DNA of 49,885 nt from Hyalangium gracile. GTDB taxonomy: Bacteria; Myxococcota; Myxococcia; Myxococcales; Myxococcaceae. The notes under the pieces were generated by a model. The model saw only the letters and a list, made by a program, of their open reading frames with translations. It was not told the origin of the DNA and searched no databases. The stretch lies in NCBI RefSeq assembly GCF_020103725.1, contig NZ_JAHXBG010000046.1, positions 1-49,885 on the forward strand, given 5' to 3'. Position numbers and translations under genes: made by a program. This document shows positions 1 to 49,885 of this stretch, piece by piece. Within the stretch, counting starts at the first letter, position 1. Each line of letters opens with the position of its first letter.

Positions 1-189
1 CGCACGGCGCGGGGACTCACTCAGGAGCAGGCGGCCGAGATGATTGGGATCCACCCCAAGTACATGCCGCGCGTGGAGGCAGGCCGGGCGAACCTCACCG
101 TGGACACCCTCATTGCTGCGTCAGTGGCCTATGAGGTGTCGCTAAGCAACTTGTTCACCGAGGCCCGTGAGGAGGACGCGGTTGACTGA
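1..189 (+). CDS. XRE-family helix-turn-helix regulator, 5'-truncated by window edge
   Basis: Frame 1 is open from the first base to a TGA at 187-189. The visible 62 residues contain the second half of a Cro/C1-type HTH: a GLTQEQAAEMIGIHP turn region, then YMPRVEAGRANLTVDTLIAASVA, the usual recognition-helix and following helices. The tail is acidic (TEAREEDAVD). It probably binds DNA as a repressor. The N-terminus and promoter lie outside the window. It sits 230 bp upstream of the OLD-type nuclease gene in the same direction and could regulate it, but no operator can be shown. Confidence 0.8.
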   Translation, partial: RTARGLTQEQAAEMIGIHPKYMPRVEAGRANLTVDTLIAASVAYEVSLSNLFTEAREEDAVD

Positions 190-421
190 GGAGGGAGCGG
201 CATCAACCGAGGGTTCACGCCCTATGGGGCAATGAGTTCAACGCGGCGGGGTGTGGGCTTCGCCCTCTGGCTAGGGACAAGGCGAGCGGACCGCCAGGGA
301 GCCCGCAAGCCGAATAGACGCGCGCAGAAGGCTGCGTCAAAAGTCTGCGTCCCAGCGAAGCGCACATGGCTTCAGCAGTCCACACGCCTTCTGTAACCGC
401 TACGTAGGAGACTCGGTCGCG

Positions 422-2215
422 GTGGCGGATCAGAAAGCACCTGTTCGGCCTATGCTCGGTCTACTGACAAGGAGCGAGACGGTGCCCAGGATCCTAGAAG
501 CCGCGCTTAAGGCGGACCGAGATGTCGTCAGCGCGGAAGAGATCGTCGAGGTGCATGGTGAAAGCGAGTTCATCGAACCGCAGCTCATCGAATTGCCGAT
601 GATAGAAGGACTTGAGGTTGAGAGCAGGCACGTCTCTGCCAGCGTGGGCCTCCATGTTGTCCTGGGACGGAATCATGCTGGAAAGACACGCCTGCTGCGC
701 ACGGTAGCAGCGGGGCGCTTGAGCCATACTGCTTCCCTCATGGAACTTCCCTCTAGTTTCAGGGAACTCAGGTTCGAGAATGTGCGCGACCTTAAATTCA
801 AGTTCATTTGGCCGCGTACGCGGAACGAGAAGTTGGCCGGGCGCGTGGTCGACGTCAATGTAGGGCTAGCGCCGCAATCCGCCGCCCTACTTGAAGCGAA
901 AAAGCAGGAACTCAGCACTGGGGTCGAACTTGCGCTGCGCTCACTCGCCTCTGCAAGAGTTCGACTCCGCCCCGCCTTTTTCGTCCCGACTCAGCGCTAC
1001 CTTCAAGCAGCCGCTAGGCTTGAGGCCGTCCCGGATTCGCTCGATGATCTGGCGGCTTTTCCCTCTATCCTTGAGAACCTCCAGAGGGACTCTGTAACAC
1101 GGTCGCTCTTCGCGGAGATCCACGAAGCTTTCAGCGATGTCACCGAGGGCCTCACTCTTGATTTTCTCGGGACTGGAGGCATCTCGCATCTACACATCGT
1201 CGAGCCGGACGGCACCCCAGTTCCCATTGAGGACTGTGGGGATGGGTTGCGCGATCTGCTCGTCATCCTCAGCTACCTACACGTGTATGAACTATGCGAT
1301 CTGATGCTTGACGAGCCTGGCCTGCGCCTTCATCCACATGCCCAACGGCGGTTGTTGCGCTACTTAGAAGGTGTCTCCCGCAAGCGCGCAATCTGGATTG
1401 CCAGCCATGATGGTGTCTTTGTTGGCGCCCCAAATGTGCGCAGCCGACACCTCGTTACGCGCGACCCTACCTTACGTGTGTCCAAAGTGACTGCGCTACC
1501 CGATGAGGCTCAGGTACGCCGCGCAGTAGCTCACCTTGGGTGGGTGCCTCGAGATGCCCTGTTAGCCGAGCGGGTGCTCTTGTGTGAGGGCGAAGCAGAC
1601 GAGGTCGTGTTTCGCGCGGTCCTAGACCGGCTTGCCGCCGAGGAACCGGAGATGGGGGGCACGCTCGTAGCTGAGCTGGGCGGCGACGGCCGTGTATGGA
1701 GCCGGAATCGAGAGGCACTCGAATTGATCGCTCTGCTGCGCCAACTGTCTCCCCACGTTCGGCACGTCTTGCTCGTGGACCCAGGCGACTCATCCAAACG
1801 TGCCAGAGCTGAGGAGCACGTGCGCTTCTACCGAGAGAAAGGTGTGAACCTGCATCTTCTTGCACGCAACGAACTAGAGAACTACTTCCTCACCCCCCAA
1901 CTCGTCCGCGAGTTGCTCGTCCGCGCTGTGCACCTTGGACGGTGGCCAGAGGGAACGCCCCCTCCGGTTGAACCTAGCGAAGCGGATATCACTCGGGAAC
2001 TTGATGGCCTAGACCCGGTCAATGCGAAGGGTTCGGAGATTCTTGACCGTCTATTTCAGAAGTTCCTGAACCGTAGCTACCGAAAGACCGAGGGTGCTCG
2101 TTGGGCAGCGGAGTTACTTCCAACACATGCGCCCGAGCTTGAGAAGATGCTGCGTCAAGAACTACAGGCTTCTCTCACACCTACTGAAACTCCTGCCCCC
2201 GATTCCTCCGTTTGA
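422..2215 (+). CDS. OLD-family ATP-dependent endonuclease (AAA/ABC-type ATPase + TOPRIM)
   Basis: This 597-residue protein has the two-part layout of OLD nucleases. The ATPase half carries Walker A GRNHAGKT (residues 82-89), Walker B LMLDEPGLRLHP (Asp near 297) and an H-loop IASHD (His near 329). The TOPRIM half has LLCEGEADEVVF (Glu near 389) and LLVDPGD (Asp near 453). Start is GTG 422, with GGAG at 407-410. OLD proteins are nucleases used in phage exclusion and exist alone, in Gabija (with a UvrD-like helicase) and with retrons. No helicase or reverse transcriptase follows here, so it looks stand-alone. Defence is the likely role but is inferred from family. The following 130 bp hold no recognisable gene. 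Confidence 0.85.
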   Translation: MADQKAPVRPMLGLLTRSETVPRILEAALKADRDVVSAEEIVEVHGESEFIEPQLIELPMIEGLEVESRHVSASVGLHVVLGRNHAGKTRLLRTVAAGRLSHTASLMELPSSFRELRFENVRDLKFKFIWPRTRNEKLAGRVVDVNVGLAPQSAALLEAKKQELSTGVELALRSLASARVRLRPAFFVPTQRYLQAAARLEAVPDSLDDLAAFPSILENLQRDSVTRSLFAEIHEAFSDVTEGLTLDFLGTGGISHLHIVEPDGTPVPIEDCGDGLRDLLVILSYLHVYELCDLMLDEPGLRLHPHAQRRLLRYLEGVSRKRAIWIASHDGVFVGAPNVRSRHLVTRDPTLRVSKVTALPDEAQVRRAVAHLGWVPRDALLAERVLLCEGEADEVVFRAVLDRLAAEEPEMGGTLVAELGGDGRVWSRNREALELIALLRQLSPHVRHVLLVDPGDSSKRARAEEHVRFYREKGVNLHLLARNELENYFLTPQLVRELLVRAVHLGRWPEGTPPPVEPSEADITRELDGLDPVNAKGSEILDRLFQKFLNRSYRKTEGARWAAELLPTHAPELEKMLRQELQASLTPTETPAPDSSV

Positions 2216-2354
2216 GGCGCCCCTCACTGAGTCGAGCCTCGTGAGCGGTGTCGTGGTCACTAACGCCAGCGCCAGAAGCCCTTGAGCCCGCTATTGGAGG
2301 TAAAATCGAACCTTCGGTGCAGGGTCTCACAGGAGTAAGCGGCCGTGAACATGA

Positions 2355-2630
2355 GTGAAACCCCGGGCAAGCCCCCACCCCCCCTCCCCCCGTCAGCGGC
2401 GTCGGCGGCTGGCGAACCTCGGAAACGTGAAGACCGGGCTTGCCGACTGCATCCGCGCGCTTGAGGACGGGACCATGGAGGCCGGGAAGGCCTGCGCGCT
2501 GATCTACGGGTACTCAGTGCTCGCCGGGATCATCCAAGGAACCGAGCTGGAGGATCGCCTTACCAAGCTCGAGGTGTCGGTGAAGCACGAGGGGCACGGT
2601 CGAGCGGGAGCCCTGTCGTGCGCCCGGTGA
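2355..2630 (+). CDS. small phage-type protein, probably frameshifted near its N-terminus
   Basis: The body (NLGNVKTGLADCIRALEDG, then CALIYGYSVLAGIIQGTELEDRLTKLE) resembles the short helical proteins found before terminase genes in phages and phage-derived regions; that likeness is from memory of the family. The frame starts at GTG 2355 without a ribosome binding site. A better start, GTG 2345 or ATG 2351 behind AGGAG (2331-2335), is in another frame. The two frames join if one C is removed from the C-rich tract at about 2368-2391, suggesting an indel, slippage or sequencing error. The next gene overlaps its end. Confidence 0.5.
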   Translation: MKPRASPHPPSPRQRRRRLANLGNVKTGLADCIRALEDGTMEAGKACALIYGYSVLAGIIQGTELEDRLTKLEVSVKHEGHGRAGALSCAR

Positions 2631-2860
2631 ATCTGCGTTCCCGGATCGAAGCCCTGGAGCGGCGCGTAGGCCGATCTGCCCCCGCTCTGGCGGTGGTGAC
2701 GCTGTACGAGGGCGACGACGACGCAGCGGCCGATCGATGGCTCAGCGAGTTCGAGGCCCGCTCCCCGGATAGCGTCGCGATCGTCATCAAGCCGCCGCTA
2801 GCCCGGCCGCTGGAAAAACCCCCATTCTGGACTCGCCCCCCCGGCAGTCATTCGCGGTAG
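2618..2860 (+). CDS. small phage-type protein with N-terminal coiled coil
   Basis: An 80-residue protein beginning RSRIEALERRVG, then a hydrophobic strand ALAVVTLYEGDDD and an acidic helix. This is the common form of the second member of a small gene pair in phage-like regions. The start is GTG 2618 (GGGAG at 2606-2610) or GTG 2627, which would overlap the upstream TGA in a GTGA. The C-terminus is proline-rich (PPLARPLEKPPFW) and may be a read-out into foreign sequence, since the insertion sequence begins about 100 bp downstream. No terminase or other phage gene follows, so this looks like an orphan remnant. Function unknown. Confidence 0.5.
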   Translation: MRPVNLRSRIEALERRVGRSAPALAVVTLYEGDDDAAADRWLSEFEARSPDSVAIVIKPPLARPLEKPPFWTRPPGSHSR

Positions 2861-2966
2861 AAGAACAACGCGCGGGCACGGTCGGCCAACCGGCCATGGT
2901 CCCCCAGCCGTGGCAGCCCGCGCTTCTTTCCATCGCTGGGGAGCGCCTGGGGGCGTACATGGCATC

Positions 2967-4708
2967 AGCCTACCTTATTCGGCAGAAGAAGGAGGGGTGA
3001 CCCAAGAGGTAGGATGACGCGCCCGATCCGCCGAGGGTAGAGGGGAGTTGTTCAGACAACCAACCACCTTCGCCAGGAGGCGCGTCATGGGTGAAATCCT
3101 CAAGGACTTCGCGCTGAAGTTCAACGGTTCGATTCGGCTGGAGGCCCGAGAAGAGCGGTTGACGGCGGAAGCCGGGGCGCTGCTGCTGCGAGAGGTGGAT
3201 GAACGGCTGGGGCTGAGCCGGTGGTTGGTGGAGCGGTTGAAGGATCCGCGAGAGCCGGCACGAGTCACCCACCCGCTGGAAGAGTTGGTGCGAACGCACC
3301 TGTTGCTGCTGGGGCAGGGGTGGAGGGACCAGGATGACGCGGACGAGTTGAGGCAGGACGCGGCGCTGAGGCTTTCGGTGTCGGAGCGCAAGAGCACCGG
3401 GCCGGTGGAGCAGCAAGAGGGAGCGCCGCAGGGGCTGGCCTCCCAGCCGACGCTGTCGCGGACGGTGGGGATACTTTCGAGCGAACACAACCGGCAGGTG
3501 CTCAGCGAGGGGCTGGTATGGGGGACGGGCCGGAGGCTGAGAGCCAAACAGCATCAGGGGCAGAAGCTCAAGCAAGTCACGGTGGATGTGGACTCGCTGC
3601 CGGTGGAGGTACACGGCCAGCAGCCGGGCAGCGCGTACCACGGGCACTACCACACGCGAATCTACCACCCGCTGGTGGCGCTGCTGGCCGAGAGCGGAGA
3701 CATTCTGGACGTGCAGCTGAGAGAGGGCCAGGTGCACACGGCCAACGGAGCGCTGGAGTTCATCGAGCCGTTGCTGGAGCGGGTGGAGCGGCACGTCAGC
3801 CAGAAGGTGGCGCTGCGAATGGATGCGGGCTTCCCGGAGGACACGCTGCTGACGCGCCTGGAGCAGCGGGGGACAGCGTATGTGGCGCGCGTGCGCAACA
3901 CGAGCGTGCTCAAGGACGAGGCGGCTGTGCCTCGCTTCAGGCACCTGGGGCTGCCCCAAGGAGAGCCGAAGACGGACTTCTATGAGTGGCAGTACCAGGC
4001 CCAGGGCTGGAGCCGGCCTCGCCGGGCGGTGCTGGTGCTGCAGCAGGTGGAAGGCGAGCTATTCCCCAACGCCTTCTGGCTGGTGACGAGCTGGTCCGCC
4101 GAGCAGATGCCGGCCGCGGACTTGTTGGAGCACTACCGCCAGCGCGGCACCGCCGAGGCGCACATGGGTGAGCTGATGGACGTGCTGGCGCCGGCGCTCT
4201 CTTCGGCTCCTCGCCCCAAGCGCCACTACCGAGGAAAGCCGCCTGTCGAGCGCACCGTGTCCGTCGACAGCTTCGCCCACAACCAGGTGCGGCTGCTGCT
4301 CAACGCCTTGGCCTACAACCTGCTCCACGCCACGCGCGCTCTACTCGAGGACTCTACCGGTGAGGGCTGGAGCTTGATGCGCGTGCGCCAGCGCGTGCTC
4401 AAGGTCGCCTCTCGACTGCTGGTGCATTCGCGCCGTGTCATCCTCGTCATCGGCCAGCAAGCCGCAGGCTACTGGCGGGCGCTCTGGCACACCCTGCGCT
4501 CGTTCGACACGGCCCTCGTCACGTAGGGGAGCACTGTCTCTCTTCCCCTCGTCGCTGTCCCTGCTGTTCCTGCGGTGCCACTGCTGGCGGTGCGGGCCTG
4601 AGTCCCCGGGCGGCTCGAGGTCTGTCCTCTTCACCCACCGCCGCTGCACTCGCATCCTGATCAGCTACGATGCAAGCGATCGGCCATCCTTGGTGAATAG
4701 CCCAGGCT
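2967..4708 (+). mobile_element. IS1380-like insertion sequence
   Basis: The element carries one DDE transposase gene and is bounded by imperfect terminal repeats: AGCCTaccTTATTCggc at 2967-2983 and, as reverse complement, AGCCTgggCTATTCacc at 4692-4708. I see no convincing target duplication, so the exact ends are uncertain. About 1.74 kb is a normal length for the IS1380 family. It has landed between the small phage-type gene pair and the Cys-rich lipoprotein gene. Confidence 0.6.
3087..4526 (+). CDS. IS1380-family DDE transposase
   Basis: 479 residues from ATG 3087, preceded by AGGAGG at 3075-3080; an in-frame TTG at 3048 is less likely. The catalytic triad is readable: Asp169 in TVDVDSLPVEV, Asp246 in LRMDAGFPEDTLL and Glu357 in HYRQRGTAEAHMGEL. 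Between the first two lie GSAYHGHYHTRIYHPLVALL and GQVHTANGALEFIEPLLERV, both typical of the IS1380 family. It cuts and rejoins the ends of its own element. The gene is full length with all three acidic residues, so the element may still be active. A 329-codon open frame on the opposite strand is a codon-bias shadow. Confidence 0.9.
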   Translation: MGEILKDFALKFNGSIRLEAREERLTAEAGALLLREVDERLGLSRWLVERLKDPREPARVTHPLEELVRTHLLLLGQGWRDQDDADELRQDAALRLSVSERKSTGPVEQQEGAPQGLASQPTLSRTVGILSSEHNRQVLSEGLVWGTGRRLRAKQHQGQKLKQVTVDVDSLPVEVHGQQPGSAYHGHYHTRIYHPLVALLAESGDILDVQLREGQVHTANGALEFIEPLLERVERHVSQKVALRMDAGFPEDTLLTRLEQRGTAYVARVRNTSVLKDEAAVPRFRHLGLPQGEPKTDFYEWQYQAQGWSRPRRAVLVLQQVEGELFPNAFWLVTSWSAEQMPAADLLEHYRQRGTAEAHMGELMDVLAPALSSAPRPKRHYRGKPPVERTVSVDSFAHNQVRLLLNALAYNLLHATRALLEDSTGEGWSLMRVRQRVLKVASRLLVHSRRVILVIGQQAAGYWRALWHTLRSFDTALVT

Positions 4709-4776
4709 AAGATCTTGCCGCGCCTGCAAGACCGGACCGATAATTCCGGTTCTCGGGGTGAAGCCCGGAGGATCAC

Positions 4777-5340
4777 ATGAACCAAGAGGGACACGTGAAG
4801 GGCTCTGTTGCTCGCGCGCTCTTGCTGTGTGGAGCCGCGCTTTGGGGCGCGGCGGGCTGTAGTGCCACCCAAGCGGCGCACCAAGGCACAGGCGGCTCAG
4901 GCATGGCAGGCTCCGTGCCCGAAGTTGGGGAAACTCCCGCGAAGACTGGCGAGGCCATCGCGCAGTCCGTCCCCGTCGAGTGCAATCAGACTGACTCAAC
5001 GATCACTTGCTGCCTCAAGAAGAACCCAGGCCAGTACGAGCGCTGCGGGGCAGTAGCGCCCAGGCAGGCGCCAAAGCAGGTGCCGAAGCAGACGCCGAAG
5101 CAGGAACCCAAGAACGGGCCCGATAAGTTGCCGCCTCTCACTGACCTCTCGCCGGAACAAGCCCGGGAGAGGACCGATAAGTGCCTCGACTACTGGAATC
5201 GGTGCATCGAGCAGGGGGGCGAATACGAGAAGCGAGGCCAGCACGGACAGACGATCTGCCGTGCCTGCTACCAGCAATGCCGCGCCAACGGTTACTGGCC
5301 TGAGAAGGTCAACGAGATCGAATGTCTTGGGGGCCACTAA
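4777..5340 (+). CDS. Cys-rich lipoprotein, possible polymorphic toxin of the myxobacterial Sit type
   Basis: 187 residues from ATG 4777 (GGAGG at 4767-4771). A lipoprotein signal peptide ends in a lipobox AAGC with Cys28. A low-complexity linker follows (PKQ repeats, about residues 95-110), then a Cys-rich C-terminal domain with KCLDYWNRCIEQGG, TICRACYQQCRANGYWP and a final ECLGGH. Lipidated, modular, Cys-rich C-terminal domains of this sort occur in myxobacterial lipoproteins exchanged between kin, some of which are Sit toxins with a downstream immunity gene. The next gene follows by 2 bp, which fits. I cannot identify a catalytic motif, so toxin activity is inferred only. Confidence 0.55.
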   Translation: MNQEGHVKGSVARALLLCGAALWGAAGCSATQAAHQGTGGSGMAGSVPEVGETPAKTGEAIAQSVPVECNQTDSTITCCLKKNPGQYERCGAVAPRQAPKQVPKQTPKQEPKNGPDKLPPLTDLSPEQARERTDKCLDYWNRCIEQGGEYEKRGQHGQTICRACYQQCRANGYWPEKVNEIECLGGH

Positions 5341-5342
5341 CT

Positions 5343-5843
5343 GTGGCGCGCTCTCGTAAGGAGTGGTGGAGCACAATTGCCGAGCAGCGCGAGTGGCTGA
5401 CGTTTGGGCTGACTCACGCGGAGCAGCCCTTCGAAGTTTTCGTGGCCGCGCTCAGGGACCTGGAGCGACAGTTTACGCGAGAGGCACGAAGCCCCGCTGA
5501 ACGTCTGCACCTGAAGCGTCTGACTGCGCTCGATGTTGTAGACGAGGCTTTCGGCCAAAGCCGACCGTGGGAAGACTTTGGGCCGTGGCTGCGCAAGGTG
5601 AGGCGGCTCGGCTTCCCGGATCTCTGGAACCGTTTTCACATCTCGACGATCTACGTGCAGTCGCTGCCCCGCTTCCCCGAGCAAGCGGAAGACGCCTTCG
5701 CCATGTTGGCAGACACGGAGCGCCGGGTGCGCAGGCTGCCCAAGCATCGGCACTCCCGTCAGCAAATGCTCGACGGCATCGAATACGCGCGGCAGGTGGC
5801 CGCCCGACACGGCATCAACCCCACCCGCAAGCACGGGCGGTAG
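5343..5843 (+). CDS. hypothetical protein, possible immunity partner of the upstream lipoprotein
   Basis: 166 residues from GTG 5343 (ARSRKEWWSTIAEQREW); an alternative ATG 5322 would overlap the upstream gene by 19 nt. The protein has no signal peptide, membrane segment or Cys pairs and looks helical and soluble, with Trp/Arg-rich stretches (PWEDFGPWLRKVRRLGFPD) and a basic C-terminus. It follows the lipoprotein gene by 2 bp, so the pair is co-transcribed. By position it could neutralise the lipoprotein's C-terminal domain in the cytoplasm. It does not carry the double CXXCG motif of one known Sit immunity family. Function is otherwise unknown. Confidence 0.5.
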   Translation: MARSRKEWWSTIAEQREWLTFGLTHAEQPFEVFVAALRDLERQFTREARSPAERLHLKRLTALDVVDEAFGQSRPWEDFGPWLRKVRRLGFPDLWNRFHISTIYVQSLPRFPEQAEDAFAMLADTERRVRRLPKHRHSRQQMLDGIEYARQVAARHGINPTRKHGR

Positions 5844-5870
5844 TGCCCCCTTGCGCATGACTTCGCCGTG

Positions 5871-5921
5871 CCCCGTCGTGACGGGGTCCAGTCTCTCGTG
5901 AGACCTCCTGCCCCTCAGGAG
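5871..5921. terminator. cluster of three tandem hairpins
   Basis: Three short perfect stems lie back to back after the immunity-like gene: CCCCGTC/GACGGGG (5871-5886, 2-nt loop), GTCTC/GAGAC (5891-5904, loop TCGT) and CTCCTG/CAGGAG (5905-5921). No T-tract follows. They probably end transcription of the lipoprotein pair or stabilise its 3' end. Confidence 0.5.
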
Positions 5922-6098
5922 CCCCCTTCAAGATGTTGAATCGACGTGCCCAGACTGTCGCTCACTGAGGAGGCCGGGACGATGGCGAGCGTCCACGAGA
6001 AAGCGGCGAAGACCGAGGCCCGGCGCATCGCTTGGCGCCGGGACCCGCGAATCACCCGTCGAGGTCTCCGGCCGCTGCAAGCCCCGTCCGGGAAAGCG

Positions 6099-6145
6099 AA
6101 GGGGCTGGAATCACCGGGAAAAATCCCCAGGGATTCCAGCCCCTT
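6099..6145 (-). terminator. hairpin just downstream of tRNA-Arg
   Basis: A perfect 14-bp inverted repeat, AAGGGGCTGGAATC at 6099-6112 and its complement at 6132-6145, encloses a 19-nt loop that itself contains GGGA/TCCC. It starts 7 nt after the 3' end of the tRNA gene in the direction of transcription. It is likely the terminator or 3' processing signal of the tRNA transcript, although a U-tract is poor. Confidence 0.7.
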
Positions 6146-6152
6146 ACACCAG

Positions 6153-6226
<74 letters not shown>

Positions 6227-6557
6227 AGGAGGCCTACAACCGAGGGCACAACTAGCCGACTTCCCCTGCTGACGCAAGCACGCAATCCCACAACCGATGA
6301 CAAGGGGACACCGCTTCCGGGGTGGGGGGGCGCCAAGGAGCGGAGCCCCTGCCCCCAGCGGCAGCGAGCAACCGCAGCGGAGCCGGACAGCACGGGGAGT
6401 GCCAGGAGGGCGGCACGCCATGGGACGGAGGGAGGGCACCGGGCGGGCCCATCCCCGTGTGCTGCTGGACATGAGGTTGGCCTCCTTCCCAGCTTTCCTT
6501 GAGCGCCGCGCCCGGGAGGCATCGACTTCCGCTCGCGGGCTGCGACGCGGAGGCACC
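6227..6557 (+). other. region upstream of the ABC export operon
   Basis: About 330 bp between the tRNA and the membrane fusion gene. The fusion-protein frame is open through most of it, but the codons give Gly/Arg-rich sequence unlike an export leader and there is no good ribosome binding site, so I treat it as non-coding. It must hold the promoters of the operon and of the tRNA; no clear -35/-10 pair is seen. Confidence 0.4.
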
Positions 6558-7793
6558 ATGGCGGAGGCACAAGCGGCTCGCGCGCGGTTGGAGGCGCTCC
6601 GGATCGATCGCTCGACCCACCCGCGCAGGCGAAGACTGCGCCGATGGCTCGTTCCAGCGGTGCTCCTCTTCCTCGTCCTCGCCGCCGTCGTCATGGGGCT
6701 TGCCGGCCGAGCCCCCACCGTCCGTGTCGCCGAGGTGCGCGAGGCCCGTCCCGGCGAACAGCAGACCGAGCTGTCCGCCGCCGGCTACGTCGCCTCCAAG
6801 CGCCGCTCCATCATCGCCCCGCTCATCCCCGGCCGCCTCGTGGAGGTGACGGTGGAGGAGGGAGATGCCGTCCAGAAAGGACAGGTGCTCGCCCGGCTGG
6901 ATGACCGCGACGCCCGCGTGGCCATCCTGCGCGCCGAGTCCGAGGTCCTCTCCGCCGAGGCCCGGCTCGCCGGGGCCCAGGTCCAGGCACTCAACGCTCG
7001 CCGCACCGCGGCTCGAACACGGCGCCTGGCCAGCGCGGGCGCCGTGGCTCCCGCTCAGCTCCAGGACGTGGAGACCGCCAACCGCGCCGCCATCGCCGAG
7101 GGCCGTGCCGCGGAGGCCCAGCTCGGTGCCGCCCGCCGCGCAGTCGAGGCCGCCCGCCTCCAGCTCACCCACACCATCGTGCGCGCCCCCTTCGCCGGCA
7201 CCGTGGCACGCAAGCTCGCGGACGAGGGCGCGGTGCTCGCCCCCGCCGCCCTGGAGCAGGCCAACCTGGGCGGCATCGTCGAGCTGGTGGATCTGCAGGC
7301 GCTCGAGGTGCAGGCCGAGGTCAGCGAGGAGCAGCTCTCCCGCATCGAGCCCGGCCAGCCGGCGCTCATCTTCCTCGATGCCTTCCCGGACCGCGTCTTC
7401 CGCGCGAGGACCGGCACGGTCCGCCCCGCCATCGACCGCTCCAAGGCCACCGCCCAGGTCAAGGTGGAGTTCCTCTCCCCGCCGGCCAGCGTGCTGCCCG
7501 ACATGGGCGCCAAGGTGTCCTTCCTCTCCCAGGAGGTGCCGACCGAGGAGCTCGAGGGGAAGGAGGAGGATCTTCGCGTGCCGGTGTCCGCGGTGGTGCC
7601 CGTCGCGGGGAGCCCGTCGGTGTGGGTGGTGAAGGACGGCCGCCTCGAGCACCAGCCCGTGAAGGTAGGCGAGCGCCGGGAGGAAGAGGTGGTGCTGGAG
7701 GAGGGGCCGCCGGCGGGCACCCAGGTCGTGCTGGCGCCGGATCCCCGGCTGCGTGACGGCCGCCGAGTGAAGGTGCGGACGGAGGGCGGGTGA
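6558..7793 (+). CDS. periplasmic membrane fusion protein (HlyD/MacA type)
   Basis: 411 residues from ATG 6558 (GGAGG at 6549-6553). A basic N-terminus is followed by a single membrane segment (LVPAVLLFLVLAAVVMGLAG, about 33-52). The lipoyl-like halves are AAPGYVAS/IIAPLIPGRLVEVTVEEGDAVQKGQVLARLDD and TIVRAPFAGTVARKLADEGAVL, separated by an Ala-rich alpha-hairpin. A beta-barrel (LEVQAEVSEEQLSRIEPGQ) and membrane-proximal domain follow. It links an inner-membrane transporter to the outer envelope. The next three genes (ATPase and two FtsX-like permeases) are packed behind it, giving a MacAB- or DevBCA-like exporter. Substrate unknown; lipids, peptides or lipoproteins are the usual choices. Confidence 0.85.
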   Translation: MAEAQAARARLEALRIDRSTHPRRRRLRRWLVPAVLLFLVLAAVVMGLAGRAPTVRVAEVREARPGEQQTELSAAGYVASKRRSIIAPLIPGRLVEVTVEEGDAVQKGQVLARLDDRDARVAILRAESEVLSAEARLAGAQVQALNARRTAARTRRLASAGAVAPAQLQDVETANRAAIAEGRAAEAQLGAARRAVEAARLQLTHTIVRAPFAGTVARKLADEGAVLAPAALEQANLGGIVELVDLQALEVQAEVSEEQLSRIEPGQPALIFLDAFPDRVFRARTGTVRPAIDRSKATAQVKVEFLSPPASVLPDMGAKVSFLSQEVPTEELEGKEEDLRVPVSAVVPVAGSPSVWVVKDGRLEHQPVKVGERREEEVVLEEGPPAGTQVVLAPDPRLRDGRRVKVRTEGG

Positions 7794-7794
7794 G

Positions 7795-8474
<680 letters not shown>

Positions 8475-8478
<4 letters not shown>

Positions 8479-9635
8479 ACTACGCCCGGCTGGCCTGGAG
8501 GGATCTGCGGCGCAACCCCTTGCGGGTAGGCCTCACGGTGCTCGCGGGAGCGGTGGGCGTGATGGCCTTCGTCTTCCTGCGCACCGTTGTGGACCTCTTC
8601 TACTCCGGGGCGGCGGCGGCCCAGGTGGACCGGCTCGTCGTCCGCAACAAGGTGGCCATCACCCAGCCACTCCCCCTCTCCTACTTCCCACGCATCGCTG
8701 CCCTGCCGGGCGTGACGGCCATCACCCACCAGAGCTGGTTCGGCGGCACGATCAGCGAGTCCCAGCGCGACTTCTTCCCCAGCCTGGCCATCGACCCGAC
8801 CTCGTTCATGAAGGTGTACTCGGAGTACACGCTCCCGCCCGAGCAGCTCAGCGCCTTCCAGGCCGATCCGTGCGGAGCTCTCGTCGGGCGCAAGCTCGCG
8901 GAGCGCTACGGGTGGAAGGAGGGGCGGCGGCTGACGCTCAAGAGCCAGATCTACCCGGGCGAGTGGACCCTTAACATCCGCGGCGTCTACGACGGTACGC
9001 GCCCCGGGACGGACACCACGGCGCTGGTGTTCGGCTACCGCTGCCTCAATGAGCGACTGCCCGAGAGCTGGCGGGACCAGGTGGGGCTCTACTCGGTGCG
9101 CGTGGATGATCCAGCCCGCTCGGCGCAGGTGGCGGCGGCCATCGACGGGATGTTCGCCAACAGCCCGTATGCGACGCTGACGGAGAGCGAGCGCGCCTTC
9201 CAGCTCGGCTTCGTGGCCATGTCCTCCGCCATCCTCACGGCGGTCAAGCTGGTGTCCAACGTCATCCTGGCCATCATCCTGCTCGTCATCGGCAACACGA
9301 TCGCCATGGGCGTGCGCGAGCGCACCCGGGACATCGCCACCCTGAGAGCCATGGGCTTCCGCCCCCGCCACGTGGTGCTGTTCGTCCTCGCCGAGGCGGG
9401 GGCCATCGGAGTGGCCGCCGGAGTGCTGGGCATGCTCGCGGCGCCCCCGCTCCTGGAAGGCTTCATGCGGGCGGTCGAGTCCCAGTTCGGCCCCATGGCC
9501 GAGAGCGTGACGCGGGCGAGGACGCTGGTGTTGGCGGGGCTGGCGGCGCTGGGCATGGCGCTGCTGGCGGCGGTGGGGCCCACGGTCCGAGCCCTCCGGC
9601 TCCCCGTGGCGGAGGGGCTGAGGAAGGTGACCTGA
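8475..9635 (+). CDS. FtsX/MacB-like permease subunit 1
   Basis: 386 residues from GTG 8475, overlapping the ATPase stop. One N-terminal membrane segment (VGLTVLAGAVGVMAFVFLR), a long periplasmic domain (about 45-250) and three C-terminal segments (VILAIILLVIGNTIAMGV; VLFVLAEAGAIGVAAGVLGM; LVLAGLAALGMALLAAVG) give the four-helix FtsX plan. The cytoplasmic loop RERTRDIATLRAMGFRPRHV is the conserved ATPase contact. It is followed after 3 bp by a second permease, so the transporter is probably a heterodimer like LolC/LolE. Confidence 0.9.
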
Positions 9636-9638
9636 GCC

Positions 9639-10796
9639 ATGGTGCCGCTCTACTACAACACGCGCAGCCTCTGGGGCCGGCGGCTGTCCACGGGCCTCAC
9701 GGTGATGGGCCTGGGACTGGTGGTCTTCGTCTTCGCCGCGGTGCTCATGCTGGCGCGCGGCATCGAGGCGGCGCTCTCGGCCGGAGGAGATCCGGGCAAC
9801 GTCGTCCTGCTGCGCGAGGGCACCGACAGCGAGCTGGGCAGCTTCGTGGAGCGCAACGCGCTGCGCGTGCTGTCCACCGGGCCGGAGGTGGCCACCTCGG
9901 TGGAGGGAGAGCCGCTGGCGGCCGGCGAGGTGGTAGTGCTGGTGGCGTTGCCGCGGGACGGCGGGAGCGTGATGAACACCACGGCGAGGGGCATCTCGGC
10001 GCAGAGCCTGGCGGCCCGCCCCACGGTGCGGCTCGTCTCCGGCCGGATGCCTCGGCCAGGGACCAACGAGGTGGCGCTGGGCGCGTCCCTGGTGGGCCGT
10101 ACGCCGGGGGCCACGGAGGGGGGAACGCTGCGCTTCGCCCAGCAGGTCTGGCCGGTGGTGGGCGTGCTCAGCGCGGAGGGCGGCGCCTTCGAGTCGGAGC
10201 TGTGGGCGGACGCGCGGCGGCTCGGCTCGGCGTTCGGGCGTGACGGCCCCAGCTCGGCGATCGTCCGGCTGCGCTCTCCGGCCCTGGTGGACGGCTTCAT
10301 CCGCCGCGTCGAGGCGGATCCCCGCTTCACGCTGAAGGCCCAGTCCGAGTCGGACTACTGGGAGGGTCAGGCGACGGCGCTGGCCACCTTCATCCGGGTG
10401 CTGGGCCTCTTCGTGTCCTTCGTCTTCAGCATGGGAGCCATCCTGGGGGCGATGATCACCATGTACGCCCAGGTGGCCTCGCGCATCGCGGAGCTGGGGA
10501 TGCTGCGGGCGGTGGGGTTCCGGCGCCGCGGCGTGCTCGCCAGCGTCATGGCCGAGTCCGCCCTGCTCGGAGTCGCAGGCGGATTGCTGGGCGCGCTGGC
10601 CGCGCTCGCCATGCGGTGGGTGGACATCCGTACCCTCAACTTCCAAACCTTCGCAGAGGTGTCCTTCGGCTTCGCGCCCACGCCGGGAATCCTGCTGGCC
10701 GCGCTCCTTTTCGGCACGGGGATGGGGCTACTCGGGGGGCTGTTGCCGGCGCTGCGCGCGGCGCGGCTCTCCATCCTGGATGCGCTCCGGGCCTGA
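9639..10796 (+). CDS. FtsX/MacB-like permease subunit 2
   Basis: 385 residues with the same four-helix layout as the preceding permease: TGLTVMGLGLVVFVFAAVLM near the N-terminus, a periplasmic domain, then VLGLFVSFVFSMGAILGAMI, the ATPase-contact loop SRIAELGMLRAVGFRRRGV and two more segments, ending in LPALRAARLSILDALRA, a typical C-terminal MacB motif. The two permeases are clearly homologous but diverged, as expected of obligate partners. This is the last gene of the four-gene export operon. Confidence 0.9.
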   Translation: MVPLYYNTRSLWGRRLSTGLTVMGLGLVVFVFAAVLMLARGIEAALSAGGDPGNVVLLREGTDSELGSFVERNALRVLSTGPEVATSVEGEPLAAGEVVVLVALPRDGGSVMNTTARGISAQSLAARPTVRLVSGRMPRPGTNEVALGASLVGRTPGATEGGTLRFAQQVWPVVGVLSAEGGAFESELWADARRLGSAFGRDGPSSAIVRLRSPALVDGFIRRVEADPRFTLKAQSESDYWEGQATALATFIRVLGLFVSFVFSMGAILGAMITMYAQVASRIAELGMLRAVGFRRRGVLASVMAESALLGVAGGLLGALAALAMRWVDIRTLNFQTFAEVSFGFAPTPGILLAALLFGTGMGLLGGLLPALRAARLSILDALRA

Positions 10797-11232
10797 AGCG
10801 GCGTTCGCCTGGGCGCCAGCCAGTGGGCGTCCCTGCAGGAGCTCGGGCTCGAACCCATGGCGCCCGAGCCGCTCCTGGCGGAGCCACGGCGGGAGGCAGC
10901 CCCTCCCCTGGCGGTGGGCATCACCCCCGATTACCTGAGTGGGTACCGCGACTCGGTGCTGGCGCTCATCGGCAACCTGCTGGGCACGACAGAGAAGGCC
11001 GCGCCGGGGGCCGCGAAGGCCACGTGGCCTATGGGGCCGACATTCTCGTGGGCTCGTGAGCGGCTTGCGGGTCGCTGGGCTGCGCGACGCCTCGGTGCTG
11101 GCGGAGGTTGGGCTCGTCCAGGGGGGGGCTCGCGAGGACTCGCTCACGAGACTGGAGCAGGTCGCCGGCGTCTCCGAGGTCGAGCGCTCGCAGGAGGTGC
11201 ATGTGCCTCCGCTCGGCTCTCGGCCGCAATGA
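10797..11232 (+). pseudogene. degraded gene, possibly an S8 (subtilisin-like) peptidase
   Basis: Directly after the permease stop, frame 3 stays open without a plausible start and reads ASLQELGLEPMAPEPLLA then ITPDYLSGYRDSVLALIGNLLG, which resembles the segment ahead of the catalytic domain in bacterial subtilases (YLxGYRDGVxxL). From about 11,050 a second frame reads LRVAGLRDASVLAEVGLVQ and LEQVAGVSEVERSQEVHVPP, reminiscent of an I9-type inhibitor domain, and ends at 11,232. No catalytic Asp, His or Ser motifs are visible between them. I read this as a deleted and frameshifted relic; the family name is tentative. Confidence 0.4.
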
Positions 11233-11321
11233 GCCGCACCTGCCTCCACGCTTGCGTGAGGCAGACACGAGCAACGGCTGCCTGGCTGGGGACTCCCACT
11301 GTCCTGGGCCGCGGAGAGACC

Positions 11322-12482
11322 TTACCGCCCTGCTGGCGAGCTAGCGGGGGGCGCGGCCTCTTCCGGGGTGGGATCACGCGGGTTGGCCTTCTCGGACTGC
11401 TTGAGGAGCTTCTTGATCAACTCGTCCATGATGGAGCTCAGCAGCCGCTCCGCGGAGAAGCCCGCGACCACTGACAACACCGCCCGCGCGAAGAACGCTG
11501 CCTCGGGGGTGGGCACCACGAACTGGACACCGCTCTGCGTGTCGCTGGCGGACACGGTCACCGAGAACAGGATCTGGGACCGCTCGAGCAGGATGATGAA
11601 CAGCGCCGCGAAGGCCCCGATGAGCGGTTTGACGACGAGGTAATAGACGTAATATCGGGCCGTCGCTCCCGTTGCGATGACGAAGCGCTCCTTGGAGAGC
11701 ATGTTCGAGAGAACAGCGCCTCCGATCCCGAACAGCAGGAAGGGGATCATCTGCGCTGGCGGGAAGTCCAGATACCCAAGTGGCCAGAGGCGCTCCTCGA
11801 GAACGAGCGAGAGGATGAGCGACGCGACGAAGGCCCCCAGCAGCACCATGGCGCTGAGGATCTGGATCGAGACGTTGATCGAGAGCTGCCAGAAGGTCAT
11901 GTCGACCTGCTCGTTCAAGAGGCGCAGTGCCCCCTGGAGGACACTGCGGCAGCGCTCGAGCCGCGGGGCCTCCACTGTGGAGGGGGTCCCGTGGCCAGCC
12001 CTGGGTGACAGCATCTGCTTGAACACCTGGAGCGCCTCCAGGAGGGGACCGGGCGCCGCGTTCGTCCCCAGCCAGATCCTGCGCTGGATGGGGTCCTTCA
12101 CCTTCCTGTCGAACTGCTCGACCACCTCCAGCCCCTTGGTGGCGAGCAGGTGCGCTGGCATGACGACCAGCAGTTGCCCATCGACCTGATGAATGAGCTC
12201 CCAGAAGGTGAAGGGCCGCTTCACCATCCGGTCGATGTGGGCCCTGGCCAGCTCCAGCATGTGGCAGCACTGCTCGAGGATGGACACCTCCCGCGTCGTG
12301 GGGTGCTCGATCTGGTTGGCGCACAGCAGGAGCGTCTCGGCCACGCGCCCCAGCTTGTTCCAGAGCTGCTGGGTGGCGGACATGCTCAGCTTGCGCCTCC
12401 GGAAGCTGGCGAGCTCGGAGAGCGTGGTGCGCTTGATCTGCTCGAGGCGGTTGGTCGTGTCGTCGGCCGTCATATCAGACAC
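11322..12482 (-). CDS. membrane protein of unknown function
   Basis: 386 residues from GTG 12482, or 383 from ATG 12473. The first 200 residues are helical and soluble, with EQIKRTTLSELASFRRRKL and a Cys pair in LEQCCHMLELA. Then come about four membrane segments: INVSIQILSAMVLLGAFVASLILSL, MIPFLLFGIGGAVLSNML, YVYYLVVKPLIGAFAALFIIL and a last one near AAFFARAVLSVVAGFSAERLL. The C-terminal tail is charged and Pro/Ala-rich. The FSAERLL motif after the last helix resembles that of other small bacterial membrane proteins of unknown role. It is a single gene, with the degraded gene on its other strand. Confidence 0.65.
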   Translation of the reverse strand: MSDMTADDTTNRLEQIKRTTLSELASFRRRKLSMSATQQLWNKLGRVAETLLLCANQIEHPTTREVSILEQCCHMLELARAHIDRMVKRPFTFWELIHQVDGQLLVVMPAHLLATKGLEVVEQFDRKVKDPIQRRIWLGTNAAPGPLLEALQVFKQMLSPRAGHGTPSTVEAPRLERCRSVLQGALRLLNEQVDMTFWQLSINVSIQILSAMVLLGAFVASLILSLVLEERLWPLGYLDFPPAQMIPFLLFGIGGAVLSNMLSKERFVIATGATARYYVYYLVVKPLIGAFAALFIILLERSQILFSVTVSASDTQSGVQFVVPTPEAAFFARAVLSVVAGFSAERLLSSIMDELIKKLLKQSEKANPRDPTPEEAAPPASSPAGR

Positions 12483-12630
12483 CTACGCACGCTCGGGGAG
12501 CGCAGCGAGGGGTTGGGGGCCAGCAGGCGGTTGGCCCCGGCATGGGAGCCCCCGGGGCGTGGAGCATGGGAACTCCTGCCCCGGGGTCCAGGCTGCTCAC
12601 GCCCCTGACTCCGGGCGGTGAGCGGTCCCG

Positions 12631-14364
12631 CTACGGCAGGATGGGCTCCTCCACCACGAAGCGCTTGAAGAAGTTATTGCCGCAGTCGACCTCCACCTCC
12701 TGACGCGCCACCAGGATTCCCGTGTTGCCTCGGATGGCGTAGCCGACCTCCGCCGAGCCAGGGACGACCGCGAAGGACCGGGGCATCGGTCCACGCAGCA
12801 GCCACTGCTGCATCTTCTTCTGCCAGGCCGCCTGCAACAGATCCTCCGGCTCGGGCAAGCTCCCGGCCGAGACTCCCTCTGCGCGGGCGTTCCCACCGGG
12901 GATGGGGGGCTCCATGGAGATCCGCTCCGCGGCTCGAGCCACCGGACGGGTGCGATCGACCAGCGATGTGATGTTGAGATCGTTGTCGATCGTCACCGCC
13001 ACGCTGCCCAGGCCGGGCGCCACGACAGGCACACCGTCGATGCTCTGGGTGAAGCGAATGGTCGTCTCGACGATCCTCGGAGTCTCCAGGATGCCGGAGC
13101 CCTGCGGGCTGCCGCTACACTCGTAGCGGTGGATGATGCGATCGAAGGCGAGCTCCTCGCGGTTGAGGCCTGCCTGGATCAGGAAGTCCTGCGCCGTGCG
13201 GAGCAGCGTCGCCAGCGAGGGGGTGTTGCGGCTGTCGCGGTTGGGCTGGGCAAACTGGATCTCGTACGTCCCGTCCTGCATGAGGGCCATCCGGCGATCC
13301 CCCTCCAGGTGGAGAATGGTGCCGTCCGGCCCGGCTGCCACCTCGCGCGGCAGCCGCATCGCGAGCGGTAGGCGTGCCAGCAGGGACCGCGCCCGGGACA
13401 TGCTGGCGGCGTTCGGTGCGAACTGGACAGTGACGATCCGCTCCGGCAGCCGCAGGCTTGGCGCGCGCACCCCCGCCGCGGAGGAAGCCGGGTTGTACCA
13501 GGTCCACGCGTACCAGTTGCGAGGCACCGCGTCGAACGAGAAGTGCCGCTCATTGTAGAGCCGGTTGCGCGCATCCGCTTGATCCTGCCCGCAGGCCACC
13601 ACCGCTGGCGACTGATGCGTCGAGATGTCGTACCAGCTGGCGTCCAGGAAGGCCCTGCTGAAGGACTTGCCGGTGTTCCAGTGCCTCCAGAACGCGCTGC
13701 CGTAGTTCGGCGCGTCCACGCTGACCGTCTCGTAACCGAACAACATGCGGAAGCCCAGGTTGGCGGGATGCCAGGTGCGCATCGGGTTGTGGCCGTTGCG
13801 GACGCGGCACGAGTAGCAGGTCGACCAGAAGATGTAGCGCACCTGCTCGTTGCCCAGGGCCATGCGGGAGGACTCGGCGCTGGTGCCCTGGCCTGCCCAG
13901 TTGGAGCCCATGGCGGCGTAGAAGACGCCGTTGCCGTCCATGCTGCCGTGGCCGGAGTGGTAGACCGCCATCACGGCGTCCATTCCGTAGGTGTCCTGCC
14001 AGTTGTCGTAGTCCTCGTAGTAGGCCCAGACGCCGACGCCCGAGTCCTGGTACCAGAAGTTGCGTGGCTTGAATTGCTCCACGTAGGCCAGCCAGCCCTG
14101 CGCATCGTCATGGGTATAGGAAAGAGGACTGGCCGAGGCGAACTGCTCGACACTGAATGCGCCGTAGTAGTCCTCGGAGAAGGCGCGGGCGCTGAGGACC
14201 TCCTGCGAGAATGGGTTCCCCACCTGCTCTGGCTGCAGCACCACGCTCAGCTGCGTGGTCGCCTGGGTCTCCTCCTCTTCCACCCGCTGCAGCAACTGCT
14301 GCGTCGTCAGATCGAGGCTCGGCTGCTTCGTCTCGGAAATGGGCTGCCTGCTAGGCTTGTCCAT
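12631..14364 (-). CDS. caspase-like fold (DUF6345-type) protein, copy 1
   Basis: 577 residues from ATG 14364, with GGAG nine bases upstream; longer in-frame starts lack a ribosome binding site. After an acidic Gln-rich leader, residues 100-330 hold MAVYHSGHGSMDGNGVFYA (HSGHG at 136-140) and YIFWSTCYSC (Cys183/Cys186), the spacing of the His/Cys dyad of clan CD peptidases (caspase, gingipain, clostripain). TWHPANLGFRMLFGYET and AFLDASWYDISTHQSPAV follow. I recognise this as the DUF6345 family. The C-terminal half (340-577) has beta-rich repeats and may be a pro- or binding domain. A close paralogue lies immediately upstream. Peptidase activity is predicted by motif only. Confidence 0.75.
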   Translation of the reverse strand: MDKPSRQPISETKQPSLDLTTQQLLQRVEEEETQATTQLSVVLQPEQVGNPFSQEVLSARAFSEDYYGAFSVEQFASASPLSYTHDDAQGWLAYVEQFKPRNFWYQDSGVGVWAYYEDYDNWQDTYGMDAVMAVYHSGHGSMDGNGVFYAAMGSNWAGQGTSAESSRMALGNEQVRYIFWSTCYSCRVRNGHNPMRTWHPANLGFRMLFGYETVSVDAPNYGSAFWRHWNTGKSFSRAFLDASWYDISTHQSPAVVACGQDQADARNRLYNERHFSFDAVPRNWYAWTWYNPASSAAGVRAPSLRLPERIVTVQFAPNAASMSRARSLLARLPLAMRLPREVAAGPDGTILHLEGDRRMALMQDGTYEIQFAQPNRDSRNTPSLATLLRTAQDFLIQAGLNREELAFDRIIHRYECSGSPQGSGILETPRIVETTIRFTQSIDGVPVVAPGLGSVAVTIDNDLNITSLVDRTRPVARAAERISMEPPIPGGNARAEGVSAGSLPEPEDLLQAAWQKKMQQWLLRGPMPRSFAVVPGSAEVGYAIRGNTGILVARQEVEVDCGNNFFKRFVVEEPILP

Positions 14365-14512
14365 GGTGAATCTGCTCCTTTCATGAAGCCATCGCATCGC
14401 TGCTTCTGGATGGCCTGAAGTAGAGTGGATGCATGGGCTCGCGTTGGCATCGTCTCGTCGCGGCCCGAGTGCCCGCCAGGTTGAAGCCAAGCGCTATCGC
14501 GAGCGCGGCTCC

Positions 14513-16243
14513 CTAGGGGAGGATGGGCACCTGCACCACGATGCGTTTGAGGCAGTCATTGCCGCAGTCGATCTCCACCTCCTGACGCGCCACCAGGCTC
14601 GCGATGGTCCCCTGGAGGGCATAGCCCACCTCGGCAGAGCCAGGGACGACCGCGAAGGAGCGCGGCAGCCGCCCACGCAGCAGCCACTGCTTGAGGTGCT
14701 CCCGCCAGGCGGCCTGCAACAACGCCTCGGGGTCTGGCAGTTCCTCGGCGGAGAGTCCGGCTTCGGGGCCGGATGCACCCGGGAGCGGAGGGCGCATGGA
14801 CACCTGATCGATGAGTCGAACCACCGGGCGGGTGCGATCACTCAGGGAGGTGATGTTGAGATCGTTGTCGATCGTGACAGTGAGGCTCCCCAGCCCCGGT
14901 GCCACCACGGGGATGCCGTCGATGGCCTGCACGAAACGGATGGAGGTCTCGATGATGCGAGGAGCCTCCAGGCTCCCGGAACCCTGAAGGCTACCGCTGG
15001 CCTCGTATTGGTGGACGACGCGGTCGAAGACGAGCTCCTCGCGTTGGAGACCTGCCTGGCTGAGGAACTCCTGCGCCGTGCGGAGCAGCATCGCGAGCGA
15101 GGGATTATTCAGGCTGTCGCGATTGGGCTGGGCGAACTGGATGTCAAACGTACCATCCCGCCTGAGGGCCAGGCTGCGCTCGCCTTCCACGTGGAGAATG
15201 GTGCCATCTGGCCTCGCGACCACCTCGCGCGACAGCCGCAAACCCAGAGGCAGTTGCGCCAGCAGGGAGCGTGTGCGGGCCATGCTGGGGGCGTTGGGTG
15301 CCAGCTGGGCGGTGAGGATCCTCCTGGGCAGGTGGAGGACTGGCGAGCGCACTCCCACCACGGAGGAGGCCGGGTTGTACCAGGTCCACGCGTACCAGTT
15401 GCGGGGCACCGTATCGCGCGAGAAGTACCGCTCATTGTAGAGCCGGTTGCGCGCATCCGCTTGATCCTGCCCGCAGGCCACCACCGCTGGCGACTGATGC
15501 GTCGAGATGTCGTACCAGCTGGCGTCCAGGAAGGCCCTGCTGAGGGACTTGTTGGCATTCCAGTGCTTCCAGAACGCGCTGCCATAGTACGGCGAGTCTA
15601 CGTTGGCCGTCTCGTAACCAAACAATATGCGGAAGCCCAGGTTGGCGGGATGCCAGGTGCGCATCGGGTTGTGCCCGTTATGGACTCGGCACGAGCAACT
15701 GGCCGACCAGAAGATGTAGCGGACATGCTCATTGCCCAGAGCCATGCGGGAGGACACGGCGCTGGTGCCCTGGCCTGCCCAGTTGGAGCCCATGGCGGCG
15801 TAGAAGACGCCGTTGCCGTCCATGCCGCCGTGGCCGGAGTGGTAGACGGCCATCACGGCGTCCATGCCATATCTGTTCTGCCAGTTGTCGTAATCCTCGT
15901 AGTAGGCCCAGACCGCGACGCCCGAGTCCTGGAACCAGAAGTCGGGGGGGATCCCAGCGCCGGTCAACCAGCCCTGCGCGTCGTCGTGGGAATAGGTCAG
16001 AGGACTGGCGGCGGCGAACCGCTCGACGCTGAATGCACCGAAGGAGTTGGCCGCGTAGGAAGTAGGGGCATCGACGTCCTCTTGCACGAGCCCTGGCCCC
16101 ACCTGCTCCGCCTGCAGCACCACGCGCATCTGGATGCCGGCCTGGGATTCCTCCTCCTCCAGCCGGCGCAACATCTGCTGCGTCTGCTGATCGAACTCAG
16201 GGGTGCCTGCTTCGGGAACACTCGGTCTACCTCGAGTAGCCAT
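14513..16243 (-). CDS. caspase-like fold (DUF6345-type) protein, copy 2
   Basis: 576 residues from ATG 16243 (GGAG eight bases upstream), paralogue of the next gene downstream and separated from it by 148 bp. It keeps MAVYHSGHGGMDGNGVFYA and YIFWSASCSCRVHNGHNP; the first Cys of copy 1 (STCYSC) is replaced here (SASCSC), so the catalytic Cys would be one position off or lost. The central block is nearly identical to copy 1 at DNA level, including a 116-nt run without mismatch (15428-15543 against 13546-13661), while both ends have diverged. That pattern suggests duplication with later gene conversion or strong constraint. No signal peptide is obvious in either copy. Confidence 0.75.
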   Translation of the reverse strand: MATRGRPSVPEAGTPEFDQQTQQMLRRLEEEESQAGIQMRVVLQAEQVGPGLVQEDVDAPTSYAANSFGAFSVERFAAASPLTYSHDDAQGWLTGAGIPPDFWFQDSGVAVWAYYEDYDNWQNRYGMDAVMAVYHSGHGGMDGNGVFYAAMGSNWAGQGTSAVSSRMALGNEHVRYIFWSASCSCRVHNGHNPMRTWHPANLGFRILFGYETANVDSPYYGSAFWKHWNANKSLSRAFLDASWYDISTHQSPAVVACGQDQADARNRLYNERYFSRDTVPRNWYAWTWYNPASSVVGVRSPVLHLPRRILTAQLAPNAPSMARTRSLLAQLPLGLRLSREVVARPDGTILHVEGERSLALRRDGTFDIQFAQPNRDSLNNPSLAMLLRTAQEFLSQAGLQREELVFDRVVHQYEASGSLQGSGSLEAPRIIETSIRFVQAIDGIPVVAPGLGSLTVTIDNDLNITSLSDRTRPVVRLIDQVSMRPPLPGASGPEAGLSAEELPDPEALLQAAWREHLKQWLLRGRLPRSFAVVPGSAEVGYALQGTIASLVARQEVEIDCGNDCLKRIVVQVPILP

Positions 16244-16753
16244 GGATGAGGCTCCTTTGCTTTCGGATGACCCGCAGTACGATAGGGACACGTCTTTTCA
16301 CAGGCAGCGCACCTGCTTCGCTTGAGCCTTTGTCAGGCCTCGCGGGGAAAGGGGCTGGAGTCCTCACGAGCGCAAGCTGCTCCGAGGTGAGGTGTGAGCC
16401 GCCAGCCCCACGGGGAGCCCCAGGCAGGGAGGGATGGGACAGTGAGGTCACCCGGTGCGGGCCTCTCGCGGCTCCGTTCGAAGTCACATCCCCCTGAACG
16501 CCTGCCCGTGTCAGCGAGGGAAAAACTCCGCGCAGAAGAGAGACGCCGTTTTCATACAGGTGGGCGCCAACATCGATTGCTTGCATCCACCAGGTCGAGG
16601 AGCGAACGCGGCACTCGTCCCCCGGCGCGCGGATGAGCGCTCAACCGGGACAATCGCCACGGATGGAATGCTGGACTCCGCCTTGCACTGGGTCCTGGCC
16701 GGCGCCATTCGGTCTGGCGTCGCCAGCAATCTCCGACCGAAAGGAGTATGACA
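16244..16753. promoter_or_regulatory. 510-bp divergent intergenic region
   Basis: Separates the DUF6345-type genes (minus) from the C1 peptidase (plus) and must contain both promoters. The peptidase ribosome binding site AAGGAG is at 16741-16746. I see no long open frame with coding character, no strong hairpin and no clear promoter hexamers. Confidence 0.45.
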
Positions 16754-17794
16754 ATGGCCAACGATCTTGGCTCCCCGGAGTTCGAGAGTGTGGAGGGGCG
16801 CATTTCTCCCCAGCAGACGATTGCCCCGGCTCGGGGGGCCACCGGCCCCTACGCGGCCTACGAAAAGGTGGTGCAGCCCGAGAAGGGCATGGTGTTCGGC
16901 ACCGGCTGGCTGCCTCCCATGCCCGACCTGCGGGACTACACCCCAGTGACTCCAGTGGTCGCGGAGATGTCGGCCAGGCTCGGCATCTCGCCTGGACACT
17001 TCGCCGCGGCGCTGCCCTCGAGCATCGACTTGAGGAGGTACTGCTCGCCCATCGACAACCAGGGCGCACTCGGCTCATGCACGGCGCACGCCGCGGTAGG
17101 CATCGTCGAGTACTTCCAGAACCGCTCCTACGAGTCCTACGTCGAGGGCTCGAAGTTGTTCGTCTACAAGGTCACGCGCAACCTCATGAACGTACAGGGG
17201 GATACGGGCGCCTATCTGCGATACACCATGGCAGCGCTCACCTACTGCGGCGTCCCTCCGGAGAAGTACTGGCCCTACACCACCGTCGCAAAACCCGGGC
17301 TGAACACTCCGCATGGATTCGACGATGAGCCGAGCACGTTCGTCTACGAGCTGGCCGAGAACTATGAGGCCATCTCCTACTTCCGCCACGATCCGTCGGG
17401 CGTCACTCCCGACACCGTCTTGAAGAGCGTCAAGACGTACCTCGCCCATGGCGTCCCCTGTATGTTCGGCTTCTTCGGGTTCCCCTCGTGGCAGAGTGGG
17501 GATGTCCGCGGCGCGTTCCCGGTGCCTTGCAAGGACGAGCAAGCCATCTGGGGACATGCCGTCGCCGCGGTCGGGTATGACGACACCATCACCATCACGA
17601 ACAAGCGGTGCGGCCTCAAGTCGACAGGCGCCCTCCTCATTCGCAATTCGTGGGGTGCCGACTGGGGGGACCAGGGTTATGGCTGGCTGCCCTACGAATA
17701 CGTGCAGAACTCCCTGGCGGTCGACTTCTGGTCCATCCTGGGCATGAGATGGGTGGATACGCGGCGCTTCGGACTGGAGACGATGCACCACTGA
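16754..17794 (+). CDS. papain-like cysteine peptidase (C1A family)
   Basis: 346 residues from ATG 16754; AAGGAG lies seven bases upstream, while the alternative ATG 16748 would be too close. The catalytic set is complete: Gln103 and Cys109 in DNQGALGSCTAHA, His268 in WGHAVAAVGYDD and Asn298 in IRNSWGADWGDQGYGWLPY. Residues 1-90 act like a short pro-region (TGWLPPMPDLRDYTP is a frequent lead-in of bacterial C1 peptidases). There is no signal peptide, so it is cytoplasmic or exported by another route. It is divergent from the two caspase-like genes, so three cysteine-peptidase-type genes share one locus. Confidence 0.92.
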   Translation: MANDLGSPEFESVEGRISPQQTIAPARGATGPYAAYEKVVQPEKGMVFGTGWLPPMPDLRDYTPVTPVVAEMSARLGISPGHFAAALPSSIDLRRYCSPIDNQGALGSCTAHAAVGIVEYFQNRSYESYVEGSKLFVYKVTRNLMNVQGDTGAYLRYTMAALTYCGVPPEKYWPYTTVAKPGLNTPHGFDDEPSTFVYELAENYEAISYFRHDPSGVTPDTVLKSVKTYLAHGVPCMFGFFGFPSWQSGDVRGAFPVPCKDEQAIWGHAVAAVGYDDTITITNKRCGLKSTGALLIRNSWGADWGDQGYGWLPYEYVQNSLAVDFWSILGMRWVDTRRFGLETMHH

Positions 17795-17821
17795 GAGTGC
17801 CGTCCGTCTTGAAGGCTGGCA

Positions 17822-17910
17822 GCGGCGCGTCAGCGCCGCGCCACACTCCACCAGCCGCGGTACCTGGTGCGCTGCTCCATCGGTCCACCGTGGCACTGCT
17901 GCCCCGGTGG
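17822..17910. terminator. two hairpins between convergent genes
   Basis: A perfect 7-bp stem GCGGCGC/GCGCCGC with loop GTCA (17822-17839) and a second stem CCACCG/CGGTGG (17885-17910, with an inner GGCA/TGCC) fill the 123 bp between the C1 peptidase stop and the Kelch gene stop. They fit bidirectional termination of convergent transcripts. Confidence 0.65.
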
Positions 17911-17917
17911 TCCTCCT

Positions 17918-20176
17918 TCAGGGCGTGTACACCTCCGCCGATTCGAAATCTTCCTCTGTGTTGGGGGGTGTTCCGGCGACGAGCACCCGGCCGTCGAGCA
18001 GCCGCGTGGCGGTGAAATACCCACGATGGATGGCCGTGGGGGGGGCGGTGCTCCAGGTGCCCGTGGCCGGCTCGTACAGCTGCGCCGTCGACTGCCCCAG
18101 GGCAAGCACCCTCCCGTCGAGCAACAGCGTCGCCGAGTCGCCGACGGGCTGGAGCGGAGAGCCTGTATGGCTCCACGTGCCCGAAGCCGGGTCATAGAGC
18201 TGCGCTGTCATTCCCCGCGCGACGAGCACCTGGCCATTGAGGAGCACCGTCGCCGGGCCGCCAATGGGTTCGAGCGGGGAACCGGTATGGCTCCAGGTCC
18301 CCGTAGCTGGGTCGTACAACTGCGCCGCAGTTCCCCCCTCGGAGAGGACGAGCACCTTGCCGTTGGGCAGCAGCGTGGCCGGGCCGCCGATGGGCTCGAG
18401 CAGCGAACCGGTATAGCTCCAGGTGCCTGTAGCCGGATCGTACAGCTCCGCCGTCAGGACGCTGCCAAAGAGGTAGTTTCCTCCCGCGACGAGCACCCTG
18501 CCGTTGGGCAGCAGCGCGGCCGTGTGGTTCTCACGGCGCTCCAACATGGAGCCGGTGTAGCTCCAGGTGCCGGTGGCCGGGTCGTACAGCTCCGCCGTCT
18601 GGGTGATGAGGGCGCGGCTCTCTCCGCCCGTGACGAGCACCTTGCCGTCGGGCAGCACCGTCGCCGTGGGGGAGAAGCGGGCTTCGACCAGGCGGCCCGT
18701 CTCGCTCCAGGTGTTCGAGCTCGGATCGTACAGCTCCGCCGTATCGAGAAAGAAGCTCCGTTTCTGGGCGCTGCCCGCGGCGACGAGGGCCTTGCCATCG
18801 GGCAGCAGTACCGAGACATGGCCCCAGCGAGGCCCACCGAGCATGGGGCCCGTCGGGTCCCAGCGCCCCGAGGAACAGGTCGGCAGCCCGGTGACAGTGA
18901 AGCTCCGGGAGGTGGCGAGGCTGAAGGCGTTGGTGACAGTGGCGGTAACGGTCGGGGGCGCGCTGGTGCTGACGCAGGCGGGGGCTGTCCAGGTGATGCG
19001 GCTGCGAGAGGCATCACTGGAGGGAGTGCCCAGCGAGCCGGTAGCGGCTGCCCAGGAGAACGTGAGGGCAGAGCCCTCCGGGTCGCTGGCCACCACCTCG
19101 AAGGTGAGCTCCTGGCCTGGCGAGGCGGTATCCGAGGAGCGGTAGGAGCGGATGATGACAGGGTTGAGGTGATTGACCGGGGGAGTGCTGCGGACGCACA
19201 GGGCGACGGTGCCCGTGGACTGCCCGCCTCGTCCGTCCGACACCGAGACGCTCAGGCGGCAGTTGTTGCAGGAGCCAGCGGGCACGAGCGAAGGAGTGAA
19301 CCGAGCCGAGCTGGCGGAGGCATGGGTCCAGGTGCCGGCGCAGGAGGCGCTCCAGGAATAGGAAAGGCTGTCACCGTCCGGATCGGAAGCCGCGACGGAC
19401 ACGGAAGTGGTCTGGCCGACGACCAGGTGCGTGGGGCTGGCACTGAGAGCGGCCACCAGGGGTGACCTGTTGAAGGAGATGGACAGCTGCGCATCCCCCT
19501 CTCCTCCGCTCAGGGTGACGTTGACGGCCAGGACGATGCTGGAGGCCAGGCCACGGGAGTCCGTCACGGTGAGGGTGAGGGTCTGGATACCGGTGGAGAC
19601 AGGCGCGGTCCACGAGGTGGCGGCCTCCGAGGGCGAGGAGAAGGTGCCTGCGGTGGCACTCCATGCGTACGAGAGGGTGTCGCCCGGGTTGGGATCATGG
19701 GCGGAGGCGACCAGGGTGATGGAGCCAGCCGTGGGGATCGTGGTGGAGGAGGCCACCAGGGAGTCAATGAGCGGAGCCTCATTCTCGAAGGGAGGCGGAG
19801 GGTTGACTTGCTGGAGGGTGATGGCGACGAGGGTTGTCTGATTCGCGGAGATGGTCACGCCGGAGGCGGAGCCTTCGAAGAGCAGGGTGCCCGAGTCGTC
19901 GAAGGCTTGCGCCAGGAAGGAGCGGTCGGCGCCAGCGGGGAGGTTGCCGATGATGCCGCCCCAGATACCTTGGGTGGGAGCCAGATCGATGGAAACGGAG
20001 GGGATGTCCACGGCGCTGGAGGTGACAGAGACGCGGGAGATTTCCGAGGAGAGGGACTTCAGCTCGGAGACGGCGAACCGCGCCGAGCCGGTGCCGGAAG
20101 ACGAAGACGAGGGAGAGCAGCCCGCCTGCAACGCCAGAGTGAGCGCCAACATCAAGGGAGCAAGTGCTTTCCTCAT
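17918..20176 (-). CDS. Kelch-repeat lipoprotein with PKD-like domains
   Basis: 752 residues from ATG 20176 (GGAGG eight bases upstream). A signal peptide ends LTLALQAGC (Cys20), a slightly atypical lipobox, followed by a Ser-rich spacer. Three PKD/Ig-like domains carry the SLSYAWSA and SYSWSASC type strands; a Cys cluster SCNNCRLSV lies in the second. The C-terminal 330 residues are seven Kelch-type blades, each with DGKVLVxGG and AELYDPATGTW. Blades 4-6 are shortened and nearly identical, a recent internal duplication. It is probably an outer-membrane or surface lipoprotein involved in adhesion or carbohydrate binding. Such proteins are abundant in Cystobacterineae. Single gene. Confidence 0.85.
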   Translation of the reverse strand: MRKALAPLMLALTLALQAGCSPSSSSSGTGSARFAVSELKSLSSEISRVSVTSSAVDIPSVSIDLAPTQGIWGGIIGNLPAGADRSFLAQAFDDSGTLLFEGSASGVTISANQTTLVAITLQQVNPPPPFENEAPLIDSLVASSTTIPTAGSITLVASAHDPNPGDTLSYAWSATAGTFSSPSEAATSWTAPVSTGIQTLTLTVTDSRGLASSIVLAVNVTLSGGEGDAQLSISFNRSPLVAALSASPTHLVVGQTTSVSVAASDPDGDSLSYSWSASCAGTWTHASASSARFTPSLVPAGSCNNCRLSVSVSDGRGGQSTGTVALCVRSTPPVNHLNPVIIRSYRSSDTASPGQELTFEVVASDPEGSALTFSWAAATGSLGTPSSDASRSRITWTAPACVSTSAPPTVTATVTNAFSLATSRSFTVTGLPTCSSGRWDPTGPMLGGPRWGHVSVLLPDGKALVAAGSAQKRSFFLDTAELYDPSSNTWSETGRLVEARFSPTATVLPDGKVLVTGGESRALITQTAELYDPATGTWSYTGSMLERRENHTAALLPNGRVLVAGGNYLFGSVLTAELYDPATGTWSYTGSLLEPIGGPATLLPNGKVLVLSEGGTAAQLYDPATGTWSHTGSPLEPIGGPATVLLNGQVLVARGMTAQLYDPASGTWSHTGSPLQPVGDSATLLLDGRVLALGQSTAQLYEPATGTWSTAPPTAIHRGYFTATRLLDGRVLVAGTPPNTEEDFESAEVYTP

Positions 20177-20819
20177 GAGGGTTTCCTCCACTACAGCGTG
20201 GCCCCTTCATCGACCGTGAAAACGAGCCTGGTAAGGGGGTGAGCGGAGGCGAGCAGACACACCGGTGCCGTGCCCGCCGCGCTATCGAACAGGCGCGGAG
20301 TATGGGTTGTGGCGCGATGATCTGCCTATGGCCCAGACATCCCGTGGGCCGTCTCGTGCCTGACGGAGGTTGGCCTTGCGTGAGGCAGGCGCGCGTTGCG
20401 CTGAAGCCGCAGCCAGCGCTGCAAGCCTCTTCCTGGGTACGCCCACCCACAGCGGTGTTTCGTGAGCCGTCCACCTCCAAGAGGAGGAGCCCATGGGCTC
20501 ATGATGGCGCTCTTCGCGTGGCGCCCCTTGAGGAATCGCGCTGATGACGAGGCTTGAGGGGCTGAGATTCCCCCTCGACCTACTGGAAGGCACGCCGCGC
20601 AGGAGGGGAACCAACCTTGAGCAGGACACCTGCGGGAAGGCCCTCCTCCGGGCCTGCGAGCGGGCGAGCCCGGGGCCCGAGGCCCGAGGCCCATCGGCTG
20701 GCCCAGGCTACAGCCCACGTTCGCCAACCACCTGCAGATGAGAGGGCACTGTCCGGGCGCTCGAGGGACACACGGACCGGGCTGGGAGGAATTTCCCAGT
20801 AAAGTCCGTGGGTTAAGAA
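20177..20819. other. non-coding stretch upstream of the Kelch gene
   Basis: About 640 bp with no frame of convincing coding character on either strand. It contains the Kelch gene's promoter side and a GC-rich low-complexity patch at about 20,655-20,700 made of short CCCGAGG-type repeats. Nothing else is recognisable up to the tRNA-like fragment at 20,820. Confidence 0.4.
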
Positions 20820-20868
20820 TGCACGAGCCGGGGATCGAACCCGAGGCACGGCGGTAGGAAACCTCAAG
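20820..20868 (-). repeat. tRNA 3'-end fragment, candidate attachment site
   Basis: On the minus strand the sequence ends in a T-arm (TCGGG, loop TTCGATC, CCCGG) followed by CTCGTGC and discriminator A, the 3' quarter of a tRNA whose acceptor would be GCACGAG, as in tRNA-Leu. No matching 5' half lies in the expected place, so this is not a complete gene. A 3' tRNA fragment is the usual scar of tyrosine-recombinase integration. By geometry, the inserted DNA lies to the right (higher coordinates). The exact length of the tRNA-derived part is uncertain. Confidence 0.5.
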
Positions 20869-21178
20869 CAGGACGCGCCCTTACCCGCTATCGCCTTGAT
20901 TTCTCTCGGGTTCTCCCTCCAGCCCCGTCCCATCCTGTCCCACCTGGTTCCGCCTGATTCCGCGCCGGAGGGGCACATACGGGGCACATGGCCATCCCAT
21001 CGCAGCGCCAGCGACTGCTTCAAGGGCTCGTCGATCTACTGAGGCTATGGCCAGCCTTAAGGCCCCTGGAGAGGTACTCCACAGCGCCGCGTACACCCGC
21101 CGTGAAGGGCTAGACGGAGAACAATCGGATGGCGCAGGCTTTCCGTCTCCCCCAGCAAGAGTCCATCCAGCCACCATC
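20869..21178. other. 310-bp region between tRNA fragment and kinase gene
   Basis: No intact gene. In a tRNA-integrated island an integrase would be expected beside one of the ends; a minus-strand frame here contains Trp/Arg-rich sequence but no recombinase motif (no RxxY or HxxR), so at most a C-terminal relic remains. The kinase frame is also open from 21,047 but gives no kinase-like sequence before ATG 21,179. Confidence 0.3.
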
Positions 21179-24100
21179 ATGGAGCGTCCCACCCCTACCC
21201 ACGTTGGCCCGTACCGGCTACTGCGCTTGATAGGCAGTGGTGGAATGGGCCAGGTCTTCGCCGCCGTCCACGAGAACATGGGACAGGAGGTAGCCCTCAA
21301 GCTCCTGTTGCCCGATCCGGAAGGCGACCCCCAGCGCGTAGCACGCTTCCTCCAGGAGGCGCGTGCCCTAGCCGAGCTCAATCACCCAGGTGTCGTTCGG
21401 GTGTACCACTGTGATCGGACCGGGGATACGGCCTTCCTTGCCATGGAGCTCCTCCACGGCCAGTCCCTGCGCGAGTGGATGCACGGCCAGACCGGTCCTG
21501 TCTCTCTCTCGTCCGCACTCATCCTCTGCAGGCAGATTGCATCCGTGATGGCGGACGTCCACGCCCGGAACATCGTCCACCGGGATCTGAAACCGGAGAA
21601 CGTCTTCCTCTGCCCCGAGACGGCGGCTCCCCTGGGCTACCGGGTGAAGCTGCTCGACTTCGGCATTGCCAAGCTTCCCCCCATTGCGGACGGAGTACTG
21701 GCCGCCACCCAGGTCCACACCCACGCGTCGACTTTGCTCGGCACATACACCTATATGGCCCCGGAGCAGCTCAACCCCTCATCCGTGGATGGTCGTGCGG
21801 ATGTCTACTCGTTGGGGGTGCTGCTCTTCGAACTGCTCACGGGCCACGCGCCCTTTGTCGCTGACGACCCAGTAAAGCTCCTGACGGCCCATCAGCACGA
21901 GACGCCACCCTCCCTGAAGCAGTGGGTGCCCACGCTCCCGGCAGCCTTCTGTGCCTTCGTGGATACCATGCTCGCCAAGACACCCGGGGCGCGGCCCACG
22001 ATGCCACGTTGCCGGGAGGTGCTCGCCATCTCCTGGGAGCATGTGAAGGAGGGCTGTCCTGTCCCCGGGCTGGCTCCGTTCACGGAGGAAGCAGCGGAGC
22101 TGTTCTTTGGCCGCAAGGAGGAGACACGAGCGCTGTTGGAGCTGCTCGGCGAGGCTCGCGTCGGCAGGAGGCGCTGGGTGCAGGTGGAAGGGCTCAGTGG
22201 AGTGGGCAAGTCATCCTTGCTCCGAGCCGGGGTGCTGCCTCGGCTCCAGGAGTCCCAGGAGCCGGGGGAAGCGCGGTGGATCATAGCCACCATGCGCAGC
22301 ATGGAGGCACCGGCGCGCAACCTCGCCCGGGCGCTGACCGATGCTTATGCGAATGCGGGGGCCGAGAAGATGTCGGAGGAGCAGGTGGAGCGCGCGCTGA
22401 CGGCCAGTCCGGAGGCGCTCCGGGACTTCGTCACCTCGCACACTCCCCAGGGTTCCCTGCTCCTGCTGGTGATCGATCCCATGGAGGAGCTGTTCACGCT
22501 CGACGCGGATGTCCGCGACTGGCTGGATGCGCGGCTGGCTGCCGCACTAGCCGCGCCCGAGTGCCCGCTCCGGCTGCTCACGAGCCTGCGCAGCGACTTC
22601 CTCCACCGGCTGAAGCAACTGCCGGGCTTGGCGCACCAGTTCCATGGCGCCGCGCGCTATCCCGTGCTGCCTATGGAGGAGGAAGCGCTAGCGCAGGTCA
22701 TCCAGGGCCTAGCCCGACATGCGGGGCTGCCGCTCGGCAGGGGGCTGGCAGAACGAATGGTGCGTGACACCCAGGGTGAGGGTGGACGGCTGCCGCTGCT
22801 GGGGCATGCGCTACGGGAGCTGTGGACACTCAGCGCGGGCAAGCCACTCACGCTCGAGCACTATGAGCGCATCGGCGGGGTAGGTGGAGCGCTCGCGCGG
22901 CAAGCCGAGGGGCTGCTGGAGAGCCTGGGGGCTGAAGGCAAAGAGCGCGCCCGGTGCCTGCTGTTGGAGTTGGTGCAGGTGGGCCGCGGTGTGCCGGACA
23001 CACGACGCCCGCGATCTCGGGAGCAGGTGCTCTCAGCCGCGGGCGGTGACGAGCTGGCAGAGCAGGTACTGCTGCGGCTGACGGGGATGCGTACGGGGAA
23101 CGACTCCGAGGCACAGCAGGGACTGCGGCTCGTCCTGCTGTCTGCCGAGGCAGAGCCTTCGCGCCAACGAGTGGAGCTGGTCCACGAGACATTGCTCCAC
23201 AAGGTGCCGTCCCTGGCCGAGTGGATCGAGCAGGACCGGCCGCTGCTGGAGCGGCAGGCGGATCTCGAGGCCATCGCGCTGGTCTGGGAGCAGAGGCAGT
23301 GCCCGACGGAGGGGTTGCCCACGGGTACCCTGCTCCAGCACTACCGGGGCGCAATGGACGCTCCGCAGGGCGGTGGCTCACTGGCACGAAAGCTCAGCTC
23401 CCGCGAGGCTCGCTTCCTCCAGGCGGCCGAGCGGCTGGAGCGGCAGCGCGCATGGGCCCAGCGGGCGCGCATGGCCACCGCCGCCATTGCGGCGGGGCTG
23501 CTCATCGTTTTCTTCACGGGACGTATTGAGCAGGAGCGGCTTGCCATGCAGGCGCTCCATCGGAGCCTCGACGTTCTTGAGAGCTTCGTGGGGGGCCTGG
23601 ACTGGGAGTTCAGCCGCGCGCCCTACACGCTGGAAGCGCGGCGACGAATGCTTCAGATCTTCGAAAAAACCTTGAATTCCCTGTCCGAGCACGAGCGTCA
23701 GGATCCCAAGGCTCAGCTGACTCGCATCCGCCTTCGCCACAGACAATCGGACCTCGCCTTCCACGATGATACGCTTGCAGAGGCAGACGGTTTCCTGCGG
23801 GCTGCACGAGAACAACTGGATGCAGGACTCACGCTCCACTCAGAGGACGGAGAGTGGCAGAAGGAACTGGCACTCAATCATTCAAAGCGTGGCAAGGTGG
23901 CACTGGCGCGAGGCGATACCCATGGTGCCAGCGCTCACTTCACCCAGGCGCTGAAACTGCTAGACCACCCTGGCGTGAAGACTAAGGACTCAGTAGATGA
24001 CCGACGCACCAAGGCTGTAAGCCACTCCGAGTGGGCCGAGTTGCAGTTCCAGCTTGGACACACGGATGATGCTGCTCAAGCGTATGAGAGCGCCATCCGC

Positions 24101-24625
24101 CTGCACCAAGAAAATCAGAACGGCAAAGAAGACCACTACAACCGGTATCTCCTCGCGGAGGCGTTAAGTAACCGTGGAGAGGTCGTCCTCAGTGCGGGCA
24201 AAGGGGACGATAAATTGGACGTTGCGGAGCGCTACCTCGAGCAGGCCTTCGATCTGGGGCAAGACTGTGTCAAGGCGAAGCCTGGCAATCAGGTCTATCG
24301 CTTGTCTCTTGCCTTGACACTTGTCAGGCTCGGGAGGTTGCGGGACGCACAAAAGAGGACTGAACTTGCGGACCAGCATTTCAAGGAGGCGGAGACCCAT
24401 GGGCGCTCGCTACGGGAGGGGGAGCCTCTCAACAAGCGCTACGCCATCGCTCTTGCCAAGGCCTTGCAGAGCCACGAGGAGTCCCTCCAGGCCCGTGGAG
24501 CACATGAGCAAGCCGAGCGCCTCCGCTCAGAGCGGTGCAAGCTGGTCAAACCATTCCGGAAAGAGGACGACGCGGATGTGCGCTTCAACCCCCTGAGCCA
24601 CTCATGTCCACCGGAGGGAAAGTGA
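21179..24625 (+). CDS. Ser/Thr protein kinase fused to STAND ATPase and TPR domain
   Basis: 1148 residues from ATG 21179; the frame extends to 21047 but the kinase fold begins at YRLLRLIGSGGMGQVF. Kinase motifs: Gly-rich loop 19-27, Lys41 (VALKLL), HRDLKPEN with Asp136, DFG in LLDFGIAKL, and GTYTYMAPEQL. A novel-STAND domain follows with Walker A GLSGVGKSS (about 337-345) and LLLVIDPMEELFTL as Walker B. A predicted membrane helix (MATAAIAAGLLIVFF, about 765) leads to a C-terminal TPR-like array. Kinase-STAND fusions of this size are frequent in myxobacteria and sense unknown ligands. The sigma-factor gene overlaps or abuts its stop and another kinase follows, so the three form a signalling operon. 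Confidence 0.9.
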   Translation: MERPTPTHVGPYRLLRLIGSGGMGQVFAAVHENMGQEVALKLLLPDPEGDPQRVARFLQEARALAELNHPGVVRVYHCDRTGDTAFLAMELLHGQSLREWMHGQTGPVSLSSALILCRQIASVMADVHARNIVHRDLKPENVFLCPETAAPLGYRVKLLDFGIAKLPPIADGVLAATQVHTHASTLLGTYTYMAPEQLNPSSVDGRADVYSLGVLLFELLTGHAPFVADDPVKLLTAHQHETPPSLKQWVPTLPAAFCAFVDTMLAKTPGARPTMPRCREVLAISWEHVKEGCPVPGLAPFTEEAAELFFGRKEETRALLELLGEARVGRRRWVQVEGLSGVGKSSLLRAGVLPRLQESQEPGEARWIIATMRSMEAPARNLARALTDAYANAGAEKMSEEQVERALTASPEALRDFVTSHTPQGSLLLLVIDPMEELFTLDADVRDWLDARLAAALAAPECPLRLLTSLRSDFLHRLKQLPGLAHQFHGAARYPVLPMEEEALAQVIQGLARHAGLPLGRGLAERMVRDTQGEGGRLPLLGHALRELWTLSAGKPLTLEHYERIGGVGGALARQAEGLLESLGAEGKERARCLLLELVQVGRGVPDTRRPRSREQVLSAAGGDELAEQVLLRLTGMRTGNDSEAQQGLRLVLLSAEAEPSRQRVELVHETLLHKVPSLAEWIEQDRPLLERQADLEAIALVWEQRQCPTEGLPTGTLLQHYRGAMDAPQGGGSLARKLSSREARFLQAAERLERQRAWAQRARMATAAIAAGLLIVFFTGRIEQERLAMQALHRSLDVLESFVGGLDWEFSRAPYTLEARRRMLQIFEKTLNSLSEHERQDPKAQLTRIRLRHRQSDLAFHDDTLAEADGFLRAAREQLDAGLTLHSEDGEWQKELALNHSKRGKVALARGDTHGASAHFTQALKLLDHPGVKTKDSVDDRRTKAVSHSEWAELQFQLGHTDDAAQAYESAIRLHQENQNGKEDHYNRYLLAEALSNRGEVVLSAGKGDDKLDVAERYLEQAFDLGQDCVKAKPGNQVYRLSLALTLVRLGRLRDAQKRTELADQHFKEAETHGRSLREGEPLNKRYAIALAKALQSHEESLQARGAHEQAERLRSERCKLVKPFRKEDDADVRFNPLSHSCPPEGK

Positions 24626-24627
24626 AC

Positions 24628-25413
24628 ATGGGGCCGCCGCCGGTGCCAGGAAGGTCCATCGAGGAATTGATCCGCCAGGCGCGTGCGGGGGAGGAAGGAT
24701 CGCTTGAGGAGCTGATCCGCCGCTACCAGCGCAAGATGGGGATGTGGGCCGAAGAGCGCGGGTGCCTGGAGAGACCGGGCGGTGTGCGCCCCTCGGACAT
24801 CTCCCAGGAGGCGGCGCTCCTGGTGTACCAGCGCTTCATCTCCTTTAAGGGGAGCTCCAAGGGCGAGTGGGACGGCTGGCTCCGGAGCATCGTCCTCCAT
24901 CAAGCCGAGCAGATGCTCCGGAAGGAGGGGAGCCAGAAGCGCAGCGCTGTGGCCACCGTCCCCTTGGATGCCGATGAGGCGCTGGAAGTGCGAGCGGCGC
25001 AGCCGAGCCCAAGCCAGCACACCGCCCACAACGAGGAGCGGCGCCTAGTCTGGACGAAGCTCTTCTCACTCAAGGGAGATCAGGGTGAAGCAGTACGACT
25101 CTATTTCATTGAGGGCCTAACAAAGGCCGAGGTGGCAAAGCAGCTGGGGCGCTCCACGATCGCCGCTGTCGACTCGCTGCTGCAGCGGGGAGTGGCAGGC
25201 CTGAAGGAGAGCGCGTCTGGAGAGACGAGCTCCGCCACGGAGGCGGCCTTCCGGATCTTCCTCCGGAAGTGCGAAGCGGGCGAGGACGTCGATCCAAAGG
25301 CCTTCGTCGCGAGTTACCCGCACTGCGCCGATGAGCTCCGGGAGATGCTCCGCTGGGTGGAGCGGCTGAAGGCGCTGAAGCGCACTGGCTCCTCCTCGAA
25401 ACCGAAGGGCTGA
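24628..25413 (+). CDS. ECF-like RNA polymerase sigma factor
   Basis: 261 residues from ATG 24628; GTG 24622, which overlaps the kinase TGA as GTGA, is an equally possible start. GGAGGG at 24613-24618 serves either. Sigma-2 region: IEELIRQARAGEEGSLEELI to DISQEAALLVYQRFISF and WLRSIVLHQAEQMLRKE. Sigma-4 region: EAVRLYFIEGLTKAEVAKQL and the helix-turn-helix GRSTIAAVDSLLQRGVAGL. A C-terminal tail (FLRKCEAGEDVDPKAFVASYP, HCADELREML) is the type of module often found at the N-terminus of kinases and may mediate contact with them. Lying between two kinase genes, it is probably controlled by phosphorylation and could drive the downstream operon. Confidence 0.85.
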   Translation: MGPPPVPGRSIEELIRQARAGEEGSLEELIRRYQRKMGMWAEERGCLERPGGVRPSDISQEAALLVYQRFISFKGSSKGEWDGWLRSIVLHQAEQMLRKEGSQKRSAVATVPLDADEALEVRAAQPSPSQHTAHNEERRLVWTKLFSLKGDQGEAVRLYFIEGLTKAEVAKQLGRSTIAAVDSLLQRGVAGLKESASGETSSATEAAFRIFLRKCEAGEDVDPKAFVASYPHCADELREMLRWVERLKALKRTGSSSKPKG

Positions 25414-25420
25414 CGCACCA

Positions 25421-26260
25421 ATGATCTCTCCAGGAGACCACGCAGGCCTGTACGTCGTCGTCCGACGCGCCGCCGTGGGTGCCACCAGCCATGTGTATGA
25501 AGGGCGCCACGCCGAGAGCGGCGAACAGGTGGCGATCAAGGTGCTCAGCCCCGAGCTGTGCATCCACGCAGAGGTGGTGGCGCGGTTCATCAACGAGGCA
25601 CAGGATCTCCAGCGGCTGCGGCACCCGCACTTGGTAGCAGTGCTGACCTCAGGTGTTCTTCCCCAAGGCGCGCCGTTCATGGTTCTGGAGTGGCTTCCAG
25701 CGAACCTGCACGAGGTACTCACGGAGGCAGGACGGCGCCTGCCACCCGAGGCCTGCGTGGAGATCATCCGTCAGCTGGCGGGAGCCCTGGCCGTGCTGCA
25801 CGCGCACGAGATCATTCACCGCGATCTGAAGCCCGCCAATGTGCTGTTGGCACGGCGTGAAGCGGAAGCCCGGATCGTCAAGCTCGCGGATCTGGGGCTC
25901 GCCAAGCGCGGCAAGGGAGAAGGTGCACTGACTCCTGCCCTCCCCGTCTCGACGGCAGGCAGCGCACTGCTGGGGACAAGGGAATACATCGCACCAGAGC
26001 AGTGGGTCCGCTCCAAGAGTGTGGGTCCTGCAGCCGACGTCTACTCGCTGGGAGTCCTCTGGTTCGAGATGCTGACCGGGCGTGTACCCTTCAGTGACGA
26101 CGCACAGCAGGATCTGATGTACCAGCACCTGTTCTTGAAACCTCCGCTGGCGCTTCTCGAGGACGTGGCCCCTGAGCCCGTACGGGACCTAGTGGCCCGC
26201 ATGTTGGAGAAGGAGGCCGAGAAGCGCCTCACCCTAGGCGAACTGCTGCAACAGCTGTAG
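25421..26260 (+). CDS. Ser/Thr protein kinase, minimal kinase domain
   Basis: 279 residues, only a catalytic domain and no membrane segment. Lys40 (VAIKVL), HRDLKPAN with Asp135 and Asn140, and GTREYIAPEQW are intact; the metal-binding DFG is DLG (KLADLGLAK, Asp157), which is tolerated. The glycine-rich loop is weak (AAVGATSHVYEG, with a single clear Gly), so ATP affinity may be unusual. It begins 8 bp after the sigma-factor stop, in the same operon. Likely a soluble kinase acting on the sigma factor or on the downstream system. Confidence 0.88.
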   Translation: MISPGDHAGLYVVVRRAAVGATSHVYEGRHAESGEQVAIKVLSPELCIHAEVVARFINEAQDLQRLRHPHLVAVLTSGVLPQGAPFMVLEWLPANLHEVLTEAGRRLPPEACVEIIRQLAGALAVLHAHEIIHRDLKPANVLLARREAEARIVKLADLGLAKRGKGEGALTPALPVSTAGSALLGTREYIAPEQWVRSKSVGPAADVYSLGVLWFEMLTGRVPFSDDAQQDLMYQHLFLKPPLALLEDVAPEPVRDLVARMLEKEAEKRLTLGELLQQL

Positions 26261-26460
26261 GCGGCCTGCTAGCCACCTGTCGGCGCTTCCTTGAAAAAGG
26301 AAAAAATGCACGGGGCTACGATGGGGTCCCTCGCTTTATGGCGTCCTCACAGGTGGACGAGAGAGGTGCAGCAGGAGCTGAGCGCGTAACTCAACGAGAA
26401 AAAGCACCTGGCCGCGATGGCATTTGTTCCTCATTTGCGTCCTCTTTTCTGAGGCCCCAG

Positions 26461-27666
26461 ATGAGCACTCCAACGCACCAACCCGAGAAGCCAGTACACC
26501 CACCCCAGCGCACAGAGGCAGCTCGCCTGCCCGCTTCAGCCGATGCGTTCTCGCAGGACCAGCATCTGCGCATCGACAGCACGCTCGCCGACATCCAGCG
26601 CATGCACAGGCAGCTCTCAGACTTTCTCCGGCGCCCGGCCCTGAAGCAGCTTGCGGCACTTGCTGGGGGGGATTACTTCCTCCATGCGGAGATCTCCACC
26701 ACCTCGGAGGACAGCGCCGACGGGTTCGTCTTCGACTACATCGGCAAGAGGCTGTCGTTCACCCGCCCCTTCCTGTGGGCGCTCAGCCAAGCGAAACAGC
26801 GCCTGGGGGCCACATGGGAGGAGTTCCTTCGGCTCTTCCTGCTGCACGAGGGCTACCACATCGGCCAGAGACTGACCGGCTACAGCTACCGGGGCATTGG
26901 CCGAGCGGGCTTCGTGCTCGAAGGCATCGACTACGACGCGGACACGTTCTCGATCCAAGGCTGCCTGCAATGGCGGCGCGACAAAGAGCAGGGCTACGTG
27001 AGGGACAAGGGCGAAGTGGGGGTGCTCGCCGAGATCGTCAGGACCGTGCTCGGGGGTATCTCCGCATTCGACGAGTTCGAGGGCCGCTTCCCGCTCAGGG
27101 AACTCCCCGAGCGTCGCCTGCGCCGCTACCTCATCTGGCACATGCAGCACGCGCGTGCGGCTTCCGCGCCGAAGGGGCTGCCCCTCAGAGAGTTCGGCTT
27201 GGGCAGGCGAGTCATCGTGGAAGCACCGGGGATCCCGCTGCGGGTGGAGGAGCGCAGCGGCACGCTGCGGAGCGTCGCCTTGCTCTCGGAGCTGTCCCGC
27301 GCCTCCGAGTTGGAGATCGCGATCTACACGAACAGCCGCTTGTTCAGGTCGACCCCTGGGCAGGCCCTGGAGGTGCTGGAGGCCCTGCGCGAGAACGACC
27401 TGGACAGGGTGAAGAAGGGGTTCTTCGCCCTGTTCTTCTCCATGGGTGCGCTGGCTCCCTGGCTGGAGCAATCGACGAAGCGCCCTGGCAACGCGAGCGC
27501 CGCGGCGGTCCAGAGTCCAGCTCCCAAGGCTCCGACTGCAGGAGTTCCTGCGGGCGTGATCTCCAACACCATCACGGGAGACAACGCGAACGTGTCTAGC
27601 ATCGGCCACCAGACCGTCCACATGGTCGTAAGAAGACCAAATCTCACGGGAACGGAGGCCGAGTAG
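26461..27666 (+). CDS. zincin-like (HExxH) domain protein, free-standing copy
   Basis: 401 residues from ATG 26461 (GAGG six bases upstream). Residues 60-330 hold LFLLHEGYHIGQ (His129, Glu130, His133) followed by YRGIGRAGFVLEGIDYDADTF, where Glu154, Asp157 or Asp161 could be the third zinc ligand, as in HExxH metallopeptidases. RRLRRYLIWHMQH and LEIAIYTNSRLFR follow. The same landmarks in the same order occur in the SAVED fusion protein 13 kb downstream, so this is a homologous domain. The C-terminal tail has VISNTITGDNANVSSIGHQ, closely matched in the next protein. The family is not one I can name; peptidase activity is inferred from the motif. First gene of the long run. Confidence 0.7.
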   Translation: MSTPTHQPEKPVHPPQRTEAARLPASADAFSQDQHLRIDSTLADIQRMHRQLSDFLRRPALKQLAALAGGDYFLHAEISTTSEDSADGFVFDYIGKRLSFTRPFLWALSQAKQRLGATWEEFLRLFLLHEGYHIGQRLTGYSYRGIGRAGFVLEGIDYDADTFSIQGCLQWRRDKEQGYVRDKGEVGVLAEIVRTVLGGISAFDEFEGRFPLRELPERRLRRYLIWHMQHARAASAPKGLPLREFGLGRRVIVEAPGIPLRVEERSGTLRSVALLSELSRASELEIAIYTNSRLFRSTPGQALEVLEALRENDLDRVKKGFFALFFSMGALAPWLEQSTKRPGNASAAAVQSPAPKAPTAGVPAGVISNTITGDNANVSSIGHQTVHMVVRRPNLTGTEAE

Positions 27667-27670
27667 GGCC

Positions 27671-30364
27671 ATGGCCGAGCATAACGATCCTGCTTCTCCA
27701 GGGGCTGCCCCCAAGGCCCAAGGCACGGGTGGCGGTGCAGCTCTGACAGAGCCTGCCACGGACGGGGCGACGACAGGTCCCGTCATCTCGAATAAAGCCG
27801 GTGGAAGCAATGCCACTTTCAATTCGATCGGCAACCAGAACAATTACCACAACAACTTCATCAACGTGCCGAAGGAGCAGTTCGACAGGCTCATGTCCTT
27901 GGCGCAGAGGGACACCGAGGCTGCCAGGCACTTCCCTCCCCCGCGTGTGGTTCGCCAGCCGCCACCGGTGGACTGGCCTGTTTCTGAAGGCCTGCGCGTA
28001 CTGCCTAATCCGCTCAGCGACCTCTTGAAGGGAGGTATCGAGAAACCGCTCAACGACGCCATCACTCGCGCCGCGGATCAGCTGTTCGAGAACCATATCC
28101 TTGTGATCGAGTGTATCGACAGCGAGCTGCAATGGGCGGCGGCGGCGGAAGTCATCCAACGCGCGAAGCTCCAGACAACCCCTGTGCGGGGGCTGGTCTC
28201 CGGCAGCTCCCCCGACCCCACCGAGGCCGCCACGAGCGGAGTACCTGAGGAGGACACCGCTGACTGGACACCCGCCAACATCATCCATCCCCAGATCAAA
28301 GATGGGCCATGTGTGATGCTGCTGGTGTTGCAAGGAGATCGAGGACAGAAGCTCATCGATCGACTCTTTCAGACGGACATCAAGACGCAGGAACTCAGCA
28401 ACAAGCTGAGGGAGAAAGAGAGGCATTTGATCCTCCTCCCGCGGGGTTCCGCGCTTGAGCACCTCCGGCGTGATCACTCCGAGCGAGGGTTCCTCGGCGA
28501 AGTCCTCCAGATCAGGTTCCTGGAGCTGTGGCTGCGCAGGCACTTTCCCGAGGAAGCCGCCGTGTACGCGGCAAAGCTCCAGAAATTCCTCGAGCGCGAA
28601 GGTTGGGATGGCAACGAGAAGGAGATCTACAAACGGCTTGCCGCCCCCGGGACCGGGGAAGTCGGTCGGCAACGCCTGCGGGATCTGCTCCAGAGCGGTG
28701 ACCTCGATCCAGAGGCGTTGATCACGCGGGTGAGAGCTGCGCTCGATGCCACGAACGGCGCGGATGAAGCACTGCTCACGGCGGTCTTCGTTGCCACCTT
28801 TCTGCCCCAGCTCAGCCAGCACGACTTTGTCCGCGCCGTGGAGAAGCTCCTCGAGGGCCGGGAGCGCACCGAATGGAGCCTCCCTCCCGGTACTCCTGCT
28901 GACAGCAACACCCGACCGGTGCAGACCCGGATCCCACTCGCGAAGGAATGGCGGGAGAGGCTGCGTCCGATCATGAAGAACTCCCACCTGGAGCTGCAGC
29001 TGCTTCCTGATGGAAGCAGGGGCATCGACTTCCAGGGACTCGGCATGGCCTCCAAGCTGAAGTTGCTCTTCGAGGAAGCGCCGATGTTCCTCGACCAGCA
29101 GCTCGAGCGGATCCGGACGGCCGGTCTCCTGTTCGATCGAAGCGAGGCGCTCAGCCATGCGGTGATCGAGCTTGTCACGATGGCCGCCACTCAGGATCCG
29201 ATCCGATACAACGCGGAGTGGCTGCTGGGGATGCTGTTCCGGATCGACCCGGAGACGCAGGACATCCCGCTCACGGAGGATACCGCCGGAATGCACCTGG
29301 AGATGCTCGGCACCCGTCATCTGGCCGGGGCGAGCAGCCTGCTCCGCCGCCTGATCAACGTCGGGCCCGCCAGCGCCTCCGGATTGAACGAGCAGCTGAG
29401 CCAACGCGACCCCTCCCTGGTGAACGCGATCTTCGAGAAGCTGTGCCGGGTGGGCTCCACGCGCGCGGCGACCTTGCTCCTGGAGTTGGCCTGGCAGCTG
29501 CGGGACGCACCGGGCTTCGATCTGTGGCACTGGATTCGCCAGGTGATCGAACGGGGGAACGACGAGCCGCGTGACAGAGCGGTGCAGGTTCTTCAGCGCA
29601 GCCTGCAGAGCGAGGCGAGCGACGCATCGGCCGACTTCGAGCGGCTCAAGTCCTGGCTGCCCAAGGAGAAGCAGGGCGGTGGCTGGGGCTCTGTGATCGC
29701 GCAGCGGATCGTCACTGGGTGGTGCATCGCCTCCATCCACTTCGCCTCGGGCGTCCGCTCCCAGAGTGTCTCCGCCGTCGAGAGCTTCCTGAAGCGATTC
29801 ACGGCACGAGGTGGGACTGCCGCAATCCGCTCTCTGGTCGAGGTCCTGCTTCGCCGGGAGATCGTCAAGACCCTGTTCACCGAGCACCACGCCCACCGGG
29901 GAGAGCTGTTGGCGGTGTTCCTGCTGCCGCCAGAGAAGGACTCCTTCGAGGTCCCAGCTCTGGGAGCCTGGCTCGAGGTCGTCGTCGGAGCGTGGAACAA
30001 GACAGTGAACGAGCTGGGCTCGGACATCGACAACACCTCGTTCCCTCACTTCCTGCTCCCAGCGCTCACGCTGGCGGCGTGGTGCGAGCTGTTCGCGGAT
30101 CAGGCGGACGCAGTACCCGCCATGGCGGCCGCCCTCCGCTCTACCCTCGACGAGGAGCAGCAGAGCTCTGTGCAGCTCTGGTTGGGCATCCTGGGCAAGG
30201 TGATGCTGGCCTCCGAGGCCCAGGTGCTGGAGCAGCAGCGGCTCGGCGACGCGGAGAAGGTTCAGATCCTGGACGCGATGGCCACGCGGCGCGAGCGGAT
30301 CGAGCAGCTGCAGGCCGGGATGAACCCGTCAGCATTAGAGGAGTCCAGCCATGATCAAGCTTGA
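27671..30364 (+). CDS. large protein with VISN/SIGNQ segment and degenerate NTPase-like region
   Basis: 897 residues, starting 4 bp after the preceding gene. An Ala/Pro/Thr-rich start leads to VISNKAGGSNATFNSIGNQ (38-56), matching the tail of the zincin-like protein. Residues 100-400 look like an ATPase fold without Walker A: PLSDLLKGGIEKPLNDAI, HILVIECIDSELQWAAAAEV, VMLLVLQGDRGQKLI and HLILLPRGSALEHLR occupy the places of P-loop, Walker B and sensor. The rest (400-897) is alpha-helical, possibly HEAT-like (LLLELAWQLRDAPGF). No membrane segment. Probably a scaffold or inactive STAND partner. Its end overlaps the next start by 14 nt. Not a recognised family. Confidence 0.65.
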   Translation: MAEHNDPASPGAAPKAQGTGGGAALTEPATDGATTGPVISNKAGGSNATFNSIGNQNNYHNNFINVPKEQFDRLMSLAQRDTEAARHFPPPRVVRQPPPVDWPVSEGLRVLPNPLSDLLKGGIEKPLNDAITRAADQLFENHILVIECIDSELQWAAAAEVIQRAKLQTTPVRGLVSGSSPDPTEAATSGVPEEDTADWTPANIIHPQIKDGPCVMLLVLQGDRGQKLIDRLFQTDIKTQELSNKLREKERHLILLPRGSALEHLRRDHSERGFLGEVLQIRFLELWLRRHFPEEAAVYAAKLQKFLEREGWDGNEKEIYKRLAAPGTGEVGRQRLRDLLQSGDLDPEALITRVRAALDATNGADEALLTAVFVATFLPQLSQHDFVRAVEKLLEGRERTEWSLPPGTPADSNTRPVQTRIPLAKEWRERLRPIMKNSHLELQLLPDGSRGIDFQGLGMASKLKLLFEEAPMFLDQQLERIRTAGLLFDRSEALSHAVIELVTMAATQDPIRYNAEWLLGMLFRIDPETQDIPLTEDTAGMHLEMLGTRHLAGASSLLRRLINVGPASASGLNEQLSQRDPSLVNAIFEKLCRVGSTRAATLLLELAWQLRDAPGFDLWHWIRQVIERGNDEPRDRAVQVLQRSLQSEASDASADFERLKSWLPKEKQGGGWGSVIAQRIVTGWCIASIHFASGVRSQSVSAVESFLKRFTARGGTAAIRSLVEVLLRREIVKTLFTEHHAHRGELLAVFLLPPEKDSFEVPALGAWLEVVVGAWNKTVNELGSDIDNTSFPHFLLPALTLAAWCELFADQADAVPAMAAALRSTLDEEQQSSVQLWLGILGKVMLASEAQVLEQQRLGDAEKVQILDAMATRRERIEQLQAGMNPSALEESSHDQA

Positions 30365-32606
30365 CGAGCTGGTGCGACGTCTCGAACGGAAGGCCTATCA
30401 ACCCGGCAACGCCTCGCACTTCATCTATGATCCAGCGATCGACTCGTTCCTGGAGAAGCTCCCCCTGTTCCTGACAGGAGGGCTGCAGTTCTACCATGTC
30501 ACCTGCTCGCCCATGGCAAGCCCGGATGCGAAGGGCACCATTGGTCCCATCGGCGTCAAGGATCCCGCCAATGGCACGATGCTGCGCATCGAGCTCGACT
30601 ACGAGGCATGGATCGCGCCGGAGCATGCCCTGGAGGTGGTCCGCGCCGTGGCTGGCGAGAACCCAGGGAAGCGACTCGAGGAGCTGGTGGTCGAAGCTGT
30701 GCAGCAATTCGCGCGTACAACCGCTGCCACGTTCTTCAGCCGGCTGCCTGGGCGTGCGGTGGACGTTGCGCGCGAGCTGGAGCTGCGGATCTCGGAGGAG
30801 TACGGCCTGAGCCTCGAGCTGAAGCTACGGCTGCTCGGTGACCCCACTTTCTCGGAGCACCCGCTGCCGCGACTCGACATTGACGTACCGGTGCACCTGG
30901 AAGACTACGCGACGGAGCTGAACATGCAGCTCGGCGTGGTCCTCTCGGTGAGTGCTCACGATCAATTCCGCGCCACAGACGCGATGAAGCGCCAGCCGCA
31001 CCTGAAGGAGACCCTGCGAGCGGTCACCCGCGAGTTCTTCGTCGATGTGAAGCTGCAGCGCTTCCGTGCTGAACTCACGGGCTCGCTGCAACAGGAGCTG
31101 TGCGAGCGCCTGAAGCAGTCGCTGTCCCAGTGGTACCTGAACTTGAAGACCCTCTCGATCACCCTGCGAACCCCACTGCCGGACGTGGCTCGGTTCGCGC
31201 ATGAGGAGTCAGCGTTCACAATCGAGCTCCGCGGCTACCCGCGTCCCGTCAGCCTGCGCACCCGCGTCCAGCTCGCCCTGACTGACGAGGGCAGGTACCA
31301 CCGTGCAGGCGCGCCGACGCTCAAGCAATGGGTCGAGGACAGCGCCCGGCGCATTGTGCAACAGAGCCTCTTCCACGTGCGCTACTCTCAGCTCCATGCC
31401 GACCTGACCGATTGGGAGCGACTCATCCTCAAGGAGCTTCAGGAGGCCGCCGACGCCATCGGCTATGCCGTCAAAGCGCAGATCACCACTCCGGAACTCC
31501 CTGAGCACAGGTTCAAACAACCCTTTCCGCTCGTCGTCTCGGGGCAGTTCGCCACCTCGGTGGATCACGTGAAGACGGGACTCGAGCTGGTTCTGCGCTT
31601 GCAGCTGGACCAGCTGGAGTCCGTGAAGACTGAACTCAATCGGGGCGCGGACCTCGAGAAGCTCTTCCACGATGTCGTACTCGACGAGACCACCGCCTAC
31701 CTGCACACGGTGTCACCGGGTTTTCTCTTCACCCGCTTCAGCCCACCGGTGGACCACACGGGCAAGCAGGTGCTCGTGCCCCAGGAGGACAAGGACAAGC
31801 GGCGGCCGGTGACGGACGAACTGTACGACCTTATCAAGAACGTGCTCGAGAGCCGCTATGGACTGAAACTGCTCACGCTCACGGTCAAGCAGGGCAAGTC
31901 AACCATCCGGGATTCCTACCTGGCGCTGACCCAGGCCATCGCGATCCCGTTCCAGGTCAATGTGCCCCTGCTGGGTCACCCCGGGTGGACCATGCATCAC
32001 GGTACGTTGCAGGTGCACGGTGTCGCCGACGAGGGCTGGCCTCGCTTTCAGTCATTCCAGCCTACCCTGGAGACGGTGACCACCTTCGTCACGTCGGCAG
32101 CGAGGGATTTGTTCTCGGAGTTCCTCACGGGCAACGGAGCCATCGGCCTCACCGAGGAGCAGGCGCGCGAGCTCATCTTTGTCAGTCTGCGGAAACGGAT
32201 GAGGGACAGGATCGGGCTCGATACCGCAATCGTGGCCTGGTACCGCGACCCCACCACCCGCGAGCAGGCCCTGTTCGATGCCCAGCAAGAGGCCTTGCAG
32301 CAGCAGCTCGACGACAATCGCCGGCTCCTCGGGGAACAAAGCGAATGGCAACGGGCGCGGATCGCCGAGTTGAGGCAGCAGGAGAGCACGCTGATTCTGC
32401 GGGGGAAGCATGCGGACGCCGAGAAGATACGGCGGAAGGTGGATGAACTGTGCTCCAGCTTCGGCACCTCGTTCGGGATGTCCACCACCGACCTGAGCCT
32501 CCCGCAGCAGAAGCCGAACAAGAAGCTCACGGCGGACACCCCACCCTCGACCGACACGCCACCTCTTCCCGCGGCGACGGACCCTGACCGGAACTCCAAG
32601 TCATGA
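30351..32606 (+). CDS. tandem SPFH-like (band 7-like) repeat protein
   Basis: 751 residues with no signal peptide or clear membrane helix. I read about five repeats of a strand-rich segment followed by an amphipathic helix pair and a closing strand: about 76-163 (LEELVVEAVQQFARTTAATF to EYGLSLELKLRL), 176-273, 287-379, 392-517 and 533-632. The helix-strand pattern is that of SPFH/prohibitin domains, where a helix pair ends in YGLxLxxLxI. Residues 633-700 are a charged coiled coil (REQALFDAQQEALQQQLDDN), then a Pro/Thr tail. SPFH proteins form membrane-associated oligomeric rings; five in one chain would be unusual. The assignment is by pattern only. Confidence 0.55.
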   Translation: MIKLDELVRRLERKAYQPGNASHFIYDPAIDSFLEKLPLFLTGGLQFYHVTCSPMASPDAKGTIGPIGVKDPANGTMLRIELDYEAWIAPEHALEVVRAVAGENPGKRLEELVVEAVQQFARTTAATFFSRLPGRAVDVARELELRISEEYGLSLELKLRLLGDPTFSEHPLPRLDIDVPVHLEDYATELNMQLGVVLSVSAHDQFRATDAMKRQPHLKETLRAVTREFFVDVKLQRFRAELTGSLQQELCERLKQSLSQWYLNLKTLSITLRTPLPDVARFAHEESAFTIELRGYPRPVSLRTRVQLALTDEGRYHRAGAPTLKQWVEDSARRIVQQSLFHVRYSQLHADLTDWERLILKELQEAADAIGYAVKAQITTPELPEHRFKQPFPLVVSGQFATSVDHVKTGLELVLRLQLDQLESVKTELNRGADLEKLFHDVVLDETTAYLHTVSPGFLFTRFSPPVDHTGKQVLVPQEDKDKRRPVTDELYDLIKNVLESRYGLKLLTLTVKQGKSTIRDSYLALTQAIAIPFQVNVPLLGHPGWTMHHGTLQVHGVADEGWPRFQSFQPTLETVTTFVTSAARDLFSEFLTGNGAIGLTEEQARELIFVSLRKRMRDRIGLDTAIVAWYRDPTTREQALFDAQQEALQQQLDDNRRLLGEQSEWQRARIAELRQQESTLILRGKHADAEKIRRKVDELCSSFGTSFGMSTTDLSLPQQKPNKKLTADTPPSTDTPPLPAATDPDRNSKS

Positions 32607-33853
32607 CCGGGCCAGGAACCGCCAGTGATCGGGAAGCCGCGCAGGGTGCCACCCCTCCTGATCTGGACGCGGCGTTTCGGGACGCGACTTCCGACAGAAC
32701 GCGGTCCCATCCAGAGGGTGGCTCTCCACCTCCGAAACCACCCGCCCCGGAGCCGAGCCCGCCCATCAGCGAGCCACCGCCCACGACGCAAACCCCTGCC
32801 GGCCAGTCGCGGCAGTCCACCACGAGCCATGCGGCACGGCGCGGCCGCAGAGAGTCATGCATCGTGATCGGGCCGCCACGCGCTGGCAAGACCTGCGTGC
32901 TGGCCGCGCTCGAGCCCGCCTGCTACGCCGGCCCTCTCGACGACGACGGCCAGCTGAATCTTCGCCATGGCTTCACCGTCGACGGGCAGAGCCTGCTGTC
33001 GGGCTACACGGTCGACTGGGTCACTCGAGACGAGGATCCCCATTCTACCCTAGGCTGCACCGACTACATGCTCGAGGTCACGGTACAAGCCCGGCGCCCC
33101 GGGTTCCGCTCCTCGCAGCGCGTCACCACAATCCAATGCACTGACACTCCGGGTGACCTGCTCTTCCCCAAGCAGGGCACTCAGGTCAACGTGGACTTGC
33201 GAAACAGGCTCCTGGGGCAGGCGAAGGAAGCCTCCTCGATCATCCTCGTGCTTGATTCGACCGCGTCCTCCGCCGAGCTGGTCGAGCGGCAGCTGCGGTC
33301 AATCCTAGACAGCATCACGAGCCTCTCCGGCCCGGAGAACCCGGGGTTCTGGAGACGCCTTCTCCGTTGGATCCCGCAGCGGCCACAGGTGGGGCGGCAT
33401 GTCCCCCTCGCCAGCGTGAGGTTCCTGATCCTGCTGACCCAGATCGACAAGCTCGCACACTCCGTCTCTCGGCAGCTTAGGGAGCAGGATCTCGACGTGT
33501 CTCCGCTTGCGGTGGCCAAGGCCATCGACCCGGTCGCCCTGGCTTTGGAGCTCATCGGCGAGCGCAATCTCCGCCGCATCTGGTCCGTCATGGGACGCCG
33601 GGCGCGGCTCGCGGTGGGCGTCTCGAGCGCCCGCGGATTCCTGCGAGGCTCGTCTGGCCAGACCTTCACCGAGTGGAGCGCCGGGCGCGACGCTCAGGAG
33701 CGGCTCGGCGCCTGGAGCAGCTTTGGGGTGTACGAGGCGCTCCGCTTCATCACGACGGGGCGCTGTGGCGGTCCGGTCAAACGGGTGCATGACCTGAGCG
33801 AGCTCGTCCGGGAACGGGCGCTGCCACTCGACTCTTTTCCGTTCATGAGGTGA
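32603..33853 (+). CDS. P-loop GTPase-like protein
   Basis: 416 residues, start ATG 32603 overlapping the previous TGA (ATGA). A Pro-rich disordered N-terminus (1-80) precedes Walker A GPPRAGKT (90-97), a switch/G3 motif DTPGD (181-185) and a G4-like TQID (279-282) in FLILLTQIDKLAHS. The hydrophobic strands SCIVIG, VTTIQC and SSIILVLDST complete a small-GTPase-like core. The family seems to belong to the TRAFAC class of conflict-system GTPases, with TQID in place of NKxD, so nucleotide preference is not certain. It sits between the SPFH-like and DUF4407-like genes and may regulate membrane assembly of the complex. Confidence 0.75.
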   Translation: MTGPGTASDREAAQGATPPDLDAAFRDATSDRTRSHPEGGSPPPKPPAPEPSPPISEPPPTTQTPAGQSRQSTTSHAARRGRRESCIVIGPPRAGKTCVLAALEPACYAGPLDDDGQLNLRHGFTVDGQSLLSGYTVDWVTRDEDPHSTLGCTDYMLEVTVQARRPGFRSSQRVTTIQCTDTPGDLLFPKQGTQVNVDLRNRLLGQAKEASSIILVLDSTASSAELVERQLRSILDSITSLSGPENPGFWRRLLRWIPQRPQVGRHVPLASVRFLILLTQIDKLAHSVSRQLREQDLDVSPLAVAKAIDPVALALELIGERNLRRIWSVMGRRARLAVGVSSARGFLRGSSGQTFTEWSAGRDAQERLGAWSSFGVYEALRFITTGRCGGPVKRVHDLSELVRERALPLDSFPFMR

Positions 33854-33858
33854 ACCCT

Positions 33859-35286
33859 ATGCCCAAGGCGATCAACTCGACCCCGATACAGACAACCCAG
33901 CCCAAGTCCCCCCCCCACCTCCGACTGTTCGTGCACCAGACCCGGTCGCGAAGAAGCCACCTGCTCGCCCGACTCGTTCGGCTGGACACCTGGGGGCACA
34001 CTCTGCTCGGCGAGCGGGTCGCCGCCGAGATGGCCGCTGCCTACCTGATCCTCGGGGTGGTCTTCGTCTTCGAGGCCGCGGCTTGGAGCCTGCTGTTCAA
34101 CTATGTGCTCCACAAGGGGATATTCGCCTTTGACGCTTGGACTCTCGCCGCGATCGGCCTCGGGCTTCTCTGGGGCTGCGGCATCTTCGCGATCGACAAG
34201 GGGCTCATCACGACGGACCTTCATCGGCCAGGAGCGGCGAAGTGGTGGGCTTTCGCCGCACGGGCGCTCCTGGTGGTGGTGTCCGCGCTCATCACGGCCC
34301 AGCCTATCGAACAGCTCGTGTTCGACGCGAGCATCCATGAACGGCTGAAGGAGGAGATCCTGCGCGAGGAGGCGGTCGCCCAGGTATCTTCCGTCAAGGC
34401 GACACTGCAGGCGGCTCAGTCCACAGAGCAAAAATCGGCGGAAGACAACATCCCCAGCATCATCAAAAACCGCTACGACGATGCGAAGGCTGCACGCGAT
34501 GCGGCGCTCCAGAGGCGAGAGCAGGCCGAGCGGGAGTTCATGAGCCAACAGCGGCACCTGGAGGAAGCCGAGAGATACAGGAAGTACCTGCAGGACAAGC
34601 TGGATCGCCTGCAGGCCGATCCCACGGCGCAGGACAAAGTGGAGGCCGCTCGCGAGCAGTACGAGCAGCATGTCCGAAAGGTGAGAGCCGCGAAAAAGAA
34701 CCTCGGTGCTGCAGATGACGACAGGACGCTGGCCCTGAAAGCTCTCGACGACGCCGAGCGCGAGTTCACGGAGTCCTCCGTCACCTACACTCGAGAGCTC
34801 AACACCGCAAATGGAGTGAAGGCTGCTGAAACGGCGCGAATCCGAGCCGAAGCCAAACCCATGGAGAAGTTCATCAGCGATCTGCGCCGGGCAAACTATG
34901 GGGATCCCGTCACGACGCCGAGCGGCGAGCCGCTTCAATGGCGCCGGGCCGACCTGATTGAGCGAATGCACATCCTCTACCAGCTGACCCAGGGCAAGCC
35001 CCCCCGCTGGCCGACGAACGTGGAGCCCTCTCGGAAGGAAGAAGCGATCGTGCTGTTGCGGCTACCGGCGTCGGCCACGAGCGAGGTGGACGCTAACGTC
35101 TCCATGTTCTGGCCATGGCTCTTGGTACTCCTCATTGCCGCGGCCATTCCATCCCTTGCTATCTTCTTCAAGTTCACCATGAGCGAAGAGATGAAGAACT
35201 ACTACTCAGTGAAGTGCCAAGCACTGGCCGGCAACCCGGATGCGGTGCTACATCAGAACGTTTGGCGGGAGAGCGCAAAGAACTGA
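33859..35286 (+). CDS. DUF4407-like membrane protein with coiled coil
   Basis: 475 residues from ATG 33859 (GAGG nine bases upstream); GTG 33850, overlapping the GTPase TGA, is an alternative. Four membrane segments: AAYLILGVVFVFEAAAWSLL, TLAAIGLGLLWGCGIFAID, ALLVVVSALITAQPIEQLVF and FWPWLLVLLIAAAIPSLAIF. Between the third and fourth is a roughly 230-residue charged coiled coil (REQAEREFMSQQRHLEEAER and following). The FAIDKGLI and ALITAQPIEQLVF signatures are what I associate with DUF4407. It probably anchors the complex in the inner membrane, with the coiled coil reaching out. Function of the family is unknown. Confidence 0.8.
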   Translation: MPKAINSTPIQTTQPKSPPHLRLFVHQTRSRRSHLLARLVRLDTWGHTLLGERVAAEMAAAYLILGVVFVFEAAAWSLLFNYVLHKGIFAFDAWTLAAIGLGLLWGCGIFAIDKGLITTDLHRPGAAKWWAFAARALLVVVSALITAQPIEQLVFDASIHERLKEEILREEAVAQVSSVKATLQAAQSTEQKSAEDNIPSIIKNRYDDAKAARDAALQRREQAEREFMSQQRHLEEAERYRKYLQDKLDRLQADPTAQDKVEAAREQYEQHVRKVRAAKKNLGAADDDRTLALKALDDAEREFTESSVTYTRELNTANGVKAAETARIRAEAKPMEKFISDLRRANYGDPVTTPSGEPLQWRRADLIERMHILYQLTQGKPPRWPTNVEPSRKEEAIVLLRLPASATSEVDANVSMFWPWLLVLLIAAAIPSLAIFFKFTMSEEMKNYYSVKCQALAGNPDAVLHQNVWRESAKN

Positions 35287-35363
35287 CCCCGTCCCCTTCA
35301 ACAATACCTCATAGAAGAGGGAATAGGTCAGCTCTTGCACGCAGCGCCAGCCCTGGGGGGATC

Positions 35364-38300
35364 ATGAAAGAGTTTGCGGATATACCAGCGCCCGAGGCGC
35401 TCCGGAGCGCGCAGGTTGGTGCAGGAGCAAGGGATGCGCGGACCACGAATGAGCTGGGCACTCCCCGGGACGCTTCGCTGGAGGCCGTGTGCTTCACGGC
35501 AGGCGTTGATGGCACCCCATTTGCCGCAGGAGTCACCCATGCCTATCTGGCTGCGGATCGCCCTCCTCCCGCGGTCATCGCGGGGATTTCCTCAGGAGCG
35601 CTCTCGGCGGCGGCCATGGCCGCCAGCTTCGAGGAGCTGGCCTCATGCCACGAGGAGAAGGGGCGGAATGAAGCCCGGCGCTGGCGCTGGTTCCGCTCCT
35701 ATCTGGACGCTCTGGCGAACCGGCCCCTGGATGTCTTCTGGCGGGGCCTCCCCAGCTTCGCCGAGTTCTCGACCCTGGGAGGCCGCCTACGCCCATTGCC
35801 CGACCCAGCGATCCCGCAGGACTCTTTCCTCAAGGAAGCCGAGCGTGATGCGTTGAAGCGCCGGTTCCTGCTCCAGCACCTCGGGCAGTGGATCTGCCAC
35901 CTCCCGCTCAAGATGAAGGACATAGCGGGGCTGTTCGTCAATAGCGCCGTAGCCCGGGAGCGCAACATTGGCACATGGTGGGAGCGTTGCATGGCCACGG
36001 CGAGGTTCCTGGGACTCGCGGTCTTGAGCGTCCTGCAGTTCCTCCTGCACCTCGTCGTCACCCCTCAGTTCCTCAACCAGGCGCACTACCTGCAGCCCAC
36101 GAAGTCGGGAAAGCGAAGGAGCCCGCGGCTGCGCCCGCTGTTTGGCTGGCGTGGCTGGCTGGGATCCACGGTGATCTTTGTCCTGCTCCTCACGTGGTTC
36201 GTCACCCTGATCGGGCTGGGACTGGGCATGGTGCTAGGGGGACTCCATTCTTTCTCCCTGCCTCGCTGGCCAGCCATGGCCCGGTGGATCCCGGATATGG
36301 ACGTGCTCCAGTGCCTAAAGCTCGGAGCCATCATTGCGGCGGCTCCAGTGGCCGTTGGCCTGCTGGTGAGCATGCTGCGCCCGCTCACGACCTGGTTGGC
36401 TCAGCAGCACCGCCTTAGGCCGCTCGCATGGCTGGCACAGAAGGCCGTGGATTTCTTCTCGAAGGGAAACTCCGCGCTCGTGGAGTACCTCATCGAGCGA
36501 ACGGGCATCACCCGCGCCCTCCTCTCCGACTTCTACCTCCTCCATTTCCTGGCGCATCTCTTCGCGGATGGGGGCAGACGGACAAGGACCATTGGCTCGT
36601 TCAAGCACTCCCAGCTCCTGTTGGTTGCCGCTCCACTGCAGACAATTCCCAGGAAGCCCGACCAAGCCAACGATGCGAAAGCGCCTGGGGGTCAGCCGCG
36701 CGGTAGCAAGACCCACCAGCTCTGGGCAGCTCCCGGCACGGACTTGATCGCAGCCCTACGGGCCTCACTCGCGCTGCCGGGCCTGTTTGAACCGATTCGG
36801 CTCTCTCAGGAGCGGTTCTCGAAAGCATGGCAGGGCGCCCAGTCGATTGACTTCTCGCGCATCACCCAGGCCGACCTAGTGGACGGCGCCGTAATCCGGA
36901 ACAACCCGCTGCCGGCCCTCTTCACGTTCCTGGATCCACGCCAGAAGGACCAGGGCTCGAAGCTGGGCGATGAGATCGAGCGAGCGAACACACCGGAACG
37001 CCCGGGGATCCATGTCGTCTACAGCATCGCCGTGGACAAGCGCGAGCTAGGCGAGGCCGCCTCACGAGAAGGTTTTCCGGACATCGTTGAGGCGGCCCAG
37101 AAGAGCCTGCGCCTGGCGCGCCGGTGTGACACGGAGTTGGAGGTCATCCAGACCAACTTCATGTCGGGGCTCGAGAAAACCATCCGCGACTTGCAGCCCC
37201 AACAGGGCGCCGCGATGCAGCCCCTCCGCTGCATCTACGCGGACGAGATCGCCCCCGCCTCGCACGAGCCCTTCCAGAACCAGGTGGCGCCCACGCGGGA
37301 TGAGGTCCTCCGCCTGACGGCGGAAGGATGTCGGCGCACGCTTGGCCGACTGTACGCGCGGGAGATCCTGACCCACCCCCAGGGAAAGGATACTGGCAAG
37401 CTCCAATGCAAAATGCTGCTCTCAGCAGTAGCGAAGCGCCGCGAGCAAGCCATCTCTCAGGCTCAGCGCGGCGGGTGTGCGGAGGTCTGCGGGCACTGCA
37501 CCCATGAAGTGGAGGTTCCCCAGGAGCTGCAACGCGCACAGCGTAAAGAGGCCACGCAACCTCGGGAGAGTGCGCTCCCCTTCCGGGCAGACCACTTCCC
37601 GCAGCTGCGGAGAGACAGGCCCCGCGTCGTCCTCGTGACGAGCGGAGGCGTGTTCCGGGGCGCCTTCCACGTCGGGTTGGCAGGGGCGCTCCTGGAGATC
37701 GGTTTGCAGCCTGATCTCATCGTCGGTGCCTCGGTGGGCACGCTCATAGGAGCGGTGACGGGCGCGCTCTTCCATCTGGAGGAAACGAAGGCGCGAAAGC
37801 GCCTGCAGCAGCTGGCGAAGATCTTCCTGGAGGTGGACCAGCAGGTGACGCATACGCGCTCGCTGTTGAGCGCTGTGCGGACCCTCGCCTTACGGGCTAC
37901 AGCGGTGAACCTCTCGCCACGTGAGGTGATCTGGATGCTGCAGCGGGGAGCCCGAGAGGATGCCGGCTTCGCAGCCGTGGGGGCGCCTCCCGCGCTGCTC
38001 GACGCTCTCGCCGACATGTTCCTATTCCCTCACCGGGAGACGGCAGAGATGGCGTCGAGCTTCGTGACAGGGAAGTTCGCTGAGGCCCTTCGCCAGTTCC
38101 TGCATCTGCTCCGCCAGGAGACGCTGCCTCGGCTCGATGTCCGTGAAGCCTTGCTGGGCACTTCCTTGTTGGAGCTGCGCGCCCGAGAGCTGCTCGATCT
38201 CTCCGACGAGGCAGCAGCTCTGTCGACGCACCTCGAGCCGGATTGGTGGACGCTCGGCTCGGGTGGACAACCTTTCATGGGGCCGCCGGGGGACCCGAAG

Positions 38301-39308
38301 CGCAGGCACATTGCCTTCTTCGGGACGGCGACCGATCTCTGGACCGAGAGCCTGAAGCTGCTGGGAGGTGAAGCACCAGAAGATGAGCCGTATGACATCG
38401 TCGAAGCGGCGCTCGCCTCAAGCGCCTTCCCGGCGATCTTCTCCCCGCGGCGGGAGAGCCAGATCCGCCCGGGCGTCGGCCGCTCCGATGTCGTCTTCGC
38501 AGATGGAGGGATGTTCGACAACCTGCCCTTCATCCCGGCGATCAATGTCCTGCGCTCTGTTCAGCTGGATGAGTTGAAGCCCTGGGAGAACAGGGAGAAG
38601 GTCCCGGACGCGAAGCTCATCCAGTCCCTGGAGGACCGCAGAGACAATCCAGACCTCTTCATCGTTGGGGCGCTCAACGTGAACCCGGAGGAGACGGACG
38701 CGGCGCCTGTGCCTTACCAGCACCTGCCAGCCATCTTCGCGCGAGCGGGTTCCCTTCGTGACAACGTGAAGATCCGGACCTTCCAGCGCGCCTCGCGAGC
38801 CGTGGACCGTCAGATCCAGCGGCTGGTCGAGGCCGCGAAGCAAGGGGGCCGCATGGACAGTTCCCAACGCCAGCTCATTGCTGGCGTCGTCAACTCCGCC
38901 ATCCTTCCGGTGTTCCCCACCTCGCGGGATCACCTAAACCCAACCTTTGCCTTCACACCGAGCACGGGCTTCGCTCCAGAGCGCGTCGGCCGGTCCATCG
39001 GAGACGGCTGCTATCAGACGCTGCGGACCCTGGCCCTGGAGCAAGCTGGGCTGCCGCAAGAGGACCAGCGCACCCGAGCCCTCAGGGCCGTGCGGAACGC
39101 GGGAAAGCTCAAGGACCTCCGTCGCCGGACCGAGAGAGAGGACCCACGTGCCGAAAATCGCATGAATGCATTCCTGTGCCCCTTCTTCGAAAAAGTCTCT
39201 GACTCAGGCCAAGGGGAGAGATTCGAGTGTCCGTTCGTGGAGGAGAAGAAGCAGAAAGCCGCGAACCTCATCTTTCGTCAGTGCATTTCCGACCCGATGC
39301 ACGGATGA
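35364..39308 (+). CDS. double patatin-like phospholipase with membrane segments
   Basis: 1314 residues from ATG 35364 (G-rich site at 35355-35360). Two patatin domains are readable. The first has nucleophile elbow GISSG (74-78) and Asp in DGAVIRNNP (about 506). The second has oxyanion motif SGGVFRGAFHVG (about 758), elbow GASVG (about 788) and DGGMFDNLPF (about 1046). Both Ser-Asp dyads look intact. Three predicted membrane segments are inserted in the first domain (LAVLSVLQFLLHLVVT, VIFVLLLTWFVTLIGLGLGM, LGAIIAAAPVAVGLLV), which is odd for patatins. Patatins are known CBASS effectors that degrade membrane lipids; here the neighbours suggest a membrane-acting arm. Co-directional with the genes on both sides. 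Confidence 0.85.
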   Translation: MKEFADIPAPEALRSAQVGAGARDARTTNELGTPRDASLEAVCFTAGVDGTPFAAGVTHAYLAADRPPPAVIAGISSGALSAAAMAASFEELASCHEEKGRNEARRWRWFRSYLDALANRPLDVFWRGLPSFAEFSTLGGRLRPLPDPAIPQDSFLKEAERDALKRRFLLQHLGQWICHLPLKMKDIAGLFVNSAVARERNIGTWWERCMATARFLGLAVLSVLQFLLHLVVTPQFLNQAHYLQPTKSGKRRSPRLRPLFGWRGWLGSTVIFVLLLTWFVTLIGLGLGMVLGGLHSFSLPRWPAMARWIPDMDVLQCLKLGAIIAAAPVAVGLLVSMLRPLTTWLAQQHRLRPLAWLAQKAVDFFSKGNSALVEYLIERTGITRALLSDFYLLHFLAHLFADGGRRTRTIGSFKHSQLLLVAAPLQTIPRKPDQANDAKAPGGQPRGSKTHQLWAAPGTDLIAALRASLALPGLFEPIRLSQERFSKAWQGAQSIDFSRITQADLVDGAVIRNNPLPALFTFLDPRQKDQGSKLGDEIERANTPERPGIHVVYSIAVDKRELGEAASREGFPDIVEAAQKSLRLARRCDTELEVIQTNFMSGLEKTIRDLQPQQGAAMQPLRCIYADEIAPASHEPFQNQVAPTRDEVLRLTAEGCRRTLGRLYAREILTHPQGKDTGKLQCKMLLSAVAKRREQAISQAQRGGCAEVCGHCTHEVEVPQELQRAQRKEATQPRESALPFRADHFPQLRRDRPRVVLVTSGGVFRGAFHVGLAGALLEIGLQPDLIVGASVGTLIGAVTGALFHLEETKARKRLQQLAKIFLEVDQQVTHTRSLLSAVRTLALRATAVNLSPREVIWMLQRGAREDAGFAAVGAPPALLDALADMFLFPHRETAEMASSFVTGKFAEALRQFLHLLRQETLPRLDVREALLGTSLLELRARELLDLSDEAAALSTHLEPDWWTLGSGGQPFMGPPGDPKRRHIAFFGTATDLWTESLKLLGGEAPEDEPYDIVEAALASSAFPAIFSPRRESQIRPGVGRSDVVFADGGMFDNLPFIPAINVLRSVQLDELKPWENREKVPDAKLIQSLEDRRDNPDLFIVGALNVNPEETDAAPVPYQHLPAIFARAGSLRDNVKIRTFQRASRAVDRQIQRLVEAAKQGGRMDSSQRQLIAGVVNSAILPVFPTSRDHLNPTFAFTPSTGFAPERVGRSIGDGCYQTLRTLALEQAGLPQEDQRTRALRAVRNAGKLKDLRRRTEREDPRAENRMNAFLCPFFEKVSDSGQGERFECPFVEEKKQKAANLIFRQCISDPMHG

Positions 39309-39376
39309 GGCGTTACCTCCTCTTCCGGCACATGGGGTGCTGCTGACCCAGGGGCTTTGAAAAAAAGGAGGCGACC

Positions 39377-39439
39377 ATGCGATGGATCTTTTCGCGAATG
39401 GCATCTCTGGAGATGAGGGACTGGACTCTCCATGAGTGA
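39377..39439 (+). CDS. possible 20-codon leader peptide before the SAVED gene
   Basis: ATG 39377 follows AGGAGG at 39366-39371 with ideal spacing and encodes 20 residues (MRWIFSRMASLEMRDWTLHE), stopping at TGA 39437-39439. That stop lies inside the first codons of the SAVED gene, which starts at ATG 39432 in another frame and has no good site of its own. This suggests translational coupling. It could also be chance or a sign of an altered start. Confidence 0.4.
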   Translation: MRWIFSRMASLEMRDWTLHE

Positions 39440-41237
39440 ACCGAACGACGCGCTGCCCAAAGGACTTATTCTTCTCTCCCAGCCTGAGCAACTCCGCACC
39501 GCGCATCAGGAGATGCTCGATGCGCTGCCCGAGGCCTACCGTGGGCTTCCCCACATCCTCGTCGACTTGGACATGTCCGAGGAGTCGCAGCAGGCAATCC
39601 GCTCTCTGGATTGGAGTGCCGTACAGCACACGATGGAGGAGTTGTTCCGTTCGAAGCTCGCTCCCCTCAAGAAGCAACATCCCGACTACCGGATCATCTA
39701 CTTCGGCTCCTCACCCGTCCCGCTCGCTATCCATCTGGGCTTCTTGATCAACACTTGGCAGCAGGTGGAGGTCGTCCCGCACCACCATGGGCAGCGGATC
39801 TGGAAGTGGATCTCCGAGCCTGGGAAGCCGCCCGCCCGCCTTACTCCCGTCCAACTGCCAGAGGAGCGGGATCGGACGCCGGGAGAGGCGATCATCCGGG
39901 TTTCGACATCCCATGTCGTGGACCCCTTGATGACACGGCGCGTAGTGTCTGAACCGCTCGTGGAGATTGACATTGCACTGGAGCACCCGGCCGAAGATGC
40001 CTTCTCCCACCTGCAGGAGATGCAGAAGGTCGCTCATGCCTTCCGTGAAGCGCTGGACACTCTAGGGGATCAATTCCCTGGAGTCGACCGCATCCACTTG
40101 TTTGCGTCAGTACAGCCAGGTGTGGCGCTCCTTCTAGGAGCCCAGATCAGTCCGACGATGCATCCTCCCGTGCAAACCTATCAATATGTGCGGAACACTG
40201 AGAGCTCGGTGTATCACGTGCCTGCAGTGTTGGTGAATGGTCCGGAACGTCCGGAGCCCGTCCCTTTGGGTCCGGGGGAGAAAGAGCGGGCCAAGCGCGA
40301 TCGCGAACACCTGGCGGAAGACCTCGAGCGAATGAAGGGCTTCGCGAGCCAGCCTCCCCAACACCTTTCGCAAGGGTGGCTTGCGGGGCTGTTGGCACGG
40401 CCTGACGGACATTCGGCATTTTCTCATGCTTGGTTGCACCTGCCTGCTCTGCGCGAGACGCCTCTGTCGCGGTCGACTGTGGATGTTCCCACCCACAGTG
40501 TCGAGGACAGCTTTCGCCTCGAGTCCACGCTCAATGTATGGCAACTGGACGACCATTGGCTGACCCGCCTCTCGCTGAGGTTGCCTGAAACCAAGGAGAA
40601 ACAGCGGGCTCTGCGCATGCTCGTTCTGCATGAACTCGCACACCGAGGTCCTCAGGCACTCACCAGTTTCTCAAGCCGGGGCATCGGGCGATTTCCCAAG
40701 GTGCTTGAGGAGATCGACTATCACGCGGACGTCTGGGCAATGCTTCATGAACATGCGCTGACCGGGCTGCAGTCCCCTCGCGAGGTCGAAGACGTACAGC
40801 GGTTCTTCATGGATCTTATCCGGATCGCGACGAATACCATGTGGGCATTCGATGATGGGGGGCCACCGCTGCGTGAGATCCAGGTCCGTCGACTCAACCG
40901 TTACCTCATCTGGGCTTGGCAATACCTGTTGCTGGAGCGTGGCGCTGGGATGGGCCGCAGGACAACGCTCGACACGGTCCTAGCGATTCTCGCCCAGCGT
41001 CCCGTCATCGAGTTGGCCGGGCCCGATGTCCGTACACGTAGCGAGCGCATCTACTTCGCTCTCGACTCCGCACACATGAACGTGCCTGAACTCGCCATCT
41101 ACCATGACGGCCGCCTCTACCGACACGGAGCGCGCTTCGACTTCTCCATCAAGGAACTGCTCGCCCATGTGCAGAAGCGCGAGAGCCAGAAGATCCTCGA
41201 CGCCTTGCGCGCGGCGTTCGAGCAGACCGTCCGCTGA
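39432..41237 (+). CDS. SAVED domain fused to zincin-like (HExxH) domain, probable CBASS effector
   Basis: 601 residues. Residues 80-260 read as a SAVED domain: YRIIYFGSSPVPLAIHLGFL, a VEVVPHHH strand, LVEIDIALEHP and HLFASVQPGVALLLGAQI with PPVQTYQYV. SAVED domains bind the cyclic oligonucleotides made by CD-NTases. Residues 340-600 are homologous to the free-standing protein at 26461: LVLHELAHRG (His400, Glu401, His404), RGIGRFPKVLEEIDYHAD (Glu426, Glu427, Asp429 or Asp433 as third ligand), RRLNRYLIWAWQ and ELAIYHDGRLYR. The natural reading is a protease switched on by a cyclic nucleotide, like SAVED-Lon in logic but with a different peptidase. CD-NTase follows after 35 bp. I do not know a named family for this effector. 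Confidence 0.8.
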   Translation: MSEPNDALPKGLILLSQPEQLRTAHQEMLDALPEAYRGLPHILVDLDMSEESQQAIRSLDWSAVQHTMEELFRSKLAPLKKQHPDYRIIYFGSSPVPLAIHLGFLINTWQQVEVVPHHHGQRIWKWISEPGKPPARLTPVQLPEERDRTPGEAIIRVSTSHVVDPLMTRRVVSEPLVEIDIALEHPAEDAFSHLQEMQKVAHAFREALDTLGDQFPGVDRIHLFASVQPGVALLLGAQISPTMHPPVQTYQYVRNTESSVYHVPAVLVNGPERPEPVPLGPGEKERAKRDREHLAEDLERMKGFASQPPQHLSQGWLAGLLARPDGHSAFSHAWLHLPALRETPLSRSTVDVPTHSVEDSFRLESTLNVWQLDDHWLTRLSLRLPETKEKQRALRMLVLHELAHRGPQALTSFSSRGIGRFPKVLEEIDYHADVWAMLHEHALTGLQSPREVEDVQRFFMDLIRIATNTMWAFDDGGPPLREIQVRRLNRYLIWAWQYLLLERGAGMGRRTTLDTVLAILAQRPVIELAGPDVRTRSERIYFALDSAHMNVPELAIYHDGRLYRHGARFDFSIKELLAHVQKRESQKILDALRAAFEQTVR

Positions 41238-41272
41238 ACTTCCTCCCTGCCTTACCGTTCAAAGGAGCTCAC

Positions 41273-42238
41273 ATGTCATTTCAACCCTTGTTCCGGCGCT
41301 TCCACGAGGCCATTCAACTGAAGCGGTTCGACGAGAACGCCGAACTCATCGAGAAGCGTGACCGCATCCTGAAGAGGCTTCGCGACAATCTGAAGGGTCC
41401 TGGCAACGTCAAGGTCACCTTCGAGCCGTTCAACCAGGGCAGCTATGCCATGGGAACGGGCATCAAGCCTCTCAACAAGGACTACGACATCGATGTCGGG
41501 ATCGAACTCAACCTCGACTACCGGAGTCATGATCCCGTCGAGGTCAAAGGATGGGTCTACAAGGCCATCGAGGGCCACACCAAGGCCATCCAGTGGCGTC
41601 GGCCCTGTATCACGGTCTACTACCAGCAGGAGGGAGAGCCCGTCTATCACGTCGATCTTGCCATCATGGCCAAGGATCCCTACACAGGCGGGCTCCGCCT
41701 AGCGATCGGCAAGGAGAACTCGGCGCAAAGCCAGCGCGAGTGGCAGAACGATGATCGCAAGGGCTTCATGACGGCCGTCGAAAACCGCTTCTCCACGAGT
41801 GAAGACGCCGCACAGTTCCGTCGGGTGATCCGCTATTTGAAGCGCTGGAAGGACAAGCACTTCTCCAGCGAGGGACATGCGGCGCCCACGGGACTGAGCC
41901 TCACCGTCGCCGCGTACGAGTGGTTCCAGCCGATGGCAGACGCCACAGCTGCAGGCAAGGAGTACAACGACCTGATAGCGACCATGGCCCTGGTGCAAAA
42001 GATCCACCAACGATTCGGCCAAGCTTGGGATTCGTCTCTCTCCCGAGACGTTCCGCGACTCTCCCTCCTGTTCCCCAAGGCACCACATGATGACGTGTTC
42101 GCCCGCATGACGAATCAGCAGATGATCGAGTTCCACAAGCGCCTGGGCATCCTGGGAGGATGGCTTGAGGAGGGGCGGAAGACTCGATCCATTAGCCCAC
42201 TGCGCCAGGCCTTTGGCGAGGACTTTCCTGAGCAGTGA
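41273..42238 (+). CDS. CD-NTase-type cyclic oligonucleotide synthase
   Basis: 321 residues from ATG 41273 (AAAGGAG five bases upstream). The nucleotidyltransferase signature is complete: GSYAMGT (56-62) with Ser57, DYDIDVG (Asp72 and Asp74) and a third Asp128 in VYHVDLAIM. The layout KDYDIDVGIEL and the helical second half (FRRVIRYLKRWKDKHFSS, then PTGLSLTVAAYEWF) are those of CBASS synthases. It would join nucleotides into a cyclic signal upon phage infection. Placed right after the SAVED effector, it makes the pair a compact CBASS core without Cap2/Cap3 or HORMA/Trip13 genes. The product is unknown. Last gene of the run; the minus-strand gene ahead is convergent. Confidence 0.9.
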   Translation: MSFQPLFRRFHEAIQLKRFDENAELIEKRDRILKRLRDNLKGPGNVKVTFEPFNQGSYAMGTGIKPLNKDYDIDVGIELNLDYRSHDPVEVKGWVYKAIEGHTKAIQWRRPCITVYYQQEGEPVYHVDLAIMAKDPYTGGLRLAIGKENSAQSQREWQNDDRKGFMTAVENRFSTSEDAAQFRRVIRYLKRWKDKHFSSEGHAAPTGLSLTVAAYEWFQPMADATAAGKEYNDLIATMALVQKIHQRFGQAWDSSLSRDVPRLSLLFPKAPHDDVFARMTNQQMIEFHKRLGILGGWLEEGRKTRSISPLRQAFGEDFPEQ

Positions 42239-42439
42239 CGCTCGATGGCCGCGCCCTCAAGCGAGTGCGGAGCCGAAGCCGAGCGAGGTGGGCCCGCCGA
42301 CAGCGGCAATGGGGAGGCAAGGCGGCGGAAGGAGCGAACGCTACAGCTGAATGCGTGGCCCAAGGCAGCACCGAGCATCTTGCTCACGTCCATTACTACT
42401 CGCCCGCCGCGCTCGTCTCGCGGTATCTCGCCCCCTAGC

Positions 42440-44029
42440 CTAACGATGGCCACGGTGTCGTGTCGGCTGTGGGTTGACCTGACGCATGTCAGGAGCGAGC
42501 CCCTCCCACTCAGCCGTCATCAATTCCCAGCCTTCACGAAAAGCTTCACGACACTGCTCCCGTGACCACATGCGCCCGCGACACTCCAGACAGAAGTTCC
42601 CATGCTTCGCAGGAGGGAGTGCAGCGTACCGAGCTGATTCAAGAAGCCGAGGAATCAGCCGTCGACGAAGTTCGGCCTGCTTCTGCCGAAGGCGCGGGAT
42701 GCTTGCCACGGCTGCCTCCCATCGATCACGAACAACCACGCCTCGCACCGTGAGGTTCAGCGAGAAGAGACGATCAAGCGTCGCGGGACCAACTCCCTGC
42801 ACGTGAACTTGAGTCACTAACAACTGCGGAAGCTGTAACGCGAGGAAATGGCCAAGAGTCTCACGGCAGCGCTTCTCAGGCTCAGTGACAGGCGCAGAAT
42901 AATCCCCATAAGCAATGCACCGACTGCATCCCTCTGCACCACATCCAGAGCACCGAGCAGCTCCCGCGAGTGGTCCCTCAAGGCGGCTCGTGCCATCGAG
43001 GATCGCGAACGTGAACCGAAACTCCGTCGTCTCCTCAAACTTCACGATTAGCCGAAATGGCCCGACCTGTGCCTCAGCTGTGCCGGTCCGATGAAAGTCA
43101 TAGTGGTCTGAAGCAGTGGGCGAAACGGCGACGGGGGCTGCGATGTTCCAGAGTCGGGACTCCGCTCCGAGACACCACGCGGCGAAGTCCCCGGCAAGTT
43201 CCGACGACAGCGGTTCCAGTGTCGTCTCGCGCCATGAGGGTGACGGAAGCGCCTCGGCGTGCCTGCGCTTGACGTGATCGAACGTTTTTCTGAACGCATC
43301 CCAAGCCCGCGCGAGTTCCTCAGTAACACGAGGAACTGTTGATTCGAAGCGAGCCGCATCACGCTGGCGACTCTGCTCAAGAAATGCAGCGTCCCACTTC
43401 GCCTTCGTGGCCGTGCGGACCCCCTCAGTCAGTGCTGGTTCGCATGCTGCGCAGACAAGCGCACGGCGGCCCAAGGGACGCACGGCCCAAGGCGCATCTG
43501 GCCATTCGTCCGCAGGAATACGAGTATAAAGGCGATAAGAGCGGCGTGGCACGAAGGCACCGCACCGCGAGCAGGGCTCCCCGGTATATGTCCCCGGTAC
43601 GGCCAACGTCCCGAGATGCGGAAGCGCAACGTACAACTGACCTGGCTCAAGCTCATCAAGTACACGGCCATCCGCGTTAGGCGAGACAATGAAGACTACT
43701 GGCGCAACACTCTCTAACTGACGCTTGCGTGCCACCGTCTTCGCTGTGGGATGGGTGAGGCACTCGATGAACACGATGTTCTGGCCGTCGGTGACGAGCA
43801 GATTCGCGAACGTCCCGATCCCTTGAATGCCGATACTTCGAGGGAAGACCCGGAGCCCGGCACGTAGCGCCCGGGCGACCACCAGATGGCGCATCTCCGC
43901 ATGCTGGGCCGACTCCCGGTAACCCTCGAGTTCGCCGTATGAAGCTCCCCAGCCATCCAGCCTCTTGTGCGCGACCTCATCCGCCAGCACGAACGCGAAC
44001 GGTAAGGAACGGACTTCGCCCCGCGACAA
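42440..44029 (-). CDS. hypothetical Cys-rich protein with possible nuclease-like N-terminus
   Basis: 529 residues from the first available start, TTG 44029. The frame stays open upstream to at least 44,230 (VIGNEPSAEVVADLDPS) but has no ATG, GTG or TTG there, so the true N-terminus is uncertain. Residues 60-110 (GIGTFANLLVTDGQNIVFIE, then CLTHPTAKTVARKRQLE) resemble the core of restriction-endonuclease folds, but the expected ExK is ECL. Four Cys clusters follow: CSRCG, CAACE, CSGCGAEGCSRC and CLECRGRMWSREQC, likely zinc-binding. Convergent with the CD-NTase gene, 200 bp away. Family unknown to me; not obviously part of the CBASS unit. Confidence 0.6.
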   Translation of the reverse strand: MSRGEVRSLPFAFVLADEVAHKRLDGWGASYGELEGYRESAQHAEMRHLVVARALRAGLRVFPRSIGIQGIGTFANLLVTDGQNIVFIECLTHPTAKTVARKRQLESVAPVVFIVSPNADGRVLDELEPGQLYVALPHLGTLAVPGTYTGEPCSRCGAFVPRRSYRLYTRIPADEWPDAPWAVRPLGRRALVCAACEPALTEGVRTATKAKWDAAFLEQSRQRDAARFESTVPRVTEELARAWDAFRKTFDHVKRRHAEALPSPSWRETTLEPLSSELAGDFAAWCLGAESRLWNIAAPVAVSPTASDHYDFHRTGTAEAQVGPFRLIVKFEETTEFRFTFAILDGTSRLEGPLAGAARCSGCGAEGCSRCIAYGDYSAPVTEPEKRCRETLGHFLALQLPQLLVTQVHVQGVGPATLDRLFSLNLTVRGVVVRDRWEAAVASIPRLRQKQAELRRRLIPRLLESARYAALPPAKHGNFCLECRGRMWSREQCREAFREGWELMTAEWEGLAPDMRQVNPQPTRHRGHR

Positions 44030-44443
44030 CAGACCCTCGCGCCGGTCGGAGTGGATCGATGGATCCAGGTCGGCAACGACCTCCGCAGACGGTTCGTTGC
44101 CGATGACGAAAGGCCCAATGTTCGTCGTGCTCGTATCTATGACACCTCGGGCAGCATCAACTTCACCGCACAGCTTTGAACTCCGCCAAGAACTCTCGGA
44201 ACTGTTTCCAGGAACTCTTTGGCGCCTTTTCGCGCTCCGGACCTACCGGGTTTCTTTCAGGTGCGAGCTCGCTTCCTTCGGCATGTCCCCTCGCCCCATG
44301 GGTCCATGCAAATGGGTGAACTCTTTGTTTATGGTGTCGAGGACCAGCAACACCAGGTAGGGGCCTACAGGTTACTGCCCATTCGAAGCATCCCGAGGCC
44401 CCCTTTCAGGCCATATCAGCGAGCCCGTCTACGCACTACGCCG
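44030..44443 (-). other. intergenic region with gene remnants
   Basis: About 410 bp between the Cys-rich gene and the HNH gene. The Cys-rich gene's frame is open here without a start, and another minus-strand frame ends APKSSWKQFREFLAEFKAVR at about 44,157 like a protein C-terminus but also lacks a start. These look like remains of a broken gene or a frameshifted 5' end. No RNA gene or repeat seen. Confidence 0.35.
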
Positions 44444-44746
44444 TCACCGCAGAAACCTGCCGGCGTAGTCCGTCGTGGCGTAGCACTCCTCTACCCAATG
44501 GGACGTGCGCCCGCACCTGTAGCAGACGTTCGGGGACCGCCCATGGAGGCGCCCATGTACCGCACGCGTTACCGCGACCAGATTCTCCGGCCGGTTGTCG
44601 CCCTTGTCCCCGTTGATGTGGTGCACCACCCGCCCGCGACGGATAGGACCTCCCAGTTGCTTCTCCATCACCCGCCGGTGGACGGACTTCTTCCGTCCAT
44701 TTCTATCGGTGAAGATCTTGTAGCCGTTTCTCTGCTCAAACCACAT
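44444..44746 (-). CDS. HNH endonuclease with CCHC zinc knuckle
   Basis: 100 residues from ATG 44746 (AGGAGG eight bases upstream). The HNH core reads RGRVVHHINGDKGDNRPENL, the usual HHxNGDxxDNRxxNL of phage and intron-type nucleases. A CCHC knuckle follows, CYRCGRTSHWVEEC, spaced CX2CX4HX4C, which is an uncommon addition for this family. The protein would nick or cut DNA and the knuckle could bind single-stranded DNA or RNA. A second HNH gene ends 24 bp upstream, in the same direction, so the two may be co-transcribed. Confidence 0.88.
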   Translation of the reverse strand: MWFEQRNGYKIFTDRNGRKKSVHRRVMEKQLGGPIRRGRVVHHINGDKGDNRPENLVAVTRAVHGRLHGRSPNVCYRCGRTSHWVEECYATTDYAGRFLR

Positions 44747-44769
44747 GGTTCTCCCTCCTTTCTACGGGC

Positions 44770-45078
44770 CTAGCCGAACAGCCAGTCCAGGAAACCCGGC
44801 TTCTCGCGGGTGGGCACGTGCAGGTTCCGCTCGCGACGCCACCTGATGTACGAGGCGCCGTTCCGCGAGCCCTTCTCCTGGTTGCAGTCGATGCAGGCCG
44901 GGAAAAGGTTGTTCAGGTGATCGGTCCCACCATTTGCCTTCGAGACCGAATGATCGACCTGCCAGGCGCCACGCCGGCTGTACACGCCGTGGTTGCTGAA
45001 CACGATCTGCTTCTCGCAGTAGCGGCAAGCCCCGTTGGTCTTCTCGAACACAGCTTCAATAATCTCGTTAGAAAGCAT
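44770..45078 (-). CDS. HNH endonuclease
   Basis: 102 residues from ATG 45078 (GAGG five bases upstream). The zinc-ribbon type HNH motif is complete: CRYCEKQIVF, then WQVDHSVSKANGG and LNNLFPACIDCNQEKG, with the second His/Asp pair in VDH and the Asn in CN. It is unrelated in subclass to the downstream HNH protein (one zinc-bound, one HHxNGD type). Small HNH proteins of this kind are found in phages, mobile introns and restriction systems. No intron or methylase is visible nearby, so its target is unknown. Confidence 0.9.
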   Translation of the reverse strand: MLSNEIIEAVFEKTNGACRYCEKQIVFSNHGVYSRRGAWQVDHSVSKANGGTDHLNNLFPACIDCNQEKGSRNGASYIRWRRERNLHVPTREKPGFLDWLFG

Positions 45079-45235
45079 CGATCCTCTTCGTCTCCCACGC
45101 GACGCGTCGGGCGCCTTTCCAGCGCCTAGTTGACCGCTCGCTTCGAGTCGGCTTGACGGAGGACGTGCTTGGTGGCTAAACCACCAATGGTTGCGCAGTC
45201 CCGTCAGGCCCCTCAGGCCGAGCAGCAGTAGCCTT

Positions 45236-45265
45236 GAGAGGTCGGAGTTGCCGCTCCGACCTCTC
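45236..45265. terminator. perfect 12-bp hairpin
   Basis: GAGAGGTCGGAG (45236-45247), a 6-nt loop, then its exact complement (45254-45265), in the space between the XRE gene and the HNH pair. It is likely the terminator of the XRE transcript (minus strand). A pyrimidine-rich stretch follows on the plus strand. Confidence 0.7.
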
Positions 45266-45349
45266 CTCTTTCGCTTCAGTTCCGCTCCATCACTTCGCCG
45301 TCTTTGCCACTCCTTTCTGGCCGGGCGATGCCTTCGTCATCGACGACGG

Positions 45350-45691
45350 CTATTCGGCCTTCTTCGTCACTTCAGGTGGTGTTGTAGCGGGTGCTGCTGG
45401 TGCCTCGTCGTCCGAGAACAGGTGCTCAAGCAGCTTGAAGAGAGCGAAGAGCCCCCCGCCGAGCAGCAGCGCGCCTCCGAGCGTCGTCTTAAGGTCCTCG
45501 CCACCCTTCAGTCCTCGAGCCTGTTGGATCGCTGCGAGAATGCGCGCTGCGTTCGGATCAGTCTTCACCTCCTTGTCTCCTTCAGCCTCCCACCGGTAAA
45601 GCGTCGATGGATTCACGCCAAGCAGCTGCGCGAACGCGCTCGAGGTCATTCCGAGTTCGGTCCGCAGCTCCTTGATCGCGTTGCCTGTCAT
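45350..45691 (-). CDS. XRE-family regulator with C-terminal membrane helix
   Basis: 113 residues from ATG 45691, chosen because GGAG sits nine bases upstream; ATG 45700 would put the site directly against the start. HTH region: IKELRTELGMTSSAFAQLLG then VNPSTLYRWEAEG. The C-terminal third contains a hydrophobic segment TLGGALLLGGGLFALFKLL and an acidic/Pro tail, so it may be membrane-anchored. A 24-bp palindrome lies just upstream of the start, consistent with autoregulation. The large STAND nuclease gene ends 280 bp upstream in the same direction. Confidence 0.85.
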   Translation of the reverse strand: MTGNAIKELRTELGMTSSAFAQLLGVNPSTLYRWEAEGDKEVKTDPNAARILAAIQQARGLKGGEDLKTTLGGALLLGGGLFALFKLLEHLFSDDEAPAAPATTPPEVTKKAE

Positions 45692-45726
45692 CAGTGCCAT
45701 CTCCGTTCTCGCGTACGCCCTTGCGC

Positions 45727-45750
45727 ACGCACTCGCATATGCAAGTGCGT
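45727..45750. promoter_or_regulatory. 24-bp near-perfect palindrome, candidate XRE operator
   Basis: The half-site ACGCACTCGCAT (45727-45738) is followed directly by its complement with one mismatch (45739-45750). It lies 36 bp upstream of the XRE start, a common place for an autorepressor operator. A partial extra half-site, TTGCGCACGC, overlaps its left side. Confidence 0.6.
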
Positions 45751-45806
45751 AAAGTAGCAGAGCCTGAACGGCCGTCAAGTGGGTCTGCCGAGCAGCTTTA
45801 ATGACG

Positions 45807-45827
45807 CAGCTGGTCAGGGGCCAGCTG
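45807..45827. terminator. hairpin after the STAND nuclease gene
   Basis: CAGCTGG and CCAGCTG flank a 7-nt loop (TCAGGGG). It lies about 150 bp beyond the stop of the STAND gene (minus strand) and just upstream of the XRE promoter region, and may end the STAND transcript. Confidence 0.4.
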
Positions 45828-45973
45828 GCAGTTTCTCCCTACCTTCACCCACCATCCTCTTCTGAGAACGGGCAACACCTCGGCAGATAGGGCTCGCGCC
45901 CCCCCCGCAGGTCCCCGGGCTCTTTCACTACGTTCGGGATGTCCCGGAACTTGGGCAGTCTCAGCCGCCGGCG

Positions 45974-48799
45974 TCAGCCGTGGCACTTCTTGTACTTCTT
46001 GCCCGAGCCGCAGAAGCACAGTTCGTTGCGGCCGAGTTTCCTCAGCCGTTCGGCGTGGCGCGGCTCCGCATCCGGCAAAGGAAAGCCCGGCGGCGGCAGC
46101 CACTGAGGAGGGGGCGGGTCCCGTCTCAGCTTAGCGATGAGCTGGCGTTGCCTTTGCAACTCGAGGCGGCCATTGGCAGAGAGCCCCGCCTCATATGGCG
46201 CGAGCCGTGCCATCTCGGCCTCAGCGCCTCTGAAGTCTCCGCAGTATGCCAGCGTGACAGCATACTGCGATCTCACGGGAATGACGTAGGCCGCAAGCTT
46301 GAGCCGCTGCAGGTTGGGCAGGATGTTGGTCTCGAAGACCTGCCGGGCTCCGACGTAGTCGCAGCGGCCTATGAACTCGTCTACGACGTCCTGCCCGACG
46401 CGGATCAGCGACTCCGGCGCCTGTGCGAGTTCATAGAACTTCATCGCGTGAATGCGCGCGAACGCGACATCCGCGCCGTCCGCGTTCACCGCCTTGGCGC
46501 ATAGGTCCAAGCAGTCCGCGAGATGCTTGCAATGGTCGACGACATCGTCACTCCGCTTTAGCAGCGGGCGGAGTTCAGACGCATTACGGCCAAGAACGAC
46601 CTGGGGCGTGAGTCCGAGCAGGTCGTAGTACTCCTGAGCCACCGCGAGCGCTTCGGACGCGGCCTTGTCGTGATCGCCGAGATGGTGGAGCGCGACCGCA
46701 GCGTTGTAGCGGAAAATGCGCTGGTAAGCCGGGGTCGCCTTGAGCGCGGCTTGGGCCTCGGTCTTGACGCGCATCGCCGCGTCTGCCCGTCCTTCGCGCG
46801 CGAGCAGCATCATTTCCTTCAGGCTGACCGCGAGCCGTTCGTCCTGGCCGAGAGCGTGGTCGGCGACCAAGCGCTTCATGCGCTCTATGTGAGGTCGGAC
46901 ATCGCCGCCTTCCCGCAGAGCATTGAAGACGATTCCGTCCAGAGCCCAGAAGCGCGACTCGGGATCGACGCTGTCGGATCCCGCTGCGGCGTGCAGGTGA
47001 GCCTCTATCTCCGGCCACAGACCCATCTCGTGAAAGAGTTCGTCGGTCCCGAGCTGGACGAGCGTCTTGATGTCCTCCGTTTCCGCCAAGACACGCAAGA
47101 GGAGCTTCAGCTTAGGGTAACTCCAGTCCGCCTTCAGCGATCTCCGAAGCACATCCCGGAGACTGCGGTATGCCGCAGCCTCGCTGTCGGCTCCCAGGCT
47201 CGCAAGTTGCGCTCGACCAAGGAGCCGAAAAGCGTCATGAATCTTGAGGTGGTCGCCGCCGAACACCTCTAGCACCGCCGCGGTACGCAGCCCGCGCAAC
47301 AATCCCGCGACCGCTCGCACGTCGATGCCCAGTGACGCCGTCACAACGCCGACAATCTCATCGTGGGACAGGGGCACGTCGCTCAGGCTGAGCACGCCCA
47401 AGGCGTGCCGAGCGGGCCCCGACAAGGCGTCGACAGTGCGGGACAGGATCAATTCCTGGACGGTTTCGACAGAATGAGTCAGGGCGGAGAACTGAGCGCA
47501 CAAAGCAGCCACGTCGCCGCCAAGCTCCGAGCGCGCTACGGCTAAAGCATTCTGCACGTAGAGTGGCAGACCACCGGTAAGGGCGAGCAGCGCCTGGCAA
47601 TCAGCAAGATTGGCCCGGCAGTTCATGGAAGCCGCTTCGGCCGCTATGGCATCGGGTGACCAGCCGTGCAGAGTCTCTGGCTCGACCCCGAGCCGTCGGG
47701 CAAGTTCCAGTTGGTGCGCTCCGGGCTGGCACAACAAAACGAAGTTCAGCCCAGACGCGGCGCGCACGGCGGCTTCGACGTCGACCGGCTGCGGGTCGTG
47801 CGCGTTATCGAGCACGACAGTCAGCTTCCGGCCCTCGGAGACGAGGCGACGCGCGAGCCCCTTCAGGATCTCCAAACCAGAGGCGCCCGGCAATAGCACT
47901 TCGCCGAGCCTGCCACCTGAGGCACCGTAGATGCGCGCCGCCAAGTCACGCGCCAGACCGGACGCCAGGCTCGGCCCCGGCACCTCGCGGAGATCGTAGT
48001 AGGCGAGGTCACCCACCGTATGCAGAGCGGCCTGGGACACCCAAGCCGTTTTACCCGCGCCCGAATAGCCGGCGATCAACCGCAGTGGCGCATCTGCGAG
48101 CAAAGTTGGCTCGTCCGCTTGCGCGCGGTACACGGACGGTGGCGCCGGGAAGTCTTGCAACTGAACGACGATCTGTTCGAAGAGCCCTGTCAGTTCATCT
48201 GGACGGAATGCATGATCGGCGCGAGGTGCCGCTCCGCTGGCCGCCGCCATCACCGCCCCGGCGAGCTTCCAGACGAGCGTTTCGGGCGACAGCAGAGCAT
48301 ACGGCAGGCGGGCAGCGAGTTCCCGACACACGTTGAATGCATCCGCTAGGCTTGCGGGCGAGATCGGAGTGACGGGGTCACCGGACGCTGCGCTGCCGGG
48401 ATAGTCGATACGAACATCTCTCGGCCAGCTCGGGTCTGCCACGCGGTTCGCGAGAGACGGCGTCAGCGGGGCGTTCGTCGCGATGACGAACACCGCCTCC
48501 TCCGGGCGCGCTCCAGATTGATGCAATCGCCTGTACGTGTCGAAGCGCTCGAGCGCAGCCTCAATGTCAGTGTTGCCGAGTGGCCCGGCGCGGAACTTCA
48601 CTTGCACATAGGTCCGGCCATTCGCACGAACGATCTCGACGTCTTCGTCGCTTTCTACGATAACGGCCAACACGTCCGTGCCCGGAGTCAGCAGCAGGCT
48701 CCGGGCGGCGTACAAATGCTGGAACAGGAAACCACGGTGGACAGCCTCGATACGAGTCAGCTGAGCCGTGTCGACCACCACCGGACGGCCTTCGTCCAT
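45974..48799 (-). CDS. STAND ATPase with N-terminal PD-(D/E)xK nuclease and C-terminal SEC-C motif
   Basis: 941 residues from ATG 48799; longer in-frame starts add low-quality sequence. Residues 15-110 match the DUF4297/Cap4-type nuclease: HRGFLFQHLYAARSLL, then ESDEDVEIV and YVQVKFR (Gln66, Lys68). A STAND ATPase follows with Walker A GYSGAGKT (about 244-251), Walker B LTVVLDNAHD (about 325) and GGLPLYVQNAL (about 406). An Ala-rich helical repeat region (about 480-880) is the probable sensor. The last 23 residues, GRNELCFCGSGKKYKKCHG, are a SEC-C zinc motif. This is the plan of antiviral STAND (Avs-like) proteins, which cut DNA after sensing a phage protein; the SEC-C end is unusual. Single gene. 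Confidence 0.88.
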   Translation of the reverse strand: MDEGRPVVVDTAQLTRIEAVHRGFLFQHLYAARSLLLTPGTDVLAVIVESDEDVEIVRANGRTYVQVKFRAGPLGNTDIEAALERFDTYRRLHQSGARPEEAVFVIATNAPLTPSLANRVADPSWPRDVRIDYPGSAASGDPVTPISPASLADAFNVCRELAARLPYALLSPETLVWKLAGAVMAAASGAAPRADHAFRPDELTGLFEQIVVQLQDFPAPPSVYRAQADEPTLLADAPLRLIAGYSGAGKTAWVSQAALHTVGDLAYYDLREVPGPSLASGLARDLAARIYGASGGRLGEVLLPGASGLEILKGLARRLVSEGRKLTVVLDNAHDPQPVDVEAAVRAASGLNFVLLCQPGAHQLELARRLGVEPETLHGWSPDAIAAEAASMNCRANLADCQALLALTGGLPLYVQNALAVARSELGGDVAALCAQFSALTHSVETVQELILSRTVDALSGPARHALGVLSLSDVPLSHDEIVGVVTASLGIDVRAVAGLLRGLRTAAVLEVFGGDHLKIHDAFRLLGRAQLASLGADSEAAAYRSLRDVLRRSLKADWSYPKLKLLLRVLAETEDIKTLVQLGTDELFHEMGLWPEIEAHLHAAAGSDSVDPESRFWALDGIVFNALREGGDVRPHIERMKRLVADHALGQDERLAVSLKEMMLLAREGRADAAMRVKTEAQAALKATPAYQRIFRYNAAVALHHLGDHDKAASEALAVAQEYYDLLGLTPQVVLGRNASELRPLLKRSDDVVDHCKHLADCLDLCAKAVNADGADVAFARIHAMKFYELAQAPESLIRVGQDVVDEFIGRCDYVGARQVFETNILPNLQRLKLAAYVIPVRSQYAVTLAYCGDFRGAEAEMARLAPYEAGLSANGRLELQRQRQLIAKLRRDPPPPQWLPPPGFPLPDAEPRHAERLRKLGRNELCFCGSGKKYKKCHG

Positions 48800-49454
48800 G
48801 CCATTCCCCCGCGCAGGATACGTTCGATGCGCCGCTGAGCGAAGCCGTAAGCGGTCGATGAAGGCAGATACCCTAACGCGCCCCTGCGCTCCCGCGCGCG
48901 TAGCCTTCGCGCGAGCACTATAGCTTCTGCCGGAGCACAAGACGAATGGGGGCCCTGTCAAAGGGGCGAGAGAGTCATCAAGCAGGGGAAGAGCCGAAGC
49001 CTGAAGAGACGAGCAGAGTAACTGCTCGCCCAGCATCGTGGCGATGGAGTATCCACTTCTCCTGAGCCTCCGGCCGGACAGCCCGATGCCACTGGAAGTT
49101 GGGCACAGGGCACACAGGATGCTGACGCAGCGTCCGCCTCACGTCTTCCTCTGGCTCGGCAGGCAACTCCCTCTCCTCGTCTCGAACGGGGCACGGCGAT
49201 CAGTTACGACGAGCACCCTGCCCCTGCCCTTGCACAATCCAGCCCTCCTCCCCGGGTATAAGCCCTTGGCGGAGTTTCCTCCGCTGACGCTCGGATGACC
49301 ACGACAGCAACCCGCTGGAGTTGTCCGTCGTAGCGCCCAAGCGTCGAGTCATCTCGAAGTCCCTACCCCACTCACAACCCTGCGCCCGTTGGCGCGCACC
49401 GCGCGCGCTACGCGGACTCCACGCCCTTCGTGCGCGCGCCGCATGGAGGACACC
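48800..49454. other. 655-bp region without a clear gene
   Basis: Upstream of the STAND gene. A minus-strand frame from ATG 49352 to 49200 would give a 50-residue basic peptide (MTRRLGATTDNSSGLLSW...), but it has a weak ribosome binding site. Another minus frame at 48,978-49,166 gives Trp/Pro-containing sequence without a recognisable domain. Neither can be supported. Promoters for both flanking genes must lie here. Confidence 0.35.
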
Positions 49455-49766
49455 GTGAAGAAGATCATCCACGCAGTCCGGAACTGCCGCCTGTTCCGGC
49501 CGATGACGTTCGCGGAGGCAAAGTGCCTCTGCCAAACCCTCAACGAGTCCATGGCTCGCGAGCACGCGCTGGCCAAGAAGGGCGTCCACCCCTTCCTACT
49601 GCGCCTTTACGCGGTAAAGCCGCGCCTGAGCCGCGCGTGCCTGCTGCTGCACGTCCGGTTTCTCGTGGGCAGCCAGAAGGAACGGACGGACATCATCCTG
49701 GGATGCTTCGACGCGCACGTCGAGCGGATGCTCAAACCCCGCCAGAGGGCCCCGCCCGCTGGCTGA
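49455..49766 (+). CDS. hypothetical basic protein
   Basis: 103 residues from GTG 49455, preferred because GGAGG (49445-49449) is five bases upstream; ATG 49443 lacks a site. The sequence is basic and helical, with four Cys (NCRLF, KCLCQ, RACLL, LGCFD), a FRPMTFAEAKCL motif and a basic tail (RMLKPRQRAP). No domain recognised and no membrane segment. It stands alone between the STAND upstream region and the insertion sequence at the window edge. It may be a mobile-element passenger or a small DNA-binding protein; function unknown. Confidence 0.5.
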   Translation: MKKIIHAVRNCRLFRPMTFAEAKCLCQTLNESMAREHALAKKGVHPFLLRLYAVKPRLSRACLLLHVRFLVGSQKERTDIILGCFDAHVERMLKPRQRAPPAG

Positions 49767-49807
49767 CGCAGCATCAGAAATCCAAGTGCGCTGGTGGGTA
49801 TCAGCCT

Positions 49808-49885
49808 TAGAACCTATTTCGGTAGGCGCAGAAAGCGAAGGAGCGCCGTGTTGTCGAACCGTCGAGCCTCGGGGCCTACGAGGTT
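49808..49885 (+). mobile_element. start of a probable insertion sequence (IS5-like), truncated by window edge
   Basis: TTAGAACCTATTTCGGTAGG at 49808-49827 resembles the outer end of IS5-group elements. A reading frame opens at GTG 49848 or TTG 49851 with GGAG at 49840-49843 and gives MLSNRRASGPTR before the window ends. The family is a guess from the terminal sequence and layout; the transposase core is not visible. Confidence 0.35.

What the first reader, a model, noticed from the sequence alone, without database searches (positions are those of the whole stretch)
30351..32606. Protein that reads as about five SPFH-like domains in tandem
The chain repeats a strand segment followed by an amphipathic helix and a YGLxLxxLxL-type strand, then ends with a coiled coil. 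SPFH proteins usually have one such domain and assemble rings by oligomerising; a multi-domain chain would form a large fraction of a ring itself.
Basis: inference. Interest (0 to 1): 0.65.

Follow-up and report, generated by a model that had tools for sequence, protein, structure and literature searches.

The report
Possible tandem SPFH-like scaffold protein
A myxobacterial immunity-type gene cluster contains an orphan protein that seems to string together several copies of the SPFH domain, a part that normally builds cages on membranes; two copies are reasonably supported by sequence, five are not proven.

Summary
The ORF is real (30351-32606, 751 aa) and overlaps its neighbours. Its tandem SPFH nature is partly supported. 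A profile from 90 SPFH loci scores repeats 2 and 3 in one register (0 of 1000 shuffles each; 1 and 0 of 2094 decoys reach them). Repeat 4 is suggestive (8 of 1000, 9 of 2094). Pfam Band_7 hits repeats 1+2 at E 0.001, below its cut-off. Repeat 5 rests on pattern only. Self-comparison shows no significant repeat. No convincing homologue was found in 383 other genomes or 283 of another phylum. Neighbours: a GTPase and a DUF4407 membrane protein (this pair seen once more, in another Myxococcota genome), a double patatin, and an HExxH peptidase whose C-terminus shares an amyloid-signalling-like motif with the next protein's N-terminus. A CBASS pair follows. Most likely: a soluble oligomeric scaffold tying GTPase and effectors to the membrane in an NTP-dependent conflict system. 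Arc of a ring or stave of a barrel is open.

The parts
30351..32606 (+). 751-aa orphan protein, tandem SPFH-like chain plus helical tail
   Evidence: ORF; SPFH profile tests; Band_7 sub-threshold; no TM-like segment
30558..30860 (+). repeat 1 (aa 70-170), SPFH-like, weak
   Evidence: Band_7 score rises from 14.6 to 19.6 bits when it is given with repeat 2, no hit alone; own profile: 172 of 1000 shuffles, 239 of 2094 decoys reach it
30861..31178 (+). repeat 2 (aa 171-276), SPFH2-like, supported
   Evidence: 0 of 1000 shuffles, 1 of 2094 decoys reach it; Band_7 best stretch, profile 58-143
31200..31502 (+). repeat 3 (aa 284-384), SPFH2-like, supported
   Evidence: 0 of 1000 shuffles, 0 of 2094 decoys reach it; no Band_7 hit in pieces holding it without repeat 2
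31503..31910 (+). repeat 4 (aa 385-520), SPFH2-like with insertion, suggestive
   Evidence: 8 of 1000 shuffles, 9 of 2094 decoys reach it; no Band_7 hit
31911..32258 (+). repeat 5 (aa 521-636), by pattern only
   Evidence: 449 of 1000 shuffles, 863 of 2094 decoys reach it; no Band_7 hit
32259..32471 (+). helical, coiled-coil-like tail (aa 637-707)
   Evidence: helices 634-683 and 687-707; ten-residue mean pLDDT 53 to 86 over 641-710
32603..33853 (+). P-loop GTPase, distant DO-GTPase-like
   Evidence: 28% identity, E 4e-27 to a GTPase beside DUF4407 in L009; Pfam matches all below cut-off: MMR_HSR1 E 0.0072, DO-GTPase2 13.1 bits E 0.074
33850..35286 (+). DUF4407 membrane protein with long helical middle
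   Evidence: Pfam PF14362 E 2.4e-22; TM-like segments
35364..39308 (+). double patatin, two motif sets, TM-like segments in the first half
   Evidence: Pfam Patatin E 2.2e-29, three stretches; GxSxG and DGA/DGG; start codon chosen by position
26338..27666 (+). HExxH peptidase with amyloid-signalling-like C-terminal motif
   Evidence: PADLOC SAVED_peptidaseM48 5e-57 over residues 68-367; HEGYH; motif at aa 406; no Pfam family
27671..30364 (+). 897-aa protein with matching N-terminal motif, otherwise unassigned
   Evidence: motif at aa 36; alignment score 71, none of 1000 shuffles over 57; no Pfam family at E 1
25421..26260 (+). Ser/Thr protein kinase
   Evidence: Pfam Pkinase 9e-47
24535..25413 (+). 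ECF-type sigma factor
   Evidence: NCBIfam sigma70-ECF 1.5e-14, 54 bits over cut-off 42.9
39432..41237 (+). CBASS effector, SAVED plus HExxH peptidase
   Evidence: PADLOC 2.5e-223; NCBIfam SAVED 5.3e-34; HELAH
41273..42238 (+). CBASS CD-NTase (cyclase)
   Evidence: PADLOC 6.1e-105

Best explanation
The protein is a soluble scaffold made of several SPFH2-type units in one chain (two supported, up to five by pattern) ending in a helical tail. It oligomerises sideways, as SPFH proteins do, next to the inner membrane, where the co-encoded DUF4407 protein supplies the membrane anchor. The co-encoded GTPase acts as a switch that sets or releases the assembly. The effectors of the operon, a double patatin lipase with membrane segments and an HExxH peptidase, are held inactive or concentrated by it until an invader is sensed. 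Shown: gene order, GTPase and DUF4407 homology, catalytic motifs, SPFH similarity of repeats 2 and 3. Inferred: oligomerisation, physical contact between the products, and a defence role.
For: SPFH profile hits in one register for repeats 2 (97-142), 3 (93-143) and 4 (117-148); the summed score of the five repeats (12.4) is above that of 1000 of 1000 shuffles, maximum 1.3. Residues 1-636 beat 1000 of 1000 shuffles and 95 of 95 decoy ORFs with the larger profile. Band_7 E 0.001 for repeats 1+2. Overlapping genes place it between the 897-aa protein and the GTPase. The GTPase-DUF4407 pair recurs in another Myxococcota genome, in a locus that also holds a kinase, with a tubulin-like protein encoded nearby on the other strand. 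CBASS genes follow. PMC7159879 (passages and section 29 read) describes DO-GTPase conflict systems near membranes and Band7-like domains as superstructure-forming parts of the related vWA systems.
Against: All SPFH scores are low in absolute terms (about 6 bits) and below Pfam's cut-off; Band_7 is absent from the whole protein and from 4 of 10 pieces holding repeat 2. Repeat 5 and, by my profile, repeat 1 are indistinguishable from chance. The helical tail also scores above most decoys (19 of 2094 reach it), so helix pattern brings part of the score. No internal repeat signal. hhalign did not separate the repeats from shuffles. The structure models were unusable. No homologue means no conservation evidence. 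In L009, the related GTPase-DUF4407 locus, I recognised no SPFH-like neighbour.
Confidence: 0.42

Rival explanations
1. The chain is a tandem of small strand-helix-helix-strand units of another fold; the SPFH resemblance comes from shared amphipathic helix patterns.
For: Low absolute scores; the helical tail also scores fairly high against the SPFH profile (7 of 1000 shuffles, 19 of 2094 decoys reach it); no internal repeat signal; hhalign does not separate.
Against: Repeats 2 and 3 match the same profile stretch independently and outscore 2093 and 2094 of 2094 decoys; Pfam's own model agrees for repeats 1+2.
Confidence: 0.33
2. It has one or two SPFH units only, followed by unrelated domains; the five-fold reading is over-interpretation.
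For: Only repeats 2 and 3 are clearly above controls; repeat 5 is at chance.
Against: Periodic strand-helix-helix order over the whole chain, with the closing-strand pattern at 109 to 133 aa spacing (sequence, by eye; low-confidence secondary structure).
Confidence: 0.2
3. It is a membrane-microdomain organiser like flotillin with no role in immunity; its place beside defence genes is incidental.
For: SPFH complexes are implicated in membrane organisation (abstract start and passages of PMC12624060).
Against: Overlapping genes with the GTPase and the 897-aa protein, patatin and peptidase effectors, CBASS next door; no TM-like segment; no convincing match in 194 other Myxococcota genomes.
Confidence: 0.05

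Closest known systems
SPFH/Band 7 proteins (stomatin, QmcA, HflK/C, flotillin, prohibitin)
   Same: Helix-helix-strand pattern of the SPFH2 half in at least two units; helical tail after the SPFH part; gene in one operon with a membrane protein
   Different: Several units in one chain, no SPFH1 half recognised, no TM anchor of its own, scores under the curated cut-off
Major vault protein
   Same: A long chain of small domains in a row and a C-terminal helix (nine MVP repeats, one SPFH domain, a helical domain: passages of PMC13100048)
   Different: The vault has one SPFH domain after MVP repeats; no vault family appeared in the Pfam scans here
DO-GTPase/GAP1 conflict systems (Kaur et al. 2020, PMC7159879)
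   Same: P-loop GTPase in a multi-gene cluster with membrane-linked products, kinase and effector-like genes
   Different: DO-GTPase2 match is not significant (E 0.074), no GAP1 identified, no DUF4407 or patatin named in the paper's main text
CBASS with SAVED-peptidase effector
   Same: Genes 39432-42238 are such a pair by PADLOC models
   Different: The SPFH-like gene is in the preceding gene set, not part of the pair

Membership tests
SPFH/Band 7 family (PF01145) | match over the curated Pfam score | tested here: not met
   best 19.6 bits against 23.6, repeats 1+2; nothing for the whole protein
SPFH/Band 7 family (PF01145) | SPFH2-type sequence pattern above chance | tested here: met
   repeats 2 and 3: 0 of 1000 shuffles each, 1 and 0 of 2094 decoys; not met by repeats 1 and 5
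SPFH/Band 7 family (PF01145) | SPFH fold | tested here: inconclusive
   pLDDT 37.7 for the whole chain and 54.8 for repeat 3, too low to judge
SPFH/Band 7 family (PF01145) | oligomeric ring or cage | not testable with these tools
   needs purified protein or cryo-EM
SPFH/Band 7 family (PF01145) | helical domain after the SPFH part | tested here: met
   helices 634-683 and 687-707, the only confident part of the model
SPFH/Band 7 family (PF01145) | membrane anchor or membrane-binding segment before the SPFH part | tested here: inconclusive
   highest 19-residue hydropathy 1.37, no TM-like segment; an amphipathic or lipid anchor was not tested
DO-GTPase conflict system | DO-GTPase | tested here: inconclusive
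   DO-GTPase2 13.1 bits, E 0.074, cut-off 27
DO-GTPase conflict system | GAP1 protein beside the GTPase | tested here: inconclusive
   the 897-aa protein has no Pfam match at E 1 and no similarity to the 1013-aa protein in L009, which itself had no GAP1 match in Pfam
Bacterial amyloid signalling pair | similar motif at effector C-terminus and neighbouring receptor N-terminus | tested here: met
   score 71; maximum of 1000 shuffles 57; best of 919 background segments 48; the two termini were chosen after I had seen the likeness
Bacterial amyloid signalling pair | receptor is an NLR/STAND NTPase | tested here: inconclusive
   no NTPase family hit in the 897-aa protein
Bacterial amyloid signalling pair | amyloid formation | not testable with these tools
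   needs peptide or protein assays

The most novel reading that the evidence does not exclude
A bacterial immunity operon encodes a protein with five covalently linked SPFH units: a prefabricated arc or stave that, with a GTPase switch and a membrane partner, builds a cage holding a double phospholipase and a peptidase until infection. This would be a vault-like scaffold used for immunity.
Probability: 0.25. Interest if true: 0.78.

Novelty: new variant of a known kind. Interest (0 to 1): 0.5.

Why it matters
Known SPFH cages form by oligomerisation of subunits that each carry one SPFH region. A natural chain of several units would show how the interface between units works and whether ring size can be fixed by covalent linkage, and would tie SPFH scaffolds to bacterial immunity. 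Band7-like domains have been proposed as superstructure-forming parts of bacterial conflict systems (PMC7159879, passages read); the passages I read do not speak of tandem chains.

Tried and rejected
Homologue searches. tblastn against plasmids and phages: none. Single-protein scans: genome contigs, 27 stretches with a pattern, none a relative; viral contigs, none; these rely on exact short peptides and see close relatives only. PDB by sequence: none. Phylum search: 4 of 195 genomes at E 0.01, its own included. I judged the other three spurious: the match in L003 lies in an ORF antisense to apparent enzyme genes, L005 is a NusA-like ORF (recognised from memory), and L004 was not read but matches the same query range with the same ORF length. 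Relatives search: 5 of 384 at E 0.05, its own included; G074 is the same spurious match, and the three others (13-14 bits, 28 to 73 query residues) were not examined. Another phylum, which I took to be cyanobacterial from one 6-kb stretch of its centre genome: 0 of 283; the tool warns that an empty answer without a known positive shows nothing. Search with the 897-aa protein: own genome only, 1 of 195.

Repeat-profile searches of the PDB listed 4, 1 and 0 chains at E 10, none named as an SPFH protein. Foldseek with the weak repeat-3 model listed 8 chains, none under E 5 and none named SPFH; the second look gave Z at most 3.8 among 30 chains. With such a model this neither supports nor excludes the fold.

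Profile-profile comparison of single repeats with 50 SPFH sequences: repeat 3 got probability 6.6 against at most 6.4 in 164 control segments, and residues 1-640 scored 20.6 against at most 17.1 in 14 control proteins, but a shuffled copy of repeat 2 got 14.3, best of all, and repeats 1, 2, 4 and 5 were within the controls. I count this as no separation. Mixed SPFH-repeat profiles, three draws each: repeat 2 clear in 3 of 3 and repeat 3 in 2 of 3 draws (at most 1 of 300 shuffles, 0 of 138 decoys); repeat 4 5 to 44, repeat 1 5 to 36 and repeat 5 136 to 228 of 300 shuffles.

GTPase searches: 4 of 384 genomes: own, G016, and two 20-bit matches. I read the ORFs of L067 (one of the two) and saw only housekeeping-type genes; L068 was fetched but not read. 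The genome-contig scan with the GTPase pair found one contig, by its length and ORFs the G016 contig already held. Plasmid and viral scans with neighbours: none.

Literature. One search (six phrases for tandem or multiple SPFH or PHB domains) listed 3 papers: in PMC12624060 the passage read refers to the SPFH1 and SPFH2 parts of one subunit; the other two were seen as listings only. DUF4407 with SPFH, GTPase and patatin, and DUF4407 alone: seen as listings; I saw no report of this protein or cluster there.

Full report
What is there. The window belongs to an 11.7-Mb genome in 81 contigs. A genome of the same phylum (G016) holds a contig whose length and ORFs match a record titled Myxococcota bacterium, so the window is myxobacterial. 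The ORF 30351-32606 encodes 751 aa. With the listed starts it overlaps the gene before it (27671-30364) by 14 bases and the gene after it (from 32603) by 4, and the GTPase gene overlaps the DUF4407 gene by 4, so four genes look translationally coupled. Upstream lie a sigma factor, a protein kinase and an HExxH peptidase; downstream a double patatin and then a CBASS pair.

Is the repeat real? Statistics on the protein alone do not prove it: no self-BLAST hit, and diagonal scores within the shuffle range. Leave-one-out profiles from the other repeats recover only repeat 2 (2 of 300 shuffles and 0 of 241 control segments reach it); repeat 5 is borderline against shuffles (16 of 300) but not against controls (28 of 241); repeats 1, 3 and 4 are at chance.

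Is it SPFH? Pfam gave nothing for the whole protein at E 1. Given as pieces, Band_7 was the best family for repeats 1+2 (E 0.001, 19.6 bits, cut-off 23.6) and for repeat 2 alone (E 0.035, 14.6 bits). In one search, Band_7 appeared in 4 of the 8 pieces that hold repeat 2 (best E 0.0015) and in none of the 2 without it; the 4 failures are the longest pieces. I then built a profile from SPFH genes of Myxococcota, first 50 loci, then 90. With the 50-locus profile, shuffles reaching each repeat were R1 35, R2 0, R3 1, R4 10, R5 284 of 500, and control segments 26, 0, 0, 5, 70 of 94. Over residues 1-636 the larger profile scores 5.9 bits, reached by 0 of 1000 shuffles and 0 of 95 decoy ORFs; the smaller one 3.9 bits, reached by 2 of 1000 and 0 of 95. 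Per repeat with the larger profile: R2 6.2 bits, 0 of 1000 shuffles, 1 of 2094 decoys; R3 6.5 bits, 0 and 0; R4 3.0 bits, 8 and 9; R1 -0.9 bits, 172 and 239; R5 -2.4 bits, 449 and 863. The helical tail gave 2.3 bits, 7 and 19, which shows that helix pattern alone brings some score; R2 and R3 stand above that. Decoys include antisense ORFs. Repeat borders were set by eye and moved slightly between calls. The best stretches of R2, R3 and R4 fall on profile positions 97-142, 93-143 and 117-148, the helix-helix-strand part of SPFH2 by my reading of the family. The window's genome also has ordinary SPFH proteins: 14 Band_7 matches at E 1.

Structure. Full-length AlphaFold without relatives: mean pLDDT 37.7. 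Repeat 3 with the other four repeats as alignment: 54.8, with strands, then two helices, without the closing strand. Foldseek listed 8 matches, none below E 5; the second look gave Z at most 3.8. These models neither support nor refute the claim.

Relatives. None convincing: see Tried and rejected. The sampled sets are small beside all known genomes, so 'orphan' holds only for what was searched.

Neighbourhood. The GTPase matches a protein in L009 at 28% identity (E 4e-27), and in both places a DUF4407 gene follows directly (E 1.7e-19 between them). There the next genes are a 1013-aa protein and a kinase fused to an unknown part; a tubulin-like gene lies nearby on the other strand. I found no SPFH-like protein there by reading the ORFs of at least 250 aa in L009, nor did Pfam in the six proteins given; the rest of that contig (L010) was not read. 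The patatin protein has GxSxG at residues 76 and 790 and DGA/DGG at 509 and 1049, so both units look complete by motif; a third GxSxG (1211) and another DGG (404) lie elsewhere (numbered from 35358). TM-like stretches lie in the first half. The peptidase matches the peptidase part of PADLOC's SAVED_peptidaseM48 effector (5e-57 over residues 68-367) with no SAVED match of its own. Matches to it occur in 25 of 195 phylum genomes including its own, mostly in ORFs over 600 aa.

A motif pair. The peptidase C-terminus (GVISNTITGDNANVSSIGHQ, aa 406) and the N-terminus of the 897-aa protein (GPVISNKAGGSNATFNSIGNQ, aa 36) lie in an alignment of score 71 (maximum of 1000 shuffles 57; best of 919 background segments 48, best of the other window proteins 38). 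I chose the two termini after seeing the likeness. Effector C-terminus with receptor N-terminus is the arrangement described for bacterial amyloid signalling (passages of PMC8086366; PMC12261475). I did not test the motif against the published motif profiles.

Mechanism. I favour a membrane-side scaffold: SPFH-like chain, GTPase switch, DUF4407 anchor, patatin and peptidase as effectors, with signal passed from the 897-aa protein to the peptidase by the motif pair. Gene order, homologies and motifs are shown; contacts, order of events and immunity role are inferred. SPFH complexes in print vary in subunit number, for example 22, 26 and 44 (passages of PMC12624060).

Verdict. Partly supported; a new variant of a known kind if the SPFH reading holds. 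The chief weakness is the lack of any relative, which leaves structure prediction blind.

Noticed in passing
26338-27666 (aa 406-431) and 27671-30364 (aa 36-60): Adjacent peptidase C-terminus and 897-aa protein N-terminus share an amyloid-signalling-like motif, above shuffles and background.
   Followed up: partly
39432-42238: CBASS pair: SAVED plus HExxH peptidase and CD-NTase; the gene set upstream carries a second relative of that peptidase without a SAVED match.
   Followed up: partly
35364-39308: One protein with two patatin units, both with GxSxG and DGA/DGG motifs, and TM-like segments in the first half.
   Followed up: partly
L009 8205-16622: Related cluster in another Myxococcota genome: GTPase, DUF4407, 1013-aa protein, kinase; a Tubulin_2 protein is encoded nearby on the other strand.
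   Followed up: partly
21047-24625: Large Ser/Thr kinase matching PADLOC kinase C3a189 (6e-169) and PD-T4-6 models, directly before the sigma factor gene.
   Followed up: no
44770-45078: Short minus-strand ORF that reads like an HNH-type endonuclease; a second short one at 44444-44746 may be of that kind too (by eye from the starts shown).
   Followed up: no
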